Below are positions 1 through 64,000 of a DNA stretch of 64,000 nt, piece after piece; within the stretch, counting starts at the first letter, position 1; every line of letters begins with the position of its first letter. The stretch spans positions 2,170,001-2,234,000 of the forward strand of contig NZ_JAHWXM010000001.1 of the NCBI RefSeq assembly GCF_023091225.1, given 5' to 3'. This stretch comes from Microbacterium galbinum. GTDB lineage: Bacteria > Actinomycetota > Actinomycetes > Actinomycetales > Microbacteriaceae. Under the pieces are notes generated by a model. The model did no database searches. It was not told the origin of the DNA and worked only from the letters and a program-made list of their open reading frames with translations. The translations under genes and the position numbers were made by a program.

Positions 1-16
1 CCCGCCCACCCGCGAG

Positions 17-40
17 GTCACGGGCGGCGTCACGGGCGGC
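17..40. repeat. 12-bp tandem repeat at a gene 3' end
   Basis: Two perfect copies of GTCACGGGCGGC (17-28 and 29-40). The stop codon of the 84-aa gene lies in the 29-40 copy, and the 17-28 copy contains a second in-frame stop 12 bases further on. Confidence 0.8.
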
Positions 41-284
41 GGTTGCCGACCCCCGGCTCGTCGTTATGCGCGGAGTCGTAAGAATCGGCGTCGGCGGATG
101 CCGCGGCATCCGTGTCGTCGTCGACCCCCACTGCGCCGGCCGCGCCGGAGTCGGCACCGCCGCCACCCGCGGGTACGTCGTCCACCCCGACTCCGTCGCT
201 TTGTCTTTGCTCCAGCAGCTCCGCGATGCGCTCCTCGGCCTCGGCTCCGGTCGGCATGTCTGCGCTCGAGTCCGACCCGCTCAT
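30..284 (-). CDS. Small acidic Ala/Asp/Gly-rich protein (84 aa), unknown
   Basis: I do not recognise this protein. It is 84 residues long and acidic, starting MSGSDSSADMPTG. A short Glu-rich helix (about residues 14-30) is followed by a low-complexity Gly/Asp/Ala tail that looks disordered. Its ATG overlaps the TGA of the preceding gene (ATGA, 281-284), so the two are probably translationally coupled. The last codons and stop lie in a 12-bp tandem repeat. No membrane segment or signal peptide is visible. The coupling to a similarly acidic partner is the main support that it is real. Confidence 0.6.
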   Translation of the reverse strand: MSGSDSSADMPTGAEAEERIAELLEQRQSDGVGVDDVPAGGGGADSGAAGAVGVDDDTDAAASADADSYDSAHNDEPGVGNRRP

Positions 285-517
285 GAGTTGCCGTCGGAAA
301 GGTCGGCGGCCGAGATGTCCGACGGCGAGCTCGCGAGTCCGAGGTCGGGATCGGTGTTGACGCCGCCGCCGATCGCGTCCTGGCCGGCGATGCGCTCCTC
401 CGCAGACACCTCGTCGTCGGATTCGGCGTGCTCCTCCGCGATCAGGTCCTCCTCCTCGGGGCGGATCGCCGATTCCTCGGCGCCGAAGGAGTTGATGAGA
501 CCCTCGGGATTCGACAT
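281..517 (-). CDS. Small acidic protein (78 aa), unknown
   Basis: This 78-residue, very acidic protein starts MSNPEGLINSFG and is rich in Glu/Asp/Ser with no hydrophobic segment. The ATG has a good ribosome binding site (GAGGAG, six bases upstream). It ends in an ATGA overlap with the next small acidic gene, so the two form a two-gene unit. A hairpin at 574-603 separates the unit from the upstream sigma gene, suggesting its own promoter between about 520 and 573. I cannot assign a function. Confidence 0.65.
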   Translation of the reverse strand: MSNPEGLINSFGAEESAIRPEEEDLIAEEHAESDDEVSAEERIAGQDAIGGGVNTDPDLGLASSPSDISAADLSDGNS

Positions 518-573
518 GTCGTGCTCCTCTCGTCGTCGGTCGTGCGGATTCCAGCGTGCCCGCGACGAGCCGG

Positions 574-603
574 GAACGGATGCCCGTTGACAGGCATCCG
601 TTC
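574..603 (-). terminator. Stem-loop terminator after the membrane-tethered sigma gene
   Basis: Perfect 11-bp inverted repeat GAACGGATGCC / GGCATCCGTTC with an 8-base loop, 19 bases after the stop of the sigma gene (622). There is no long T-run, as is usual in high-GC actinobacteria. Confidence 0.7.
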
Positions 604-621
604 GGCACGTAGACGCCGCGC

Positions 622-2013
622 TCAGTCGATCGACGCGCGGACGGTCTGCGAATCGGGACCGATCTGGCCCCAGGCGCTGCCGGTGAGGGTCTGGTCACCG
701 ATGACGGCCGAGACCTCGAGGCGGTAGTCGCCGACCTGTTCGGCCCGGTCGTCGCTGAGCACGAACAAGCCGTCCGGCTGCCCCTCGACCGTGCAGACGA
801 GCGCGGCACCCGTAGGCCGACATTCCCACCCGGTCGGGGACGCGACCACCGCGAGTCCCTCGGGCAGGGTGAGAGAGACGGTCGACGACTCCTCGCGCCC
901 GGTGAGCGAGACGGCGAGAGTCGCCGTGCCCTGCCCGGTGATGTCGGAGGTGACGACGAGTTCGGAGACGATCGGCGCCGGGGCGGCGATCTGCTCGATC
1001 ACGGGCGGCACGACGACCACGCCCAGGATGCCGAGACCCGTGACGATCGCGAGCACCGGCCAGATGTTGCCCAGTACCTGCCAGACGGACGCCGCGGCCC
1101 CACCCCTCACGCTCGGCGTGCTCGATCCGACCGACGGTGATCCGACTGACGGCGACTCGGCCGATGGTTCCGCGTCGCTCGTGGGCTCCTCGGATGCCTC
1201 GGCGCTGGTGGGGCCGAGCACGATGTTGCCGATCAGCAGCACGGTGGCGACGCCGAGCAGCGTGGCCGTGGTGCCGAATCGACCCCACGCGGCGCGGCAA
1301 CGGGGGCAGTCGCGGATGTGCTCCATGCCGGTCGAGTCCGCGGCGTCGTCGACGTCTTCGGTGACCACCGGGGGGAGTCTCGTGGCCGCGTGACGACACT
1401 CGGCGGGCGGATCGTCCTCTTCGAGGATCACCCGGAGCATGGCGCGGCGCAGTCCCTTGCGGGCGCGCAGACTGAGGGCGTAGATCGACGACGCCGGCCG
1501 CCCGAGCTCATCCTCCAGCTCGGCGGGTTTGCGTCCGTCGATGATCGTGGCGCGCAGCACCTGCTGCTGATCGTCGGGAAGCAGCAGCAGCGCTGTGCGC
1601 ACGCGACGGTACTCGGTGTCGAGCTCGATGTGCCGCGTGTCCTGCATCACCGTCGGCAGGTTGTCTTCGGTATCGACGAGCGGCAGCACGCGAGAGCGCG
1701 GCGAGCGGAACTCGTCGATCATGCGGTTGCGCATGGAGCGGATCACGTACGCCCCCGCCTTCTCCTTCGGTCCGGTGCCGCTCTTCCAGAGCGAGAGCAG
1801 GCCGACGAGGGCATCGGCGAGCAGGTCGTCGGGGTCGATACCGCTGGTGGCGAGTCGGCGCGCGGTGGTGAGAAGCATCCGCTGGTTGCGGAGCAGGAAC
1901 ATGCCGGCGGCCGCGCGATCGCCCGCGTTGGCGGCCGCGCTGAGCCGGTCGTCCTCCGCGTATTCGCGCAGGATCGCCGGATCGATCGTGCGCTGCCGTG
2001 CCCGTACTGCCAT
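622..2013 (-). CDS. Membrane-tethered sigma-70 family factor with zinc-finger and C-terminal extra domain (463 aa)
   Basis: ECF-like sigma factor fused to its own putative regulator. Region 2 is at about 32-103 (MRNRMIDEFRSPRSR in region 2.4) and region 4, a helix-turn-helix, at about 135-193. An anti-sigma-like zinc motif follows (C206, H232, C236, C239; HIRDCPRC). Then come a hydrophobic segment (~250-267), a Ser/Pro-rich linker (~268-307), a second long hydrophobic segment (~310-340) and a ~120-residue beta-rich domain resembling the DUF11-type domains of the surface proteins nearby. The start was set at ATG 2013 because GGGGAGG lies seven bases upstream; the longer frame has no such site. 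Two membrane crossings would place the C-terminus inside and one would place it outside, so topology is unsettled. It is probably a one-protein envelope sensor and transcription factor (inference). Confidence 0.85.
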   Translation of the reverse strand: MAVRARQRTIDPAILREYAEDDRLSAAANAGDRAAAGMFLLRNQRMLLTTARRLATSGIDPDDLLADALVGLLSLWKSGTGPKEKAGAYVIRSMRNRMIDEFRSPRSRVLPLVDTEDNLPTVMQDTRHIELDTEYRRVRTALLLLPDDQQQVLRATIIDGRKPAELEDELGRPASSIYALSLRARKGLRRAMLRVILEEDDPPAECRHAATRLPPVVTEDVDDAADSTGMEHIRDCPRCRAAWGRFGTTATLLGVATVLLIGNIVLGPTSAEASEEPTSDAEPSAESPSVGSPSVGSSTPSVRGGAAASVWQVLGNIWPVLAIVTGLGILGVVVVPPVIEQIAAPAPIVSELVVTSDITGQGTATLAVSLTGREESSTVSLTLPEGLAVVASPTGWECRPTGAALVCTVEGQPDGLFVLSDDRAEQVGDYRLEVSAVIGDQTLTGSAWGQIGPDSQTVRASID

Positions 2014-2070
2014 CTGACGACCTCCCCGATCATCATTGTCCTGCACTCCCGCCCGCCCGGGACCAACGCG

Positions 2071-2104
2071 AATCGGCGGCACCGGTCATCCGGTGCCGCC
2101 GATT
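2071..2104 (-). terminator. Strong stem-loop terminator after the RCC1 gene
   Basis: Perfect 15-bp inverted repeat (left arm AATCGGCGGCACCGG) closing a TCAT loop, 16 bases after the RCC1 gene stop and before the sigma gene promoter region. Confidence 0.85.
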
Positions 2105-2119
2105 CGACGCGTGCGGTCG

Positions 2120-4132
2120 TCAGACCAACCGCCTCCCGCGCAGGAGCAATCCGGCCGCACCGACGAGGAGCAGTCCCCCGCCGATCGCGATCGGAGCCCA
2201 GGGCGCTCCGCCACCGGTGAGCGCGAGGGTCGCGTCCGCCGAGGCGCTGCCGTTCGAGCTCGCACCCGCGCCGGGCGCGCTGCTGCCGCCGCCCGCCGGG
2301 TTCTCGGTACCGGGCTCATCGGTGCCGGGATTCTCGGTGCCGGGATCGTCCGTTCCGGGGTTCTCCGTTCCGGGGTTCTCGGTTCCCGGGTCGCCTGTTC
2401 CCGGGTCGCCGGTCGAGGCGCGCAGGCTGATGGTCGCCTGCTCGGTGATCGCCTGGCCCAGGCAGTTGGTGAACACGGCGCGGTAGTACGTCGTGTCGGT
2501 GGGGTTCACCGTGATCGAGGTCGAGGTCTGCCCCACGATGTCCTCCCACGGGCCTCCCGCCGTGAGCGCCTGCTGCCACTGCACAGTCGGTGCGTCGTCG
2601 CCGTCGGCCGCGGCCGTCAGCGTCGCCGACTGACCGGCCACCACGACCGAGGGCGTGGGGCTCTCGGTGATCGTCGGGGCGGAGCCGAAGACATAGCCGT
2701 CATCGAAGACCACGGATGCCGCGACGCCGAACTGCGTGTACGAGACGGCCACGTCGGACGGTCCGCAGTACGCGGGTGTCGTGACGCTCCAGGCGCCGTC
2801 GCTCTGCACGAGGTCGGTGCCGGGGATGCCGTCGAAGGTCACGCCGGTGACGGTGACCTGCGTGCGCACGAGCCCCGGGGCGCGGCGGTTCTGGCTGGTT
2901 CCGTCGCCGAGCATGCCGATGCTGTTGACGCCCCAGGAGTACGTCTTGCCGTCGGAGCCGGTGGCGAGCGCGTGCTGCGAGCCGGCGTCGATCGAGGTGA
3001 ACGTCACTCCTGCGGGCAGCTGCGCGAGACCCGGAACGTAACGGCCGGTCGTGGTGCCGGTGCCGAGCGTGCCGTTGTCGTTGGCGCCCCACGAATAGAG
3101 CTGACCGCTGCTGTCGAGAGCCAGGGAGTACGACGAACCCGCGCTGATCTGCGCGATCGTCACCCCCGCGGGGATCGCGCTGATCGCGGGGGTGAGCACG
3201 GGGTCGCCCGAGGTGTCGCCGGTGCCGATCGGTCCGCCGAGGTTCGATCCCCAGGCGTAGACCTCGCCGGTGGAGGCGAGTGCCAGCGCGTGGCTGTTGC
3301 CCGCCGAGATCTGCGTAAAGGTCACGCCAGCGGGTGTCTGCACGAGAGCAGGGGTCGCCCGGTCGTTCTGCGTGCCGTCGCCGAGTGTGCCGGAGTAGTT
3401 CTGGCCCCAGGCGTAGATCGATCCGTCACTCGCGAGGGCCAGCGAGTACGTGCTCCCCGCGTCGACGGTGGTGAAGGTCACGCCCGCCGGGGTGGGAAGC
3501 TGCACCGGAGCGGTCCGCTGGGTGGTGGTGCCGTCGCCGATGCGCCCCTGCCCGTTGTAGCCCCAGCCGTAGAGAAGGCCGTCGGAACCGACGGCGAGCG
3601 AGTGGTACGAGCCCGCATCGACATCGGTGAAGGTGATGCCCGCGGGCATCTGCACCGCGACCGGCGCGGTGCGGCTCTGCGTGTCGCCGTCACCGAGCTG
3701 GCCGTAGGGACCCTGTCCCCATGAGTAGGCCTGACCGGTGGGGTCGAGGGCGATCGCGAAGCCCTCACCGCCCGCGACCTCGGTGAAGGTCACGCCGGCG
3801 GGCGCCGCCACCCGAACCGGGGTAAGGCGGTTCGTGGTGGTGCCGTCGCCGAGCTGTCCCAGCGAGTTGAGGCCCCAGGCGTAGGCGTTGCCGTCGTCGC
3901 CGAGCGCGTACGACGGTCCGAGGTCGGCCGAGACGTCCGTGAACCGCACACCGATCACGGTGTCGCTCACGGTCGCGCCCCCGATCGTCGGGCCGGCGTC
4001 GGGCGTCGGTGCGGCCGAGGCCGCCAGCGGTGACAGAGCCACCGCCGCTGCGGCGCCGAGGACCGTGGCGATCCCCAGTCCGCGAGTCTTTCGTCTGCGC
4101 GTCGAGCGCGCGTCTTTCGTGTACTCCCCCAT
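2120..4132 (-). CDS. Secreted RCC1-repeat protein with LAxTG anchor (670 aa)
   Basis: Cell-surface protein. A signal peptide (MGEYTKDARSTRRRKT, then a hydrophobic stretch ending in ASAA) precedes about seven RCC1-type repeats of ~50 residues (AYSWGQGPYGQLGDG, YAWGQNYSGTLGDG and similar), predicted to form a seven-bladed propeller. IPT/Ig-like domains follow, then a linker of PGTxN/PGTxD pentapeptides, and the C-terminus LALTGG plus a hydrophobic helix and RGRR. LAxTG is the type of motif used by actinobacterial class E sortases. ATG 4132 was chosen because GAGG lies six bases upstream; the ATG at 4144 has its Shine-Dalgarno too close. The ligand is unknown. An AT-rich inverted repeat lies upstream (4296-4331). 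Confidence 0.9.
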   Translation of the reverse strand: MGEYTKDARSTRRRKTRGLGIATVLGAAAAVALSPLAASAAPTPDAGPTIGGATVSDTVIGVRFTDVSADLGPSYALGDDGNAYAWGLNSLGQLGDGTTTNRLTPVRVAAPAGVTFTEVAGGEGFAIALDPTGQAYSWGQGPYGQLGDGDTQSRTAPVAVQMPAGITFTDVDAGSYHSLAVGSDGLLYGWGYNGQGRIGDGTTTQRTAPVQLPTPAGVTFTTVDAGSTYSLALASDGSIYAWGQNYSGTLGDGTQNDRATPALVQTPAGVTFTQISAGNSHALALASTGEVYAWGSNLGGPIGTGDTSGDPVLTPAISAIPAGVTIAQISAGSSYSLALDSSGQLYSWGANDNGTLGTGTTTGRYVPGLAQLPAGVTFTSIDAGSQHALATGSDGKTYSWGVNSIGMLGDGTSQNRRAPGLVRTQVTVTGVTFDGIPGTDLVQSDGAWSVTTPAYCGPSDVAVSYTQFGVAASVVFDDGYVFGSAPTITESPTPSVVVAGQSATLTAAADGDDAPTVQWQQALTAGGPWEDIVGQTSTSITVNPTDTTYYRAVFTNCLGQAITEQATISLRASTGDPGTGDPGTENPGTENPGTDDPGTENPGTDEPGTENPAGGGSSAPGAGASSNGSASADATLALTGGGAPWAPIAIGGGLLLVGAAGLLLRGRRLV
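2300..2412 (-). repeat. 15-bp coding minisatellite (PGTxx linker)
   Basis: About eight imperfect 15-bp units encoding PGTEN, PGTDD, PGTGD and similar pentapeptides in the wall-spanning linker of the RCC1 protein. Unit number is likely variable between strains (inference). Confidence 0.8.
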
Positions 4133-4295
4133 CGGTTTCCTCATCTCCGGGCGCACGACGGCGCCCCTCCCCTCGGTCGGCAGGGTGGCCGACCAGGTCG
4201 GCCCGGGTAGCCGACGCATAAGTGACAACGGATGAACGCAGAGAATCTGACGCACCGTCGTCTCGGAGGCTACTGGGGTTCCGGAGATATATGCA

Positions 4296-4331
4296 ACTGA
4301 ATACTTCTTTACCGCTGAACGGGTATTCAGT
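4296..4331. promoter_or_regulatory. AT-rich 9-bp inverted repeat upstream of the RCC1 gene
   Basis: ACTGAATAC (4296-4304) and GTATTCAGT (4323-4331) are perfect inverted arms with an 18-base spacer, in a locally AT-rich stretch 164 bases upstream of the RCC1 start. It is probably an operator or part of the promoter; no regulator can be assigned. Confidence 0.5.
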
Positions 4332-4364
4332 GGAACTCATGTGCAAGCCATTCCGTCCACGACG

Positions 4365-4407
4365 GAGCGCCCGGGCATCCGCTCTCTCGAGGGATGCCCG
4401 GGCGCTC
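4365..4407 (-). terminator. Stem-loop terminator after the 1284-aa adhesin gene
   Basis: 16-bp perfect inverted repeat (GAGCGCCCGGGCATCC and its complement) with an 11-base loop, 20 bases after the adhesin stop codon. Confidence 0.85.
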
Positions 4408-4426
4408 TCAGGGCGTCAGCCGCCGG

Positions 4427-7400
4427 CTACTCGGCCGTGCGGCGTCGGCGGATCACGAAGAACGCACCCGCGGCGATCAGACCCAGTGCGAACACCAGGA
4501 ATCCGACCGCGAGCCCGCCACCGGTGATGGCGAGGCCCTGAACGATCACCGTCGCCGACGCGTCGTCGGAGTCGGTCACCGCGCCGCCGAGCGGATCGGC
4601 ACCGGCCGCGGTGACGACGTTCTCGATGTTCTGCGTCGTGCGCTCCAGCTCGAGCACCACAACAGCCGCCTCACCCGGCAGCAGATCACCGACGGTGATC
4701 GACTGGTCGAGCTTCGGGTCGTTGAGAACCACGTCGGTCAGGGGCGAGTTTCCCGTGTTGGTGACCGTGAGCTGCCAGTACGTCGCAGCCCCCGACGCGA
4801 CCTCGACGGTCTCGGTCCAGGGCCCGTTCTCGGCAGCCGAAACGAGCTTGTCGACCGCGAGACCGGACTCGACGCCGAAGTACCACGAGTCATCGGCGGC
4901 GACGAGCGTTCCCTCGCCGGCGGGATCGGATGCCTCGGCCGTCACCGTGTTGCGGTATTGGCCGACGATCGCGGTTCCCGAGGCCGTGAGCGTGACGCTC
5001 TCGCCCGGCTCGAGGCGATCGATGACGTCTTCGAACACGAGCGTGCCCTCGGAGTCGACGTCGGTGACGAGCACGTCGATCAGCGGAAGCTGCCCGGTGT
5101 TCGTGACCGTGTACGCCCACTCGACGTCACTGCCCGGCGTGAGCCAGAGACCCGGAGCCGAGGTGACCTCTTCGCCGTTCGTCGTCTTGACGATCGACAG
5201 GCCCGACTCGCCCGCCAGGTACCAGGAGTCGTCGATCTGCGGCGCGGGCTGCTGCGGCAGAGCCGCACCCTCGTCGTCGACCGCGGTCGCGGTGGCCGTG
5301 GCGGTGTTCTGGTACTGACCGGAGACCGCGGTCCCCGTCGCTTCGAAGGTGCGCGTCTCACCCGGCAGGAGCGGACCGTCGGCCTCGCTCGTCGGGGTCA
5401 ACGTACCCGTCGTTCCGGAGCCATCGGTGAAGGCATCCGACACCGCGATGTCGTCGAGAGGCGCGTCGCCCGTGTTCGTGACCTCGTAGGTCCACGTCAC
5501 GGTCGACCCGGCCGCCACGAGGGCACCCGGTGCGGCGTCGTACTCGACCCCGTTCGTCTTCTTCACGAGCGAGAAGCTCGGCGTCGCGAGAACGGTCACA
5601 GCCGCCTCGTTCGAGACGAACTCGACCGGAGTGCCGCGGTAGACGCCCGAGATCGACGCCACGTTGGTGTCGCGCTGGCCGTAGCTCAGCTCGCCCAGGT
5701 TCTCCACCGGCACGACCAGCGTGAAGTTCGCCCCGCTGGTCAGCGTTCCCGCCGAGATGCGGAAAGCGGTGGCCCCGACAGGCTCCGTGCTCCACGTTCC
5801 GGTGGTGGCGCTGGCCGCGTCGGTCGAGTACTCGACCGACGCGCCGTCCGGGGCGCCGGTGATGGGTCCGGTGAGACGCGTATCGAAGTCATCGCCGTCC
5901 GCGATGCTCGGCAGCTTGTCGAACACCACGGTGTCGGTGACCGGGTCGGGCAGGATGTCGCTCACGTAGATCTGCCAGAACGACGATGCTCCGACCTCGG
6001 TCTCGAGTGCCCACGGGCCGCTCGCCGAGGCGCTGGAGAGCTTCGAGATCAGCAGACCACCGGCCGTGTTGATCGAGGTGCGAGCCGTGGCGACGGCGAC
6101 CGACTCGCGCGCCGGGTCGAAGTCGCGATCGTCCGCACCGAAGAATCCGCCGTAGCCGATCATGCCCACGGTGGCCGGCGCGGTACCGCCATCGGCCACC
6201 GACAGGAAGCGCGGATCGTTGACCGTCGCGTAGGAGTACGAACGCACCGAGGTGTTGTCGGGGTCGTACGCCTGCGCCAGCGCGATCACCGGGATGCTGT
6301 ACTTCCATCCGGCGTTCTCGGTGTAACGGTTGTTCGCGGCCTGCGGCGCCCGCATCGGCGGCAGCTCGTCGAACGAGAACACCAGCACCTGCTGCTCGCA
6401 GCCGTCGGCGTCGAGCACGCGCCCGGTGGCGTCGAGCGTCGCGCCCGCACCCAGTGCCGGAGTGGCAGGGATGCCCGCGTATACGGCGTTCACCGGCACG
6501 ATGGCCTGCGAGGTGTCGTAGAAGAGACCGCAGGGCAGAACGACGCGCAGCTGCGAGTCGGTGTACGTCTCGGACGGGTTCTGGTTGACGATGCCCGCCG
6601 TGACGAGCCCGCTCGGTCCGCCGACCGACAGCGACGAGGGCACTCCGAGATTGGTCGTCACGTAGACCGAGTCGATCGGGGTGATCGTGCTGGATGCCTC
6701 ACCGGCGAGTCCGCCACCGGTGACCGCGACCGTGTTGGTCTGCGGGCCGGGCGAGACGCCGGGCGCGGCATCCGACGGCTGCACGCCGGTTTCGACATCG
6801 CGGAAGACGGGCTGGAACGCCATGCGCACCTTCGCCTCGGAACCGACGGGAACCGTCTCGGCTCCCGGGGCGATGGTCAGGCGCCAGCCCGAGAGACCGG
6901 AACCGGCCGGGAGGATGAGCGAGTCCTGACCGGGGTTGACCCATCCGCCAGATCCGTCGACCTGCACGGCGACGTTCAGGCCCGCGCTCGTGCGGCCGGT
7001 ACCGAAGATCGCTCCCGTATAGGTGTTCCAGGTGCTCGACCCGTCGAGCTGGTACTCCAGGGTGTACGGCAGGTCGGCGGCGGCGAGGCCGCTCGAGAAG
7101 GTGACGAGGATCTGCTGGATGTCGACATGACGGAACCACGAGGCGTTCGGCGAACCGGTCGCTCCCGAGTCGGTGAGTACGAGCTGGTCGATGTTCGGAG
7201 CATCCGACGGCCCGGTGTACGACCCGGCCGTGTGGGTGAGGTGGCTCAGGAATCCGGCCGATACCGGCCCCTCGTCGCTCTTCGAGCCGACGACGGCCGC
7301 GCCGCCACCGGGAGCGAAGGCCGGACCCTGCGTGTTCGCGGGCGTTCCCGCGTGCGGCACGCCCGCGGCATCCGTCGTCTCGAGCTGCACGGTGTTCATC

Positions 7401-8281
7401 GGAGGGCGCTGGCCCTCTTCCCACCCGGGAACCGTCTCGGGGTAGCGTACGGTCAGCCAGATCGCCTGGGCGGACGGGTCGACGACCTGCCCGTCGGGGC
7501 CGTATCGACCGTCACGCGACCACACGGCGGTCGGCCAGGCAGAGGTGTCCCACGAACCGCCGTTAAAGGCGGCGGACGCCGCGACGAACTCCGTACCGGC
7601 GGGGAACGTGTCGGTGAGCTCCTGGCCCCACGAGGCGAACGTGTTGCCGGCGTCGGGGTTGCTGGTGCGCACATTGAAGCGATACGTCACGGTGCGGTTG
7701 TCGCCACCGGTGATCACCTCGAATGTCTTACTGGCGGAGTAGTTGTTATCTCCCGTCACCGCCGTGATGGCCGACTCCGAGGCGACGGGGCCGCTGGGGC
7801 CTCCGACACCACTGATCGTCGTGGTGAGGGTCGTTCCCTCATGCTTCTGCTCGTACCGGTCCTGGCCGACCGTGTAGACGATGGCGAGCAGCGGCTGCGT
7901 CGTGTCGGCGAGCGTCAGCACGAGCGTGCGGGTCGCCGGATCGTAGCTGTAGCTCGCGACCGGCGATGCGCCGCCCGTCGGCACCGAGAGGAAGTACGTG
8001 CCCTCGGGCAGCACGGTCGTGAGCACCACGCCCGTCGCCGGGTTCGCGCTGTCGACGCCCTCGAACTCGAGCGTCGCGGTGTAGTTGAAGTTGCTGCCGA
8101 TGCCCACGCTCTCCGGAGCGTCGAGCGTCAGGGTGTAATCGCCGGTGGCCGCCTGGGCGGCAGCGGGAACGCTCAGCAGACCGGTGACGGCCAGGATGAA
8201 CGACAGCACCCCCGCCAGCCACGCCCGCCGAGCGCCTCCTCGTGCGACCACGCCCCCGCGCGGTCCTCTCTCGTTACTCAT
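4427..8281 (-). CDS. Secreted DUF11-type repeat surface protein with LAxTG anchor (1284 aa)
   Basis: Large wall-anchored protein. The signal peptide ends near AAQAATGDYT (about residue 45). The long N-terminal part is beta-rich. Three C-terminal repeats (~900-1245) have the DUF11/DUF7507 signature: FSLVKKTNG, GLSIVKTTNG or GLAVDK at the start, then TYEVTNTGDAPL, YTVTNTGQLPL and LTVTNTGNSPL. The end is LAITGG, a hydrophobic helix and RRRR, a class-E-sortase-type sorting signal. The ATG has GGGGAGG about eight bases upstream. A ~31-bp promoter-like element at 8340-8370 is shared with the sigma gene at 9963-10736. Function is probably adhesion or wall architecture; the ligand is unknown. Confidence 0.9.
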   Translation of the reverse strand: MSNERGPRGGVVARGGARRAWLAGVLSFILAVTGLLSVPAAAQAATGDYTLTLDAPESVGIGSNFNYTATLEFEGVDSANPATGVVLTTVLPEGTYFLSVPTGGASPVASYSYDPATRTLVLTLADTTQPLLAIVYTVGQDRYEQKHEGTTLTTTISGVGGPSGPVASESAITAVTGDNNYSASKTFEVITGGDNRTVTYRFNVRTSNPDAGNTFASWGQELTDTFPAGTEFVAASAAFNGGSWDTSAWPTAVWSRDGRYGPDGQVVDPSAQAIWLTVRYPETVPGWEEGQRPPMNTVQLETTDAAGVPHAGTPANTQGPAFAPGGGAAVVGSKSDEGPVSAGFLSHLTHTAGSYTGPSDAPNIDQLVLTDSGATGSPNASWFRHVDIQQILVTFSSGLAAADLPYTLEYQLDGSSTWNTYTGAIFGTGRTSAGLNVAVQVDGSGGWVNPGQDSLILPAGSGLSGWRLTIAPGAETVPVGSEAKVRMAFQPVFRDVETGVQPSDAAPGVSPGPQTNTVAVTGGGLAGEASSTITPIDSVYVTTNLGVPSSLSVGGPSGLVTAGIVNQNPSETYTDSQLRVVLPCGLFYDTSQAIVPVNAVYAGIPATPALGAGATLDATGRVLDADGCEQQVLVFSFDELPPMRAPQAANNRYTENAGWKYSIPVIALAQAYDPDNTSVRSYSYATVNDPRFLSVADGGTAPATVGMIGYGGFFGADDRDFDPARESVAVATARTSINTAGGLLISKLSSASASGPWALETEVGASSFWQIYVSDILPDPVTDTVVFDKLPSIADGDDFDTRLTGPITGAPDGASVEYSTDAASATTGTWSTEPVGATAFRISAGTLTSGANFTLVVPVENLGELSYGQRDTNVASISGVYRGTPVEFVSNEAAVTVLATPSFSLVKKTNGVEYDAAPGALVAAGSTVTWTYEVTNTGDAPLDDIAVSDAFTDGSGTTGTLTPTSEADGPLLPGETRTFEATGTAVSGQYQNTATATATAVDDEGAALPQQPAPQIDDSWYLAGESGLSIVKTTNGEEVTSAPGLWLTPGSDVEWAYTVTNTGQLPLIDVLVTDVDSEGTLVFEDVIDRLEPGESVTLTASGTAIVGQYRNTVTAEASDPAGEGTLVAADDSWYFGVESGLAVDKLVSAAENGPWTETVEVASGAATYWQLTVTNTGNSPLTDVVLNDPKLDQSITVGDLLPGEAAVVVLELERTTQNIENVVTAAGADPLGGAVTDSDDASATVIVQGLAITGGGLAVGFLVFALGLIAAGAFFVIRRRRTAE

Positions 8282-8339
8282 TCCGTTTCCTCCCCGTCCA
8301 GATGGTGTGCGGCCGGCGCCGAGCGCCAGCGATCCTTAA

Positions 8340-8370
8340 CTAGACGAGCGACGGCCCGGAACATCACCGG
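8340..8370 (-). promoter_or_regulatory. Candidate ECF-type promoter of the 1284-aa adhesin gene (copy 1 of shared element)
   Basis: Read on the minus strand, this has GGTGAtgTTCC in a -35-like position and CCGTCGCTCGTCTAG at the -10 end. It matches 11020-11050 at 26 of 31 positions, including 15 contiguous bases. The end of the element lies about 59 bases before the adhesin ATG. Confidence 0.6.
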
Positions 8371-8388
8371 GACGGGGCGGATGCCGTG

Positions 8389-9930
8389 TCACACGTCGTC
8401 TGGATCGATGAGGGGGGTCGTTCCCAGCAGCCCCAAACGGGTCGCGGCGGCGACGGCATCCGCCCGCGATCCGACGCCGAGCTTTCGGTACAGCGACGAG
8501 AGCTGCGTCTTGACCGTGTTGCGCGAGACCTTGAGCTCGACGGCCATCTCGGCGAGCGAGGCCGACGTCGACGCGGCAACCAGCACGCGTCGTTCTCGAT
8601 GCGTGAGCGGATGCCGCAGCAGAGCTTGACCGACCGTCAGCGTCGACGACTCGGAGAGCGGGATCGAGTCGGGGTCGCGCACGAGTCCGCGCAACGCCTC
8701 GAGCACGTACCCCGGCACCCCCGTGAACAGGCGCGCCCCGCCCTGCGCCGCATAGGCGGTGGCCATCGCGGCCGTCGCGGGGCTCAGCGAGGCCTCGTCG
8801 AGCACATCGGCCCAGGCGAGCAGCAGACGCGACTCGAGCTGCACGTGCGGGGTGGCATCAGGGTCGGAGACGATCACCGTGCTGAGGCGGCGAGCGCGTT
8901 CCCGATCGCCCGAGCGGATGGCCACGCGCATGCGCGCGAGACGGGTGAGGATGCCGGTCTCGTCGTTGTCGCTCACGCGCGATGCGGCGAGGGGCTGATC
9001 CATCGCGAGGAACGCGTCGACCCGCAGCGCCGTCACCGCGTCGGAGGCGAGGGAGCGCGCGGGGATGAGCTGGGTCGACTGCGCGACCGTAACGAACTCG
9101 AGCGCTTCGAGGGGGGACTCGCGGGCGAGGGCGTCACGCGCGAGGGCGAGCAGCTTGAACGGCCAGAGTTCGTCGGCGGACTCCAGAAGCGTAAGGGGCG
9201 CGAGCGCCGACGCGGCGTCGTTCTGCTGCTCGACGGCGATGAGTGCCCGTGCTGCGCGCTCCGTGCTCGCCGAGAAGCGCTGGAAGACGGTGGGGGCGCG
9301 CACCGGGTGTTCCTGGGCCAGCGCGAGGGCCTGCCGAGCGCTGGCGATCGATCCGCGCACGATGTGCGCGAGCGCGGACTTGCCGAGAGCGTCACGTTCG
9401 CTGTCGTGCAGCGTGGCGGTCGCCGCCATCCGCCGGGCCTGTCCGAATCGGCGGACGGCCGTCGCCGTGCGTCCGTTCAGCAGCTCGGTGAACCCGCTCT
9501 GCGCCATGAAGAACGCTGCCGGCCCGTCGGCGACGAGGCCCTCGGCCTCCGCCGCACGACTCCAGTCGGCGAGGCGGGAAGCCGATCGGTTCGCCGCGGA
9601 GTAGTCGCCGGCGAGCCGTGCGGCGAGGAGCTGCACGAAGTGGATGCCACCGGCCTCCTTCGCCGCGACCCGGCGATGATCGAAGAGCAGCACCTCGCGG
9701 GCGCGCTGCGACCCGGCCACCATCGCGAGCTGCCCGAGCGCTTCGAGGGGGAAGTGCCGGGCACGCACCGTCACGGGCAGTGATCGGAAGGCCTGCTCGA
9801 AGGCGTCGTAGTGGGCGTTGAGCAAGGGCCACACGTGCAGGGTGAGTGCAGCAGCGACGGCATCCTCGTCGCCCGAGTCCAGCGCTTCGGTGAGCGCCGC
9901 TTCGGAGACGGCGCTGATGTACGACGACAT
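8389..9930 (-). CDS. LuxR-type transcriptional regulator, 513 aa, without ATPase domain
   Basis: The C-terminal ~65 residues form a LuxR/GerE helix-turn-helix (HPLTHRERRVLVAAS, then SLAEMAVELKVSRNTVKTQL and YRKLGVGSRADAV). The preceding ~440 residues are Ala/Leu/Arg-rich helices like the helical-repeat part of LAL/MalT regulators, but no Walker A nucleotide site is visible, so it is not a full LAL protein. It starts 32 bases after the stop of the sigma gene (9963-10736) and reads in the same direction, so they are probably co-transcribed, with the adhesin gene next. A paralogue of similar length lies at 11666-13243. It probably regulates the surface-protein genes (inference from context). Confidence 0.8.
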   Translation of the reverse strand: MSSYISAVSEAALTEALDSGDEDAVAAALTLHVWPLLNAHYDAFEQAFRSLPVTVRARHFPLEALGQLAMVAGSQRAREVLLFDHRRVAAKEAGGIHFVQLLAARLAGDYSAANRSASRLADWSRAAEAEGLVADGPAAFFMAQSGFTELLNGRTATAVRRFGQARRMAATATLHDSERDALGKSALAHIVRGSIASARQALALAQEHPVRAPTVFQRFSASTERAARALIAVEQQNDAASALAPLTLLESADELWPFKLLALARDALARESPLEALEFVTVAQSTQLIPARSLASDAVTALRVDAFLAMDQPLAASRVSDNDETGILTRLARMRVAIRSGDRERARRLSTVIVSDPDATPHVQLESRLLLAWADVLDEASLSPATAAMATAYAAQGGARLFTGVPGYVLEALRGLVRDPDSIPLSESSTLTVGQALLRHPLTHRERRVLVAASTSASLAEMAVELKVSRNTVKTQLSSLYRKLGVGSRADAVAAATRLGLLGTTPLIDPDDV

Positions 9931-9962
9931 GACTCAGAGGTCCGTGCCGTCGACCGGAGCGC

Positions 9963-10736
9963 TCACGCGGCGACCGTCACGGACTGCGCCCCGGGCAGCG
10001 CCGCATAGGCCTGCAGGCCCGCCCGGCATCCGGGGCACTCGTGCGCCGCGGCCACGGCGGGATGACCGGCATTCCACGTGTGCTTCGCACCCACCAGCAA
10101 AGCGATCCCCTCCTGGTCGGTGCCGCACCCCGCCCCGGGGCACGCCCGCCGAAGGCACTCGGCCACCAGCTCGGTCCGCAGCGCGGCCTTCGCGCGGTAC
10201 ACCGCCGAGCTCACCCGCCCCGACGAACGGCCGAGCTCGAGAGCGACCTCCTGCGGCTTGCGACCGTTGATCAGCACCTCGGTGAGGAGCATCCGCTGTT
10301 CGTCCGACAACCGCGCGAACGCCACCCCGACGATCTCGTTGTCGATCGCCGCGTGGATGCGATCGGTCTCGTCGTGGTGCGCGAACTCGTGCACGTTGGC
10401 GTCATCGAGCGCGACGTTGCGCGACCGCGGAGCGCGCATCTCGTCGCGCAGACGATTGCGCATCGTCTGCGCGATGTAGGCGTGGGCGTTCTCGACCGGG
10501 CCGCGACCCTGCGACCACTTCTCCCAGGTCGCGAGCAGGGCGACCGAGAGCAGTTCCTCCGCCTCCATCGCTCGCCCCGCGATCGCACGCGAGAGGTTCA
10601 GCAGAGTCGGCATGCTCCGAGTGAACAGCACATCGGCCGCCCCGCGCTCCCCCGCATTCGTCGCACGGGCGAGGTCGTTCTCATCCCCTGCCGCAGCATC
10701 CGTCGCGAAGCGCGTCGGTCCATCCACATCGATCAT
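9963..10736 (-). CDS. ECF-like sigma factor with C-terminal zinc-binding tail (257 aa)
   Basis: Paralogue of the tethered sigma factor at 622-2013: the signatures MRNRLRDEMRAPRSR (region 2.4) and INGRKPQEVALELGR (region 4) match MRNRMIDEFRSPRSR and IDGRKPAELEDELGR. Region 2 spans ~33-105 and region 4 ~130-190. The tail carries Cys/His residues (C194, C199, C204, H232, C234, C237; HECPGC) resembling the zinc motif of anti-sigma proteins, but no membrane segment follows, so this one is soluble. ATG 10736 has GGGGAG just upstream; the longer TTG-started frame lacks a site. A 366-base leader contains the shared promoter element at 11020-11050 and three TCACCC repeats. Confidence 0.85.
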   Translation of the reverse strand: MIDVDGPTRFATDAAAGDENDLARATNAGERGAADVLFTRSMPTLLNLSRAIAGRAMEAEELLSVALLATWEKWSQGRGPVENAHAYIAQTMRNRLRDEMRAPRSRNVALDDANVHEFAHHDETDRIHAAIDNEIVGVAFARLSDEQRMLLTEVLINGRKPQEVALELGRSSGRVSSAVYRAKAALRTELVAECLRRACPGAGCGTDQEGIALLVGAKHTWNAGHPAVAAAHECPGCRAGLQAYAALPGAQSVTVAA

Positions 10737-10826
10737 GTCTCCCCTTGCAGCGGACGGCAGTCGCCCGCTCCCCTTATGAGAAGAGAACAAGAAGAGGGGT
10801 GTTCCGAAACGGCAACGTCGGAGAAA

Positions 10827-10856
10827 TCACCCACGAGTTCACCCACTCACTCACCC
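10827..10856. promoter_or_regulatory. Three direct TCACCC repeats at 12-bp period
   Basis: TCACCC at 10827, 10839 and 10851, the middle one preceded by GT (GTTCACCC). They lie in the long leader of the sigma gene. The unit resembles the TTCACCC repeats upstream of two adhesin genes, but the period is 12 rather than 11. Confidence 0.4.
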
Positions 10857-11019
10857 TCTGCGGGCTCGATGCGGCGGGGTCGATGCGGAGCGAGAGCCGA
10901 GAAGGAGAGGCGCTGGGGAACGCCCCTCCTTCTTCGCGACGCTGCGGGGTCATGTGGGAGGAAGGCTCCGCAGCCGCGGGCGAGCCCGCTCCATCGAGGC
11001 CTGGGGAGGTCCTCATCTT

Positions 11020-11050
11020 CTAGACGAGCGACGGGCGGGAATCTCACCCG
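11020..11050 (-). promoter_or_regulatory. Candidate ECF-type promoter of the sigma gene (copy 2 of shared element)
   Basis: Minus strand: GGTGAgaTTCC, then CCGTCGCTCGTCTAG, as at 8340-8370. This is consistent with one sigma factor reading both its own gene and the adhesin gene. The distance to the sigma ATG is long (about 285 bases). Confidence 0.55.
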
Positions 11051-11063
11051 CCCCGCGTGGGTT

Positions 11064-11081
11064 CCTGAGCCCATCGAAGGG
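11064..11081. repeat. 18-bp intergenic repeat, copy 1
   Basis: CCTGAGCCCATCGAAGGG differs at two positions from the sequence at 52426-52443. Short motifs of this form recur between genes in many high-GC genomes (recalled, not searched). Confidence 0.5.
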
Positions 11082-11105
11082 CCCCACCCCGGTACCGTGA
11101 GGGGG

Positions 11106-11687
11106 ATGGCCTCCCCGACTCATCGTCGCCCGACGACTCGCGTGCTCCTGATCTGCGGAGCGCTGGCCGCGGTGCACCTGCTGATCCACTTCGCGACCGC
11201 CCCCCTGCTCACCGCGCTCGCCCCGCTCGCCCCGCCGATGTACGCACTGGTGGCCGGAGTGCACAGCCTCCTGCCGTTCCTGGCCCGGCGGCTGACCGAT
11301 GTGCCGGGCACGGCCGTGCTCACCAGTGCGATCGCCGCCGTCTTCATCGCGGTCGCGAACACCGCGGGAGTGATCGTGATCTTCCCGCTGGTGCTGGCCG
11401 GAGCGGTCATCGACCTCGTCGTCTGGCGCACGCGAGGCACGGGCGCGCGGGTACGCCGACGGTATCTCCTGGCGGCGGTGTGCGCCGGGACGGCTCTCTT
11501 CGGGGTCTCCATCGTCGTGTTCTCGCCCGAGCACCTCTCCCCGGCGATCCTGCTGGGATCATTCCTCGGGCGCATCGTCGGCGAGTTGCTGGCGTCGGAG
11601 CTCTCCGGCGCCCTCGCCTCCGCCCTGCATCGCGCCGGCGTCGGACGAAACCGTACGGAGGCACCTCACAACAGCCCCAGCTCGTAG
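11106..11687 (+). CDS. Integral membrane protein, possible ECF-transporter S-component (193 aa)
   Basis: Five to six hydrophobic segments over 193 residues with small loops (starts MASPTHRRPTTRVLLICGAL; later LTALAPLAPPMYALVAGVHS). Size and pattern resemble the substrate-binding S-components of ECF transporters of the YkoE/MptD type, but no diagnostic motif is present, so this is a tentative call. GTGAGGGGG runs directly into the ATG. No EcfA or EcfT gene is adjacent, so a shared energising module elsewhere would be needed. The last 22 bases overlap the convergent LuxR gene. Confidence 0.55.
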   Translation: MASPTHRRPTTRVLLICGALAAVHLLIHFATAPLLTALAPLAPPMYALVAGVHSLLPFLARRLTDVPGTAVLTSAIAAVFIAVANTAGVIVIFPLVLAGAVIDLVVWRTRGTGARVRRRYLLAAVCAGTALFGVSIVVFSPEHLSPAILLGSFLGRIVGELLASELSGALASALHRAGVGRNRTEAPHNSPSS

Positions 11688-13243
11688 GCCCGCCCGATCA
11701 CCTCATCGCGAGTCGTCGACTCGAGACGGCGGTAGAGCGCCCGTGCGTGCGACTTCACGGTGTTGGTCGATAGGTGCGATTCGAGCGCGATCTCACGCAC
11801 GGTGAGGCCCCGCTCGAGCCCGAGGAGCACGTGCTGCTGCTGGGGCGTCAGGCGCACCCGATCCGTCGGATCCGGAAGCACTTGGCGTGCGCCGTGATCC
11901 GGTGGCAGGAGCGCATCGAGCGGCCCTCGCACATCGGCCGGCACGCTCAGCGCGGCGAACAGCAACCCGCGCTCGCCGATCGCCGCTCTGAGATCCGAGT
12001 AGCTCTCGGCCGCACTCATCCCCCCGGGACGGCGATCGGTGGCGACGGCGTGCACCGTCAGGGCCTTCACCCGCGCGCGGATCGTCTGCCTCTCCCCCAG
12101 CGTCGCCGCCGCACGACGCGCCGCCCCGACGACGTCTCCCTCGACGAGAGCGAGCTGCGCGCGCGCCACACGGTTCACGAGGTGGTCGTCCTGAGCGTCG
12201 ATGACGAGGCGAGCCTGACGCGTCTGCCCCAGGGAGAGCAGGAGATCGACCTCTCCCTGGGCCAACAGGGGTCCCATCGTCGTGCCTTCGCCCAGCCACT
12301 CCGCGTACCTGACGCGATCCGAGCGCAGTGAATCCAGCGCGCTGAGCCGGTCCCCCCACGCCAGCGCGTAGCGCATCCGAGCGTAAGAGACGGTCGGCCC
12401 CCAGCTCTGCTCGGCGTTGACGGGCTGATCGAGCAAGCGCACGGCGGCCTGGGCCTCGGACGACCGGAGACCCTCGATCGCGACGAGGCTCCGCGCGACA
12501 TCCGCGGTGAGCGCGATCCGGGAGCGATACCAGCCGTCGGCGGTCGGTGCATCGTCGTGACGCTCCAGCCAGGAGCGCGCCTGCTCGATGTCGCCCTCCA
12601 GCGCATGGAAGAGGGCCGACTTCCCGGCGGCATCCCTTTCGACGTAGGCGACGCGGGACTGATGAGCGCGTTCGTAGGCATCGCGCAGCCCGACGGCGGC
12701 GCCGGGGAGGTCGTCGGCGAGTCCGCGCGTGATCCCCGCCTGCAGCAGCGCCGGCGGCAGACGATCGTGCACGAGTGCGGGCTGATGCACCGCGGCGATG
12801 CGCCCGAACATCTCCACCAGCCGGGCGAGTTGGATCGCGCGTGACATCCTGCCTCGCACGCGGAGCGCGATCATGCGCGACGAGGCGACACTGAGCAGGC
12901 TGAGCGCTCGCTCCGAACGTGCGAGGGACTCCAGTTTCGCGGTGTCGTCGGCGTCGGGGAGAGTGGCAGCGCCCAGCATCCGGTCGACGGCGTCCGCCGA
13001 GGAGTGCAGGCGGATGTCGCGCACGGCCGCGGCTCGGGCATCCTGCTCGAACGCACCGAGCGGCACGGCCTTCAGGGTCAGGTCGAGGAGCTCCCGATGC
13101 TCGTCCAGGAGCAGAGACCAGTGTGTGCCGAGCAGTTGCACGGCCGACGACCAGTCCTCCTCGTCGAGCGCGCGGCGCAGGCCGTGCTCGACCTGGTCGG
13201 GGGACGGTCGGAGGCGCACGTCACCCAGGGGATCACTGCTCAT
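11666..13243 (-). CDS. LuxR-type transcriptional regulator, 525 aa, without ATPase domain
   Basis: Paralogue of the 513-aa regulator at 8389-9930: a ~455-residue Ala/Arg/Leu-rich helical region and a C-terminal LuxR helix-turn-helix (LTPQQQHVLLGLERGL, TVREIALESHLSTNTVKSHA, LYRRLES). No P-loop is seen. The ATG at 13243 follows TCCCTCCCCTC with no clear Shine-Dalgarno. It lies directly downstream of the 1853-aa adhesin gene, with a UUCG-type hairpin between them (13285-13320), so it could be read by leak-through or from its own AT-richer promoter near 13261-13284. It is likely a regulator of the surface island (inference). Confidence 0.8.
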   Translation of the reverse strand: MSSDPLGDVRLRPSPDQVEHGLRRALDEEDWSSAVQLLGTHWSLLLDEHRELLDLTLKAVPLGAFEQDARAAAVRDIRLHSSADAVDRMLGAATLPDADDTAKLESLARSERALSLLSVASSRMIALRVRGRMSRAIQLARLVEMFGRIAAVHQPALVHDRLPPALLQAGITRGLADDLPGAAVGLRDAYERAHQSRVAYVERDAAGKSALFHALEGDIEQARSWLERHDDAPTADGWYRSRIALTADVARSLVAIEGLRSSEAQAAVRLLDQPVNAEQSWGPTVSYARMRYALAWGDRLSALDSLRSDRVRYAEWLGEGTTMGPLLAQGEVDLLLSLGQTRQARLVIDAQDDHLVNRVARAQLALVEGDVVGAARRAAATLGERQTIRARVKALTVHAVATDRRPGGMSAAESYSDLRAAIGERGLLFAALSVPADVRGPLDALLPPDHGARQVLPDPTDRVRLTPQQQHVLLGLERGLTVREIALESHLSTNTVKSHARALYRRLESTTRDEVIGRAYELGLL

Positions 13244-13284
13244 GAGGGGAGGGAATCGCTCTCTTTTCTCCTATGCAATATACC

Positions 13285-13320
13285 GAGCGGCGACCGACCT
13301 TCGGGTCGTCGGCCGCCGCT
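13285..13320 (-). terminator. Hairpin with UUCG loop after the 1853-aa adhesin gene
   Basis: An imperfect stem (outer arm AGCGGCG/CGCCGCT, inner CGACC/GGTCG) closed by TTCG, 18 bases after the adhesin stop. Confidence 0.55.
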
Positions 13321-13338
13321 CCGTACGCGGGCGCGACG

Positions 13339-16300
13339 CTAACCCCGTCGCACCCCTTGCCGCCGCGAGACCACGACCAGTCCCGCGCCGGCGAGCATCA
13401 CCAGAAGGGCGAGGAGAGTCCACGCCCGGGGGTCGCCGCCGGTCGTGGCCAGCGGGCCCGACGGACCCGCCGGCGAGGGAGCAGCGGGAGCGACCTCGAC
13501 GATCGTCACACTGGCCGTCGCTTCGGCATCCGCCCGGGCGTCACCCACACCCGTCGCGGTGGCCGTCGCCACGTTGACGACCTCCCCTGCCGCGGCCTGC
13601 GCGGCCGTGACCTGATACTCCTCGATCGCCGCGCACGCCACCGTCTCTCCGGGAGCGAGCACGTCGGCCTCGCACTCGATCGCACCCGCCATCGGGTCCG
13701 ACACCTCGAGACCCGAGAGCGTCGCCGCGCTCGGGTTCGTGACGGTGAAGGTCCAGCGGATGCGGTCGTTCACCGTCATCCTGTCGTCACCGTCGACGTC
13801 GATCGGGGTACCGACCTTCTCGAGAGAGAGGGAGAGCACGCCGATGAACGGCAGTTCACTGGTCGACGGATCGGCATCGACCGTCGCATCGCCGAGCACG
13901 CTCGCCGTCGCGGACGCCGTGTTGGTGATGCCGCCGGCATCCACGTCGTCCTGCGTGACCTCGTACGCAGCGACGCAGTCCACGTACTGACCGGGCAGGA
14001 GGCTTCCGGTCTCGCAGCCGATCTCGGAGAGCTCGCCCGTTCCGGAGAACGCCCCCTCCTCGACCTCGATGCCCGAGACCGTCACGTTGCCGGTGTTCGT
14101 CACCCGGAAGCGGTACTCGATCTCCTGCCCCGCCGCCTCGATGCCCTCGACGTCGGCCGTCTTGACGATCGCCAGGCCGGGCACGCGCTCGAACGAGAGA
14201 TCCTCGCGCGAGGGGTCGGACGCGATCGGCCCGCCCGGACCGGTACCCGTCGCGGTCGCAGTGTTCGACAGCGAACCGGCATCCACGTCGTCCTGCGTGA
14301 TGACGTACGTCGCCTCGCAGATCAACTGGTCGTCGGGATCGAGGGTGCGCGAGACATCGCCGCAGTCGACGGCCGAGAGGTCGCCCGATCCGGTGAACTC
14401 GCCCTCGACGACCGCGACGCTCTGGAGCGTGACGTTGCCGGTGTTGGTGACGACGAACGAGTACGTGACCTCTTCGTCGACCGCGAGGTCGGTCGGGGTC
14501 GCGGACTTGACGATCGTGAGGCCCGGAGCCGCGTCGATGATCACGGGGGCCGACGACGGGTCGCTCGACACGACGTCATCCGCCGGGGTGGTGGCGTGGG
14601 CCACCGCCGTGTTGTCGATGCGTCCGTTGTTCACGTCGGCCTGGGTCACCGCGTACGTCGCGGTGCAGTCGACGGAGTCGCCCGGCGCGAGGGAGCCCTC
14701 GGCGCAGTTCGCGACGACGTCCTCGCCCGATCCGGTGAACGCCGTCTCCTCGATCTCGATGCCCTCGAGTGTGACGTTACCGTCGTTCGTGACGGTGAAG
14801 ACGTACGACACCTCGTCACCCGCCGCCTGGATCGGATCGGATGCCACCGACTTCACCAGGGAGAGAGCGGGCGCCGCGGTCACGTCGACGGTCGCACTCG
14901 ACGGCTCGGACTCGGGGCCGTCGACGCCGGCGGGAGCCGACGCCGAGGCGATGGCCATGTTGGTGATCGCTCCGGCATCGAGGTCGGCCTGCGTGACCTC
15001 GTACGCGGCGGAGCAGGTGACGACGTCGCCCGGGGCGAGCTCGCCCGCCTCCGCCGGACACGTGACGACCGGAGCCGTACCCGTTCCCGAGAAGGCGGTC
15101 TCGTCGATCTGCACGTCGGTGACGGTGACGTCACCGGAGTTGGTGACCTCGAAGGAGTAGGCGACCTCGTCCCCGACGCCGTCGACGATGGTCGGCGATG
15201 CCGACTTCACGAGCGTCAGCGCGGCCGATCGGATCAGGTCGTCGGTGTCGGAGTCGTCGGCAGCCAGGATGACACCCGGGAGAGCCGGATCGCCCGCCTC
15301 GACCCGGACGCCGTTGACGATCTCGTCCTGCGTCTCCGCGGCCTGCACGACGCGCACCGTGACGGTGACCTGCTGGGTCGAGCCCGCCGCCCCCGTCGCG
15401 GCATCGCCGTCGCCGAGCCGGCCCGACGGCGCCAGGGACGCGATGCTCCAGGTCACCGTTCCTCCCGGGCGCAGGCCGTCGGCATCCGCCTCGCCCTGAT
15501 CGGTCACCACGCCACCCGCGCTGGCCGAGACGAACGCGAGGGTGTCGGGCAGGGTGTCGGTCACGACCGCATCCGCGATCGCCTCGCCCGTGAGCAGGTT
15601 GGCAACGTCGATCGTGTACGTGAACTCCTCGCCCATCGCGACGGTGTCGACGCCGTCGGTCTTGGTGATGCCGACGAGGGCGTCTCCCTGCGCGACGACG
15701 AAGCACGCCTCGGTGGTGTTGTTCGCGTCGACGGGGTCGGACATCAGGCCGGAGACCTCGGCCCCGAAGCACGTGTCGTCACCGACCAGCTGGTCATCGG
15801 GAATGACGGCGGGCAGGTCGAGCGCGTTCGGTTCGTCGAGCGCGAGCATGCGCGATGCGCCCTCCGCCGTCACCGGATCGCACGTCAACGTCACGGGTCC
15901 GAGCACCGAGCCGTCGGCGGCGACATCATCGGCATCGCACACCCACCCCTCGGGGGTCAGGCTGGTGATGCGGATGCCGGCAGGAACGGCGATCTCGACG
16001 GTCGCCGGCGCAGCCTCCGACCCGCCGAGGTTCGTCACCACGAAGGGAACCGTGCCGGGGCGTCCGGCCTGCAGCGGCAGGCGATCGGGCACCGAGACCG
16101 CGAGATCGGCCTCCTGCGTGGTCGCGCACACCGGGCGCGGTTCGGTCGGCAGTGTGCTGGCGCTGTCGATGGCGACCGAATTGCAGGCGATCGCGTCGGC
16201 GGGGGCGCCCGGCACGACGTTGGCCGTGAACTCGAACGACGACGATTCTCCCGGTGCGAGATTGCCGCTCACCTGCGCGCGGATCGCGGAGGCACCGAAC

Positions 16301-18900
16301 GCGCCGGCCGTCCACCCGGTGGTGCATCCGGGGTTCGTGGGGAGCACCTCGGTGCGGCACGGATTCTGCGACGCCGAGTAGCTCAGCGCCATGTTGAAGG
16401 ATCGGAAGGTGACGGTGTTCAACGTTTCGGCGAACGTGCTGCCGCGGCCGTCGCCGACGTGCGGCAGGATGTCGTAGCCGACGATGCCCGAGAGCACGGT
16501 GTTTCCCGAGTTCACGAGCGTGACGCGGTAGGTGATGTCACTCGCGTCGGGATCGACGCCGACCACCACGTCGGGGTTCGACACCCACACGCAGTCGTCG
16601 TCGGTCACCACGCAGATCTCCTTCACGACGTCGAGACGTGCCACGCCGCTCACCGAGACGCTGATGGAGTTCGAGGCGAACGCCTCCGTGATGTTGCCGT
16701 CTCCGTCGACGTCCGTCGTGTCGACGACCTTTCCGCCCCATGTGGTGGTGTCCGGAGCGAACGCATTGCGCGAGTCTCCTGTCCAGACGTTCGCGACACT
16801 GCTCGTTCCGGCGGCGACCGCCGAGGTCGGGCTCGCCGAGACGCTCATCGTCGGCCAGGTCGCGTTGGCGCCGAACGTCGCCCCGGTCGGCCACGAGGCG
16901 ATGACCGCCTGACGCGTCACGCCCGCGATCGTCACGTTCTTGGAGGTGAAGCTCACTCCCGGCGGCACGGTTCCCGCGGCGAAGCTCGCCGAGTTCGGAG
17001 TGATGTTCCACCCGATCGGTGCGATGAAGACGTACTGCGGTGAGACCGTACGGTCGGCCGGAATATTGGCAGTGGCGCCGTTGACGCGGTACGTCACCTT
17101 GCCCCCGGGAACGACCTGTCCGCCGCCCTCGACCACCGGTGTGCCGACGAATCCCGCGCTGAAAGCGGGCGCCGCGGCGGCGACCTTCGGGGTTTCGCGG
17201 AAGATCACCGCTGCGGTCGAGGTCACCGGGATCGGGGAGATCTGCGGCTGATCGGGGTAGGTCATGGTCGCCGACGCAGCGTTGCGCCACGTGAACAGCG
17301 GGCTGCCCACCGGAAGGTCGTACCCGTAGTTGATGCGGAAGAGGGTTCCGGCCGTGCCGCTCGGAAGCAGGTTGGGGCCGGCCAGCGAACCGGAGGTCAC
17401 GGTGGCCGCGGTCAGCCACGAGCCCGCCGGGGCCGTGTAGGTGGTCGCGGTCGTGGTTCCCTGCGTCGTCGTCGTGCCGTCGGTGATTGTCCAGGCGATC
17501 GTCGGTGCGGTCGCGCCGCCCGAGGTCGTGATCCGCCGCACGCGCACGTCGGAGTTGCCCAGATCGTTGTCGACCACGGTCGCGATGCCGGCGACGTTGC
17601 CGCGGTTGTAGGTGTCGACCTGCCAGAAGCGGTCGGTGCGCGTCGCGAATGGCGCGACGGTCTGTCCCGGCGTGCAGACGCGGTTCCAGTCGTCGCGGCC
17701 GCTCGTCGGACAGACCAGTCCGGTCGTGTCCGGCGGAACGTTCACCCAGCGGGATCCGTTGATGTCCTGGTCGGCGTTGCCGATCTTCGTCTGCTCGGCG
17801 CGGCCGAACGGCTCGACCCGCACGACGTCGTGCCGGAACGAGGTGGTCGCCGTCTTCACGGTCTGCGCGTCGTCGAGGTAGGTCACACTGACATCGACGT
17901 TGTTGGTGACGGGAGCGATGAAGTCCGCTCCGTCCGCCGACTCGGGGAAGGCGCTCGCGGGATAGCGGACCGTTACGGTGCGCGGGTTGTATCCGTACCC
18001 CTGGGTCCAGCCGCCCACGGCGGCGACACCGAATCCACCGGCCGCGGTCGCGCCGGACTTCGTCCAGGTCACGGTGTGATTCGCCGCGTCGTAGACGCCG
18101 CCGTCCCCGGCGCTGACGAACTGCGCCTGGGCAGGCAGCCGATCCACCACGCTGTAACTCTCGCCGCAGAGCAGGTTGCCCGCGGCGGTCCAGCGACCGG
18201 AGCCGCGGTTGGTGAAGCACCCGTCCGACATCGCGACCGTGTAGGTCATGTCGGTGTCGGGGCGCACCGTCGCCGGACCGGTCTTCACGACGGTGGGCGT
18301 TGCGGGCAATGCGATCTGCCACGTGACCGGCGCTGCAGTGGCCGTGGCGGGTCCGACCGCGTTCGGCGAGGTGATCGTCGCCGAGTTGCTGATCTGGTAG
18401 CCGTTCGGGAAGTAGGCGGGAGCCGCGGCGCCGGGCGCGCTGGCATCGATGTCGCGCACGTACTGCACGAGGAACGTCGACGACGTCCCGGCCGCGACGG
18501 TGCCCAATCGCACGGTGACTCCGCCCGTCACCGTGTTGGCGATCGTCGCGCCACCGCCGGCGGGCGGTGTCCACGTCTCGTAGCGGTGGATGCGGAAGGT
18601 GCCGTAGGTCGGGTCGAGGGCGACCGCGGGCAGCGTGACCACGGTGTCGGTGCACTCCGCGACCGAGCAGGAGTATGCGATGCGGTATCCGAGACGGTTG
18701 TTCTGCTGTCCGTAGCCGGTCGCCGTCACTGCCTCGCCGGTAGTGGGATTCACCGGCGTGATCTCGATCGAGAGCACGGCGGGTCCCGCCGCGTACGCCG
18801 CGGGCGCGGCCACCAGCATCATGGTGACGGTGGCGAGCGTCGCCAGCATGGCGACGGCTGCTGTGCGCAGGCGCGAGGGCGCGCGAGATGGACCGGTCAT
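13339..18900 (-). CDS. Very large DUF11/DUF7507-repeat surface protein with LAxTG anchor (1853 aa)
   Basis: The signal peptide ends near APAAYAAGP (residue ~38). A ~1,200-residue beta-rich N-terminal region, partly built of DUF11-like domains, is followed by five tandem repeats of ~115 residues (~1235-1810). Each begins like ALTLVKSASP, ALSLVKSVAS, GLTIVKSATP, GLAIVKTADV or LSLSLEKVGT and contains FxVTNxGxVT and YxVTQxDxDxG signatures. The protein ends with LATTGG, a hydrophobic helix and SRRQGVRRG. ATG 18900 has AGGGGAG four bases upstream. It is the largest protein in the window, probably a stalk-like wall adhesin. A pair of TTCACCC direct repeats lies 106-123 bases upstream of the start. 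Confidence 0.9.
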   Translation of the reverse strand: MTGPSRAPSRLRTAAVAMLATLATVTMMLVAAPAAYAAGPAVLSIEITPVNPTTGEAVTATGYGQQNNRLGYRIAYSCSVAECTDTVVTLPAVALDPTYGTFRIHRYETWTPPAGGGATIANTVTGGVTVRLGTVAAGTSSTFLVQYVRDIDASAPGAAAPAYFPNGYQISNSATITSPNAVGPATATAAPVTWQIALPATPTVVKTGPATVRPDTDMTYTVAMSDGCFTNRGSGRWTAAGNLLCGESYSVVDRLPAQAQFVSAGDGGVYDAANHTVTWTKSGATAAGGFGVAAVGGWTQGYGYNPRTVTVRYPASAFPESADGADFIAPVTNNVDVSVTYLDDAQTVKTATTSFRHDVVRVEPFGRAEQTKIGNADQDINGSRWVNVPPDTTGLVCPTSGRDDWNRVCTPGQTVAPFATRTDRFWQVDTYNRGNVAGIATVVDNDLGNSDVRVRRITTSGGATAPTIAWTITDGTTTTQGTTTATTYTAPAGSWLTAATVTSGSLAGPNLLPSGTAGTLFRINYGYDLPVGSPLFTWRNAASATMTYPDQPQISPIPVTSTAAVIFRETPKVAAAAPAFSAGFVGTPVVEGGGQVVPGGKVTYRVNGATANIPADRTVSPQYVFIAPIGWNITPNSASFAAGTVPPGVSFTSKNVTIAGVTRQAVIASWPTGATFGANATWPTMSVSASPTSAVAAGTSSVANVWTGDSRNAFAPDTTTWGGKVVDTTDVDGDGNITEAFASNSISVSVSGVARLDVVKEICVVTDDDCVWVSNPDVVVGVDPDASDITYRVTLVNSGNTVLSGIVGYDILPHVGDGRGSTFAETLNTVTFRSFNMALSYSASQNPCRTEVLPTNPGCTTGWTAGAFGASAIRAQVSGNLAPGESSSFEFTANVVPGAPADAIACNSVAIDSASTLPTEPRPVCATTQEADLAVSVPDRLPLQAGRPGTVPFVVTNLGGSEAAPATVEIAVPAGIRITSLTPEGWVCDADDVAADGSVLGPVTLTCDPVTAEGASRMLALDEPNALDLPAVIPDDQLVGDDTCFGAEVSGLMSDPVDANNTTEACFVVAQGDALVGITKTDGVDTVAMGEEFTYTIDVANLLTGEAIADAVVTDTLPDTLAFVSASAGGVVTDQGEADADGLRPGGTVTWSIASLAPSGRLGDGDAATGAAGSTQQVTVTVRVVQAAETQDEIVNGVRVEAGDPALPGVILAADDSDTDDLIRSAALTLVKSASPTIVDGVGDEVAYSFEVTNSGDVTVTDVQIDETAFSGTGTAPVVTCPAEAGELAPGDVVTCSAAYEVTQADLDAGAITNMAIASASAPAGVDGPESEPSSATVDVTAAPALSLVKSVASDPIQAAGDEVSYVFTVTNDGNVTLEGIEIEETAFTGSGEDVVANCAEGSLAPGDSVDCTATYAVTQADVNNGRIDNTAVAHATTPADDVVSSDPSSAPVIIDAAPGLTIVKSATPTDLAVDEEVTYSFVVTNTGNVTLQSVAVVEGEFTGSGDLSAVDCGDVSRTLDPDDQLICEATYVITQDDVDAGSLSNTATATGTGPGGPIASDPSREDLSFERVPGLAIVKTADVEGIEAAGQEIEYRFRVTNTGNVTVSGIEVEEGAFSGTGELSEIGCETGSLLPGQYVDCVAAYEVTQDDVDAGGITNTASATASVLGDATVDADPSTSELPFIGVLSLSLEKVGTPIDVDGDDRMTVNDRIRWTFTVTNPSAATLSGLEVSDPMAGAIECEADVLAPGETVACAAIEEYQVTAAQAAAGEVVNVATATATGVGDARADAEATASVTIVEVAPAAPSPAGPSGPLATTGGDPRAWTLLALLVMLAGAGLVVVSRRQGVRRG

Positions 18901-19005
18901 TGAACTCCCCTTCAGAAACCGCAGGGCGACGCAGAGGTCGCGAGGACAGAGCCTCATCTGCATGTTGTCGTCTGAAGGGTCGCCGAGCCGCTGCGAAGGC
19001 GAAAC

Positions 19006-19023
19006 TTCACCCTCGCTTCACCC
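19006..19023. promoter_or_regulatory. PHO-box-like direct repeat upstream of the 1853-aa adhesin gene
   Basis: TTCACCC at 19006-19012 and 19017-19023, an 11-bp period. Two 11-bp direct units with a GTTCACC-like core are the known layout of the actinobacterial PhoP binding site. The site also lies just downstream of the gene at 19086-22574. Confidence 0.45.
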
Positions 19024-19031
19024 GCCCCGGT

Positions 19032-19062
19032 GCGGGACACCACGTCTCTCGTGGTGTCCCGC
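19032..19062 (-). terminator. Stem-loop terminator after the 1162-aa pilin/adhesin gene
   Basis: Perfect 13-bp inverted repeat GCGGGACACCACG / CGTGGTGTCCCGC with a 5-base loop, 23 bases past the stop codon. Confidence 0.85.
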
Positions 19063-19085
19063 GCCGGACTCGATGTTTCCGCGGA

Positions 19086-22000
19086 TCAGGCCGCGCGGCG
19101 TCGGCGTACGGCGAACGTGACGGCACCTCCCGAGATCAGCAGCAGCGCGATTCCGGCGAGCGCGAGCGGCAGGTCGCCGCCCGTCGTGGCGAGCGCGTTG
19201 ACGCCCGGGGTGCCCGGCCGCGCCGGGTCGACCGGGCTCTCTCCCGGCTCCTCGGCGCCTGCACCCGGGGTGCCCGGCGTCGGTTCGGTCGGCGCTTCGC
19301 GCACGATCACGCCGGCATCCCAGGTCGGGTCGACGCCCTCGGTGGCCCGCACGTCGTTCCATTCGTAATCGCGCGAGAGGTGGACGTTGTCCGGCCCGAG
19401 CACGATCGTCTGCGTCATGCCGGTCGTGGTGTCGGCATCCGAGTCCACGGTGTCGTCCGCCCCGGCATCCGCCTGCGTGAAGACGTACGTCTTCTTCTGG
19501 TCCGCGGTCAGGGTGAACTTCACGCGATACTCCCCGGCCGGCAGTTCGTCGAACAGGTAACGCCCGCGCTCGTCGGTCGTCGTGGTCGCAATGACCTCGC
19601 CGTCCTGGATGAGCTCGACGGTCACGCCGGGCAGAACCTGCTCGTCGTCGTCCTGTCGGCCGTCCTTGTTCGCGTCGATCCACGTGACGTCGCCGATCGC
19701 GTACGTCTTCTCGGGCTCGGGCGTCGTGCCCGGGGTGTTGTAGAGCACCACGTCGTCCGAGACCCCGTTCGCCGCGACGGCGATGCGAGTGAGCTCGGTC
19801 GCCAGCTGGTACCCGGCGGGCGCGACGTCCTCGCGCAGCCAGAACGTTCCGGCGCTCTTCACGGTCGGCGTCGTGCCCTCGGCCGTGACGATCTTGCCGT
19901 CGACCACGCGCAGGTCGCTCAGCACGACCGTCTGCTGGTCGTCGGCCAGCACCGAGAAGCGGGCGCCCGCGTCGGTGATCAGCTTCGCGGCATCCGTGCT
20001 GTCGCGCTTGAGCAGGTTCAGCGGGTAGTCGTTCGTCGGCGTGATCGTGGCGCCGACGGCGCCGATCATGTTGGTGATGCCGACGTTCGCCTGGTAGTCG
20101 ACGACGCGCACCTTGAAGAACAGGGCCAGCGTCTCACCGCTCACGAGGCGTCCGCGCTCGAGCGTGACCGTGTCGGTCGACGCATCGTACGCAGCCGTGA
20201 TGTTCGTGCCCGGCACCGTGCAGGTGGCACCGCCGGTCGTCGTGCCCGAGGTCACGTCACCCGGTGCGACCCATCCCAGGAACTCCACGCCCGCGGGCAG
20301 CACGTCGACGACGTCCTCGACCATGTGGGTGAAGGTGCCGTGCGGCAGGAGCTCGACGCGGTAGATGAAGTCGGTCTGCGTCAGGGCGCCCTCGGCATCC
20401 ATCTCGACCCGCAGGCTTCCGGTGAAGGCGTCGTTCGCGGCGTCGTAAACGCGCTTGCGCACCTCCATCTCGTTGCCGAAGCTGGTCGCCGTCGTGCGCG
20501 AGGTCGAGGTGTAGACGATCTCCTGACCTCCCCCCTCGTAGCGTGCCGAGTTGTCGACCTCGATGGTCTGCTTCCCCTGCAGCACCTGCGTGGGCAGGTC
20601 GACCGTGATCGTCCAGCTCTTGGTGAACGGCGCGGCAGCGGCTCCCCACGCGGCGTCCTTGGGGAACGCGTCGTTCGGGGCGATGACCAGCGTGCCGTCC
20701 TCGGCGATCGTCACGTCGAACGTGTCGCCGTCGAGCGGGTAGTTGTAGTCGTAGGCGCCGGTGATCGACTCCTTGATCGCGGGGAGCGTCGCCGCGGTCA
20801 CGTCGAAGATCGAGTGATCGATCTCGTCGACGATGCGCGAGGTCGCGGCGTCTCCGACGTTCTCACCGATGCGGAACGTGTACGGGATCGTCGTCGACGT
20901 GCCGCCGGTGACCGAGACGGTTCCGCCCGGGGCGGTCTTCGAGAACCGGCCCGGGTCGTCGACGCCGCCCGAGGTGTCCTTCGGGACGGTGATCGTCGTC
21001 GAGGCCGACTTCGACTCGTACTTGCCGTCGTCGTACACGAAGTACGCGTCGTTCGACACGCGGTACTGGGTCGCGTACTGGTTGTCGCTGCTCGCCTGCT
21101 GCGGCAGAGCGGTGATCGTGGCGGCGGCCGAGAGGCGGTACTCCCTGGTGACGTCCTTGCCGATGTTCACGAAGAGGTTCTTGCCGTCGACGACGTAGGT
21201 GCCCCGGTACTCGTCGGCGGCGATCGTCTTCTCGACGTCGCTCGTGATGCCCGTGGCGGGGCGGAGTGCGACGGCGGTGCCGTCCTGATCGATCGCGGTG
21301 AGGAAGCCGGCGGCATCCGTCTTCCACGACGTCTGAGCCGGCAGTGTGTCACGGATGACGACGTTGCGCGTCAGCGCGAACGGGCCGTCGGCGAAGTCGG
21401 CGAAGACGCGCAGGTCGGCGCGCAGCGTGTAGGTCGCGTCGATCGCCGTCTCGAGGGTCGCGCCGGCGGCGAGCTGCTTCTGCAGCTGTACGGCGGTCGG
21501 GTCGACGGTCTTGCCGAAGGCGGCGCCCGTTCCCGGCCGGTCCTGGCCCTTGACCGAACCGCGGATGGCGGTGCCGGCGCTGTGCTTCGTGCCGTTCACG
21601 TCGACCTGGTTGGTGACGGTGACGGAGTAGGAACCGCCGTTGATCTTGTCGACGGCGTCGTACGCGCGCTGCAGGTCGGCGCGCACGGCCTCGAGGGCAG
21701 CGGCGTCGGCGATGGTCGCCCGATAGGTGAAGGTGTAGATCGAGTTCGCCTCGGCACGGAAGGTGTGGGCGAAGCTCGTGCCCGAGATCGCGGGCAGATC
21801 GGTGAGCGCGGTGGTGACCGGGTTCAGGTCGTTCGCGTCGCGCACGACCTTGGTGCCGGCGAGCGACCCCTCGACGAAGGCGAGGTGGGCGCCGAGGGTG
21901 TCGGTCACCGTGATGTCGCGCGCCTCCCTGCTCGACACGGTGACCGTGTACGGCAGGGCGATGTCGAGCGCGCTCGGGTCGATCACGACGCGACCGTCGA

Positions 22001-22574
22001 CGACCGTGTGCGGAATGTTCACGCCGCCGACCGACTTGTTCGACGATGTGCCCGTCGACTGCGGCGACTCGCCGGGTTCGGTGATGATCACCTTCTGGGT
22101 CGTGGGGGTGCCGTCGACGTTCCAGACCAGGTCGCGGACCTCGGACCGCTGCACCTTCTCGACCGTGAACGAGAGATCGAGAACACCCTGGTTCACATCG
22201 GCCGGGAACGGATCGTTGAACGTCACGACGAGCTCGCCGGCGGCGTTGACCGCGAGGGAGTGAACGGCGGTGTTGCCGTCGGGAACGGTGAGAGCCGCAT
22301 CGGGGATCGTGATCCCCGACGGCAGGCCGATCGCGACGACGGCGCCGTCGTCCATGCTGCCGTAGCCGAGCTGGAAGGCGTAGGTTCCACCCTCCGTCAG
22401 CACGGGCATGCCGTTATGTCCGCTTCCGGTGTCGACCGGGAAGACCGTGACCGTGCCACCCGCGGCGAGCGCCGGAGCGCTCAGCCCGCCGATGGACATG
22501 AGGGCGACGAGGATACCCGCCAGCCAGTGAACGAATGTGCGCGCGCGGGATCGCCGCGCGATGTGCTCAGACAT
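19086..22574 (-). CDS. SpaA/SdrD-B-type pilin-like adhesin with LAxTG anchor (1162 aa)
   Basis: The signal peptide ends near SAPALAAGG (residue ~38). Several long beta-rich domains follow (~40-825). A SpaA-like domain (~830-930) has the expected Lys start LLKRDSTDAAKLITDAGARF and closes with WLREDVAPAGYQL, an E-box-like pattern that in pilins supports an intramolecular Lys-Asn bond. An SdrD-B-like domain comes next (~945-1075; IGDVTWIDANKDGRQDDDE, GVTVELIQDG, GRYLFDELPAGEYRV). A Pro-rich linker precedes LATTGG, a membrane helix and RRRRAA. GGAG lies upstream of the ATG. Likely an adhesin or pilus subunit; no class C (pilus) sortase is nearby. Confidence 0.9.
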   Translation of the reverse strand: MSEHIARRSRARTFVHWLAGILVALMSIGGLSAPALAAGGTVTVFPVDTGSGHNGMPVLTEGGTYAFQLGYGSMDDGAVVAIGLPSGITIPDAALTVPDGNTAVHSLAVNAAGELVVTFNDPFPADVNQGVLDLSFTVEKVQRSEVRDLVWNVDGTPTTQKVIITEPGESPQSTGTSSNKSVGGVNIPHTVVDGRVVIDPSALDIALPYTVTVSSREARDITVTDTLGAHLAFVEGSLAGTKVVRDANDLNPVTTALTDLPAISGTSFAHTFRAEANSIYTFTYRATIADAAALEAVRADLQRAYDAVDKINGGSYSVTVTNQVDVNGTKHSAGTAIRGSVKGQDRPGTGAAFGKTVDPTAVQLQKQLAAGATLETAIDATYTLRADLRVFADFADGPFALTRNVVIRDTLPAQTSWKTDAAGFLTAIDQDGTAVALRPATGITSDVEKTIAADEYRGTYVVDGKNLFVNIGKDVTREYRLSAAATITALPQQASSDNQYATQYRVSNDAYFVYDDGKYESKSASTTITVPKDTSGGVDDPGRFSKTAPGGTVSVTGGTSTTIPYTFRIGENVGDAATSRIVDEIDHSIFDVTAATLPAIKESITGAYDYNYPLDGDTFDVTIAEDGTLVIAPNDAFPKDAAWGAAAAPFTKSWTITVDLPTQVLQGKQTIEVDNSARYEGGGQEIVYTSTSRTTATSFGNEMEVRKRVYDAANDAFTGSLRVEMDAEGALTQTDFIYRVELLPHGTFTHMVEDVVDVLPAGVEFLGWVAPGDVTSGTTTGGATCTVPGTNITAAYDASTDTVTLERGRLVSGETLALFFKVRVVDYQANVGITNMIGAVGATITPTNDYPLNLLKRDSTDAAKLITDAGARFSVLADDQQTVVLSDLRVVDGKIVTAEGTTPTVKSAGTFWLREDVAPAGYQLATELTRIAVAANGVSDDVVLYNTPGTTPEPEKTYAIGDVTWIDANKDGRQDDDEQVLPGVTVELIQDGEVIATTTTDERGRYLFDELPAGEYRVKFTLTADQKKTYVFTQADAGADDTVDSDADTTTGMTQTIVLGPDNVHLSRDYEWNDVRATEGVDPTWDAGVIVREAPTEPTPGTPGAGAEEPGESPVDPARPGTPGVNALATTGGDLPLALAGIALLLISGGAVTFAVRRRRAA

Positions 22575-22631
22575 CGATTACTCCAGAACAGATGAGGGGG
22601 CGCGTCAATGGGGGGACGCACCCCTGCGTCG

Positions 22632-22647
22632 GTACCGATTCCGGTAC
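22632..22647. promoter_or_regulatory. 16-bp inverted repeat A upstream of the 1162-aa adhesin
   Basis: GTACCGATTCCGGTAC: 6-bp arms around ATTC. It shares a core with the repeat at 22729-22744, so both are probably bound by one dimeric regulator. Confidence 0.5.
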
Positions 22648-22728
22648 TCGTCGAACGCCGCGGCCTCGGGAACCGGGCGTTCACGCACGGGTCCGAAGAC
22701 CCCTGCACTGGAGAGACGGGGAAGAAGG

Positions 22729-22744
22729 GCTCCGATTACGGAGC
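22729..22744. promoter_or_regulatory. 16-bp inverted repeat B upstream of the 1162-aa adhesin
   Basis: GCTCCGATTACGGAGC: 6-bp arms around ATTA, 97 bp from repeat A and five bases from the 11-bp direct repeat at 22750. Confidence 0.5.
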
Positions 22745-22749
22745 GCGGT

Positions 22750-22767
22750 GGGTGAACCGGGGGTGAA
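22750..22767. promoter_or_regulatory. PHO-box-like direct repeat upstream of the 1162-aa adhesin
   Basis: GGGTGAA at 22750 and 22761 (TTCACCC on the minus strand), 11-bp period, the same unit and spacing as at 19006-19023 but in the opposite orientation relative to its gene. Confidence 0.45.
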
Positions 22768-22850
22768 GTTCACGGATTGGAACGAGATCGTCGCAGGACG
22801 AACGCAGGGACGGGCACCGGCCCATCCGCGCGTTCACCCTGCGGGATCCC

Positions 22851-24272
22851 TCAGCCGACGACGACCTGAGGTTCTGACACGGCCTTCAAGCCTTCGATAC
22901 CGAACTCGCGCCCGTAGCCCGAGTGCTTGGCTCCACCGAACGGGACCATCGGATGCAGACCGCCGTGCGAATTGATCCAGACGGTGCCGGCCTGGAGGCG
23001 ACCGGCGACCTCCTGCGCCGCCGCACGATCGCGCGACCAGACCGAGGCGCCGAGCCCGAACTCCGACTCGTTCGCGAGGGCGACGACGCCATCGATGTCC
23101 GAGTAGCGGATGACGGGCAGAGCGGGCCCGAACTGCTCCTCGACCACCAGGGGGTTATGGGGGTCGATATCGGCGATGATCGTCGTCGGGTAGAAGTGCC
23201 CGGCGGCTGCGGGATCCGGTTCGCCACCGAGCACGATGCGGGCACCGGAATCGCGCGCGGCGCTGACCAGCCGCGCCACCGTCTCGTACTGCTTGCGATT
23301 CTGCAGAGGGCCGAGAAGATTGCCTGTGTCGAGCCCAACACCCATCGGCACGGCAGCCGCGAAGGCCGCGAGGTGCGAGACGACGTCGTCGTACACATCG
23401 TCATGGACGTAGAGCCGCTTGAGCGCGGCACATGTCTGCCCCGTGTTGATGAACGCACCCCAAAAGAGGCCCTCGGCGATCGCGGCCGGATCGACATCCG
23501 GAAGCACGATGCCCGCGTCGTTGCCACCGAGCTCGAGGGTGAGCCGGGTGACGTTGCCCGCGCTCGCCTCGATGATCTGCTTGCCCACCTCGGTCGACCC
23601 CGTGAACATGATCTTGCCCACGCTCGGGTGCGCCGCCAGCGCCTGACCGATCGTTCGCCCGGAGCCCGTCACCGTGATGAGGACGCCCTCCGGAAGGACG
23701 ATGTTGAGGATGGCGGCGATGGCGAGGCCCGACAGATCGGTCGACTGCGCCGGTTTGGCGACCACCGTGTTCCCCATCCGCAGGGCGGGCGCGATCTGCC
23801 AGATCGCGATCATCATCGGCCAGTTCCATGGCGTGATCGCACCCACGACGCCGATCGGTCGGTAGTGCATCTCGGCGAAGGTCGATTCGTCGTCGACCAC
23901 GACCTCATGCGGGAGCGGCGTGTCGGCCGTCGCCCGCAGCCAGGCGACGCATCCGCCGACCTCGAACCGCGCGTTTAACCCTTCCAGCGGCTTTCCCTGC
24001 TCTCGGGAGAGCAGCTCGGCGAGCGGCTCCGCCCAGCGCTCCACGGCATCTGCCGCATCGTGCAGGTAGGCCCGCCGCGCATCGTCGGAGAGCGCCGCCC
24101 AGCGCGGCTGAGCGGCGTGCGCCCGTTCCACGGCGCGCTCGAGCGCCGATTCGTCCTCGACGGGAGCGCGACCGATGAGCGCGCCCGTCGCCGGATCGAA
24201 CACATCATGCGCAGCACCGTCATGAGCCTGGATGCGGGAGAGAAGTGCGTCGTACGTGATCGTTTCTGGCAT
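22851..24272 (-). CDS. NAD(P)-dependent aldehyde dehydrogenase (473 aa)
   Basis: Oxidises an aldehyde to the carboxylic acid. Family residues are in place: N150 (ITPWN), K173 (VVAKP), E247 (LTLELGG) and the nucleophile C281 (GQTCAALKR). Length is typical. It is the last gene of the leftward catabolic operon, 69 bases after the Ntn-hydrolase gene, with AGGAACGG upstream of the ATG. Context suggests it removes the aldehyde made by an amine oxidase such as the flavoprotein at 34729-35943 (inference). The true substrate cannot be read from sequence. Confidence 0.92.
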   Translation of the reverse strand: MPETITYDALLSRIQAHDGAAHDVFDPATGALIGRAPVEDESALERAVERAHAAQPRWAALSDDARRAYLHDAADAVERWAEPLAELLSREQGKPLEGLNARFEVGGCVAWLRATADTPLPHEVVVDDESTFAEMHYRPIGVVGAITPWNWPMMIAIWQIAPALRMGNTVVAKPAQSTDLSGLAIAAILNIVLPEGVLITVTGSGRTIGQALAAHPSVGKIMFTGSTEVGKQIIEASAGNVTRLTLELGGNDAGIVLPDVDPAAIAEGLFWGAFINTGQTCAALKRLYVHDDVYDDVVSHLAAFAAAVPMGVGLDTGNLLGPLQNRKQYETVARLVSAARDSGARIVLGGEPDPAAAGHFYPTTIIADIDPHNPLVVEEQFGPALPVIRYSDIDGVVALANESEFGLGASVWSRDRAAAQEVAGRLQAGTVWINSHGGLHPMVPFGGAKHSGYGREFGIEGLKAVSEPQVVVG

Positions 24273-24341
24273 GGTTTTCCGTTCCTGTGCTTTCGGCGTC
24301 GTCGCCGAGATCGAAGGGATGTAGTGAGATGGGAGTCGCGG

Positions 24342-26726
24342 TCACGGCCCGCATTCGGCGGGGTCCGCAGAGCGCGGCCGCTGCCCCGCGCGGAGGAGGA
24401 TCCGATGCGCAGCATGGCGGCCGATCGCGTCCTCGCTGTACACGAGAGGGAACGTGCGCCCTCCCACCCAGTCCGCGAAGAGATCGTCGTAGTGCGGTGA
24501 TCGGGGGTCCCCCGATTGTCCGGGGCTGTTCATCGCGACGCTCGCATCCCAGTCGCCGACATCGATCACCATGCGGAAGGTCGAGCCGGTGGTCTGACGG
24601 AAGTCGGCGTCGTACGCGGCCAGCCCCACGGTGTCGCCGCTGCCGCCGCGCGGCAGCGGACCGACGACGCCGCGTGCTCGCCCCGCGAGGAGCGGATGCC
24701 GGAGCTCGGCGCGGAGCAGTCGGCCCCAACACCAGGCAGCGCCGCCCACCTCGGGGCCGAGGAGAGAGGTGATCTCCGTGATCGCAGCGGCGAGCGTCTC
24801 GTTCACGACCGCTGCGATGCGCTCCGGCGAAGAGGTTCGCGTCGCCCACGTCACGAGTTCGATGTCTCCGCGCAGGTCGCCGCCGGCGGACTCATCTCTG
24901 GTCGCCGCGGCCACGGCCGCGTCCATCGAGGATCCGGGGATGCCGGTGGAGGCGAAGTACTCCGTCGCGAGACGCCCTCGGAGGTGACGCCGGGCCCAGA
25001 TCTCGAAGACGAGGGCGCCGCGCGAATCGGCCGAGGTCCGCCCGTTCCAGCGGCAGAGCGCGTTCCATTCCCCCGTCATATCCGTTTCCGAAGGGATCGC
25101 CTCTTCCAGTAGCTCGACGATCGCCAGCGCATGCTCGGAGAGATCGTCCTGCTGCATCGCCGCACTCGATTCGATCGAGACGGCGTCGTCGAGCGCCAAC
25201 CACGCTTTGATGCGGTCGGCGCGCGCCGAGGAGTACCAGTCGTGGGTGATCGTGAGGGTGTCGTCGAAGCCCTCCGGTATGTTCGCCTCGTTGGCCGACG
25301 CAAACCACCCGCGGGGCGAGGCACGTTCCGACGGCAGTTCACCCGTCGTCGCGAAGCCTTCCCACTCGTACGCGCCGTCACCCGGCACAGGCAGACTGCC
25401 GTCCCACCCGCGGCGACGCGGGATCCTCCCCGAGGCCTGCCACCCCCAGTCCCCTTCGACCGTCGCATAGATCTGGTTGACCGCGGGGGCACCCCAATTC
25501 GCGAGCGCCGCAAGAAAACTCTCAGCGTCGACGGCATCCCCGTAGCCGACGCTGGCGAGGTAGGGCACCATCCCCGGTTCGAGCCAGGCCGCGCGCAGCG
25601 CCACGGCGAACCCACGTTCGTCGTCGACATGGATGATCGGTCCATGCACGGTGCGCAGCAGCCTGGCCTCTACGGCCTCGCCATCGCGCACCTCGATCGT
25701 GTCGACGATCTCATCGAAGTCGACCCATCCCTCGGGGCCTCGGTACTGACCCGGCCGCGCGGGGTCGAGATCGTAGACGTACAGGTCTTCGACATCGGCC
25801 GGCCAGATCGTCAAGCCGAAGGCGACGGAGTCATTGTGACCGATCGCGATCCCCGGGAGTCCCGGCTCGCCGGCCCCGATCACATCGAGGCCTGGTGCGC
25901 GCAGATGCGCAAGGTAGCGGAGCGACGGAAGGGTGACGGCTCGGTGTGGGTCGTTCGCGAGAACGGGGCGCCCCGTCGTGGTCCGGCTGCCGTCGACCAC
26001 CCAGTTGTTGCTGCCCCCTTCATGCTGGGGCGTCACGGCGCTCTCCGAGAAGGAGACGGGTGCGAAGGCGCGATCGTACGTCTGCATGACATCGTCGAGG
26101 AGCGCTAGGTCCAGGCCGTCCGGCACCGACACCGGAGTGTCGGGTTCACGCGTCTGCCGGACGCGCTCGACGTCCGGCCCGCCGGAGCGCAGCGCCCGCG
26201 CCCGCGCGACCTCGTGCGTCGCGTTGTAGAACAGTCCGTGCGTGCGGAACCGGACGATGTCGTCGTCGCCCCAGAGCTCCGGGGCGTAGCCCTGCTGCAC
26301 GAACTCCGGAGGGAGACGACCGGGTGCCGCGCTCGCCCACCGGACGTATGCGTTGATGCCGGCGACGAATGAGCGCACCGCCTCCCGTGTGCCTGCGGCG
26401 TACGACTCCCATTCCGCCTCGATGTCGCCGCGGTACAGGAAGAGCCGGTTCGCGTGGTCCTGCGCCAGGTGCTCCGGCCCGAAAGCTGCCGATAACCGTC
26501 CGAGCCCCCGGCGACGCCACAGATCGATCTGGAAGAGACGATCGCGCGCGGCATTGAAGCCCTGCGCGACGAAGGCATCCGCGCGCGAACCCGCGGTGAT
26601 GTGCGGGACTCCCCACAGGTCGATGACGATCTCGACGTCGGAGTCGAGGCCCTCGACCACGAAGACGTCGAAGGGGATGCCATCCTCCGGGGGCGCCGTC
26701 GGCCCTGGTTCGTTCTCGGAGCTCAC
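24342..26726 (-). CDS. Penicillin acylase family Ntn-hydrolase, no signal peptide (794 aa)
   Basis: N-terminal-nucleophile hydrolase that cleaves an amide bond between an acyl group and an amine. The nucleophile is Ser239 in GGSNNWVV; autocleavage between Gly238 and Ser239 would give an alpha part of ~238 and a beta part of ~556 residues. Other family landmarks: WGVPHI near the N-terminus, RDRLFQIDLWRRRGLGR, and GHNDSVAFGLT. Most relatives carry a signal peptide; here the N-terminus is polar and acidic (MSSENEPGPT), so processing should occur in the cytoplasm. That fits a substrate brought in by the adjacent ABC importer. The ATG overlaps the permease stop (ATGA). Confidence 0.9.
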   Translation of the reverse strand: MSSENEPGPTAPPEDGIPFDVFVVEGLDSDVEIVIDLWGVPHITAGSRADAFVAQGFNAARDRLFQIDLWRRRGLGRLSAAFGPEHLAQDHANRLFLYRGDIEAEWESYAAGTREAVRSFVAGINAYVRWASAAPGRLPPEFVQQGYAPELWGDDDIVRFRTHGLFYNATHEVARARALRSGGPDVERVRQTREPDTPVSVPDGLDLALLDDVMQTYDRAFAPVSFSESAVTPQHEGGSNNWVVDGSRTTTGRPVLANDPHRAVTLPSLRYLAHLRAPGLDVIGAGEPGLPGIAIGHNDSVAFGLTIWPADVEDLYVYDLDPARPGQYRGPEGWVDFDEIVDTIEVRDGEAVEARLLRTVHGPIIHVDDERGFAVALRAAWLEPGMVPYLASVGYGDAVDAESFLAALANWGAPAVNQIYATVEGDWGWQASGRIPRRRGWDGSLPVPGDGAYEWEGFATTGELPSERASPRGWFASANEANIPEGFDDTLTITHDWYSSARADRIKAWLALDDAVSIESSAAMQQDDLSEHALAIVELLEEAIPSETDMTGEWNALCRWNGRTSADSRGALVFEIWARRHLRGRLATEYFASTGIPGSSMDAAVAAATRDESAGGDLRGDIELVTWATRTSSPERIAAVVNETLAAAITEITSLLGPEVGGAAWCWGRLLRAELRHPLLAGRARGVVGPLPRGGSGDTVGLAAYDADFRQTTGSTFRMVIDVGDWDASVAMNSPGQSGDPRSPHYDDLFADWVGGRTFPLVYSEDAIGRHAAHRILLRAGQRPRSADPAECGP

Positions 26727-27757
26727 GATCCCACAGGCTCCGCGGGTGTGCGCTCAGTCGTGGCGCTCGTGCGTCGAACGAGACGTTGCGCATCCCGAGC
26801 CATGAGCTTGCCCCGCAGAATCTGCGTTCCGGCGTTGATCGCGATCGCTGCGACGAGTGCCGCACCGCTGGCGACGTTCTGCCAGAACGTCGACACCCCG
26901 AGCAGCGTCAGGCTGTTCGACAGCAGCCCCATGAACAGGACGCCAATGAGGACGCCGAACATGTTCCCGCCACCGCCGGTGAGGATGATGCCGCCGAGAA
27001 GCACGGCGGTGAGCACCGAGAGCTCGAACCCAACGCCGAGCTGACCGGCGGGAGCGCTGTTCAGACGCGACACGGTGAGCGCACCGGCGAGGCCGGCCGC
27101 CGCTCCCGAGAACATGTAGAGGAAGAACGGGATGCGCCGCACCGCGACGCCCGAGAGGTATGCGGCCTCCCGATTCACCCCGATCGCGTAGATGTGGCGA
27201 CCGGCAGGAGTCACCGTGAGGAACAGACCCGCCACGAGCAGAAGGACGAAGGCGATCAGTGCCGAGACCGGGATACCGACGACCGATCCCACGCCGAAGA
27301 CCGAGAAGCTCGCGTCGAAACCTGAGATCGGCAGCGGGGCGACGAGCTGCGCCACGCCACGCACGGCCGCCAACATGCCGAGAGTGGTGATGAACGACGA
27401 CAGTCCGACCATCGTGATGAGAATGGCATTCACCACGCCTACCAGCATCCCCCCGAGAACTGCGGCGGCAAGAGCGAGCGGCGCCGAGCCGGTCGAATGC
27501 ATCGTCAATCCCGCGAGCACACCGCCGAGCGCCAGCGTGGATCCCACCGAGAGGTCGATGTATCCCGCGATGACGAGCATCGCGATGGGGATCGCGACGA
27601 TCGCGATGATCGCCGCATCCTGCAGCACGCCCCGCATGTTGCCGGTGGTGAGCTGCGAACCGGTGGTGATCTGCACGACGGTGACCATGATCACGAGGAG
27701 GACGACGAGCGGGTTGCTGACGACGCCATGGAGCAGGCGCGAGCCGAGTGAGCTCAT
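26723..27757 (-). CDS. RbsC-type ABC importer permease (344 aa)
   Basis: Hydrophobic protein with about ten membrane segments typical of BPD_transp_2 permeases of the ribose/sugar class (YIDLSVGSTLALGGVLAG is the family signature, followed by GLSSFITTLGMLA). It overlaps both neighbours by four bases (ATPase upstream, Ntn-hydrolase downstream), so it is tightly coupled. It forms an importer with the ATPase and lipoprotein genes next to it. The family covers sugars, AI-2, purine nucleosides and other small molecules, so sugar specificity should not be assumed. Confidence 0.92.
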   Translation of the reverse strand: MSSLGSRLLHGVVSNPLVVLLVIMVTVVQITTGSQLTTGNMRGVLQDAAIIAIVAIPIAMLVIAGYIDLSVGSTLALGGVLAGLTMHSTGSAPLALAAAVLGGMLVGVVNAILITMVGLSSFITTLGMLAAVRGVAQLVAPLPISGFDASFSVFGVGSVVGIPVSALIAFVLLLVAGLFLTVTPAGRHIYAIGVNREAAYLSGVAVRRIPFFLYMFSGAAAGLAGALTVSRLNSAPAGQLGVGFELSVLTAVLLGGIILTGGGGNMFGVLIGVLFMGLLSNSLTLLGVSTFWQNVASGAALVAAIAINAGTQILRGKLMARDAQRLVRRTSATTERTPAEPVGS

Positions 27758-29289
27758 GCGGGGACCTTTCGGGTTGCCTCGGTATCGCGAGGCGGATGGG
27801 AGTCGGTGTGGATCAGGGTGAGGAGGTACTCGTCCGAGATTTCGGGGATCTCATCGATGGTGATGTCGTCGACCACCGCCCCCGCGTGCATGACGACGCA
27901 TCGGTGAGCCAGTTGCAGGACTTCCTCCGGTTCGTTGCTCGCGAAGACGACGGCAACATTCCGTTCAGTGGCGAGGCGCCGGATCACTTCGTAGATCTCC
28001 GCGCGCGCCCCAACGTCTACGCCCTGCGTCGGGTCGTCGAGCAGCAGCACCCGCACGCGCGAAGCGGTGTTCACCCAACGGGCGATCAGCACCTTCTGCT
28101 GATTCCCGCCCGAGTAGCGCTCGACCGGGAGGTCGGGCGCATTCGGCCGCACCGACATCGCGCCGAACGAGTCATGGACGAGCTGGTTCTCGCGTCCGAT
28201 GTTCCGCACCAGGGCACCGCCGATGTCTCCCATCACCCGGGTGAGGATGTTCTCGCCGGCGCCGAGGATGCCGAAGAGACCCTGACGTTTGCGATCACTC
28301 GGGACGAAGGCGATGCCGGCCTGCAGGGCACGGTCCGGGTTGCGCGGGTCGACCGGCTCGCCACCCACGCGCACGGTACCCGAATGGGCACGACGCCCGA
28401 ACAACCCCTCGAGCAGGCGGCTGCGACCGGATCCGATCAACCCGTAGAGCGCGACGATCTCTCCCTCGCGGAGGGTGAGATCGACCGGCGCGCTCGAACC
28501 CACCCGGAAGTCACCGAGTTCGATCGCCGTCGACGCACCGGGCCTCAGGGGCGCCGGCGCGACTCGCGCGGTCGCGGTGCCACCCGAGATCGCCGTGACG
28601 AGATCGTCCTTGACGAACCCCGTGTCGTCGGATGCCCAGACGACCTTTCCCCCACTGAGCACGGTCGCTCGATCCGCGACCTGCATCACCTCGTTGAGAA
28701 GATGCGTGACGTAAAGGATCGCAATCCCCTGCGCCTTCAGCGAGAGCACCACTTCCGCCAGGCGGCGAGCCTCCACCGGCGAGAGCGCCGCGCTCGGTTC
28801 ATCGAGGATGAGCAGGTGGGCATTGCGCCGCAACGCCTTCGCGATCTCGACCATTTGACGCTGGCCCATCGAGAGCTCGCCGACGATCGCACGCGGGTCG
28901 ATGTCGGCACCCACCCGTGCAAGCGCCTCCCGTGCCGACGCGACCTGATCCGCTCCGCGGATGAGCCCCCTGCGAACGAGTTCCTGGCCGAGGAAGAGGT
29001 TCTCCGTCACCGTCAGGGTGTCGATCAGCGAGAGGTGCTGATAGATGACGGCGATGCCGGCTCCGATCGACGTACGTGGATCGAGAGCGGAGTGCTCGAC
29101 TCCATCCACATCGATGACCCCCTGGGTGGGCGCGGTGCGCCCACCCAGGCATCCGATGATCGTCGACTTACCGGCTCCGTTGTGCCCGAGGAGGGCGTGG
29201 ACTTCGCCGGAGGCGATCTCGAGGTCAACTCCGTCCAAGGCGAGCGTCGCGCCGTACCGCTTCGTGAGTCCGCTGACCCGGACGGTCAT
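27754..29289 (-). CDS. RbsA-type ABC importer ATPase with two ABC domains (511 aa)
   Basis: Energises the importer. Domain 1: Walker A GHNGAGKST, signature LSMGQRQM, Walker B LLILDEPSAAL. Domain 2 has a degenerate Walker A (GLIGSGRSR, Lys replaced by Arg), signature YSGGNQQK and Walker B RVLLLDDPTQGVD. The degenerate second site is normal for RbsA-type proteins. It starts two bases after the binding-protein stop and overlaps the permease start by four bases. Confidence 0.93.
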   Translation of the reverse strand: MTVRVSGLTKRYGATLALDGVDLEIASGEVHALLGHNGAGKSTIIGCLGGRTAPTQGVIDVDGVEHSALDPRTSIGAGIAVIYQHLSLIDTLTVTENLFLGQELVRRGLIRGADQVASAREALARVGADIDPRAIVGELSMGQRQMVEIAKALRRNAHLLILDEPSAALSPVEARRLAEVVLSLKAQGIAILYVTHLLNEVMQVADRATVLSGGKVVWASDDTGFVKDDLVTAISGGTATARVAPAPLRPGASTAIELGDFRVGSSAPVDLTLREGEIVALYGLIGSGRSRLLEGLFGRRAHSGTVRVGGEPVDPRNPDRALQAGIAFVPSDRKRQGLFGILGAGENILTRVMGDIGGALVRNIGRENQLVHDSFGAMSVRPNAPDLPVERYSGGNQQKVLIARWVNTASRVRVLLLDDPTQGVDVGARAEIYEVIRRLATERNVAVVFASNEPEEVLQLAHRCVVMHAGAVVDDITIDEIPEISDEYLLTLIHTDSHPPRDTEATRKVPA

Positions 29290-29291
29290 CG

Positions 29292-30284
29292 TCAGCCGCC
29301 CAGCTCGATGATGTAGTCGTCGAGGTCCGGGCTCTCGGCGGTCACGAAGTAGACCGGCACGTCGAACCGCTCCGTCTCCTCTCCCTTCCCGAGCTTGACC
29401 GGGAAGTCGACGATCGCCTGGGCGAGCTCGCTCGACTTCACCGTGACGACGCCGCGGACGAAGTTGCCCGCCTTCATCTCCTGGTACAGCGTGAGGTTGC
29501 CGTCGAGCCCGCCGAGGTAGGTGTTGGCGTCGTTCGCCGCTCGGCCCGAGGCGATGAGAGCCTGATATGCGCCGGCTGCGGCGTCACCCGAGGTCGCGAC
29601 GACGACGTCGACATCCGGATGCTGCGCGAGCACGGCCGATGTCACGCTCAGTCCCTCGTCGGGCGTGATCGCCTGCTGCTCGATGATCTCGGCATCCGGC
29701 GCCGCGGCCTCGAGCCCGTCGAGGATGCCGGTGGTGCGCTCCTGTCCGAGTTGAATCGACCTGTCTCCGAGTACGAGCACCTTGGCGGCACCGTCGAGGT
29801 TCTCGGTGATCCACTCGCCGGCATCCTCGCCGAGCATCTCGCCCGAGTCGTGGAAGCTGAACTGCAACGACGACGACTGCTCGTCCAGGTCACCGCCGTA
29901 CGTCACCCACAGTTTTCCCTCATCCATGTACTGCTTCGCAACCGTCTGCACGGCCGCGTTGTCCATGGGGAACGAGACGACGGCATCGATGTCGGATCCG
30001 AGGTGGGTGGTGAGCTGGCTCACTTGGGTCGCGAGGTCCATGTTGTCGTTCGTGAAGACGACCTCGACCCCTTGCGTCTCGGCGTACTCGGCGACGGCCT
30101 GCGTCAGCGATGCGTACACGGGGAGTGCGGTGAACGGATAGTCGAAGAGGATCTTGTTGACCTCGCCGGACGATACCGGGCCGCTGGAATCGCTCGCCGG
30201 AGCGTCGTCCATGGTGCAACCCGCGAGCAGGAGAGCGCTCGACGCGACGAGAGCAGCCAGGGCTGTGGCACGTGATTTGTTCAT
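29292..30284 (-). CDS. Substrate-binding lipoprotein of the RbsABC-type importer (330 aa)
   Basis: Periplasmic-binding-protein fold of the ribose-binding class, anchored as a lipoprotein: lipobox LLLAGC with the Cys at about residue 23, then a Ser/Asp linker. Typical motifs are VVSFPMDNAAVQ in the first lobe and VVVATSGDAAAGAYQAL in the second. GAGG precedes the ATG by five bases. It lies 24 bases after the amidohydrolase gene and directly before the ATPase gene. The ligand is unknown. Confidence 0.92.
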   Translation of the reverse strand: MNKSRATALAALVASSALLLAGCTMDDAPASDSSGPVSSGEVNKILFDYPFTALPVYASLTQAVAEYAETQGVEVVFTNDNMDLATQVSQLTTHLGSDIDAVVSFPMDNAAVQTVAKQYMDEGKLWVTYGGDLDEQSSSLQFSFHDSGEMLGEDAGEWITENLDGAAKVLVLGDRSIQLGQERTTGILDGLEAAAPDAEIIEQQAITPDEGLSVTSAVLAQHPDVDVVVATSGDAAAGAYQALIASGRAANDANTYLGGLDGNLTLYQEMKAGNFVRGVVTVKSSELAQAIVDFPVKLGKGEETERFDVPVYFVTAESPDLDDYIIELGG

Positions 30285-30308
30285 TGGAGCCTCATTCTTG
30301 AAGGGATT

Positions 30309-32003
30309 TCATCGGGTAGAACGGGGTGGAGCGGATGCCCGAGCCGGGTGGTCCGAGCGGTCGTACACTTTCTCGCCGGCGAACCAGGTCTGTCCGGTGA
30401 CGATGTCTGCGAGGGCGGAGGAAGGGATCGACAGCGGGTCTGCGTCGATCATGATGAAGTCGGCGGAGAGTCCCGGCGTCAGACGCCCGGTCACGTCGGC
30501 GAGACCGAGAGCGTCGGCGGACGTCGTCGTGAAGGCGCGAAGAGCCTCTATGACGCTGATACCCTGCTCCGGCCAGAGTGCACCCGGGGTGCGCCCGGTC
30601 GGGTCGCGACGGGTCACGAGTCCCGAGATCGCGTGCCACGGATTCGGAGATTCCGATACCGGCCAGTCCGACCCGGCGACGAGCAGCGCTCCGGCATCGA
30701 GGAGATCGCGGTTCGGGTGGATGCGCGCCGAGAGCTCGTCCGGAAGCACCTCGTGCAGCGCCTGCGGAATGACTCCGGGATACCAGAGGAAGGGCGAGAT
30801 CTCCGCGACGACGCCGAGCGAGGCGAACCGCGCGATGTCGTCCGGGTGGATGAGCTGGCCGTGTGCGATATGGACGATCAAACGACGCCCCTCGGCGCGC
30901 GCAGCCTCGACGACATCGAGGACCAGGCGCACGGATGCATCACCGGTGCAGTGCACCTTCACTCCGAGTCCTCGATCATCGATCAGGCGTACCCAAGCGA
31001 GAAGCTCGTCGAAGGTCATCACGGGTGTGCCGGTGTGCTCGGCCCCGTGCTCGCCGGTCGCGCGGTACGGCTGGAGGAGGGCCGCCGTGTGCGTCGGCGG
31101 AACTCCGTCGAGGAAGATCTTGGTGAAGTCCGGCCGGTGCCGCTGTGTGCGGTAATGCTCGCCGTACGGCAGCAGCTCTTCGCCCACCTGAGTGTTGCCG
31201 AGGATGGTGTCGTTGACGAGCATCGAGGTGACGGCCCAGGAGGTGAGCCGCCCGTCCTCGCTGAGGCGGTGCAGTGCTTGGAGCAGGCCGAGCGAGGTGG
31301 AGGCGTCCTGGAACGCCGTGATGCCGAAGGCATGCATCATCTCAAGGGCTCGCTCGGAACTGCGTGCCAGGCGGTCGATATCGATGCCCTGATCGTTCAC
31401 GACGCGCTGCTCGACGGCTCCCGCCGCGGTCTCGAACAGGAGCCCCGTCGGTTCGCCGCGTTCGTCGCGCACGATGCGTCCGCCCTCGGGATCGTCCGTT
31501 CGGGCGTCGATACCGGCCGCACGCATCGCGGCGGAGTTGACCCATCGGTTGTGGTGCGAGTCGTCGCTGAGCAGCACAGGGTGCGCGGGCGACACGGCGT
31601 CGAGTCTCGTGAGCGCGTCGGATGAGCCCAAGGTACCGACGAGCGTCGACCCCCAGTTGCCACCGAGCACCCACTCACCGGGCGCGAGCTGCTGGGTGGC
31701 GATCCAGCCGGCGACCGCCGCGCAGATCGCGTCGACGGTCGCGTCGGGGGCGAAGGAAACACGGAAGAGATCCTCTTCGCCGGCCAGGTGGTGATGATTG
31801 TGCGCGTCGATCAGCCCCGGAAGGACGGTGGCGCCGTGCAGGTTGATGACGGACGTGGTCTCGTCGATGTACGCGTCGATGTCGCGGTCATCGCCGATCG
31901 CGACGATCAGACCATCGTCGACCGCCATGGCCGATGAGACGGGCCGGTCGGGATCCATCGTGCGGACCGTCCCATTCCGCACCACGAGGTCGGCAGATGC
32001 CAT
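30309..32003 (-). CDS. YtcJ-type amidohydrolase (564 aa)
   Basis: Metal-dependent hydrolase of the amidohydrolase superfamily, YtcJ/Amidohydro_3 class. LPGLIDAHNHHH gives the first metal ligands, LLSDDSHHNRWVNS is the class landmark, and LIVHIAHGQLIHPDD and AGSDWPVS supply further ligands. No signal peptide is seen. ATG 32003 was chosen because GAGGGG lies seven bases upstream. It is the first gene of the leftward operon, directly upstream of the importer genes. It may open a cyclic amide, carbamate or N-formyl bond of the imported compound or an intermediate (inference). A palindrome at 32045-32058 sits 42 bases upstream. Confidence 0.88.
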   Translation of the reverse strand: MASADLVVRNGTVRTMDPDRPVSSAMAVDDGLIVAIGDDRDIDAYIDETTSVINLHGATVLPGLIDAHNHHHLAGEEDLFRVSFAPDATVDAICAAVAGWIATQQLAPGEWVLGGNWGSTLVGTLGSSDALTRLDAVSPAHPVLLSDDSHHNRWVNSAAMRAAGIDARTDDPEGGRIVRDERGEPTGLLFETAAGAVEQRVVNDQGIDIDRLARSSERALEMMHAFGITAFQDASTSLGLLQALHRLSEDGRLTSWAVTSMLVNDTILGNTQVGEELLPYGEHYRTQRHRPDFTKIFLDGVPPTHTAALLQPYRATGEHGAEHTGTPVMTFDELLAWVRLIDDRGLGVKVHCTGDASVRLVLDVVEAARAEGRRLIVHIAHGQLIHPDDIARFASLGVVAEISPFLWYPGVIPQALHEVLPDELSARIHPNRDLLDAGALLVAGSDWPVSESPNPWHAISGLVTRRDPTGRTPGALWPEQGISVIEALRAFTTTSADALGLADVTGRLTPGLSADFIMIDADPLSIPSSALADIVTGQTWFAGEKVYDRSDHPARASAPPRSTR

Positions 32004-32044
32004 GTCATCACCCCTCTTCGTTGAAATCGTGTGACTCACTATAT

Positions 32045-32058
32045 TGAGCATGTGCTCA
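32045..32058. promoter_or_regulatory. Palindromic operator candidate between divergent catabolic operons
   Basis: TGAGCATGTGCTCA: 6-bp arms around TG, in the 159-bp gap between the amidohydrolase gene and the first TetR gene. The placement suits a TetR dimer controlling the leftward operon and itself. Confidence 0.6.
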
Positions 32059-32162
32059 GAAAAATGTCCAGTACGTTTCGGAACTGTAACGATGCCTTTA
32101 TCTTCTTGGTTCCGACCGGGCCTCGTCCGGTGCCTTCGGCTCGCATGAGAGAAGCTTGATCC

Positions 32163-32789
32163 GTGCCGAAGATCGTCGACAAGGGTGCCCGTCGCCTCGA
32201 GATCCTCGAGAGCTATCTCGGACTCGTGGCTCGTGAAGGTATGCAGCGTGCGACATCGCGGCGACTCGCCGAGGAGCTCGGCGTCGCGACCGGGGCGCTC
32301 TGGCACTACTTCGCGAACTACGAGGAGATGCTTTCGCGGGCCTTCCGACTCGTGTTCGAGCGCACGAACGAACGCATTGCCGGAGCCACTCACGGACGTC
32401 GCGGTCTCGACGCGCTCGAACGCATGATCGAGCAGATCCACCCCCTGGAGAAGACCTCCCACGATGAGGCACTCGTCGTGGTCAGCTTCTGGGGACGAGT
32501 TGCCACTCATCCGAGCTACTCCGATGACCAGCGCTTCATCGAGCGCCAGTGGCACGCCGCCTACATCACCCACATCGGAGAGGCCATCGCGGACGGCGAG
32601 CTCGATCCCGCAACGCCGTCCACCCCGCTCGCCGATGCGCTCGTCGTACTCGCCGTCGGATACCAGGTCGAGCACGTCCTCACCACACCGCTCGCCTCAC
32701 CCGAAGCGCAGATGCGCGTGGTGCGCGCACTCCTCGCCCCGTGGATGACGAGCAGCGCCTCTCTCGAACGCCTCGAGCGGTTCGAGTAG
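32163..32789 (+). CDS. TetR/AcrR-type regulator 1 (208 aa)
   Basis: The N-terminal helix-turn-helix is clear (ATSRRLAEELGVATGALWHYFANYEEML), followed by a helical ligand-binding domain of normal length. It uses a GTG start with GAGAGAAG upstream. It is divergent from the catabolic operon and followed after nine bases by a second TetR gene with a similar start (MPKIVD versus MPKNVD), so the pair probably arose by duplication. Likely the repressor for the palindrome at 32045-32058 (inference). Confidence 0.9.
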   Translation: MPKIVDKGARRLEILESYLGLVAREGMQRATSRRLAEELGVATGALWHYFANYEEMLSRAFRLVFERTNERIAGATHGRRGLDALERMIEQIHPLEKTSHDEALVVVSFWGRVATHPSYSDDQRFIERQWHAAYITHIGEAIADGELDPATPSTPLADALVVLAVGYQVEHVLTTPLASPEAQMRVVRALLAPWMTSSASLERLERFE

Positions 32790-32798
32790 GAGGCGCGA

Positions 32799-33389
32799 GT
32801 GCCGAAGAACGTCGACCACGACGCGCGACGAGCCGACATCGTCCGCGCCGTCTGGCGACTCATCGCTCGCGATGGGATCGAAGCGGCGAGCATGCGCCGG
32901 ATGGCTGAAGAGCTCGGCTTCGCCAACGGCGCACTCGCCGGCTATTTCCCCCACAAGCGCGCCATCCTCGCGGCGGCGTTCCGCCACGTCTACACCGCCA
33001 CGAACGATCGGTACGAGGTGGACCGACAGCGGGGACTGCGCGGGCTGCCGGCACTGCGCGCTTTTCTCCTCCAGGTGTTCCCACTCGACGAAGAGCGTTT
33101 GCTCGAAGCACGTATCGCCATCCCGTTCATGGAGCACGCGGCACACGATGCTGAGATGCGCGAGCTGTATGTCGAGCTGATGGCAGGGTGGCAACGCGAA
33201 CTACGAGTCCTTCTCCACGAAGCGATCGATGAGGGCGACGCCGCACCTGACCTCGATATCGATGTCGTCGTCGCACACCTCATCGGGGTCTCACAGGGTG
33301 TTCAAGCGTCCCGGGTCCTCAACCCCGATGACACCTCGCCCGCGGTCCTGCGGGGCATGATCGAGCTTCTCCTGCGCTCGGTTCGCTGA
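32799..33389 (+). CDS. TetR/AcrR-type regulator 2 (196 aa)
   Basis: Helix-turn-helix with ASMRRMAEELGFANGALAGYF and a helical ligand domain of normal length. GTG start with AGGAGG. It is co-directional with and nine bases after regulator 1, and the two share the MPKxVDxxARR opening. The second domains diverge, suggesting that each responds to a different ligand (substrate and intermediate, for example). The region 33390-33510, with its inverted repeats, separates it from the two oxidase genes and may be its target. Confidence 0.9.
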   Translation: MPKNVDHDARRADIVRAVWRLIARDGIEAASMRRMAEELGFANGALAGYFPHKRAILAAAFRHVYTATNDRYEVDRQRGLRGLPALRAFLLQVFPLDEERLLEARIAIPFMEHAAHDAEMRELYVELMAGWQRELRVLLHEAIDEGDAAPDLDIDVVVAHLIGVSQGVQASRVLNPDDTSPAVLRGMIELLLRSVR

Positions 33390-33400
33390 CGCGCTCGAAT

Positions 33401-33478
33401 GTAACGGCTGAGTTACGACTGTCGGAGTTCTTCGCGGTGGACATGGACTCTGTGCCAGAGTCTCTACACCCGTAGAGA
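33401..33478. promoter_or_regulatory. Cluster of three inverted repeats upstream of the oxidase genes
   Basis: GTAAC/GTTAC (33401-33416), GACTCT/AGAGTC with a 5-base gap (33446-33462) and TCTCTAC/GTAGAGA with a 4-base gap (33461-33478). The last ends 32 bases before the ATG. Probably a promoter/operator region. Confidence 0.5.
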
Positions 33479-33510
33479 AACGCGCTCCGCGCCTGCCCGA
33501 AGGATCGTCC

Positions 33511-34695
33511 ATGGCCGTCAGCTACTCCCCTCGCCGCTCCCATCCTGCGCAAGCGCAGGCGACGAACCCCACCGCCATCGACTTCCTCTACCTGTCTGAG
33601 CCCGACATGGTCGCCGCAGGGGTCACCGACATGCCGGCGTGCGTCGACACGATGGAGGAGACGCTCCAACTGCTCCACTCCGGCGACTACCGCATGGCCG
33701 GGGTGAACAGCGACTCGCACGGAGCGATGATGACCTTTCCGGAGAACTCCCCGTTCCCCGGAATGCCCGAACCCACAGCGGATCGACGCTTCATGGCGAT
33801 GCCCGCCTACCTCGGCGGAAGCTTCGGCACGACGGGCGTCAAGTGGTACGGATCGAACATCGCGAACCGCGACCACGGCCTCCCGCGCTCGATCCTCATG
33901 TTCCTCCTCAGCGACACCGTTACCGCAGCTCCGCTCGCCCTCATGTCCGCGAACCTGCTCTCGGCTTACCGAACGGGGGCGGTCCCCGGCGTCGGAGCCC
34001 GTCACCTCGCGCGTCATGACGCGCGGACCGTCGGGATCGCCGGGCCCGGAGTGATGGCGCGGACGTCGCTCGCGGCTTTCGTGGCCGCCCGTCCCGGCAT
34101 CACCACGGTGAAGGTGAAAGGTCGCGGTCGACGAAGCCTCGATGACTTCACGCAGTTCGTCCGAAGCGAATTCCCCAGCATCACCGACATCATCGAGGTC
34201 GACACCTTCGAGGAAGTCGTACGCGACAGTGACATCGTCACCTACTGCACGTCAGCCGCGACGGGGGATCCCGCAGGTTATCCTCTCGTCCGCCGCGAGT
34301 GGGTGAAGCCGGGAGCCTTTCTCAGCATGCCGGCCGCCTGCAACATCGATGAGGCGATGGAGGAGTCCGACGTTCGCAAGGTCGCCGACCACATCGGCCT
34401 CTACGAGGCGTGGGCCGACGAGGTTCCCTCTCCCGCGCACCACCACATCCCTGTCATCGGTTGCAAGTTCATGGACCTGATCGCCCAAGGGCGGATGGCA
34501 CGGGATTCCCTCGAGAGCCTCGGAGCGATCGCCGCGGGCGATGCGCCCGGGCGGAACGACGACGAGATCATCATCCTCTCGGTGGGCGGCCTGCCTGTGG
34601 AAGACGTCGCCTGGGGAACGGTCGTCTACCGCGAGGCGGTTCGTCGGCAGGTCGGCGTGCCTCTGCACCTCTGGGATTCCCCGGTCCTCGCCTGA
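33511..34695 (+). CDS. Ornithine cyclodeaminase/mu-crystallin family protein (394 aa)
   Basis: Rossmann-fold OCD-family protein: TVGIAGPGVMARTSLAAF is the dinucleotide-binding loop, preceded by the substrate-side region GTTGVKWYGSN and PLALMSANLLSAYRTGA. At 394 residues it is longer than typical OCDs (~330), with an extra N-terminal ~50. I recall actinobacterial annotations naming similar proteins tyramine oxidase subunit B, which would fit the flavin oxidase 33 bases downstream, but I cannot verify this. It could supply or reduce an imine or amino-acid-like intermediate. GAAGGATC precedes the ATG. Confidence 0.8.
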   Translation: MAVSYSPRRSHPAQAQATNPTAIDFLYLSEPDMVAAGVTDMPACVDTMEETLQLLHSGDYRMAGVNSDSHGAMMTFPENSPFPGMPEPTADRRFMAMPAYLGGSFGTTGVKWYGSNIANRDHGLPRSILMFLLSDTVTAAPLALMSANLLSAYRTGAVPGVGARHLARHDARTVGIAGPGVMARTSLAAFVAARPGITTVKVKGRGRRSLDDFTQFVRSEFPSITDIIEVDTFEEVVRDSDIVTYCTSAATGDPAGYPLVRREWVKPGAFLSMPAACNIDEAMEESDVRKVADHIGLYEAWADEVPSPAHHHIPVIGCKFMDLIAQGRMARDSLESLGAIAAGDAPGRNDDEIIILSVGGLPVEDVAWGTVVYREAVRRQVGVPLHLWDSPVLA

Positions 34696-34728
34696 GCACC
34701 TTTCCAATCGCCCCTCACGAAAGCAGTC

Positions 34729-35943
34729 ATGGCAATGCGCAGCACGGATATCGTCGTCGTCGGCCTGGGAACGATGGGATCGATGACTCTCTGGCAACTT
34801 GCGACGACGAGCGATCAGAGCGTCCTCGGAATCGAGCAGTACGGCCCTGTGCATGCCAACGGCGCGTACGCCGGAGAGTCGCGCCTGTTCCGTGTCGCCG
34901 CGAAAGAGGGAGAGCTCTACGTCCCGCTACTGCAGCGCTCGCGCGAACTCTGGGTGGAACTGGAGCGGCAATCCCAACGCGAGATCCTGATTCCGTGCGG
35001 CGTGCTGAGCCTTGGCCCCCGTAGCCACCCCGACATCGTCGCGACGCGACGCGCGATCGACGATTTCGCTCTTCCTCATGACGTTCTCGATCCTGTGAAC
35101 GTGCGAACTCGATACCCCCAGTTCCATGTCGAGGACGACGACATCGGGATCTTTGACCCCCTGGCTGGCGGGCTTCGGCCGGAGGTCGCCGTCCACGCCG
35201 CCACGCAGCAAGCGGTGCGAGCGGGCGCAGAAGTCCTTTACAACACAGGGGTGCGCGGTATCGACGTTCGCGGTGACCATGTGATCGTCTCGACCGACGC
35301 GGGCGAGATCCGCGCGAGCAAGGTGGTGGTGACCACGGGCGCGTGGACGACGAGATTGCTTCCCGACCTGCGACCGCTGCTGACGGTGAGCACCTATCTG
35401 CTCACGTGGTTAATGCCGCGTCACATCGAACAGTTCATGCCGACGCGCTTCCCCGCTTTTCTCCGCGATCTCGGGGACCTTCACGCGTTCGGCGCTCCGT
35501 CTTTCGATGGGTACAGCATCAAGTTCTGCCCGAACCGGTTGCTCCCCGACGTCGCGTCCTTCGAGGAATGGCCGACCACCGTGGGCCGCGAGCATCTGCG
35601 CTGGATCGGAGAGCAGGCTGAGCGGCTGTTCCCCGATCTCATCCCCGATCCCGTGCGATGGTCGTTGCACTCCGATTCGGAGACGAAGGACAAGATGCCC
35701 CTCATCGATTCGTACGAGGACGGGCGCATCACCCTGGCCGTGGGCATGTCCGGGTACGGCTTCAAGTTCGCGCCTGTCTATGGCCAGCTCGTCGCGGATC
35801 TCGTGACGACGGGAGCAAGCGATTGGCAGCACGATCTCTTCCGCATCGAGGGTCACCTCGCCCGTAATCTCAGGGTTCCTTCACGGAGTCGAGCGAACGA
35901 TTCGATGGGGCCGACGAAGGCCGACGAGCACCACGCCCAGTAG
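34729..35943 (+). CDS. FAD-dependent sarcosine oxidase/N-methyltryptophan oxidase family protein (404 aa)
   Basis: Amine-oxidising flavoprotein of the MSOX/SolA family. The FAD loop is VVVGLGTMGSMTLW, with GESRLFRVAA and, near the C-terminus, GMSGYGFKFAPVYGQL. In bacterial MSOX a Cys shortly before this last motif holds FAD covalently; the equivalent stretch here, DSETKDKMPLID, has no Cys, so FAD is probably non-covalent. The product would be an aldehyde or imine, which the aldehyde dehydrogenase could consume. The C-terminus runs ~20 residues past the usual end and overlaps the convergent surface-protein gene by 63 bases. Confidence 0.88.
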   Translation: MAMRSTDIVVVGLGTMGSMTLWQLATTSDQSVLGIEQYGPVHANGAYAGESRLFRVAAKEGELYVPLLQRSRELWVELERQSQREILIPCGVLSLGPRSHPDIVATRRAIDDFALPHDVLDPVNVRTRYPQFHVEDDDIGIFDPLAGGLRPEVAVHAATQQAVRAGAEVLYNTGVRGIDVRGDHVIVSTDAGEIRASKVVVTTGAWTTRLLPDLRPLLTVSTYLLTWLMPRHIEQFMPTRFPAFLRDLGDLHAFGAPSFDGYSIKFCPNRLLPDVASFEEWPTTVGREHLRWIGEQAERLFPDLIPDPVRWSLHSDSETKDKMPLIDSYEDGRITLAVGMSGYGFKFAPVYGQLVADLVTTGASDWQHDLFRIEGHLARNLRVPSRSRANDSMGPTKADEHHAQ

Positions 35944-37272
35944 GAGGGCCGAGATCGCCGCGATGATGGCGGGCAGTCCGGTGGCGCCGCCGGACTCGGC
36001 GAGGGCGGGAGCCGCAGCAGCACCGCCGCCGCCAGTGCTGGGTTGCGGGGCCGGTGCGGCCACGACCGGCGTGGTGACGGCATCCTCGACGGCATCCGTC
36101 TCGGCCGAGCTCGCCCGTCCGGTGTTCACGACCTGGCCGGCGACGAGGTCGGCGTCCGTCACCCGGTGCGTCGCCGTGAGCACGCAGGTCGCCCCGACCT
36201 CCACCCGCTCGCACGAGGTGCTCTGCCCCGTGAGCGGGTCGTCGATCGTCACGGCGGTGAGAGCGGCCTCACCGGTGTTGGTCGCCGTGAGCGTGTAACT
36301 CAGCGTGTCGCCGACGGTCACCGTTCCCGAGCCGTCGGCGTCGTCGCTTCCGGTGAGGTCTTTCACGAACGTCAGCGCCGCGACGGGGCACGCCCCCGAG
36401 TCCTGGCGCGAGGTCGCGCCGTACAGCGGGAGATCGGTCGTGGCGACGGCGGACGTCGCCAGCGGCGCTTCGGATGCCGTGGTCGGGATGCCGTCGAGCA
36501 CGAGGATCTCGCCGGTCGATGCCGCGAGGTACACGCGTCCGCCCGAGAGCGCCGCACCGAACGACAGCGGCACCTGGCCGACGACCGTGCTGGTGCCGGC
36601 GGCGAAATCGAACAGCACGAGGAACCCGCGGTCGGCGCCGTCGTGGGCGAGACCGAGGATCAGGCCGGAGTCGAGGGTGAGGAAGTCGCCGCCCGAGGCG
36701 AGGTACGTCTCGCCGTCGGCCAGCATCGGGAAGCTCACCGGCGCATCGGTCAGCCGCGCGGTCTCCGGATCGAGGAACCAGATGCTCGTGTACTGGTACC
36801 CGGCCGCGAGGAGTCGGCCGTCGGCGGTCGCGGAGAGCGAGTTGAGCCAGTTGTCCTCGAAGGGGGCGCTGCCGTCGTCGAACAGGATCTCGCCGGCATC
36901 CGTCGAGACGCCCGTCGCGGCATCGATCGTGAAGAGGTGCTGCGGGTCGGTCCAGTCCACCCCGTAGAGCACGGTCTCATCGGCGTTCCAGGCGATGTCG
37001 CCGAACGAGCGGTCGAGCGCGACACTCGACTCGAGCGCGAGTGCACCGGTCGCGGCATCCGCCCCGTAGCGCTGCAGGGTGAGCGGATCTTCACCGCTGT
37101 TCACGTAGACATCTGCGGGCACGCAGGCCCCGGGCGTCACCGCGAGCGGAACCTCCGCCGCCTGGGCCGGCACCGCAGCCGCGCCCGCTGCCATCGCGAG
37201 CGCGAACACCCCGCCGAGAGCTGCGAGAACCCGCCTCCGTGCACCACGAATCGTGCGCGTCGAAACCGTCAT
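35881..37272 (-). CDS. Secreted surface protein with propeller-like and DUF11-type domains, LAESG anchor (463 aa)
   Basis: The signal peptide ends near VPAQAAEVP. Residues ~50-320 show repeated short blade-like strands (GDIAWNADETVLYGVDW, LLAAGYQYTSIWFLDPET), suggesting a beta-propeller. One DUF7507-like repeat follows (LTFVKDLTGSDDADGSG, YTLTATNTGEAALTAV), then a Pro/Gly linker and LAESGG, a membrane helix and RRPHR. LAESG is a degenerate form of the LAxTG motif seen in the island at 2-22 kb, with Ser in place of Thr; whether it is sorted or simply membrane-held is open. ATG 37272 has GAGGGG nine bases upstream. Confidence 0.85.
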   Translation of the reverse strand: MTVSTRTIRGARRRVLAALGGVFALAMAAGAAAVPAQAAEVPLAVTPGACVPADVYVNSGEDPLTLQRYGADAATGALALESSVALDRSFGDIAWNADETVLYGVDWTDPQHLFTIDAATGVSTDAGEILFDDGSAPFEDNWLNSLSATADGRLLAAGYQYTSIWFLDPETARLTDAPVSFPMLADGETYLASGGDFLTLDSGLILGLAHDGADRGFLVLFDFAAGTSTVVGQVPLSFGAALSGGRVYLAASTGEILVLDGIPTTASEAPLATSAVATTDLPLYGATSRQDSGACPVAALTFVKDLTGSDDADGSGTVTVGDTLSYTLTATNTGEAALTAVTIDDPLTGQSTSCERVEVGATCVLTATHRVTDADLVAGQVVNTGRASSAETDAVEDAVTTPVVAAPAPQPSTGGGGAAAAPALAESGGATGLPAIIAAISALLLGVVLVGLRRPHRIVRSTP

Positions 37273-37329
37273 TCCGTGAATCCCCTCATCGCATACGCGG
37301 TCATCCCCGCGCACACTCTATCGATGCGC

Positions 37330-37656
37330 TCACACCCCCGGCATCCGATTCCGCCGCGACGGGCGGCGACGACGCACGTCGAGAACCACCCCGCCGATGA
37401 CGGCGAGCAGCAAGGCGCCGCTCAGGCCGGCGATGGCGAGGTTCGCGGGTGTCAGCCCGGTGCTGTCGCTCACCTCCGTGTGCGGCGACGGCGTCTCGCC
37501 CGTCAGGGCTCGATCGCTCCCGACCTGCGAGAACCCGGATGCCGCGGCGGCGGGTTCGGCGGGCGCGACGAGGACCGGTCCTGTGGCGAGCGCAGCCGCC
37601 AGGGTAAGGATCGAAAGGGTGCGCGAAAGGCGCGCGCGAACGCGAGTGTTCCCCAC
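37330..37656 (-). CDS. Small secreted/membrane protein (108 aa)
   Basis: N-terminal signal sequence (TLSILTLAAALATG, then PAAAASGFS) and a C-terminal hydrophobic helix followed by RRRRPSRRNR, so it is probably anchored with a ~50-residue exposed segment. The GTG start has GGAG eight bases upstream. It reads in the same direction as the surface-protein gene and lies 57 bases upstream of it, so they may be co-transcribed. It lacks a sorting motif. Function unknown. Confidence 0.7.
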   Translation of the reverse strand: MGNTRVRARLSRTLSILTLAAALATGPVLVAPAEPAAAASGFSQVGSDRALTGETPSPHTEVSDSTGLTPANLAIAGLSGALLLAVIGGVVLDVRRRRPSRRNRMPGV

Positions 37657-37818
37657 CGGGGTTCTCCTTCATGGCTTCGGGTCAAGCCGAACGGATACCG
37701 GGCGTACATCCCCCATCACCTCGACTCCGCCCGAGGAGTGGAGAGGCAGCGATATTCTAGCCGACCTCGTGACGCGGCCGGGGAGGGGCATCCGCTTGCG
37801 ACGGCATCCGTGGCGGCT

Positions 37819-37824
37819 TACGCT
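37819..37824 (+). promoter_or_regulatory. Leaderless -10 element of the NTF2-like gene
   Basis: TACGCT, then six bases, then ATG 37831. No Shine-Dalgarno is present. Confidence 0.55.
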
Positions 37825-37830
37825 CGCGAC

Positions 37831-38181
37831 ATGTCGAGCAGCGCCGTCGGGGTCGTTCAGGAGTTCATGCGGGCATTCCGCGCGCAGGATCGCGCGGCGG
37901 CCGAGCGGATCATGGCCGACGACTTCGTGTTCACCAGCCCGCAGGACGACCACATCGACAAGGCGACCTGGCTGGAGCGCTGCTTCCCGACCGCGGGTCA
38001 TTTCAGCTCGCCGGCGCAGACCCTCCAGATCATCCCGATCGACGGTCTCGTGCTGCACCGCTACGAGTATGCCGTCGACGGCATACTGTGGCGCAACGTC
38101 GAGTCGCTCGAGGTGCGCGACGGCCGCGTGCACGCCGTCGAGGTGTACTTCGGCGGGTCGATCGGCCGCGTCGGCGGGTGA
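37831..38181 (+). CDS. NTF2-like/SnoaL-type nuclear transport factor 2 family protein (116 aa)
   Basis: Small alpha+beta barrel protein: N-terminal helices (VVQEFMRAFRAQDRAAAERIMADDFVF), the loop SPQDDHIDKATWLERCFP and C-terminal strands (LHRYEYAVDGILWRNVE, VHAVEVYFGG). Families of this fold bind small hydrophobic ligands or catalyse isomerisation/hydrolysis; no specific role can be given. ATG 37831 has a -10-like TACGCT exactly six bases upstream and no ribosome binding site, indicating a leaderless transcript. Confidence 0.8.
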   Translation: MSSSAVGVVQEFMRAFRAQDRAAAERIMADDFVFTSPQDDHIDKATWLERCFPTAGHFSSPAQTLQIIPIDGLVLHRYEYAVDGILWRNVESLEVRDGRVHAVEVYFGGSIGRVGG

Positions 38182-38234
38182 TCGCGGGTCGCATTCGCGG
38201 GGTGTGATGGAGGGGACGCCCCGAACGCCCGTCG

Positions 38235-38795
38235 TCACAGGCCGAGTGCGGCGAGCGTGCGGTCGACGTGCGCGGAGACCGTCGCGGCCGACGGTGCCGC
38301 ATCGAGCCCGAGCAGGCGCCGGCGGTGCGGTTCGCCGAGCAGCGCGGAGAAGAGGAGGTCGGCGGGGACGACGGCATCCACCGGCAGGTACTCGCCGAGG
38401 AATCGCTGCGCCCGACCCGGCCCCTCGTCGTAGAACTCCGCGGCGAGCGCCGCATCGACTCCCGCCGCCCCGATCAGCGCGCGATGAACGGCGATCGCAT
38501 CGTCGGCCAGGAGGTGGCTCACCACGGCGACGGATGCTTCGCGCACCCCGCCCACCGATCGCCATGCCTCATCGGCATAGGCGTGCTGTCGGCGCACGGC
38601 GGCGCGCATCAGTCCGAGCCGGTCACCGTACTCGCTGTAGAGAGTGCGCTTGGCGACGTGCGCGTCGGCGGCGATGCGGTCGAAGGTCACGGCGTCGTAC
38701 CCCTCGGACGCGAGGAGCGAGACGACGAGTTCGACGATCCGCTCGTGACGTCCGTGCCTCTCGGCGGCCGAGGGGCGTCCGCGCTTTCCTGTCAT
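38235..38795 (-). CDS. TetR-type regulator divergent to a DUF952 gene (186 aa)
   Basis: N-terminal basic start (MTGKRGRPSAAERHGRH) and helix-turn-helix VTFDRIAADAHVAKRTLYSEYGDR; the rest is helical. The ATG follows TAGGCT by exactly six bases, so the transcript is probably leaderless. The 51-bp gap to the divergent gene carries nested palindromes (38812-38837), most likely its own operator. Confidence 0.88.
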   Translation of the reverse strand: MTGKRGRPSAAERHGRHERIVELVVSLLASEGYDAVTFDRIAADAHVAKRTLYSEYGDRLGLMRAAVRRQHAYADEAWRSVGGVREASVAVVSHLLADDAIAVHRALIGAAGVDAALAAEFYDEGPGRAQRFLGEYLPVDAVVPADLLFSALLGEPHRRRLLGLDAAPSAATVSAHVDRTLAALGL

Positions 38796-38811
38796 AGGAG
38801 TAGCCTAGCGT

Positions 38812-38837
38812 TTAATGCAACGGTTGCGTTTCATTAA
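38812..38837. promoter_or_regulatory. Nested palindromic operator between tetR and DUF952 genes
   Basis: Inner palindrome GCAAC-G-GTTGC (38817-38827) inside outer arms TTAATG/CATTAA (38812-38817, 38832-38837). It occupies the promoter region of both genes. Confidence 0.7.
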
Positions 38838-38846
38838 GGAGGAGCG

Positions 38847-39167
38847 TTGGGCAATCACATCCATCACATCGCCATCCAGGACGACTGGGAGATGAGTCGC
38901 GGATTCGGCGAGTACGTCGTCTCGACGCGCGGCACGCATCTCGACGACGTGGGATTCATCCACGCGACCACGGCCGATCGAGTGAGCGAGGTCGTCGTGC
39001 GACGGTTCGGCGATCTCCGCCTTCCGCTCCTCGACATCGAGATCGACATCGAGGCGCTCGAGGCACAGGGCGTGCGGGTCGAATGGGTCGACGGTGCGCC
39101 TCGCATCCTGGGCGAGTTGCCGATGTCGACCGAGGTGATCGCCGCCGAGAGTCCGATCGTGCGGTGA
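38847..39167 (+). CDS. DUF952 family protein (106 aa)
   Basis: Conserved small protein with DUF952 landmarks: IHHIAIQDDWE near the start, GFIHATTADRVSEV (the family FIH motif), LLDIEIDIEAL and PRILGELP. The biochemical role of the family is not established. The TTG start is supported by an excellent GGAGGAG at the right distance. It is probably repressed by the divergent TetR protein. Confidence 0.85.
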   Translation: MGNHIHHIAIQDDWEMSRGFGEYVVSTRGTHLDDVGFIHATTADRVSEVVVRRFGDLRLPLLDIEIDIEALEAQGVRVEWVDGAPRILGELPMSTEVIAAESPIVR

Positions 39168-39187
39168 GGGATGCCCCTCGCGGGCGA

Positions 39188-39559
39188 CTACTCGGCCGCC
39201 GCCTCCGCCTCCGCGATCTGAGCGCGGACGGCGTCCATGTCGAGGGCGCGCACCTGGCCGATGAGGTTCTCGAGCGCCGGAGCGGGTAGGGCGCCGGCCT
39301 GCGAGAAGACCAGGATGTTGTCGCGGAAAGCCATCAGCGTCGGGATCGAGACGATGCCCGCAGCGCGCGAGAGGTCCTGGTTCGCCTCGGTGTCGACCTT
39401 CGCGAAGGTGATGTCGGGGTGCTGCTCCGACGCCCCCTCGAAGATCGGGCCGAACATCCGGCAGGGGCCGCACCATTCCGCCCAGAAGTCGACGAGCACG
39501 ATGCCGTCCTTCTCGACCGTCTGTGCGAAGTCCGCACTGCTGAGCGCTGTCGTTGCCAT
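39188..39559 (-). CDS. trxA: Thioredoxin (123 aa)
   Basis: Cytoplasmic disulfide reductase: active site W29-C30-G31-P32-C33 in VLVDFWAEWCGPCR, followed by the conserved cis-Pro loop (GIVSIPTLMAF). Slightly longer than typical (~108 aa) because of an Ala/Glu-rich C-terminal helix. AAGGA precedes the ATG. It lies 35 bases before the end of the nhaA gene in the same orientation; nothing else shows a functional link. The gene symbol names the family, since a genome may hold several thioredoxins. Confidence 0.92.
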   Translation of the reverse strand: MATTALSSADFAQTVEKDGIVLVDFWAEWCGPCRMFGPIFEGASEQHPDITFAKVDTEANQDLSRAAGIVSIPTLMAFRDNILVFSQAGALPAPALENLIGQVRALDMDAVRAQIAEAEAAAE

Positions 39560-39594
39560 GGGGTGTCCTTTTCGTCGAGTGGCTTCCGACCAGC

Positions 39595-40902
39595 CTACGG
39601 ATGCCGGGGCGGCTGCGGGCCGCCGGCATCCCGCTGTCGTCCCGCGGGGTCCAGCGCCGCGCGCGCTCGGGAGTTGCGCACGGCCAGCACCGCACCACCG
39701 ATGACTGCGGCCAAGAACGACCCGATGAGCACGCCGATCTTGACGTGCTCATCGGCGACCGACGACGAGCCGTAGGCGAGCTCGCCGACGAGCAGCGAAA
39801 CCGTGAACCCGATGCCCGCCAGGAACGACATGCCCACAAGATCGGGCCACCGCAGCGACGCGTCGAGACGGAGCGCGGGGATGCGACTCAGCAGGAACGT
39901 CGTGACGAGGATGCCGATCGGCTTGCCCACGACGAGGCCCACCACGATGCCGATCGTGATCGGGTCGCGCAGCGCCGAGAGGAGTCCGTCGATCCCGCCG
40001 ATGCTCACACCCGCCGCGAAGAAGGCGAAGACCGGCACGGCGAAGAGCGTCGCGACGACTCCCCAGCGGTCGGCGAAATGCGCCGCGAAGCCGTCGTACC
40101 GCGTGCCGTCGTCATCCTCACCGACGGCGACGCGCGCCCGCTCGGTCGGCAGCACGGGAACGACGAATCCGAGCAGCACCCCGGCGACGGTGGCGTGCAC
40201 ACCGGCCGCATGCACGCAGACCCAGACCGCGATCGCCAGCGGCAGCAGGATCCACCACGCGCGCACGCCCCGCTGCACCGCGAAGGCGAAACCGGCGAGC
40301 GGGAGGAGCGCGAGCACGAGCAGCGGCAGACTGATCGACTCGGTGTAGAAGGTCGCGATGATCGTGATCGCGATCAGGTCGTCGACGATGGCAAGAGTGA
40401 GGAGGAAGACGCGCAGTGCCGGCGGCAGGAATCGGCCGACCACGGCGATGACCGCGACCGCGAAGGCGATGTCGGTCGCCGTGGGAATGGCCCAGCCGCG
40501 CAGCACCTCCGCACCGCTCGACGCGTTGACGATCAGGAAGAACAGGGCCGGAACGACGACACCGCCGATCGCCGCCACGATCGGGAGCGCCGCTCGCCGG
40601 GGATCGCGCAACCGACCCGCGACGAACTCCTCCTTCAGCTCGAGTCCGACGACGAAGAAGAAGATGGCCAGGAGTCCATCGGCCGCCCAGGCACCGACGC
40701 TCAGTTCGAGATGCAGCGCGGGGATGCCGAAGGTGAAGTCGCGAACGGCCTCGTACCAGGGTGCGGCCGGAGAGTTGGCGAGGACGACCGCGGCGATGGT
40801 GGCGGCGAGGAGCAGCGCGCCACCGAAGACGTCGCTGCGGGCGGTGGAACGGATGCCTCGCCACAGCTCGTGGGGGGCAAGACGAAGACGGGAAGAAGAC
40901 AC
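39595..40902 (-). CDS. nhaA: Na+/H+ antiporter NhaA (435 aa)
   Basis: Exchanges sodium for protons across the membrane. About twelve hydrophobic segments; GWAIPTATDIAFAVAVIAVVG and LTLAIVDDLIAI carry the paired aspartates used for ion binding, and the C-terminal half shows SLLVGELAYG. Length fits the family. The GTG start at 40902 has GAGG eight bases upstream; a longer upstream extension is not supported. The C-terminal codons lie in a GC-rich inverted repeat near 39600-39632. Confidence 0.93.
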   Translation of the reverse strand: MSSSRLRLAPHELWRGIRSTARSDVFGGALLLAATIAAVVLANSPAAPWYEAVRDFTFGIPALHLELSVGAWAADGLLAIFFFVVGLELKEEFVAGRLRDPRRAALPIVAAIGGVVVPALFFLIVNASSGAEVLRGWAIPTATDIAFAVAVIAVVGRFLPPALRVFLLTLAIVDDLIAITIIATFYTESISLPLLVLALLPLAGFAFAVQRGVRAWWILLPLAIAVWVCVHAAGVHATVAGVLLGFVVPVLPTERARVAVGEDDDGTRYDGFAAHFADRWGVVATLFAVPVFAFFAAGVSIGGIDGLLSALRDPITIGIVVGLVVGKPIGILVTTFLLSRIPALRLDASLRWPDLVGMSFLAGIGFTVSLLVGELAYGSSSVADEHVKIGVLIGSFLAAVIGGAVLAVRNSRARAALDPAGRQRDAGGPQPPRHP

Positions 40903-40964
40903 AGGGGTACCTCGAGAAGTGGGAGTGGTCGACGAAACGTTCGGCCGCCCCGGTGAGGCGCGAC

Positions 40965-41141
40965 CTAAGGTCGACGAGGCGGCGGGCAGCCGGCGATCTC
41001 GCCGTGCGAGATCGTTCCCCAGACGCTCGTCCATCCGTTGGTGCCGGGGTGCATCACGACGCGCATCCACTCCCCCATCGGGGTCGCCGACGCCAGGCGG
41101 CGCGGAGCGCGCGTCGAACCTGCGGCGACGAGGGAGGGCAT
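40965..41141 (-). CDS. Hypothetical 58-aa protein, leaderless
   Basis: MPSLVAAGSTRAPRRLASA, then MGEWMRVVMHPGTNGWTSVW: a short basic N-terminus and a Trp-rich beta-like segment. I do not recognise it. Support for it being a gene is the TACCCT hexamer exactly six bases before ATG 41141, the same arrangement as the marR gene at 57370. It is divergent from the HNH gene. Confidence 0.45.
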   Translation of the reverse strand: MPSLVAAGSTRAPRRLASATPMGEWMRVVMHPGTNGWTSVWGTISHGEIAGCPPPRRP

Positions 41142-41204
41142 GCAGCCAGGGTACTGGTCGGGGCTGAACGAGGCCCGATCTCCTGCCTCGGATGCTTGCT
41201 CGAT

Positions 41205-41220
41205 TCGAACATATGTACTA
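41205..41220. promoter_or_regulatory. LexA/SOS-box-like site upstream of the DUF222-HNH gene
   Basis: TCGAACATATGTACTA matches the actinobacterial box TCGAAC-N4-GTTCGA at 10 of 12 fixed positions (perfect left half). It overlaps the -10 hexamer TAAACT (41219-41224), which lies six bases before ATG 41231. Confidence 0.55.
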
Positions 41221-41230
41221 AACTCGGAGC

Positions 41231-42649
41231 ATGACATCAGACGCCGCGGCTCCCCTCGACAGGGTCGAACGCGGTCATCTGCTCGACGCGTGGGTGGAGG
41301 TGCGGCGGCGGATCGCCGAGCTCGAAGCGCAGGCGACCGCGTTGCTGGGCGAGCGGATCGGCGAGCACGATGCGGAGGTCGCGGAGCATCCGTATCACCG
41401 CGATGCGATCTACCGGTCGATGATCGCGGAGTACTCCGCGGCGGGACACCTGTCGCGGGGTGCGGTGGAGTTCGCGTTCTCCGACGCGCTGGCTCTGCAG
41501 AGCATGCCGGCGGTCGAGGGGGCGTTCACCGCGGGACGAGTGACCGCCGCGCACGTGCGCGAAATGGTGAGAGCAGCGTCCGTGGTGCGCGAGGCGGTGC
41601 GCAACGGTCGGGCGGATGCCGCGGTGCTGGGCCTCTACGAGACCGCAGTACTCGTGGTCGCCGAAGCCGACTCGCCCGCCCGCACCCGCGCGCACGCCCG
41701 GCAGGTCGCCGCGGCCCTCGCCGGTGAGACGCTCCTCGAACGGCACCGACGAGCAGCCTCCGAACGCAGTGTGACCGTGCGGTCGCTCGACGACGGACTC
41801 GCCCTGCTCACCGCGGTACTGCCCGAGACGCTCGCCGTGGCGATCCAGGACCGCATCACGCGCATGGCACGAGAGGTGATCCGGGCCCGCGATGACGCAC
41901 CCGCACCGACGTTCCTCGACGGCGAAGATCCGGAAGACGTGATCCTGCCCGAACACATCGCGCCGGACGACCCGCTCGCCGGTGTCATCTTCGGCGAGGA
42001 CTCCACTTTCACCATCGACCCACTCGCATCACCTGCGGCTCCCGAGAGCATCAGTGTTCCTGACGACGAGCGGACCATCGATCAGGTCCGGGCCGACCTG
42101 TTCAGCGACCTGCTGCTCGCAGCCTCGCCCAGTCCCGCACTCGGCAACGACCTCGACGGCGTCGAGGCACGCATCCAGGTGACGATCGCCGCGACCACCC
42201 TCGCCGGACTCGACGACCACCCTGCCGAACTCGACGGCCACGGCCCCCTCGACCCCGACATCGCCCGCGCCCTTGCCGGCCGCAACAACGGCTGGAGCCG
42301 TCTGTTCCTCGACGCCAGTGGCATGGTCACCGAAACCGACACCTACACTCCCACCGAGGGCATGCGCCGATACCTTCGCGCGAGGGATCAACACTGCCGC
42401 TTCCCCGGATGCCGGATGCCGGTCCACCGATGCGAGATCGACCACAACCACGACCATGCCAAGGGCGGCAGAACGGCGATCGACAACCTCGCCCACTTCT
42501 GCAGGAGTCACCACCAGCTCAAACATCCCGACATCGACTCCGACCACCGTTGGACCGCGCGCTCCAGACCCGACGGCACCATCGAGTGGACCAGCCCTCT
42601 CGGCCGCATCCACGCCGACCGCGCTCCGCGACGCGTGATGTTCGTCTAG
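41231..42649 (+). CDS. DUF222/13E12-type HNH endonuclease domain protein (472 aa)
   Basis: The N-terminal helical DUF222 region (~1-250; AVEFAFSDALALQSMP, AFTAGRVTAAHVREMV) and the C-terminal HNH motif (RDQHCRFPGCRMPVHRCEID, then HNHDHAKGG and LAHFCRSHHQLKH) are typical of the family found in many copies in actinobacteria, mycobacterial 13E12 included. Two CxxC-type pairs should hold zinc. Its cellular role is not settled; DNA damage response or mobile-element links have been proposed for relatives. The leaderless ATG lies six bases after TAAACT, overlapped by a LexA-like box. Confidence 0.88.
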   Translation: MTSDAAAPLDRVERGHLLDAWVEVRRRIAELEAQATALLGERIGEHDAEVAEHPYHRDAIYRSMIAEYSAAGHLSRGAVEFAFSDALALQSMPAVEGAFTAGRVTAAHVREMVRAASVVREAVRNGRADAAVLGLYETAVLVVAEADSPARTRAHARQVAAALAGETLLERHRRAASERSVTVRSLDDGLALLTAVLPETLAVAIQDRITRMAREVIRARDDAPAPTFLDGEDPEDVILPEHIAPDDPLAGVIFGEDSTFTIDPLASPAAPESISVPDDERTIDQVRADLFSDLLLAASPSPALGNDLDGVEARIQVTIAATTLAGLDDHPAELDGHGPLDPDIARALAGRNNGWSRLFLDASGMVTETDTYTPTEGMRRYLRARDQHCRFPGCRMPVHRCEIDHNHDHAKGGRTAIDNLAHFCRSHHQLKHPDIDSDHRWTARSRPDGTIEWTSPLGRIHADRAPRRVMFV

Positions 42650-42704
42650 CGCGTGCTCTCTGCCTGACGCGTGCTCTCTGCCTGACGCGTGCTCCCCGTA
42701 TGGC
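42633..42704. repeat. 18-bp tandem repeat over the HNH gene stop
   Basis: Units of 18 bases starting GCGTG: 42633-42650 (degenerate, carries the TAG stop), 42651-42668 and 42669-42686 (identical, GCGTGCTCTCTGCCTGAC) and 42687-42704 (degenerate). The rest of the gap to 42821 holds no gene. Confidence 0.8.
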
Positions 42705-42821
42705 GCGTGCTGCGCGCGTCCCTCGACCCCGCGCGTCCCTCGACCCCCCACACCTCATCGACGCCGAGCGCATCACGCGCCTCATCGACGTCACGCGGGG
42801 CCGATCCGCCGCGACTCTCGG

Positions 42822-43562
42822 TCAGTCGCCGACGACGAGCCCCGCACGGTGCGCCAGGATCACGGCGTGGATGCGGTCGCGAGCACCGAGCTTGGCGAGC
42901 ACGCGGCCGACGTGCGTCTTGACCGTCGACTCCGTCACGAAGAGGGTGTCGCCGATCTCGGCATTGCTGAGACCCCGGGCGAGAGCGAGGAAGACGTCGC
43001 GCTCGCGGTCGGTGAGCGACTCGAGAAGAGAGGCGGCCGCATCTCCCCGGTCGGCGGCAACCTCCACCCCCGCCACTGAGGTAGGCGAGGCGGGCGCGAC
43101 ACCCGAGACACCCGAGACACCCGAGACACCGAGTGTCGGGGTCACGTGCTGCAGCAGCATCCGGGTGATCCGCGGCGACAGGGCCGCGTCGCCGCGATGC
43201 ACCGCGCGCAGCGCCGAGAGCAACTCGTGCCGCTGCACGTCCTTGAGCAGGAATCCGCTCGCCCCCGCGCGGATCGCCCCGAAGGCGTATTCGTCGAGGT
43301 CGAAGGTCGTCAGCACGAGAACGCGGGTCTGCGGATGCCGGTGCACGATCTGCTCGGTCGCGGCGATGCCGTCGAGCCCGGGCATCCGGATGTCCATGAG
43401 CACGAGGTCGGGCTGCAGCACCGCGGCCTGGGCGATCGCCACCTCGCCGTCGCCGGCCTCGCCGACGACCTCGATGTCGTTCTCGGCTTCGAGAACCATC
43501 CGGAATCCGAGACGGATGAGCTGCTGATCGTCGACCAGCAGCACCCTGATCTTCTCGGTCAT
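42822..43562 (-). CDS. NarL/FixJ-family response regulator (246 aa)
   Basis: Receiver domain (1-~120): VLLVDDQQ acidic pair, phospho-acceptor Asp in LVLMDIRMPG, VLVLTTFD and GFLLKDV. A linker with GVSGVSGVSGV repeats (~148-158) joins a LuxR helix-turn-helix (LTDRERDVFLALARGLSN, then DTLFVTESTVKTHVGRVL). The partner kinase gene overlaps by four bases (ATGA 43559-43562). The kinase plus regulator sit beside an ABC-2 transporter, a frequent arrangement for envelope-stress or drug-response systems. Confidence 0.93.
   Translation of the reverse strand: MTEKIRVLLVDDQQLIRLGFRMVLEAENDIEVVGEAGDGEVAIAQAAVLQPDLVLMDIRMPGLDGIAATEQIVHRHPQTRVLVLTTFDLDEYAFGAIRAGASGFLLKDVQRHELLSALRAVHRGDAALSPRITRMLLQHVTPTLGVSGVSGVSGVAPASPTSVAGVEVAADRGDAAASLLESLTDRERDVFLALARGLSNAEIGDTLFVTESTVKTHVGRVLAKLGARDRIHAVILAHRAGLVVGD
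43101..43127. repeat. 9-bp coding tandem repeat in the response-regulator linker
   Basis: Three perfect ACCCGAGAC units encoding the VSG tripeptide repeats between the receiver and DNA-binding domains, with a partial fourth. Confidence 0.8.
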
Positions 43563-44836
43563 GCGTCCTCCTGTGTGAGCGGGAGTTCGGCCCGCAGCAT
43601 CCATCGTCCTCCGTCGACCGGGCCGTGCGCGATCGTGCCCCGCACGTGCGCGACGCGCTCGTCGAGGCCGCGCAGCCCGAAGCCGGGGGAATCGCCCGGC
43701 TCCGTCACCCCGTCGTTCACGATCTCGACGCTCACGGCGTCGGCCCGGTGCTCGACGCGCACGGTGATCGCGGTCGCGCTCGGAGCGTGACGCATCGCGT
43801 TCGTCACCCCCTCCTGCACGATCCGCGACAGCGCATGGTCGATGGGTGCGGACACCGTCACGGGTGTTCCCGATGCGGTCAGGCTGATCGGGTACCCCGC
43901 GCGCTGAGCCGCCGCCACCGTCTCTTCGGGCGACGGGGCGGTGAGGGGCGCCAGCGGAAGAGGACTCGTGTCGTCGCGGAGCACCCCGAGCATCGCCCGC
44001 ATCTCGGTGAGAGCCGTGCGGGCGGTCTGGGCCGTCGCGGTCGATGCGACGCGGGCCTGCTCGCGATCGGCCGTCGCCGCCGCCCCCTCCGACAGCGCGA
44101 CGATCACGGTGAGCGAGTGCGAGACGATGTCGTGCATCTCGCGGGCGATGCGCGCCCGCTCGGCGGCGGCGGCGAGCTGCGCCTGCTGATCGCGCTCGAC
44201 GAGCAGCTGCCGCGATCGGTCGATGATCGCGTCGAGATAGCGCTTGCGCCCGCCCACGTTGACGCCGATGAGGGTGCCGATCAGACCGAAGATGACCGCA
44301 CCGATCACGGCGTTCGCGGCGTCGGCGAACCCCAGCTCGCCGCCGAGCACGAAGGCGCCTCCCCAGACGACGAGCGCCCCCAGGGCGACCCCGAATCCGA
44401 TCCACGCCGCGCGGGACGAGCCGTACACGGCGAGCGCGTAGGCGGTGACCAGGATGAGCGGAGTGCCGCCCGGCAGGATGCCGACCACGAACAGCGCTTG
44501 CAGCGCGAACGACAGCACGAACGGCACGAGCGGATGCCGACGCCGCCAGAACAGGGCCACGCACGCGGCCAGCACCCCGGCCAGCGCGATGATCGAGAGC
44601 ACGATGCCCGCGGGGTCCGGGATGCTGGTGCGCACGCTGCTCGCCGGCGTCAGCGTGAGGAACAGGCAGAGCAGCGCGATGACCGCATCGCCCACGACGG
44701 GGTGCCGCGCCCAGAAGCGCCGGAACACCCCGGGCGGACGCGGCAGCCGCAGCTCCTCGTCGTCCCGGGCCGAGACCCGGGCCGAGGCCCGAGCCGGGGC
44801 TCGGACCGAGGCGCTGCGGCTGCGCGTCGTGATCAC
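43559..44836 (-). CDS. NarL-type sensor histidine kinase (425 aa)
   Basis: About six membrane helices in the N-terminal half, then a HisKA_3 dimerisation helix with the phospho-histidine in RIAREMHDIVSHSL, and an HATPase_c domain (N-box EGVTNAMRHA, G-box GFGLRGLDERV). No extracellular sensor domain is present, so the signal is probably read within the membrane. The stop overlaps the response-regulator start. It lies 10 bases after the transporter permease stop in the same direction, so the four genes 46573 to 42822 may be one operon. Confidence 0.92.
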   Translation of the reverse strand: MITTRSRSASVRAPARASARVSARDDEELRLPRPPGVFRRFWARHPVVGDAVIALLCLFLTLTPASSVRTSIPDPAGIVLSIIALAGVLAACVALFWRRRHPLVPFVLSFALQALFVVGILPGGTPLILVTAYALAVYGSSRAAWIGFGVALGALVVWGGAFVLGGELGFADAANAVIGAVIFGLIGTLIGVNVGGRKRYLDAIIDRSRQLLVERDQQAQLAAAAERARIAREMHDIVSHSLTVIVALSEGAAATADREQARVASTATAQTARTALTEMRAMLGVLRDDTSPLPLAPLTAPSPEETVAAAQRAGYPISLTASGTPVTVSAPIDHALSRIVQEGVTNAMRHAPSATAITVRVEHRADAVSVEIVNDGVTEPGDSPGFGLRGLDERVAHVRGTIAHGPVDGGRWMLRAELPLTQEDA

Positions 44837-44846
44837 TCGCCAGACT

Positions 44847-45665
44847 CTACGCGTCGCGAGTGCGCAGCACGCCCCACGCGATGAGCAGCGTCGCGACGAC
44901 CCAGGCGCCGAGCGTCAGGTACGCGACGGGCGTCTCGAGCGGTCCGCCCGAGAGGATGAGGCTCTGCGCCGCCGAGGAGGGCAGGTACATCCCGGCATCC
45001 GATACCCACTTCCAGGCCTCGCCGGCGATCGAGAACATGCTCGCCACGATCGGCAGCACGAACAGCAGACCGACGGTCGCCGCGATCGCCCCGGCGCCCG
45101 AGCGCAGGATGAACCCGAAGGCGACACCGATCAGCGCGAACACGGCCATCGAGAGCGACGCCGTGAGGATCGGCCCGAACGACAGGTCGAAGTCCGACCA
45201 GTCGATGCCCTGGTCGCGACCGGCCACGACGGCCGACACGGCAGCCGCCGTGATGCCGAAGATGATCAGCGACGACACGAAGAGGAACACCGCGAGCACG
45301 ACCGACTTGGCCGCCAGCACCGAGCCGCGACCCGGGTTGGCGGTGAGCGTCGAACGGATCATGCCCGTCGAGTACTCGCCGGTGACCGAGATGGCACCGA
45401 GGATGCCGGCGAGCAGCATCGTGAACTGGATCGGCGAGACGACCGCCTGGATCGGCTCGAAGCCGGGCATGTCGACGGCCGAGGCGAAGAGCACCGCGAT
45501 GCCGATGGTGAGGGCCGCGGCGATCGCGATCGACCACCAGGTGGAGCGCACCGTGGTGAGCTTGATCCACTCGCCGCGCAGCGCGCGCAGGAAGGTCAGG
45601 CGGTAGCGGGTGTCGACCTGGTGCGGCACGGCGGAGCGGGGCGGGGTGAGGGCCGGGGCGGTCAT
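44847..45665 (-). CDS. ABC-2-type transporter permease (272 aa)
   Basis: Six hydrophobic segments and the ABC-2 opening pattern (FLRALRGEWIKLTTVRSTWW; GEYSTGMIRSTLTANPGR). The start overlaps the ATPase stop by four bases. It is an exporter half of unknown cargo; neighbours suggest peptide or drug export linked to the two-component system. Confidence 0.9.
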   Translation of the reverse strand: MTAPALTPPRSAVPHQVDTRYRLTFLRALRGEWIKLTTVRSTWWSIAIAAALTIGIAVLFASAVDMPGFEPIQAVVSPIQFTMLLAGILGAISVTGEYSTGMIRSTLTANPGRGSVLAAKSVVLAVFLFVSSLIIFGITAAAVSAVVAGRDQGIDWSDFDLSFGPILTASLSMAVFALIGVAFGFILRSGAGAIAATVGLLFVLPIVASMFSIAGEAWKWVSDAGMYLPSSAAQSLILSGGPLETPVAYLTLGAWVVATLLIAWGVLRTRDA

Positions 45666-46573
45666 GCGATCTCCTTCGTCCGGTACTCGACGGCCTCGCC
45701 GGTGAGCGCGAGGTACGCGTCCTCCAGCGATCCGGTGGTCGGGGTGAGTTCGTGCAGGGCGACGCCCCGCTCGGCGGCGAGGTCGCCGATGCGCGCGGCG
45801 GGCAGGCCCGTGATGTCGAACAGATCGGGTGCGGTGCTCACGATCTCGACGTCGGGCCCCGCCACGAGCTGTGCGAGTGCCGCACCGTGCGGGGTGCGCA
45901 CGCGCACGCGGTTCGTGGTCCAGGCCCGCACGAGGTCTTCGAGCGGAGCATCCGCCAGCACCTTGCCGCGCCCCATCACGATGACGTGGTCGGCGGTCTG
46001 CGCCATCTCGCTCATGAGGTGGCTCGAGAGCAGCACGGTGCGTCCCTCGGATGCCGCGTGCCGCACGAACTGACGCACCCAGCGCACACCCTCGGGGTCG
46101 AGACCGTTGACCGGCTCGTCGAGGATGAGCGTGTGCGGGTCGCCGAGCAGCGCCGACGCGATGCCGAGGCGCTGCCCCATGCCGAGCGAGAACTTGCCCG
46201 CGCGCTTGCGGGCGACCGATCCGATGCCGGCGAGGTCGATGACCTCATCGACGCGCGACGCGGGGATGCCGTGGGTCGCCGCCATCGCGCGCAGGTGGTT
46301 GCGGGCGGTGCGGCCGGTGTGCACGGCCTTCGCGTCGAGCAGCACGCCCACCTCGGTGAGCGGAGCCCCGAGCTTGCGGTACTCGCGGCCGCCGACGGTC
46401 GTGCGGCCCGACGTGGGGCGGTCGAGCCCGACGATCATCCGCATCGTGGTCGACTTGCCCGCACCGTTGGGCCCGAGGAAGCCGGTGACGGCTCCGGGCT
46501 TGATCGTGAACGACACGTCATCGACGGCCGTCTTGTCTCCGAACCTCTTCGTGAGGCCTTCTGCTGTGATCAT
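45662..46573 (-). CDS. ABC transporter ATP-binding protein (303 aa)
   Basis: Walker A GPNGAGKST, signature SLGMGQRLGIA (SLGMG replacing LSGGQ, common in this class), Walker B LILDEPVNGLD and H-loop LLSSHLMSEM, followed by a ~75-residue C-terminal domain typical of drug/bacitracin-type ABC ATPases. ATG 46573 is preceded by TAGCGT seven bases upstream with GGAG between, so it may be nearly leaderless. A longer upstream frame is not supported. Confidence 0.92.
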   Translation of the reverse strand: MITAEGLTKRFGDKTAVDDVSFTIKPGAVTGFLGPNGAGKSTTMRMIVGLDRPTSGRTTVGGREYRKLGAPLTEVGVLLDAKAVHTGRTARNHLRAMAATHGIPASRVDEVIDLAGIGSVARKRAGKFSLGMGQRLGIASALLGDPHTLILDEPVNGLDPEGVRWVRQFVRHAASEGRTVLLSSHLMSEMAQTADHVIVMGRGKVLADAPLEDLVRAWTTNRVRVRTPHGAALAQLVAGPDVEIVSTAPDLFDITGLPAARIGDLAAERGVALHELTPTTGSLEDAYLALTGEAVEYRTKEIA

Positions 46574-46769
46574 GTGCTCCACGCTACGAGCGGCGGAGAC
46601 CCCAGCGCATCCGCCGCAGGTACCGTCTTGCGGATGACCGGCGTACGACCTGCGGAGGATGCCCCGAGTCCCACCCGCCGCGCCTGTCAGGAATCCGTCG
46701 TACGTGCAAAGAGAGGGGCGCGCGAGCACACGACCCGCGCTGTAGCGTCGCTCGCGGAGGGGGGAGACC

Positions 46770-46982
46770 GTGCAACGACTCGTGTGGGTGATGCTGCTGG
46801 TGCTGGGTCTCGCGGCGGTGGCGACCGCCGTGGTGCTGCGGCTGTGGACTCTCCGGCATCCGCTGATCGACGCCGAACCGGTGCCGACCCTGCTCGTCGC
46901 CGTCTTCTTCCTCGGCCTCGCGATCGTCGTCGTCGCGACGATAGGCAACGTCGTGCTCACGGCGATCGATCGCCGCGCATGA
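46770..46982 (+). CDS. Small two-helix membrane protein (70 aa)
   Basis: Two hydrophobic helices (VWVMLLVLGLAAVATAVVL and TLLVAVFFLGLAIVVVATIG) joined by a short polar loop, ending IDRRA. GTG start after GGAGGGGGGAG; TAGCGT further upstream gives a plausible -10. No known family recognised. Confidence 0.65.
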   Translation: MQRLVWVMLLVLGLAAVATAVVLRLWTLRHPLIDAEPVPTLLVAVFFLGLAIVVVATIGNVVLTAIDRRA

Positions 46983-47164
46983 CCCCGAAGAGAAGTGTGT
47001 AAGGAATCGACCGTTCGAGCCAAAGAGCGGATGCGGCCGCTCCGCGCCCCCGATCGATACTGAGAGTCGGGGGGCCGGCTCGTGCGCCCCGTCGAGGGGC
47101 TGACACGGGGCGCACGAGTGCTTCCTCCCGGTACCGTGAGGGAGCAGGGAAGAGACGGAGCGGG

Positions 47165-47809
47165 GTGGCGATGCGTCTGCGATCGGACCCTCGCGCGCGC
47201 CTGCGCGTCGTGCTCGCCGAGGTCGACGGCCGGATCGCGCGCGAACGCCCTCACGCCACTCGAACGAGAGCGACGGGTGCGAGTGGCGCGACGGGCGCAC
47301 CGGGCGCCCCGGCACCGCGGAGCAAGGCCGTCGCCTTCCGCATCCTGTTCGACGAGCACCTGCCCCGGGTGCGGCGTCACCTCTCGTGCTTCCTCGACGA
47401 CCGGAGCGAGGTCGAGGAGATCGCCGCCGACGTCTTCGTCGTGGCGTGGAAGAAGCTCCAGCCCGAGAATCCGATGGGGATCACCTGGCTGATCCGCACG
47501 GCCGACAACAAGCTGCGCGACGCCGCCCGGCGCGATCGTTCGAAGCGCCGGGCGATCGACGCACTCACTCGTGGCCTGCAGGAGACCTCCGACGCACTGC
47601 ATCCGCTCGAAGCCCTCGCCCTGCGCGAGGCGATCGTCACCCTGAGCGCCCGCGAACGCCAGGTCGTCGTGCTCACGTACTGGGACGAGCTCAGCGCCGG
47701 GGAGGTGGCGCAGGTGCTCCGGTGCAGCGCGGCCGCGGTCTGGACGACGCTCACCCGCGCACGCGCCAAACTGCGCCGGCAGCTCGAGGCGAAGGAGGCG
47801 GACGCATGA
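47165..47809 (+). CDS. ECF sigma factor (214 aa)
   Basis: Region 2 at ~55-120 (FDEHLPRVRRHLSCFLDDR, EEIAADVFVVAWKKL, LIRTADNKLRDAARRD) and region 4 at ~145-205 (LSARERQVVVLTYWDELSA, EVAQVLRCSAAAVWTTLTRA). A low-complexity GASGATGAPGAP stretch lies before region 2. GTG 47165 has GGAG four bases upstream; ATG 47171 is an alternative. It ends in an ATGA overlap with the CU044_5270-like gene, the usual partner in actinobacteria. Unrelated in detail to the two sigma factors of the surface island. Confidence 0.9.
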   Translation: MAMRLRSDPRARLRVVLAEVDGRIARERPHATRTRATGASGATGAPGAPAPRSKAVAFRILFDEHLPRVRRHLSCFLDDRSEVEEIAADVFVVAWKKLQPENPMGITWLIRTADNKLRDAARRDRSKRRAIDALTRGLQETSDALHPLEALALREAIVTLSARERQVVVLTYWDELSAGEVAQVLRCSAAAVWTTLTRARAKLRRQLEAKEADA

Positions 47810-48792
47810 CCCTCACCGACGACCGGCTCGACGAGCTCTTCGCGCTCGCGCACCCCTCTCCCGCCCGCGAGACCGCGCTGCGCGCTCAGGACATCGCCCT
47901 GCGGGAGCGGATCATCCGCGGCGACGTCGCCCCGCGGCGAGCGCCGCACCGGCGCGGGATCTGGGCGGCCGGTCTGACCACCGCCGTCGCCGCCTGCGCG
48001 ATCGTCGCACTGATCGCCGTGAACGTGCTCGCTCCCGACCAGCGGGCGGTCGCCCTCACCCCGCCGCCCCTCATCTATACGGATGCCGAGCCGCTCGACG
48101 CGGTGCTCGCCGATGCGCACGCGGCGCTCGCTGACGGCGACGGACCGGTGCAGGCACCGCATGTGGAGCTCGTGACCTGGGGGTGGAGCATCGACATGTC
48201 GGAGAAGAACATCGAGGTGATCCCGCAGGACGTCACGATCGACTGGACGCTCGGCGAGGGCGGCGTCACGACGATCGTCGCCGGCGAGCCCTACTGGGAG
48301 GACGGCGAGCGACCCGCCGGCCTCGGCGAGAGTCCGTACGAGCCGGGGGAGCTGATCGACCGCGTCACGATGACGCCCGAGCAGTTCAACATCCCGCCCG
48401 CCACGGCCGCACTCGACGGGTCGAGTCCCGACGAGCTGAAGGCCGCGCTCGCCCCCTATCTGAGCGAAGATCCGGCGCCGACGTCGGGAGAACTCGGGGC
48501 GGCCATCGTCTCGTTGATGTCGCAGTGGACGCTCACCGACGCGCAGCACGCGACCCTCCTCGACATGCTCGTCGATGCCGGCGGGGTGACCGTGCTCGGC
48601 CGCACGACCGATCGACTCGGGCGCGACGTGGTGGGCCTCGAGGTCGCCGAACCGTCCAACCCGCTCTACCGGCTCACCGTGCTCGTCTCACGCGAGACCG
48701 GGCGCATCGTCGGCACCGAGGACGAGCTCACCGAACCCCTCGACTTCATCCCGGCGGGCGTGACCGGCTACACGCTCTGGGACGAGGGGTAG
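47806..48792 (+). CDS. CU044_5270-like membrane-anchored protein, partner of the ECF sigma (328 aa)
   Basis: A ~50-residue cytoplasmic N-terminus (LDELFALAHPSPARE) is followed by one membrane helix (~52-74) and a ~250-residue exposed domain (PEQFNIPPATAALDG, LLDMLVDAGGVTVLGRT, ending GYTLWDEG). Size, layout and coupling to an ECF sigma gene match the CU044_5270 group, presumed regulators of their sigma factor. No zinc motif is seen. The final 39 bases, including the stop, recur at 50023-50061. Confidence 0.8.
   Translation: MTLTDDRLDELFALAHPSPARETALRAQDIALRERIIRGDVAPRRAPHRRGIWAAGLTTAVAACAIVALIAVNVLAPDQRAVALTPPPLIYTDAEPLDAVLADAHAALADGDGPVQAPHVELVTWGWSIDMSEKNIEVIPQDVTIDWTLGEGGVTTIVAGEPYWEDGERPAGLGESPYEPGELIDRVTMTPEQFNIPPATAALDGSSPDELKAALAPYLSEDPAPTSGELGAAIVSLMSQWTLTDAQHATLLDMLVDAGGVTVLGRTTDRLGRDVVGLEVAEPSNPLYRLTVLVSRETGRIVGTEDELTEPLDFIPAGVTGYTLWDEG
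48754..48792. repeat. 39-bp direct repeat, copy 1 (3' end of the CU044_5270-like gene)
   Basis: Identical over 39 bases to 50023-50061; flanking bases differ on both sides. The repeats bracket the 400-aa gene. Confidence 0.9.
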
Positions 48793-48829
48793 GGCGCGGA
48801 GTGCTCGCAGCCCCTGCGAGGATGTATCC

Positions 48830-50032
48830 ATGAGCATCGATTCGGCGGTGACGGCGCGGCTCGCGCGCGACATCCGCGCCCTCCGCGCCGGAGGCACCCG
48901 CGGCATCGAGACCGAGCCGTGGGTGCTGGTGTCGGTCGTCGCGTACCTCCGTGCGATCCCCGAATCCGGCGTCGCTCTCCGTTCGGTTCCCTCCGGCATC
49001 CTCGCCCGTGCCGGCGCGCCCCGTGCCGATGTCGACCGGCTGATCGCCGCCTGGGTGCCCGACATCCCCCGCACGTTCCCGGCGTCGTCCGACGCCCGCG
49101 AGACGCTCCTGCGCAGCCACGCGTCGCTCCTGTTCTCGTCGAACGTCATCCGTCTGATCGAGACGGATGACGACGAGCTCACCGCCGTCGTCGACCCCGC
49201 GTTCCGGAGCGAGGTCGGCGACATCAACGACCTCTCTCTGCCGGATCACGTCCTGGCGGACCTGTCTCCTGCCGCACACTCCGCCGACACCTACCTCGCC
49301 GCGACGATCGCCCCGTCGACCGATCCGTCACCGCACATCGCGTTCGCGGCATTCGCCTGGCCGACGCAGATCACGGCGGCACTGCATGCGCTGCTCACGG
49401 GTCCGGCATCCGACAGCCTGATCGGTGCCGTGCTCGGCATGTGCCGCGCCCTCGAACTCCGCGGGATGGAGGAGCGCGCCGTGACGGTGATCCGCGGGCT
49501 CGACCTCACGACCGACAACCCCTACGCGACCGTGCAGGCCGCGGAGTATCTGCTCTGGGCGGGCTCTCATGTCGACGAGGCCGCCGATGCCGTCCGGCGG
49601 TGCGCGGCCGCGACGCGCATCAGCGGATTCCGCGGCAACCCGCAGCGCGACGCTTACGCGCGGCTGGCACTGACCTATCGCGGCGTTTTCACCGCCGACG
49701 AGGCCCTGTCGTTCCTGCACGACGCCCAGCACGACAGCGGCGCGAACCGGAACGGCGTCGCGAAGATGCTCGCGTGGATCGACCGTCCGTGGGCGCTGCG
49801 CGAGCTGAGGCCCGCCGTCGACGACGACAGCGACCCGCTGCAGATCGTCCGAGCCGCGGAGCGCTCCCTGCGAGGTGAGCGCCGCCCGAGCGACTCCCCC
49901 CGGCCGCACGACGACGAGGAGTGGACGGCGCAGCAGTGGGAGGCGAACGACGACCGCCTGCTCGACGCCGGCATCGAGCACGACCGCCCCGTGCTCGAGC
50001 GGATCACCGACCTCAGCGATCCGCGGGCGTGA
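48830..50032 (+). CDS. Hypothetical protein flanked by direct repeats (400 aa)
   Basis: I do not recognise it. It is soluble with no signal sequence; Ala/Arg/Asp-rich helices suggest a helical-repeat fold (AAFAWPTQITAALHALL, VQAAEYLLWAGSHVDEAADA, NPQRDAYARLALTYRGVF). A polar acidic C-terminus contains DDEEWTAQQWE. GAGG is upstream of the ATG. The stop codon (TGA 50030-50032) lies inside the second copy of the 39-bp repeat, so the gene's end was supplied by the duplicated tail of the previous gene. This suggests that the unit 48793-50061 arrived or rearranged by recombination at that tail (inference). Confidence 0.75.
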   Translation: MSIDSAVTARLARDIRALRAGGTRGIETEPWVLVSVVAYLRAIPESGVALRSVPSGILARAGAPRADVDRLIAAWVPDIPRTFPASSDARETLLRSHASLLFSSNVIRLIETDDDELTAVVDPAFRSEVGDINDLSLPDHVLADLSPAAHSADTYLAATIAPSTDPSPHIAFAAFAWPTQITAALHALLTGPASDSLIGAVLGMCRALELRGMEERAVTVIRGLDLTTDNPYATVQAAEYLLWAGSHVDEAADAVRRCAAATRISGFRGNPQRDAYARLALTYRGVFTADEALSFLHDAQHDSGANRNGVAKMLAWIDRPWALRELRPAVDDDSDPLQIVRAAERSLRGERRPSDSPRPHDDEEWTAQQWEANDDRLLDAGIEHDRPVLERITDLSDPRA

Positions 50033-50061
50033 CCGGCTACACGCTCTGGGACGAGGGGTAG
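50023..50061. repeat. 39-bp direct repeat, copy 2
   Basis: Second copy of the 3' end of the gene at 47806-48792, including its TAG. It supplies an out-of-frame TGA as the stop of the 400-aa gene. Confidence 0.9.
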
Positions 50062-50098
50062 CGCGCGGGCGAAGGCACGCCGTTAGCCTGGTGGGGTT

Positions 50099-51709
50099 AT
50101 GAGCGAAACGCGAGCGATCGACGAAGCCCCTCTCTACTCCGCCGAGTTCCTGATGACGGCGCTGCCCGACTTCCTCGAAGAGGTCTGGCGTCGGGACTCA
50201 CGGCGGCCCGACGACCTTCTCGCCGCCGTCTCCGCGGTGGGCCTGACCGTCGATGACGACGCCCGTGTCGCCGCGGTACGGCCGGCTGCACCCTTCCGGT
50301 TCCGACTGGCGGAGGCGGGAGAGGCGACGCTCGAACGCAAGCTGAGGGCTGCCGTCACGAAGCGCCTGGGCAAGGCATCGGGCGACGACCGAGCCTGGAA
50401 CATCGGCCGCTTCCGTGCCGGACTGATCGCCTCGGCGACGCGCGTGGAGGTGCGCCTGTTCGCCGTGTACGCGGTGACCGAGATGCGTGCGGCGGCGGTC
50501 GAATGGCTCGAGGGAACGGATGCCGAGGACTGGGCGATCCGCCACCGCTTCATCGATGGCCGGTCGCCGTCGGAGCAGGCGGCCGACGCCTCGCGTGAGC
50601 ACTTCGTGCCCCGCTCGTACCTCGACCTCGACGACGAGGAGAGCCCGCGCGTCACGCTTCTCCTCCCGGCCACCACGCGTGCGCCCGGCTCCCGTGCGGC
50701 CGATGATGCGGGTCGTCTCGCCGACATCGAGAGCTACGTCACGGAGGCGCTCGGCCCCGCCACGGAAGAGGGGCGATGGGCGCGGGGCGCCCGCGAGTTC
50801 ACCCTTCGACCCGGCGCCCCGACGAGTCGACGCCCCTACGTCAACGCGGCGTTCTCCACGGTCGCCACGGCGGGCCCGGCGGGCCCGGCGGGCACGTCAG
50901 GCCCGGCGGCCACGGCCCCGGCGGCGGCCCCGGCGGCGAGCGACGCACCCCCGGCGACCGCGCCGGAGTCCGCCCGACCGAAGGCGCCGGAGTACTCCCC
51001 CGACCACCTGCTGACCGCGATCCCCGCTCTGATCGACGACCTCTGGCGACGGGAATCGCGCGACGCCGACGCGATCCTCGCGGCTTTCGAGGCGAACGGC
51101 CTGGCCGCCGACGACGTACGACCGGAGCTCTCGTCGCTGCATCCGTACGTCCATCTCGTCTTCACCGCCGAGCCGGATGCCGGCTTCGAGCGGCGTCTGC
51201 GCGCCGCGATCACGAAGCGGGTCGGCAAGCCGTCCGGCACCGACAAGCACTGGAATCTCGGGCACCTCACCGCCACGGTCACCGCCACGAACCGCAGTCT
51301 CGGCCTGCGTCTGTCGCCGGATTACTCGGCGATCGAGCTGCGCGACGCCGCGGCCGACTGGCTCCAGGGCGCGGAGGCCACCGCCTGGGCAACCCGCCAC
51401 CGCTACCTCGACGATCGCTCCCCGCTCGACAGGGCCGCCGATTCACCACCGCGCTTCTTCCCCTCGGCGGTGCGTGTGTACCTCGACGCGTCGCCCGGCC
51501 CGCGCGCAACGTTCTTCATGGCACCGGGCACGCGCGCCCCGGGCACCCGGCCGGACGATGACGACGCGCGCTTGGCGTCGGTGGAGCAGTACCTGACGGA
51601 GGCACTGGGACCGGCCGAGGGTCCGGGGCGCTGGGTGCGCGAGAACCGTGTCTTCACGATCCGCCGCATGCGCAGCCGCACCCGATCGATCGAGTTCAGA
51701 ACGCTCTGA
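50099..51709 (+). CDS. Internally duplicated protein of unknown function (536 aa)
   Basis: Two ~230-residue copies of one domain (about 13-240 and 298-525). Paired landmarks: LMTALPDFLEEVWRRDSR / LLTAIPALIDDLWRRESR; RLGKASGDDRAWNIG / RVGKPSGTDKHWNLG; AIRHRFIDGRSP / ATRHRYLDDRSP; YVTEALGPA / YLTEALGPA. A Gly/Pro/Ala linker (~262-290, GPAGPAGTSGPA) joins them. No membrane segment, signal or known catalytic motif is visible. TAGCCT (50084-50089) lies nine bases before the ATG with GGTGGGG between, so the transcript is probably leaderless or nearly so. The family is unknown to me. Confidence 0.75.
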   Translation: MSETRAIDEAPLYSAEFLMTALPDFLEEVWRRDSRRPDDLLAAVSAVGLTVDDDARVAAVRPAAPFRFRLAEAGEATLERKLRAAVTKRLGKASGDDRAWNIGRFRAGLIASATRVEVRLFAVYAVTEMRAAAVEWLEGTDAEDWAIRHRFIDGRSPSEQAADASREHFVPRSYLDLDDEESPRVTLLLPATTRAPGSRAADDAGRLADIESYVTEALGPATEEGRWARGAREFTLRPGAPTSRRPYVNAAFSTVATAGPAGPAGTSGPAATAPAAAPAASDAPPATAPESARPKAPEYSPDHLLTAIPALIDDLWRRESRDADAILAAFEANGLAADDVRPELSSLHPYVHLVFTAEPDAGFERRLRAAITKRVGKPSGTDKHWNLGHLTATVTATNRSLGLRLSPDYSAIELRDAAADWLQGAEATAWATRHRYLDDRSPLDRAADSPPRFFPSAVRVYLDASPGPRATFFMAPGTRAPGTRPDDDDARLASVEQYLTEALGPAEGPGRWVRENRVFTIRRMRSRTRSIEFRTL

Positions 51710-51733
51710 GCGGCGGGTGTCCGGCCCGACGGA

Positions 51734-52312
51734 TCAGCGGTCCGAGGGTGTGATCCGCCGCGTCAGCGCCGGCGGCAGCGGGTAGGCGCGCTCCGGGGGC
51801 AGCAGACGACGCGCGCGATCGGCCTGACCGCTCTGCACGAGCGTGGCGATCTTGCGGACGGTCGGCGTGAGGTCGTCGATCCCGAGCGTCCACTCGTCGG
51901 CGAGCGTGCGGATGAGCCCGCGACCCACGCCGACCTGGATGCTGTAGTGGTCGAGTGCCGCACCGCGGATCGAGCGCTCGGGGTCCCACTGCACGTGCAC
52001 GGCCGCGTCGGCGACGGCATCCGGATGCGACGTCGTCAGCACCGATCGCGAGAGGGCGGTCTCCCACCCCTCCCTGCTGAGGCGCACCGCCAGGATGCGT
52101 TGCTGGCCCGGCTTGCGCGCCCAGTTGCTGCGATGCATGAGCCAGAGGAACGACGGCTTGATCCACGTCATCCGCGTGAACGAGAAGGGGGTGACGAAGC
52201 GGCCGTTCGCGAGCGCCGCATCGGCGATCGCGTCGGAGTACGCCTGGTACATCACGATGCTGTCGGTGTCGTGATCGGCGCGGATGCCGTACATGCGCGG
52301 CGACTGAGCCAT
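51734..52312 (-). CDS. DUF4291 family protein (192 aa)
   Basis: Family landmarks: [59 protein letters not shown] and [12 protein letters not shown]. Biochemical activity is not established. ATG 52312 (MAQSPRMYG) was preferred over the upstream GTG, as purine-rich GGAGGGGAGCAGGG precedes it. It converges on the 536-aa gene with only 24 bases between the stops. Confidence 0.85.
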
Positions 52313-52425
52313 CGGCCCTGCTCCCCTCCACGGCACGCCGAACGCGTGCTCCCCAGGAAGGAAGACGAGTCAGTGCCCGAAATGTGACGCGGATGCCGTG
52401 CACGACGACGCGAAGAGCCTGGGTC

Positions 52426-52443
52426 CCTGAGCCTGTCGAAGGG
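52426..52443. repeat. 18-bp intergenic repeat, copy 2
   Basis: CCTGAGCCTGTCGAAGGG, two mismatches to 11064-11081. It lies between the DUF4291 gene and the next operon's end. Confidence 0.5.
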
Positions 52444-52466
52444 TGCCGCCCGAGAAACCCGTCTCC

Positions 52467-53261
52467 TCACCGATCGGCGAAGACCTCGATGCGGTCGCCG
52501 CGCATGATCAGTTCGAGGCCGGTGCCGTCGCCGAAGCGGTCGCGCAGCGCCTGGGGCTGAGCGGACGTGACCTCGATCCGGATCACCGGCGGGAACGACC
52601 CGGCGTCGCACCCCCACGCCGCGATCTGGAAGCCTCCGGAGTCTCCGAGGAGCTCCTCCGTGTCGATCGCGACGATGCACATCGCGTCCGATTCATCGAA
52701 CGACAGCCACTCCACGCCGCGGGCGATCGTCAGACCGGCGAACTCCTCGAACAGCGCCGCGTCGGGCCCCTTCTCGCCGAACGACTCGGGCCACGAGGCA
52801 TCCGGGTCGACCGCGATCTCGGCCACCAAACGCGGGTCGGCCGACCGCACGGCCGCCGCGACGGCCGCGGATCCGAACGCGGCGAGCGCGATGCACGCCG
52901 CGCCCAGCCACAGCCAGGGTGCCGACGGCCGCGGCGTGAAGAGGGTGCGCAGGCGGGAGGGCGACGGATGCTCGGGCTCCGCGTTCTCGGCGTCGATCGC
53001 CGGCGGCTCACCGGTGCGAGGGAGTTCGCCGCTGCGGCCGAACTCATCGGGCGCAGCATCCGTCGCCGACTCCTCGACCGGCGGCGCGGGGGCGACCGAA
53101 ACGACGGGAACCTCACGAACCGGCGCCGTCACGACCAGCGCCGCCGGTGCCGCCTGCGCCTCGAGCGCGCGCAGCCGGGCGATCGCTGCGGGGTCGCCGT
53201 CGATGTCGGCATCCCGCCCGTAGGCCCGCGCACGCAGGGCCCGCAGCTCGTCATCGCTCAT
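52467..53261 (-). CDS. Membrane-anchored hypothetical protein (264 aa)
   Basis: Cytoplasmic N-terminal part (~1-115) with a short helical start (MSDDELRALRARAYGRDADI) and a Pro/Ala/Glu-rich stretch; one membrane helix at ~118-138 (WLGAACIALAAFGSAAVAAAV); then a ~125-residue exposed domain with two Cys (DAMCIVAID and AWGCDAGS) that may pair. The start overlaps the stop of the upstream membrane-protein gene (ATGA). Function unknown. Confidence 0.7.
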   Translation of the reverse strand: MSDDELRALRARAYGRDADIDGDPAAIARLRALEAQAAPAALVVTAPVREVPVVSVAPAPPVEESATDAAPDEFGRSGELPRTGEPPAIDAENAEPEHPSPSRLRTLFTPRPSAPWLWLGAACIALAAFGSAAVAAAVRSADPRLVAEIAVDPDASWPESFGEKGPDAALFEEFAGLTIARGVEWLSFDESDAMCIVAIDTEELLGDSGGFQIAAWGCDAGSFPPVIRIEVTSAQPQALRDRFGDGTGLELIMRGDRIEVFADR

Positions 53262-53905
53262 GCGTCGGCCCGTCCTCCGAGCACGACGACCGAGTCCGCG
53301 CGCGATCGGGCGGCCCGCAGGGCCACCGCCCCCAGCGCTCCGGTCGCGACGATCCGGGTGAGCAGGAGGACGTTGGCGACGAGCACGATCGCGTTCATGT
53401 CGGTCACCGTTCCCGAGAGCAGGAAGAGCTCCATGAGCGAGGCGAGCACGACCGCGGCGAGCACTGCCGCCGGGGTGTACCGCCACGGGTCGGGCAGGGT
53501 GCTGCGAGTGAAGCCCGCGACGACCACGCCGCTCAGCGCGATCTTGACGATCGCGTCGATGAACACGGGCGCCGAGGAGGACACGCCGAACACGGCGAGC
53601 AGCAGGGGCGGGCCGGCGACGATCCAGACGGCCAGAAGGCCCAGGGCGACGATCGCGCTCCTGCGCAACCCGACCGACGGATGCCTCACCCCGGCGATCG
53701 CCGCGGTGATCAACGCGAGACCGAACCCCGCCGACGTCGCCACGCTCAGTGCGCTGAGCACGCCCCCGTCGAGCGTGCCGGGCAGACTGCGATACGCGGC
53801 GAGCAGGGCCGTCAGCAGGAACAGCGCTCCCGAGGACACCCACCAGCGCGACCACCGCACCGGTGCACTCTCGACGGCGATCGGCGGGGTCTCCGGTCGG
53901 CTCAT
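53258..53905 (-). CDS. Six-helix membrane protein (215 aa), unknown
   Basis: Six hydrophobic segments with short loops (e.g. VSSGALFLLTALLAAYRSL, IVALGLLAVWIVAGPPLLL). No family motif recognised. Translationally coupled to the 264-aa gene downstream, so the two may form a membrane complex. Confidence 0.7.
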   Translation of the reverse strand: MSRPETPPIAVESAPVRWSRWWVSSGALFLLTALLAAYRSLPGTLDGGVLSALSVATSAGFGLALITAAIAGVRHPSVGLRRSAIVALGLLAVWIVAGPPLLLAVFGVSSSAPVFIDAIVKIALSGVVVAGFTRSTLPDPWRYTPAAVLAAVVLASLMELFLLSGTVTDMNAIVLVANVLLLTRIVATGALGAVALRAARSRADSVVVLGGRADA

Positions 53906-53970
53906 CGCCCATCACCGTCCTTGGTCATGTGTGTTCGCAGCTCTCTCCCGAGCGTACCGACGCGCTCGAC

Positions 53971-54010
53971 CTGCGGCGCCCCTCAGAACCCTGCGGCGCC
54001 TCTCAGAACC
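53971..54010. repeat. 20-bp tandem repeat at an aldo/keto reductase stop
   Basis: Two 20-base units (53971-53990, 53991-54010; one mismatch). The reductase stop (54003-54005, minus strand) is in the second unit and an analogous TCA occurs in the first. Confidence 0.8.
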
Positions 54011-54992
54011 CCTCGGCCTCGCGGGGCGTGTAGGCGCTTTCGAGCGCGTCGATCTCGGCGGGTTCGAGACGGATGCCGACAGCCGCGACCGCGTCGTCGA
54101 TGTGGGCCGCACGGGTGGCGCCGACGATGGGCGCGGTGACCGCCGACTGCTGCGCGACCCAGGCAAGGGCGATCTGCGCGCGGGAGACGCCCCGATCGGA
54201 TGCCACACGGGCGACGGCCTCGACGATCGACCGGTTGGACTCCTCTTCGCGGTGGTAGAGCGTCGCGCCGAAGGCATCCTTCCCCGTGCGATTCGTCGTC
54301 TCGTCCCAGTCGCGGGTCAGGCGGCCCCGCGCGAGCGGCGACCACGGCAGCACCCCGACGCCGGAGTCGAGGCAGAACGGATGCATCTCCCGCTCCTCCT
54401 CACGCTGCAGCAGGTTGTACTGGTCCTGCATCGACACGAACGGGGTCCACCCGTTCTGCACGGCGACATGCTGCGCCTTCGCGAACTGCCACGCCCACAT
54501 CGACGAGGCGCCGATGTACCGCGCCTTGCCCGAGCGCACGATGTCGTGCAGCGCCTCCATCGTCTCCTCGATCGGCACCTCGGGGTCCCACCGGTGGATC
54601 TGGTACAGGTCGACGTAGTCGGTGCCGAGGCGCCGCAGGCTCGCGTCGATGCCCGAAAGGATGTGCCCGCGGCTGAGGCCGGCCTGGTTCGCGCCGGGTC
54701 CCATGCGCCCGTGCACCTTGGTGGCGAGCACGATCTCGTCGCGGCGGGCGAAGTCGGCGAGCGCACGGCCGACGAACTCCTCGCTCGTGCCGTCGGAGTA
54801 GACGTCAGCGGTGTCGAACGTCGTGATCCCCGCTTCGAGGGCCTGCCGGATGAGGGGTCGGCTCGACTCCTCATCGAGCGACCAGCCGTGCGCGCCGCGA
54901 TCCGGGGCGCCGAAGCTCATGCATCCGAGCACGACGGGCGAGATGCGCAGCCCCGATCGTCCGAGTCGTACGTGGTCACCGGGCTCGATCAT
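54003..54992 (-). CDS. Aldo/keto reductase (329 aa)
   Basis: NADPH-dependent carbonyl reductase of the AKR superfamily (YajO/AKR9-11-like). Tetrad residues: Asp and Tyr in FDTADVYSDG, Lys in VLATKVHGR, His in DLYQIHRWD. N-terminal VVLGCMSFGAP and C-terminal ALAWVAQQSAVTAPIVGA are typical. Length is normal. Substrate not predictable; context gives no pathway. Confidence 0.92.
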   Translation of the reverse strand: MIEPGDHVRLGRSGLRISPVVLGCMSFGAPDRGAHGWSLDEESSRPLIRQALEAGITTFDTADVYSDGTSEEFVGRALADFARRDEIVLATKVHGRMGPGANQAGLSRGHILSGIDASLRRLGTDYVDLYQIHRWDPEVPIEETMEALHDIVRSGKARYIGASSMWAWQFAKAQHVAVQNGWTPFVSMQDQYNLLQREEEREMHPFCLDSGVGVLPWSPLARGRLTRDWDETTNRTGKDAFGATLYHREEESNRSIVEAVARVASDRGVSRAQIALAWVAQQSAVTAPIVGATRAAHIDDAVAAVGIRLEPAEIDALESAYTPREAEGF

Positions 54993-55036
54993 GAGTTCTT
55001 CCTTCTCGTGGGTGTTCGACGGATGCCGGACGGCGA

Positions 55037-55834
55037 CTACTCGATCTGTCCGATCGGCTCGCGCTTCTCGGCCTGGAACTGGTCCTCAGCGCGACCGCGC
55101 GCCCAGTACGCCGAGATCGAGAGCGACTCGCGGGGCACCTCGCGCTGCTTCAGCAGGGCGCGCACCTCCTTGATCGTGCCGCGCTCCCCGTGGGCGAAGA
55201 CCCCGGGGGTGCCGTCGGCCCAGGGCAGGTCGGCGAGGGCGGTGAGCAGTTCATCGTCGGTGGCGGTCCAGCGCACGCTCACGCCGGAGGGCGCCGCGGG
55301 CAGCACCCGGTCCGACGGGTCGGCGACCGTCAGGATCACGTGGCCGACGGCATCCGATTCCATCGCTTCGATCGCCGAGGAGATCGCCGGCAGCGCCGTG
55401 TGGTCGCCGACGAGAAGATGCCAGGGCGTCGACGGCTCGGGCCGATACCCGCCCCCGGCACCGCTCACGACGAGGGTGTCGCCCGGCTGCGCCCGGCGGG
55501 CCCACGGACCCGCGACGCCCTCGTCACCGTGCACGACGAAGTCGATCACGATCAGGCGCGCCTCGGGGTCGGCCGAACGGACCGTGTAGGTGCGCCGCGT
55601 CGGGAGCTTCTCGGGGCTCTCCTCGCGCAGCTGCGCCAGATCGTACGGCGGCACGAGGCCGTGACGGGGGTCGGCGAAGAGGATCTTCACGTACTTGTCG
55701 GTGTAGACGTTGTCGGTGAAGTCCGAGTAGCCGTCGCCGCCGGCCGTGATGCGGATCAGATCGGGACTGACCTGCTCGACCTCCTGCACGGTGAGAACTG
55801 CTTGTGCGGGTGGCTTACGAGGCTGGTCGGTCAT
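55037..55834 (-). CDS. Siderophore-interacting protein, FAD-binding ferric reductase type (265 aa)
   Basis: Releases iron from imported ferric siderophores by flavin-dependent reduction. FAD-binding signature RRTYTVR at ~80-86, preceded by DKYVKILFADP; the C-terminal SIP domain contains GDHTALPAIS, the Trp-rich GVSVRWTA and a FAHGERGTIKEVR region. GGGAG lies six bases before ATG 55834. Monocistronic; no siderophore transporter is adjacent. Confidence 0.9.
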   Translation of the reverse strand: MTDQPRKPPAQAVLTVQEVEQVSPDLIRITAGGDGYSDFTDNVYTDKYVKILFADPRHGLVPPYDLAQLREESPEKLPTRRTYTVRSADPEARLIVIDFVVHGDEGVAGPWARRAQPGDTLVVSGAGGGYRPEPSTPWHLLVGDHTALPAISSAIEAMESDAVGHVILTVADPSDRVLPAAPSGVSVRWTATDDELLTALADLPWADGTPGVFAHGERGTIKEVRALLKQREVPRESLSISAYWARGRAEDQFQAEKREPIGQIE

Positions 55835-55914
55835 CTGCATCTCCCGAGGTGTCGAACGTTCCCTCCAGTCTGCCCGGGATGCGAGGGCTGAGGGCGCCCT
55901 GACATGATGAGCGG

Positions 55915-56436
55915 GTGATCTTCCAGCCCCGACGCGGTGTGATGGCGGGCGCGGTCCTCCTGGCCGCAGCCGTCGTGCTGAGCGCATGCGCGGCCACGCC
56001 CTCGCCCGCAGCCCCGTCGGATGCCCCGGCCATCGAGACACCGATCACGGCCTCCCCTCTCCCGAGCGCAACGCCGTCCGGCGACCTCGGCCCGGTCGAG
56101 AGCTTCCTCGCCTGGCTCGAAGCCTCGCGCGCCCCCGACGCCGAAGCGGCGTGCGCCGGTCTCTCCCCCGAACTCGCCGCGCGCATGATCGCCGAACTCA
56201 ACGGCAGCGGCGCGTTCGCGGTGAGCACCTGCGCCGAGATGATCACCGCCACCGCCGACCTGTATCGCGCGACCGCGCAGAGCAGCGAGGTCGATGTGAC
56301 GATCCAGGAGCAGACAGAGAACGACGCCACCCTCTTCGTGACCTACCTCGCCTCCGGCGATTGCGGCACGGTCGTCATGACGCGCGAGGTGACCGGTTGG
56401 ATCATCACCGAGAGATCCGAGGAGTGTGCCGTCTGA
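55915..56436 (+). CDS. Lipoprotein, unknown (173 aa)
   Basis: Lipobox VVLSACAAT with the Cys at ~25, a Pro/Ser/Thr-rich spacer and a ~110-residue domain with four further Cys (EAACAGL, STCAEM, SGDCGT, EECAV) that can form two disulfides; its small alpha+beta look resembles NTF2-like lipoproteins. GTG start after GATGAGCGG; CATGAT lies six bases upstream. It diverges from the SIP gene. The stop falls in the first unit of a 15-bp repeat array. Confidence 0.7.
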   Translation: MIFQPRRGVMAGAVLLAAAVVLSACAATPSPAAPSDAPAIETPITASPLPSATPSGDLGPVESFLAWLEASRAPDAEAACAGLSPELAARMIAELNGSGAFAVSTCAEMITATADLYRATAQSSEVDVTIQEQTENDATLFVTYLASGDCGTVVMTREVTGWIITERSEECAV

Positions 56437-56491
56437 TCCGTTCGCGCTGATCCGTTCGCGGCTGATCCATTCGCGGCTGATCCGTTCGCGG
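56433..56491. repeat. 14-15 bp tandem repeat spanning a lipoprotein gene stop
   Basis: Four units of CTGATCCGTTCGCGG (first unit one base short, third with one substitution). The first contains the lipoprotein TGA; the array ends one base before the SDR gene stop. Confidence 0.85.
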
Positions 56492-56492
56492 C

Positions 56493-57284
56493 TCACAGCA
56501 TCGCGGTGAGCACGCCTCCGTCGGCGCGGAGGGCGGCACCGTTGGTCGCCGAGGCGACGGGGCTCGCGAGGTACGTGACGAGGCTCGCGATCTCGGTCGG
56601 TTCGAGGAATCGCTCGAGCAGCGTCGTGGCGTTCTGGCCGATGATCGCCTGCTTCATGGCGTCGGCGGGCAGCGACTGCGCTTCGGCCACCGCCGCCACG
56701 GTCGCGGCCACCCCGTCGGAGTACGTGGGTCCGCCGAGCACCGTGTTCACGGTGACCTCGGTGCCGCGGGTGAGCTTGGCGAGGCCGTTGGTGAGGGCGA
56801 TCATCGCCGCCTTGGTCACGCCGTAGTGCACCATGTCGGCGGGAACGTTCACGCCGGACTCGCTGCTGATCGAGACGATGCGCCCCCACCCGCGATCGAG
56901 CATGCCCCCGAGAACCTGCCGCGACAGGCGCACGGCGCTCATGAGGTTCACGTCGAGGTAGCGCGACCACTCGTCGTCGGAGGTCGCCGAGAAGTCGGCC
57001 AGGCCGAACAGTCCGACGTTGTTGACGAGGATGTCGACGTCGCCGAGATCGGCGAGAAGGCGCGCGACCTCGTCGGGCTTCGCGAAGTCGGCGACGAGAC
57101 CGTTCGGGTGGGATTCCGGATGCTCCGCCCCGAGCCGCGCGACGGCGCTGTCGAGGCGCTCGGCGTTGCGACCGTTGAGCGTCACCTGCACGCCCTCCGC
57201 GGCGAGCGCTGCGGCGATGGCGTAGCCGATCCCCTGGGTCGAGCCGCTGACGAATGCCTTCCTGCCTGCGAGTCGCAGATCCAT
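56493..57284 (-). CDS. SDR family oxidoreductase (263 aa)
   Basis: Short-chain dehydrogenase: cofactor loop SGSTQGIG (14-21), NNVG, catalytic Ser in SISSES, Tyr-Lys in YGVTKAA. It is divergent from a marR gene with two matching palindromes between them (57300-57347), so it is almost certainly that regulator's target. Minus-strand promoter: TTGCTT, 17 bases, TACCGT (57317-57322). AAGGA lies upstream of the ATG. Confidence 0.92.
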   Translation of the reverse strand: MDLRLAGRKAFVSGSTQGIGYAIAAALAAEGVQVTLNGRNAERLDSAVARLGAEHPESHPNGLVADFAKPDEVARLLADLGDVDILVNNVGLFGLADFSATSDDEWSRYLDVNLMSAVRLSRQVLGGMLDRGWGRIVSISSESGVNVPADMVHYGVTKAAMIALTNGLAKLTRGTEVTVNTVLGGPTYSDGVAATVAAVAEAQSLPADAMKQAIIGQNATTLLERFLEPTEIASLVTYLASPVASATNGAALRADGGVLTAML

Positions 57285-57299
57285 GTTCGATGTCCTTTC

Positions 57300-57315
57300 A
57301 CTTGCTTGAGCAAGT
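57300..57315. promoter_or_regulatory. MarR operator 1
   Basis: ACTTGCTTGAGCAAGT: 6-bp arms ACTTGC/GCAAGT around TTGA. It lies at the transcription start region of the SDR gene. Confidence 0.8.
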
Positions 57316-57331
57316 CACGGTACAGACTTTC

Positions 57332-57347
57332 ACTTGCTCAAGCAAGT
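57332..57347. promoter_or_regulatory. MarR operator 2
   Basis: ACTTGCTCAAGCAAGT, the exact reverse complement of operator 1, 32 bp centre-to-centre (about three helical turns). It overlaps the -35 regions of both genes. Confidence 0.8.
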
Positions 57348-57357
57348 CAATTCGGGA

Positions 57358-57363
57358 TACCCT
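57358..57363 (+). promoter_or_regulatory. Leaderless -10 element of marR
   Basis: TACCCT, then six bases, then ATG 57370; a TTGCTC -35-like sequence lies within operator 2, about 18 bases upstream. Confidence 0.65.
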
Positions 57364-57369
57364 GGGGCC

Positions 57370-57855
57370 ATGCCGAACACGAACGCCGACCACGGCCTGA
57401 GCTCCGACGAGCTCGCGATCTGGGCCCCGCTCGCCACCCTGCTCGAGCGCCTGCCCACCGCCCTCGACGCGCAGCTGCAGCGCGACAGCGGGCTCACGCA
57501 CTTCGAGCACGGCATCCTCTTCGCCCTGCGCAGCGCCCCCGAGCGCACCCTGCGTCTCAGCGTCCTCGCCGCCTACGCGAGCTGCACGCTGTCGCGCCTG
57601 TCGCGCGCGGTCTCCCGACTCGAGACGAAGGGGTGGGTGCGTCGCGAGATCGACCCGAGCGACGGACGCTTCACCCTCGGCATCCTCACCGACGCCGGCG
57701 CGCAGGTGGTCGCCGAGTCGACCCCCGCCCACCACGCGCTCATCCGCAACCTCGTGTTCGACACCCTCACGGATGCCCAGGCGCGGCAGCTGGGGGTCAT
57801 CAGTCGGAAGGTGGCGGAGGCCGCGGGGCCGGGCGGTGTGTGGAGTCCGGCGTGA
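57370..57855 (+). CDS. MarR-type transcriptional regulator (161 aa)
   Basis: Winged helix-turn-helix: LRLSVLAAYASCTLSRLSRAVSRL with the wing WVRREIDPSDGRFTLGILTDAG. ATG 57370 is favoured over the upstream in-frame ATG at 57334 because that one lies inside operator 2 and upstream of the -10; the -10 hexamer lies six bases before 57370. The second operator overlaps its promoter, so it is likely autorepressed together with the divergent SDR gene. Confidence 0.9.
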   Translation: MPNTNADHGLSSDELAIWAPLATLLERLPTALDAQLQRDSGLTHFEHGILFALRSAPERTLRLSVLAAYASCTLSRLSRAVSRLETKGWVRREIDPSDGRFTLGILTDAGAQVVAESTPAHHALIRNLVFDTLTDAQARQLGVISRKVAEAAGPGGVWSPA

Positions 57856-57898
57856 AACGACGCGAAGCCGCATATACGGCCGGACTTCTCCGCACGCG

Positions 57899-57931
57899 AA
57901 AGGCCCGGTTCCACAAAGGAACCGGGCCTTT
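57899..57931. terminator. Bidirectional stem-loop terminator between marR and tRNA-Leu
   Basis: Perfect 14-bp inverted repeat AAAGGCCCGGTTCC / GGAACCGGGCCTTT with loop ACAAA; A-run and T-run at the ends make it work in both directions. Confidence 0.9.
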
Positions 57932-57941
57932 CAACTCGCTG

Positions 57942-58024
57942 TGCGCGAGGGGGGACTCGAACCCCCACGCCCGCAAGGACACTGGCACCTGAAGCCAGCG
58001 CGTCTACCATTCCGCCACTCGCGC
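57942..58024 (-). tRNA. tRNA-Leu(CAG)
   Basis: Acceptor arms GCGCGAG/CTCGCGC, D-arm GCGGAATGGTAGACGCGC, anticodon arm CTGGC-TTCAGGT-GCCAG with anticodon CAG, a long type II variable arm, and T-arm GGGGGTTCGAGTCCCCC. Discriminator A; CCA is not encoded. A tRNA-Leu also sits beside the pknA/pknB cluster in Mycobacterium (recalled). Confidence 0.95.
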
Positions 58025-58202
58025 GAGTGTCTCGTTCCGAAGAACTCAACCTCGTAAGGCTATCACGCGTCGCGACCCCACGAGAAACTCCCCCCATACC
58101 CCAGAAAACCCCGGAAATCCGCGACTCCGAGCCCGTCGCGGGGCGGATCTTCAGCACACCTGGCTACGATGTCCCTACCAGTTGGCATGCCAGAGGAGCC
58201 CA

Positions 58203-58919
58203 GTGGGACTACTTGACAGCTTTGAGAAGGGTCTCGAGCGCGCCGTGAACGGCGCGTTCGCGAAGACCTTCCGCAGCGGCATCCAGCCGGTGGAGATCGC
58301 TTCGGCGCTGCGGCGCGAGGCCGATACGAAGGCGGCGGTCGTCAGCCGCGACCGCATCATCGCGCCCAACAACTACGTCGTGCGCCTCAGCGCCGACGAC
58401 GCCGAGCGGATGCGCGGACTCGGCGGCGCTCTGACCGACGAGCTGCACGCCCTGCTCACGAAGCACTCGAAGTCGCAGGGCTACAGCTTCGGCGGCCCGC
58501 TCTCGATCGTGCTCGAACCCGACGAGAAGGTGTCGACGGGTACGGTGCGCGTCAGCTCCGGAACGGTCGAGGGCCGTGTGAGCTGGGAGGCCGTGGTCGA
58601 CGTCGACGGTCGCCGGCACCGCATCACCCGCGCGCGCACCGTCATCGGACGCGGCACGGATGCCGACATCACCATCGCGGATGCCGGATCGAGCCGTAAG
58701 CACGCCGAGATCCTCTGGGACGGCGAGCGCGCCATGATGCGCGACCTCGGCTCCACCAACGGCACCAAGGTGAACGGTCAGAAGCTGCGCGAAGCGGCCC
58801 TCCCCTCCGACACCACGATCACGATCGGTCGCACCGATCTCGTCTTCCGCGTGGTGCCGCAGACGGTACCTGCGCGTGTCAGCGACGCCACCCGTGCGTT
58901 CGGAGGCATCCATGAGTGA
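58203..58919 (+). CDS. fhaA: FhaA-type DUF3662/FHA protein (238 aa)
   Basis: The N-terminal DUF3662 domain (GLLDSFEKGLERAVNGAF; SGIQPVEIASALRREAD) is followed by a C-terminal FHA domain (TVIGRGTDADITI, SSRKHAEI, LGSTNGTKVNG) that binds phosphothreonine. In mycobacteria FhaA controls late peptidoglycan synthesis with MviN. It is much shorter than the mycobacterial protein because the long middle linker is missing. GTG 58203 has GAGGAG at the right spacing. First gene of the growth operon; it overlaps fhaB. Confidence 0.92.
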   Translation: MGLLDSFEKGLERAVNGAFAKTFRSGIQPVEIASALRREADTKAAVVSRDRIIAPNNYVVRLSADDAERMRGLGGALTDELHALLTKHSKSQGYSFGGPLSIVLEPDEKVSTGTVRVSSGTVEGRVSWEAVVDVDGRRHRITRARTVIGRGTDADITIADAGSSRKHAEILWDGERAMMRDLGSTNGTKVNGQKLREAALPSDTTITIGRTDLVFRVVPQTVPARVSDATRAFGGIHE

Positions 58920-59448
58920 ACTGGTCCTCCTGCTCCTGCGCATCGGTTTCCTGGTGCTGCTGTGGTTCTTCGTGTTCGGCGTGGTCTACTCGCTGCGCGC
59001 CGATCTCTTCGGCGTGAAGGTGCGCAAGCTCCCCGCCGAGGCCGCTGCGGGTGCCCCGGCATCCGGCTCCGCGGCTCCGGCCGCCCCCGTCGCGAAGCCG
59101 GCCTCGGCGAAGCCCGCCTCCGCCAAGCCCTCCACGGGTCCGGCGACCGTCGCGACCGCCCAGCGTCTCGTCATCACCTCGGGCCCGAAGGCGGGGCTCG
59201 AACTCCCCCTCGGCAACGACACCCTCACGATCGGCCGCTCGAGCGAGTCCGCCCTCGTGATCCGTGACGACTACACGTCCAGCCACCACGCCCGCCTGAT
59301 CCTGCGCGGCGACGCGTGGGCGGTGCAGGACCTCGACTCCACCAACGGCACGTTCGTCGCGGGCCAGCGCGTCGGCAACTCCCCCGTCTCGCTGTCGCTC
59401 GGCACCCCCATCAAGGTGGGCGCCACGACCTTCGAGCTGCGAGCCTGA
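58912..59448 (+). CDS. fhaB: FhaB/FipA-type membrane FHA protein (178 aa)
   Basis: One N-terminal membrane helix (LLLLRIGFLVLLWFFVFGVV), an Ala/Pro-rich linker with KPASAKPASAKPS repeats, and a C-terminal FHA domain (LTIGRSSESALVI, SSHHARLI, DSTNGTFVAGQRV). FipA in mycobacteria acts in cell division and is a kinase substrate. It overlaps the fhaA stop by eight bases. Confidence 0.92.
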   Translation: MSELVLLLLRIGFLVLLWFFVFGVVYSLRADLFGVKVRKLPAEAAAGAPASGSAAPAAPVAKPASAKPASAKPSTGPATVATAQRLVITSGPKAGLELPLGNDTLTIGRSSESALVIRDDYTSSHHARLILRGDAWAVQDLDSTNGTFVAGQRVGNSPVSLSLGTPIKVGATTFELRA

Positions 59449-59455
59449 CGCCGGC

Positions 59456-60759
<1,304 letters not shown>

Positions 60760-60763
<4 letters not shown>

Positions 60764-62145
60764 GCACCGACGTCTCCGCCGACACCGCGGTCCTCAAGGC
60801 GCTCAAGCGCATCCGCACCCCGCAGAAGCAGCGCAACCGCGAGTTCTGGCTGCTCCTGTTCGCCGTGCTGATCGCGGGCTCCGCGCTCACTCTCGTGCAG
60901 CTCGGCGCCCTCGGCACCGTCGACCCCGTCATCCTCGCGATCGGCGGCGGCCTGGCCGTGCTCGCCTTCGCCCTGCACATCGTGCTGCGGGTCGTGGCGT
61001 CGGATGCCGATCCCTTCGTCGTCCCGATCGCGACTCTGCTCACGGGCCTCGGCATCGCGATGATCTACCGGATCGACATCGCCAAGTCGTTCACCGGGTG
61101 GGATGCCTATTCGACGAAGCAGCTCGCCTGGACCGGCATCTCGTTGGCGGGCGCGATCGCCGCGGTGATCCTGCTGCGCAACTACCGCGTCCTCTTCCGC
61201 TACACGTACATCTTCGGCTTCGCGGGCATCGTGTTCCTGCTGCTGCCGTTCGTGCCCGGCCTGCGCATCCCCGACGCGAATGCGGCCGTGTGGGTGTCGC
61301 TCGGCGGGGCGTTCGCCTTCCAGCCGGGTGAGATCGCGAAGATCTGCCTCGCGATCTTCTTCGCGGGCTACCTCGTGCGCACGCGTGAGAGCCTCACCTC
61401 GGTCGGCACGCGCTTCCTCGGCATGACCTGGCCGCGCATGCGCGAACTGGGTCCGGTGCTGGTGGTGTGGCTGATCTCGCTCGGCATCATCGTGCTGCAG
61501 CGCGATCTCGGTACCGGAACCCTGATCTTCGGCATGTTCGTGGCGATGCTGTACGTCGCCACCGGCAAGACCAGCTGGGTCGTCATCGGCCTCGGGCTCG
61601 TGGCGGCGGGCGTCGCGCTCGCGACCCAGATCCTCAGCTACGTGCGCGGGCGCTTCATCAACTGGCTGTTCCTGTTCGACCCGAACCAGGTCGACCCCGA
61701 ACGTGCCGGCTACCAGCCCATGCAGGGGCTCTTCGGTCTCGCGCACGGCGGGATGCTCGGTACCGGTTGGGGCCAGGGCCGCCCATGGGTCACTCCCCTG
61801 GCCCACAGCGACTACATCATCACCAGCCTCGGTGAGGAGATCGGCCTGATCGGCCTTTTCGCGATCCTCTGCCTGTACATGGTGTTCGTCAGTCGCGGGG
61901 TGCGCATCGGTCTCGCCGGTCAGGACGACTTCGGCAAGCTGCTCGCGATCGGGTTCTCGTTCACGATCGCCCTCCAGGTCTTCATCATGGTCGGCGGTGT
62001 CACCCGCCTCATCCCGCTGACGGGTCTGACCACGCCGTTCCTCGCCGCGGGCGGTTCGTCGCTCGTCGCCAACTGGCTCATCGTGGCACTGCTGCTGCGC
62101 ATCTCCGACGGCGTACGCCGCCAACCGAGGGTGGTGATCGGATGA
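60760..62145 (+). CDS. rodA: RodA/FtsW-type SEDS glycosyltransferase (461 aa)
   Basis: Polymerises lipid II into peptidoglycan strands together with its partner transpeptidase. About ten to twelve membrane helices; the SEDS landmarks LQRDLGTGTLIFG, PMQGLFGLAHGGMLGTGWGQ and FLAAGGSSLVANW are present. Four-base overlaps on both sides couple it to pstP and pbpA. Confidence 0.94.
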
Positions 62146-63596
62146 CCCGTGAGTTGCGTCGCCTGAGCATCGTGATGCTCTTCATGTTCATCGCGCTGTT
62201 CGCCGCCACCAGCTGGATCCAGGTCGTCGACGCCGATGCGCTGGCCCAGAACGACAACAACCAGCGCACGCGCCTCGACAGCTATGAGATCCAGCGCGGC
62301 TCGATCATCATCGACGGTACGAACGTCGCCACCTCCGTGCCGTCCGACGATCGCTATCAGTTCCAGCGCGTGTATGCCGACGCCGGCATGTGGGCGCCCG
62401 TCACCGGATACTTCAACGCCGCCCTCGATTCCCGCACCGGCATCGAGCAGGCGATGAACGCCGATCTCTCGGGAACCGGATCGAGCGCATTCTTCTCCGA
62501 GATCGAGCGCATCCTCTCCGGGCAGCCGCAGACCGGCTTCAGCGTCGAGCTCTCGCTCGATGCCGCGGCCCAGAAGGCCGCCTACGATGCGCTCGGCGGG
62601 CTGCAGGGCGCGGTCGTCGCGATCGAACCCAGCACGGGCCGCATTCTGGCGATGGTCTCGACGCCCGGTTTCGACACGAACCTGCTCGCCACGCACGATG
62701 CGGATGCCGCGAACGCGACGTACGACCAGCTGGTGCAGGATCCGCTCAAGCCGCTCTCCAACCGCGCGATCGCCGGCGACCTCAACCCGCCGGGCTCGAC
62801 GTTCAAGCTCGTCGTTGCGGCAGCCGCCTACGCGAGCGGTGACTTCACGCCCGACTCCACGCTCCCGAACCCCGCGTCGTACACGCTTCCCGGGTCGAGC
62901 AACCGCGTCTCGAACGCATGGGGAGGCACCTGCGGCGGCGGTGAGACCGTCACGATCGCCGAGGCGATCCGCCTGAGCTGCAACATCCCCATGGCCGAGC
63001 TCGCGGTGAAGCTCGGAGACGACGCGATCCGCGAGATGGCGGAGAAGTTCGGCTACAACCAGAGCTTCGAGACGCCGCTCGTCTCGACCGCCTCGAGCTA
63101 CCCGCGCGCGCTCGACGACGCGCAGACGGCCCTCTCCGGATTCGGACAGGGACAGGTCACGGCGACGCCGTTGCAGGTCGCGATGATCTCGGCCGGAATC
63201 GCGAACGACGGCCTGGTGATGAACCCGCGGATGGTCGATCAGGTGATCGGCAACGACCTCTCGGTCGTGCGTTCCTACGACGACACCGAGTTCGGCCGTG
63301 CGCTCGAGCCCGACATCGCCGACGAGGTGACGGATGCCATGGTCGCGAGCGTCTCAACGGGCGCTGCGCAGGGTGCAAGAATAGACGGGATCGACGTGGC
63401 CGGTAAGACCGGCACCGCTGAGAACGGAAACAAGCCGCACACGTTGTGGTTCACCGGCTTCGCGCCGGCGGACGACCCCGCTGTGGCGGTGGCAGTCGTC
63501 GTCGAAGACGGCGGAGGACAGGGTCAATCCGGATCCGGCGACACGATCGCCGCTCCGATTGCGAAGAAGGTCATAGAGGCGGTGCTGGGCAGATGA
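62142..63596 (+). CDS. pbpA: Penicillin-binding protein PbpA, transpeptidase (484 aa)
   Basis: Single N-terminal membrane helix ([19 protein letters not shown]), a dimerisation domain, then the transpeptidase with the SxxK motif in [10 protein letters not shown], the SxN motif in RLSCNIPM and the KTG motif in [11 protein letters not shown]. It cross-links peptidoglycan and works with RodA. It overlaps pknA by four bases. Confidence 0.94.
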
Positions 63597-64000
63597 GACC
63601 GACGCAGGGTGTGTCGTTCGGTGGTCGTTACGAGCTGCAGTCGCGTATCGCGATCGGTGGCATGGGTGAGGTCTGGGAGGCGACGGATCACGTCATCGGA
63701 CGTACCGTCGCGATCAAGATCCTCAAGGACGAGTACATGGGCGACCCCGGGTTCCTCGAGCGCTTCCGCGCCGAGGCCCGTCACGCCGCACTCGTCAACC
63801 ATGAGGGCATCGCGAGCGTGTTCGACTACGGCGAGGAGAACGGCAGCGCCTATCTCGTCATGGAGCTCGTGCCCGGCGAGGCGCTGTCGACCGTGCTCGA
63901 GCGCGACGGCGCGCTGAGCGCCGACAAGACTCTCGACATCGTCGCCCAGACGGCATCCGCTCTGCAGGCCGCGCACGCGGCGGGTCTCGTCCACCGCGAC
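63593..64000 (+). CDS. pknA: Ser/Thr protein kinase PknA, 5' part (136 codons in window)
   Basis: The kinase N-lobe is complete: Gly-rich loop [10 protein letters not shown], the catalytic Lys in VAIKIL and the helix C region ([18 protein letters not shown]). The reading frame leaves the window at LVHRD, the start of the catalytic loop. Identification as PknA rather than PknB rests on position after pbpA. It controls growth and division through FhaA/FhaB and other substrates in relatives. Confidence 0.9.

Follow-up and report, generated by a model that had tools for sequence, protein, structure and literature searches.

The window, a stretch of 64,000 nucleotides from Microbacterium galbinum, contains ten genes that form, at a probability of roughly 55%, a transferable island for the catabolism of an N-acylated aromatic monoamine of the tyramine or phenylethylamine type. 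Every substrate and every reaction of the following route is a prediction from sequence. The lipoprotein-RbsA-RbsC transporter would bring in the amide, which YtcJ and/or a cytoplasmic Ntn-hydrolase would split into an amine and an acid. The OCD-flavoprotein pair would convert the amine to an aldehyde, at the step where relatives use a copper amine oxidase, and the aldehyde dehydrogenase (ALDH) would yield an arylacetic acid. This acid would finally feed into the degradation of homoprotocatechuate or phenylacetate, with genes located elsewhere in the genome; HpaD and PaaA are both present in it. From the original prediction, the import, hydrolysis and oxidation of an aromatic monoamine derivative are retained in this outline; amide cleavage is at least as likely to be due to YtcJ as to the Ntn-hydrolase, deamination by the flavoprotein alone is doubtful, and the OCD-like protein is unlikely to be a mere subunit.

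The TynA-FeaB-FeaR or Klebsiella monoamine type is a known form of tyramine and phenylethylamine catabolism. It follows the same route as proposed for the island, in which the amine becomes an aryl aldehyde and this in turn an arylacetic acid, and the islands related to the present one share with it a FeaR-like regulator, MoaF and a copper amine oxidase. The island itself, on the contrary, lacks the copper amine oxidase, FeaR and MoaF and carries the OCD-flavoprotein pair instead; furthermore, it adds an ABC importer and two putative amide hydrolases. Such a gene set suggests a bacterial salvage route for N-acylated aromatic amines, a class with members among natural products, and predicts what kind of substrate YtcJ hydrolases and the sugar-type ABC importer handle.

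Gene content and presence/absence of the island

The 13.2-kb island (Table 1) is missing as a single piece from a genome of the same species, G510, in which 31 bp lie between the two flanks. This presence/absence difference may reflect either gain or loss of the island, and the island-free genome is a natural control. The G+C content is 0.666 in positions 22851-35943 and 0.700 in the rest of the window. Concerning target-site repeats, the longest word common to both island ends is 8 bp, which is not counted as evidence. None of the ten genes stood out as an integrase.

Table 1. Features of the island, in window coordinates.
Feature	Coordinates	Strand	Basis or remark
Whole island	22778..35953		Present here, missing as a single piece in G510
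Aldehyde dehydrogenase (ALDH), 473 aa	22851..24272	-	Pfam, NCBIfam
Ntn-hydrolase, penicillin-amidase type (PF01804), 794 aa	24342..26726	-	Pfam
RbsC-type importer permease	26723..27757	-	Pfam, NCBIfam
RbsA-type double ATPase	27754..29289	-	Pfam, NCBIfam
Lipoprotein substrate-binding protein (Peripla_BP_4)	29292..30284	-	Pfam; lipobox LAGC by eye
YtcJ-type metal-dependent amidohydrolase (Amidohydro_3, PF07969)	30309..32003	-	Pfam; ATG start
Perfect palindrome TGAGCATGTGCTCA, candidate operator	32045..32058		Between the divergent arms
TetR-family regulator 1, BetI-type C-terminal domain	32163..32789	+	Pfam
TetR-family regulator 2, BetI-type C-terminal domain	32799..33389	+	Pfam
OCD/mu-crystallin-type protein	33511..34695	+	NCBIfam 'tyramine oxidase subunit B' model
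Flavoprotein, monomeric sarcosine / N-methyltryptophan oxidase type	34729..35943	+	NCBIfam

All the genes named in the original prediction are intact at the coordinates given there, and Pfam and NCBIfam return the families it assigned. The tight minus-strand operon it described is borne out, with 4-bp overlaps between RbsA and RbsC and between RbsC and the Ntn-hydrolase and with other gaps of 2, 24 and 69 bp; the OCD-like protein and the sarcosine-oxidase-like flavoprotein of the divergent arm are both on the plus strand and match their families. No second case of the six-gene order, for which a search had been suggested, came to light: five of its genes do recur jointly, but the ALDH then lies on the YtcJ side and the Ntn-hydrolase is missing.

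The island could also be a composite of unrelated modules, together by accident, in which the sugar-type importer serves another compound and has no functional tie to the acylase or to the amine-oxidation pair. The importer is indeed a member of a sugar family, and both the Ntn-hydrolase and the OCD-flavoprotein pair are found without the rest in other genomes. However, the absence of the island as one unit in the same-species genome, together with the sub-blocks recurring elsewhere, indicates that the grouping is more than chance. The importer is also tied to YtcJ, since the order YtcJ-binding protein-RbsA-RbsC is present in 6/6 genomes, among 148, that have a binding-protein relative of at least 54%, and the importer, YtcJ, OCD and flavoprotein genes are together again, in one same-strand run, in genome G080. 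Such an accidental assembly is hence quite improbable.

The YtcJ-importer-ALDH block and its relatives

YtcJ matches PF07969 with 287.8 bits and, read by eye, contains the HNH, K, H, H and D motifs, which we take to be the metal-ligand motifs of YtcJ/PF07969 amidohydrolases. By membership of this family, it is like the N-substituted formamide deformylase NfdA and the metal-dependent bile salt hydrolases, PF07969 enzymes whose amide hydrolysis is described in PMC13081902 and PMC7468451. Other Microbacterium genomes also contain the YtcJ-binding protein-RbsA-RbsC block, again with an ALDH alongside, and ALDH relatives of 58-65% lie near YtcJ in other genomes. For the ALDH itself, the best NCBIfam models are aminobutyraldehyde dehydrogenase (395.1 bits, cut-off 615) and phenylacetaldehyde dehydrogenase StyD (391.9 bits, cut-off 850), both scores being far below the cut-offs. 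In the sugar-type (CUT2) importer, the binding protein, compared by eye with 2ioy, differs at several of the positions presumed to contact ribose.

The related Microbacterium islands also hold MoaF, an amino-acid-type permease, FeaR-like regulators and a copper primary-amine oxidase. In 22 of 28 genomes (17/20 and 5/8), a copper amine oxidase and YtcJ are no more than 31 kb apart, with about 0.6 expected for the subset of 17/20, and PF01179 is present in 28/30 genomes with a close YtcJ vs. 4/17 controls without YtcJ. The window genome, in which no PF01179 (copper amine oxidase) match was found over the whole genome, is one of the two among the 30 without it; G107 also combines a close YtcJ with the absence of a copper amine oxidase and has no OCD match (among 17 matches). 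In three of the genomes with related islands (G024, G070 and G093), homoprotocatechuate genes are near the block, HpaD being ~10-12 kb from YtcJ. HpaD is present in 14/14 examined genomes but near YtcJ in 3/14, so its presence alone says little. Among the AraC regulators near OCD or YtcJ, one cluster matches FeaR (7/7) and another QhpR (21/21), with all scores shown below the cut-offs. From the second AraC cluster near OCD, of 21 members, the one member scanned gave only weak matches. The company of the block's relatives, i.e., copper amine oxidase, FeaR-like regulators, MoaF and homoprotocatechuate genes, speaks for an aromatic monoamine, tyramine being an example, and this line of evidence is independent of the OCD label from which such an amine had been proposed.

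A sugar-type importer would also suit deglycation, in which a glycated (Amadori) amine is taken up and the sarcosine-oxidase-like enzyme is an amadoriase; the fold of the flavoprotein is common to fructosyl amine oxidases. This explanation is considered extremely improbable.

The Ntn-hydrolase

The amide cleavage was originally assigned to the Ntn-hydrolase, the least conserved enzyme of the set. It was found in 4/366 Microbacterium genomes (E<=1e-100) and in no other island copy seen, its closest named relative (69%) being that of Microbacterium sp. NPDC087665. In G600, the relative is about 0.9 Mb away from the block. In G561, it again stands immediately after an RbsC-type gene, and the examined 20 kb around the relatives in G561 and G595 contain no YtcJ, such binding protein, OCD or matching flavoprotein; the relatives in G482, G387 and G437 have no such neighbours either. 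The rarity and the contexts in G600, G561 and G595 rule out the Ntn-hydrolase as the core of a conserved six-gene operon.

Among solved structures, the closest relative by far is the D-succinylase of Cupriavidus sp. P4-10-C (7eby, 7ea4), with 547 bits, far above other acylases. The likeness extends over nearly the full length and includes the nucleophile, Ser239 here, in the motif GSNNW. D-succinylase is named for N-succinyl-amino acids. Unlike this enzyme, the Ntn-hydrolase of the island has no evident signal sequence when read by eye, which fits an import preceding cleavage. Given the low conservation of the Ntn-hydrolase and its proximity to D-succinylase, YtcJ is at least as likely to be the amide hydrolase.

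The D-succinylase match would also agree with an N-acyl amino acid as the substrate, for example an N-succinyl amino acid or the N-acyl form of a D- or N-methyl-amino acid. In that case, the Ntn-hydrolase would be a D-succinylase, the flavoprotein would oxidise the freed (N-methyl) amino acid and the OCD-like protein would reduce or deaminate the imine. The sarcosine/N-methyltryptophan oxidase fold of the flavoprotein, with its carboxylate clamp, and the OCD-like protein, closest to amino-acid/imine reductases, point in the same direction. On the other hand, the ALDH in the island makes such a substrate unlikely, as do the regulators resembling FeaR and QhpR that lie near relatives and the fact that close YtcJ genes cluster with a copper primary-amine oxidase.

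The OCD-flavoprotein pair and the regulators

The 'tyramine oxidase subunit B' label, given to the OCD relatives in the original prediction, corresponds to model NF004848, which the OCD-like protein matches with 649.6 bits (cut-off 362); the origin of the label was not found in the open-licence literature. Lys111, Arg154 and the nucleotide-loop Pro179-Gly180 are kept in 98/98 sequences, and the nucleotide site is nearly invariant. This conservation makes a mere subunit unlikely and suggests that the protein should be catalytic. In relatives of the OCD superfamily, the equivalents of the conserved residues presumably bind carboxylates. Gly204-Arg205 occupies the position of Asp-X in the NAD-using relatives SbnB, alanine dehydrogenase and pyrroline-2-carboxylate reductase, and, unlike these, the OCD-like protein adjoins a flavin amine-oxidase-type protein in 96/97 loci. 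A RidA-family gene is within 2.5 kb of OCD in 62/97 loci.

The flavoprotein matches NF008425 with 283.4 bits, above the cut-off of 257. Structure models were compared against solved structures. Whereas monomeric sarcosine oxidase and N-methyltryptophan oxidase have a flavin-linking cysteine, which we take to be Cys315 in sarcosine oxidase, the aligned residue here is His314, and a histidine is found in 21/21 sequences (20 distinct). Arg55 and Lys346, also kept in 21/21, are at the positions of Arg52 and Lys348 of sarcosine oxidase, presumably its carboxylate clamp, and the equivalent of Lys265, taken to be O2-activating, is invariant. The closest solved relatives are assumed to act on amino-acid-like substrates. 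Oxidative deamination by the flavoprotein alone, as first proposed, is therefore doubtful, since both proteins retain residues whose counterparts in related proteins presumably hold a carboxylate. For a plain amine, such residues would be superfluous.

A possible, if doubtful, alternative is a variant of the same pathway in which direct oxidation of the free or N-methyl amine with O2 is the work of the flavoprotein, while the OCD-like protein serves as accessory subunit or as imine-handling helper. The NCBI label, the near-constant pairing, the neighbouring RidA-family genes and the Lys265 equivalent agree with it; the invariant OCD residues and the conserved clamp argue against it.

The pair is widespread (Proteobacteria, Actinobacteria and one Clostridia genome), with interchangeable flavin partners. 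An argument independent of the label is its position: here and in G080, where the copper oxidase is 562 kb off, the pair stands beside YtcJ in the place of the relatives' copper amine oxidase. The pair may replace this oxidase, a reading based on these two genomes; a copper amine oxidase is also present in 4/8 other genomes with an OCD gene. A pair for which only a database label was found would in this way be tied to primary-amine oxidation.

Speculatively, the OCD-like protein, as an NADP(H)-type imine reductase, and the flavoprotein could replace the copper amine oxidase as a new kind of amine oxidase that works in two steps. The former would condense the primary monoamine and a keto acid, yielding an opine-like N-carboxyalkyl amine, and the latter would oxidise this secondary amine at the amine-derived carbon, giving the aryl aldehyde and an amino acid; the histidine at the flavin-linking position may hold FAD. 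The N-methylglutamate pathway is an indirect amine oxidation with the same logic, if the OCD-like protein forms a conjugate of amine and keto acid that the sarcosine-oxidase-like enzyme then cleaves. The proposed route differs from it in the family of the conjugating enzyme and in its arylalkyl, not methyl, amine. Neither an OCD-plus-flavoprotein amine oxidase nor an N-acyltyramine pathway with these genes was found described in the open-licence literature; PMC13281258 mentions the tyramine oxidases of Kocuria and Micrococcus and reports that N-acetyltyramine is not degraded by C. glutamicum.

The first description did not mention the two tandem TetR-family genes within the island. These putative repressors would control both divergent arms. 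Among 148 loci, the palindrome between the arms is found at this very place (L001) only, so no shared operator is claimed, and scans for promoters and terminators found no more than in shuffled sequence. In G024 and G070, relatives of TetR regulator 2 (46-47%) adjoin copper amine oxidase genes.

Gene content and limits of the island

The genes of the original prediction, which had assigned the island to import and degradation of an N-acylated amine, are all intact, lie where they had been placed and match the profiles of the families proposed. The minus arm encodes, in order, a YtcJ amidohydrolase, a lipoprotein binding protein, RbsA, RbsC, a penicillin-amidase-type Ntn-hydrolase and an aldehyde dehydrogenase (ALDH), each gene overlapping its neighbour or lying no more than 69 bp from it. 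On the plus arm, two tandem TetR-family regulators, absent from that prediction, precede an OCD/mu-crystallin-type protein (OCD) and a flavoprotein of the monomeric sarcosine/N-methyltryptophan oxidase type. Relatives of the second regulator (TetR2) adjoin copper amine oxidase genes in the Microbacterium genomes G024 and G070.

Coordinates of the features discussed (window positions unless a locus is named)
Feature	Position	Strand
Left flank in G510	21000-22777	
Right flank in G510	35954-38000	
Surface-protein gene, left	19086-22574	-
Surface-protein gene, right	35881-37314	-
YtcJ start codon, best position	32003	-
TetR-family pair	32163-33389	+
OCD	33511-34695	+
Flavoprotein	34729-35943	+
OCD with SoxA/SoxB-like genes	L105:10001-14572	
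MoaF-family gene	L133:6419-7255	
Ntn-hydrolase relative and permease	L149:8900-12291	

In G510, a genome of the same species, the left and right flanks are found at 99% and 97% identity, separated by just 31 bp: the ten island genes are missing between them. The rest of G510 gives only short matches to the island DNA (the longest ~220 bp at 68%), and the Ntn-hydrolase has no match there at E<=1e-100. Compared with each other, the island ends have a longest common word of 8 bp. The G+C content is 0.666, versus 0.700 in the remainder of the window. The neighbouring surface proteins are an adhesin of SdrD_B/SpaA type, whose sortase-like LATTG end was recognized by eye, and a DUF7507 protein.

Copper amine oxidase and the OCD-flavoprotein pair

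The pathway originally proposed is partly supported; the island would represent a new, variant form of aromatic monoamine catabolism. Copper amine oxidase (PF01179) is present in 28 of the 30 genomes whose YtcJ match reaches 41% (21/22 and 7/8), the two lacking it being the window genome and G107. It occurs in four of 17 genomes without a YtcJ match (taken from 20 listed), one of the four weak. In 22/28 genomes (17/20 and 5/8; G000 and G080 omitted), no more than 31 kb separate the oxidase from YtcJ. For the 17/20, ~0.6 would be expected for 3.7-Mb genomes, and the value was reached in 0 of 100,000 draws. The six genomes without linkage are G064, G040, G002 and G144 (separate contigs), G135 (1.7 Mb apart) and G107 (no oxidase). 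YtcJ adjoins an OCD-flavoprotein pair in one more genome, G080, and there the copper oxidase is 562 kb off. On the basis of these two genomes, the window genome and G080, the pair may substitute for the copper amine oxidase. Four of eight other OCD-carrying genomes possess PF01179; hence, the two systems are not mutually exclusive.

OCD was compared across 97 loci (79 from named genomes and 18 from Microbacterium, a few being the same genome twice). A flavin amine-oxidase-type partner stands beside it in 96, L106 being the sole exception; 89 were found on the same strand within 3 kb by script, and six more plus L063 by tblastn. Sorting of the 95 without L063 gave 20 of the window's kind, nine distant, 64 glycine-oxidase/DadA-like, the kind also found in L063, and two others. 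In 62/97 loci, a RidA-family gene is found no more than 2.5 kb from OCD. A conjugation-type amine oxidase is a possible reading of the pair.

In the second OCD group (L030-L038, ~49%), the pair is mostly followed by genes for a carbamoylase-like amidohydrolase and an AmtB-type ammonium transporter, in some loci also with a GlnK-like or HutD-like gene (all named by eye), a further nitrogen-salvage setting. In L105, OCD precedes a small protein and SoxA-like and SoxB-like flavoproteins, a multi-subunit oxidase replacing the single flavoprotein; L086, judged by cluster, resembles it.

QhpR and FeaR are regulators of amine oxidation. An AraC-type cluster has 22 members, 12 of them no more than 320 bp from OCD and the most distant at 8.6 kb. 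All 21 scanned match QhpR (one was omitted, its frame looking wrong); for the member shown, the score is 247 and the cut-off 250. Another AraC-type cluster matches FeaR in 7/7 members, which are ~1.7 to 8.3 kb away from OCD or YtcJ, every score shown being under the cut-off of 199. From a further AraC-type cluster of 21 (aligned), the one member scanned gave weak matches.

The YtcJ-importer block in other Microbacterium

Of 148 Microbacterium genomes sampled, six (G000, G024, G070, G080, G093 and G146) carry a relative of the binding protein with at least 54% identity, the next best dropping to 33%, and all six retain the order YtcJ-binding protein-RbsA-RbsC. An ALDH of 61-65% adjoins YtcJ in G024, G070, G093 and G146 (divergent in the last), at the other end of the block than in the window; none was found inside the 20 kb taken around the G080 locus. 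The G024 run comprises HpaH-HpaD-HpaE-type genes, an FAA hydrolase, more genes, ALDH, YtcJ and the importer, then MoaF, a permease, an SDR, FeaR-like and TetR2-like regulators and a primary-amine oxidase. HpaD, HpaE and the oxidase score above their cut-offs, HpaH slightly below (341.6 vs. 351.5) and FeaR below (148.7 vs. 199). G600 has ALDH-YtcJ-binding protein-RbsA-RbsC-MoaF-permease-FeaR-TetR2, in a stretch that stops before any oxidase could show.

The MoaF family name was formerly tied to the molybdenum cofactor. Such genes occur in 11/20 YtcJ loci of one sampled set, and adjoin YtcJ or permeases in monoamine islands (L133, L119, L120, L122 and L163).

Hydrolases, importer and possible downstream steps

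D-succinylase is the nearest relative of the Ntn-hydrolase among solved structures, at 547 bits versus 161 for the next family. It is used for making D-Phe and D-Trp and is imperfectly selective (PMC7431475). Among its best 7993 candidates, 6802 proteins are relatives at E<=1e-30; within Microbacterium, it is rare. Both NfdA and metal-dependent bile salt hydrolases belong to the YtcJ family, PF07969 (PMC13081902; PMC7468451). Solved sugar-binding proteins are only remote relatives of the binding protein, the best of them scoring 49 bits. The window genome carries both HpaD and PaaA, ~1 Mb from the island, so either arylacetate could be usable.

L149 encodes an Ntn-hydrolase relative (57%) whose gene directly adjoins, or overlaps, the end of a gene for an RbsC-type permease; the cluster is otherwise different and includes a GMC oxidoreductase. 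Both L149 and L150 have a polysaccharide-deacetylase-family gene close to the Ntn gene.
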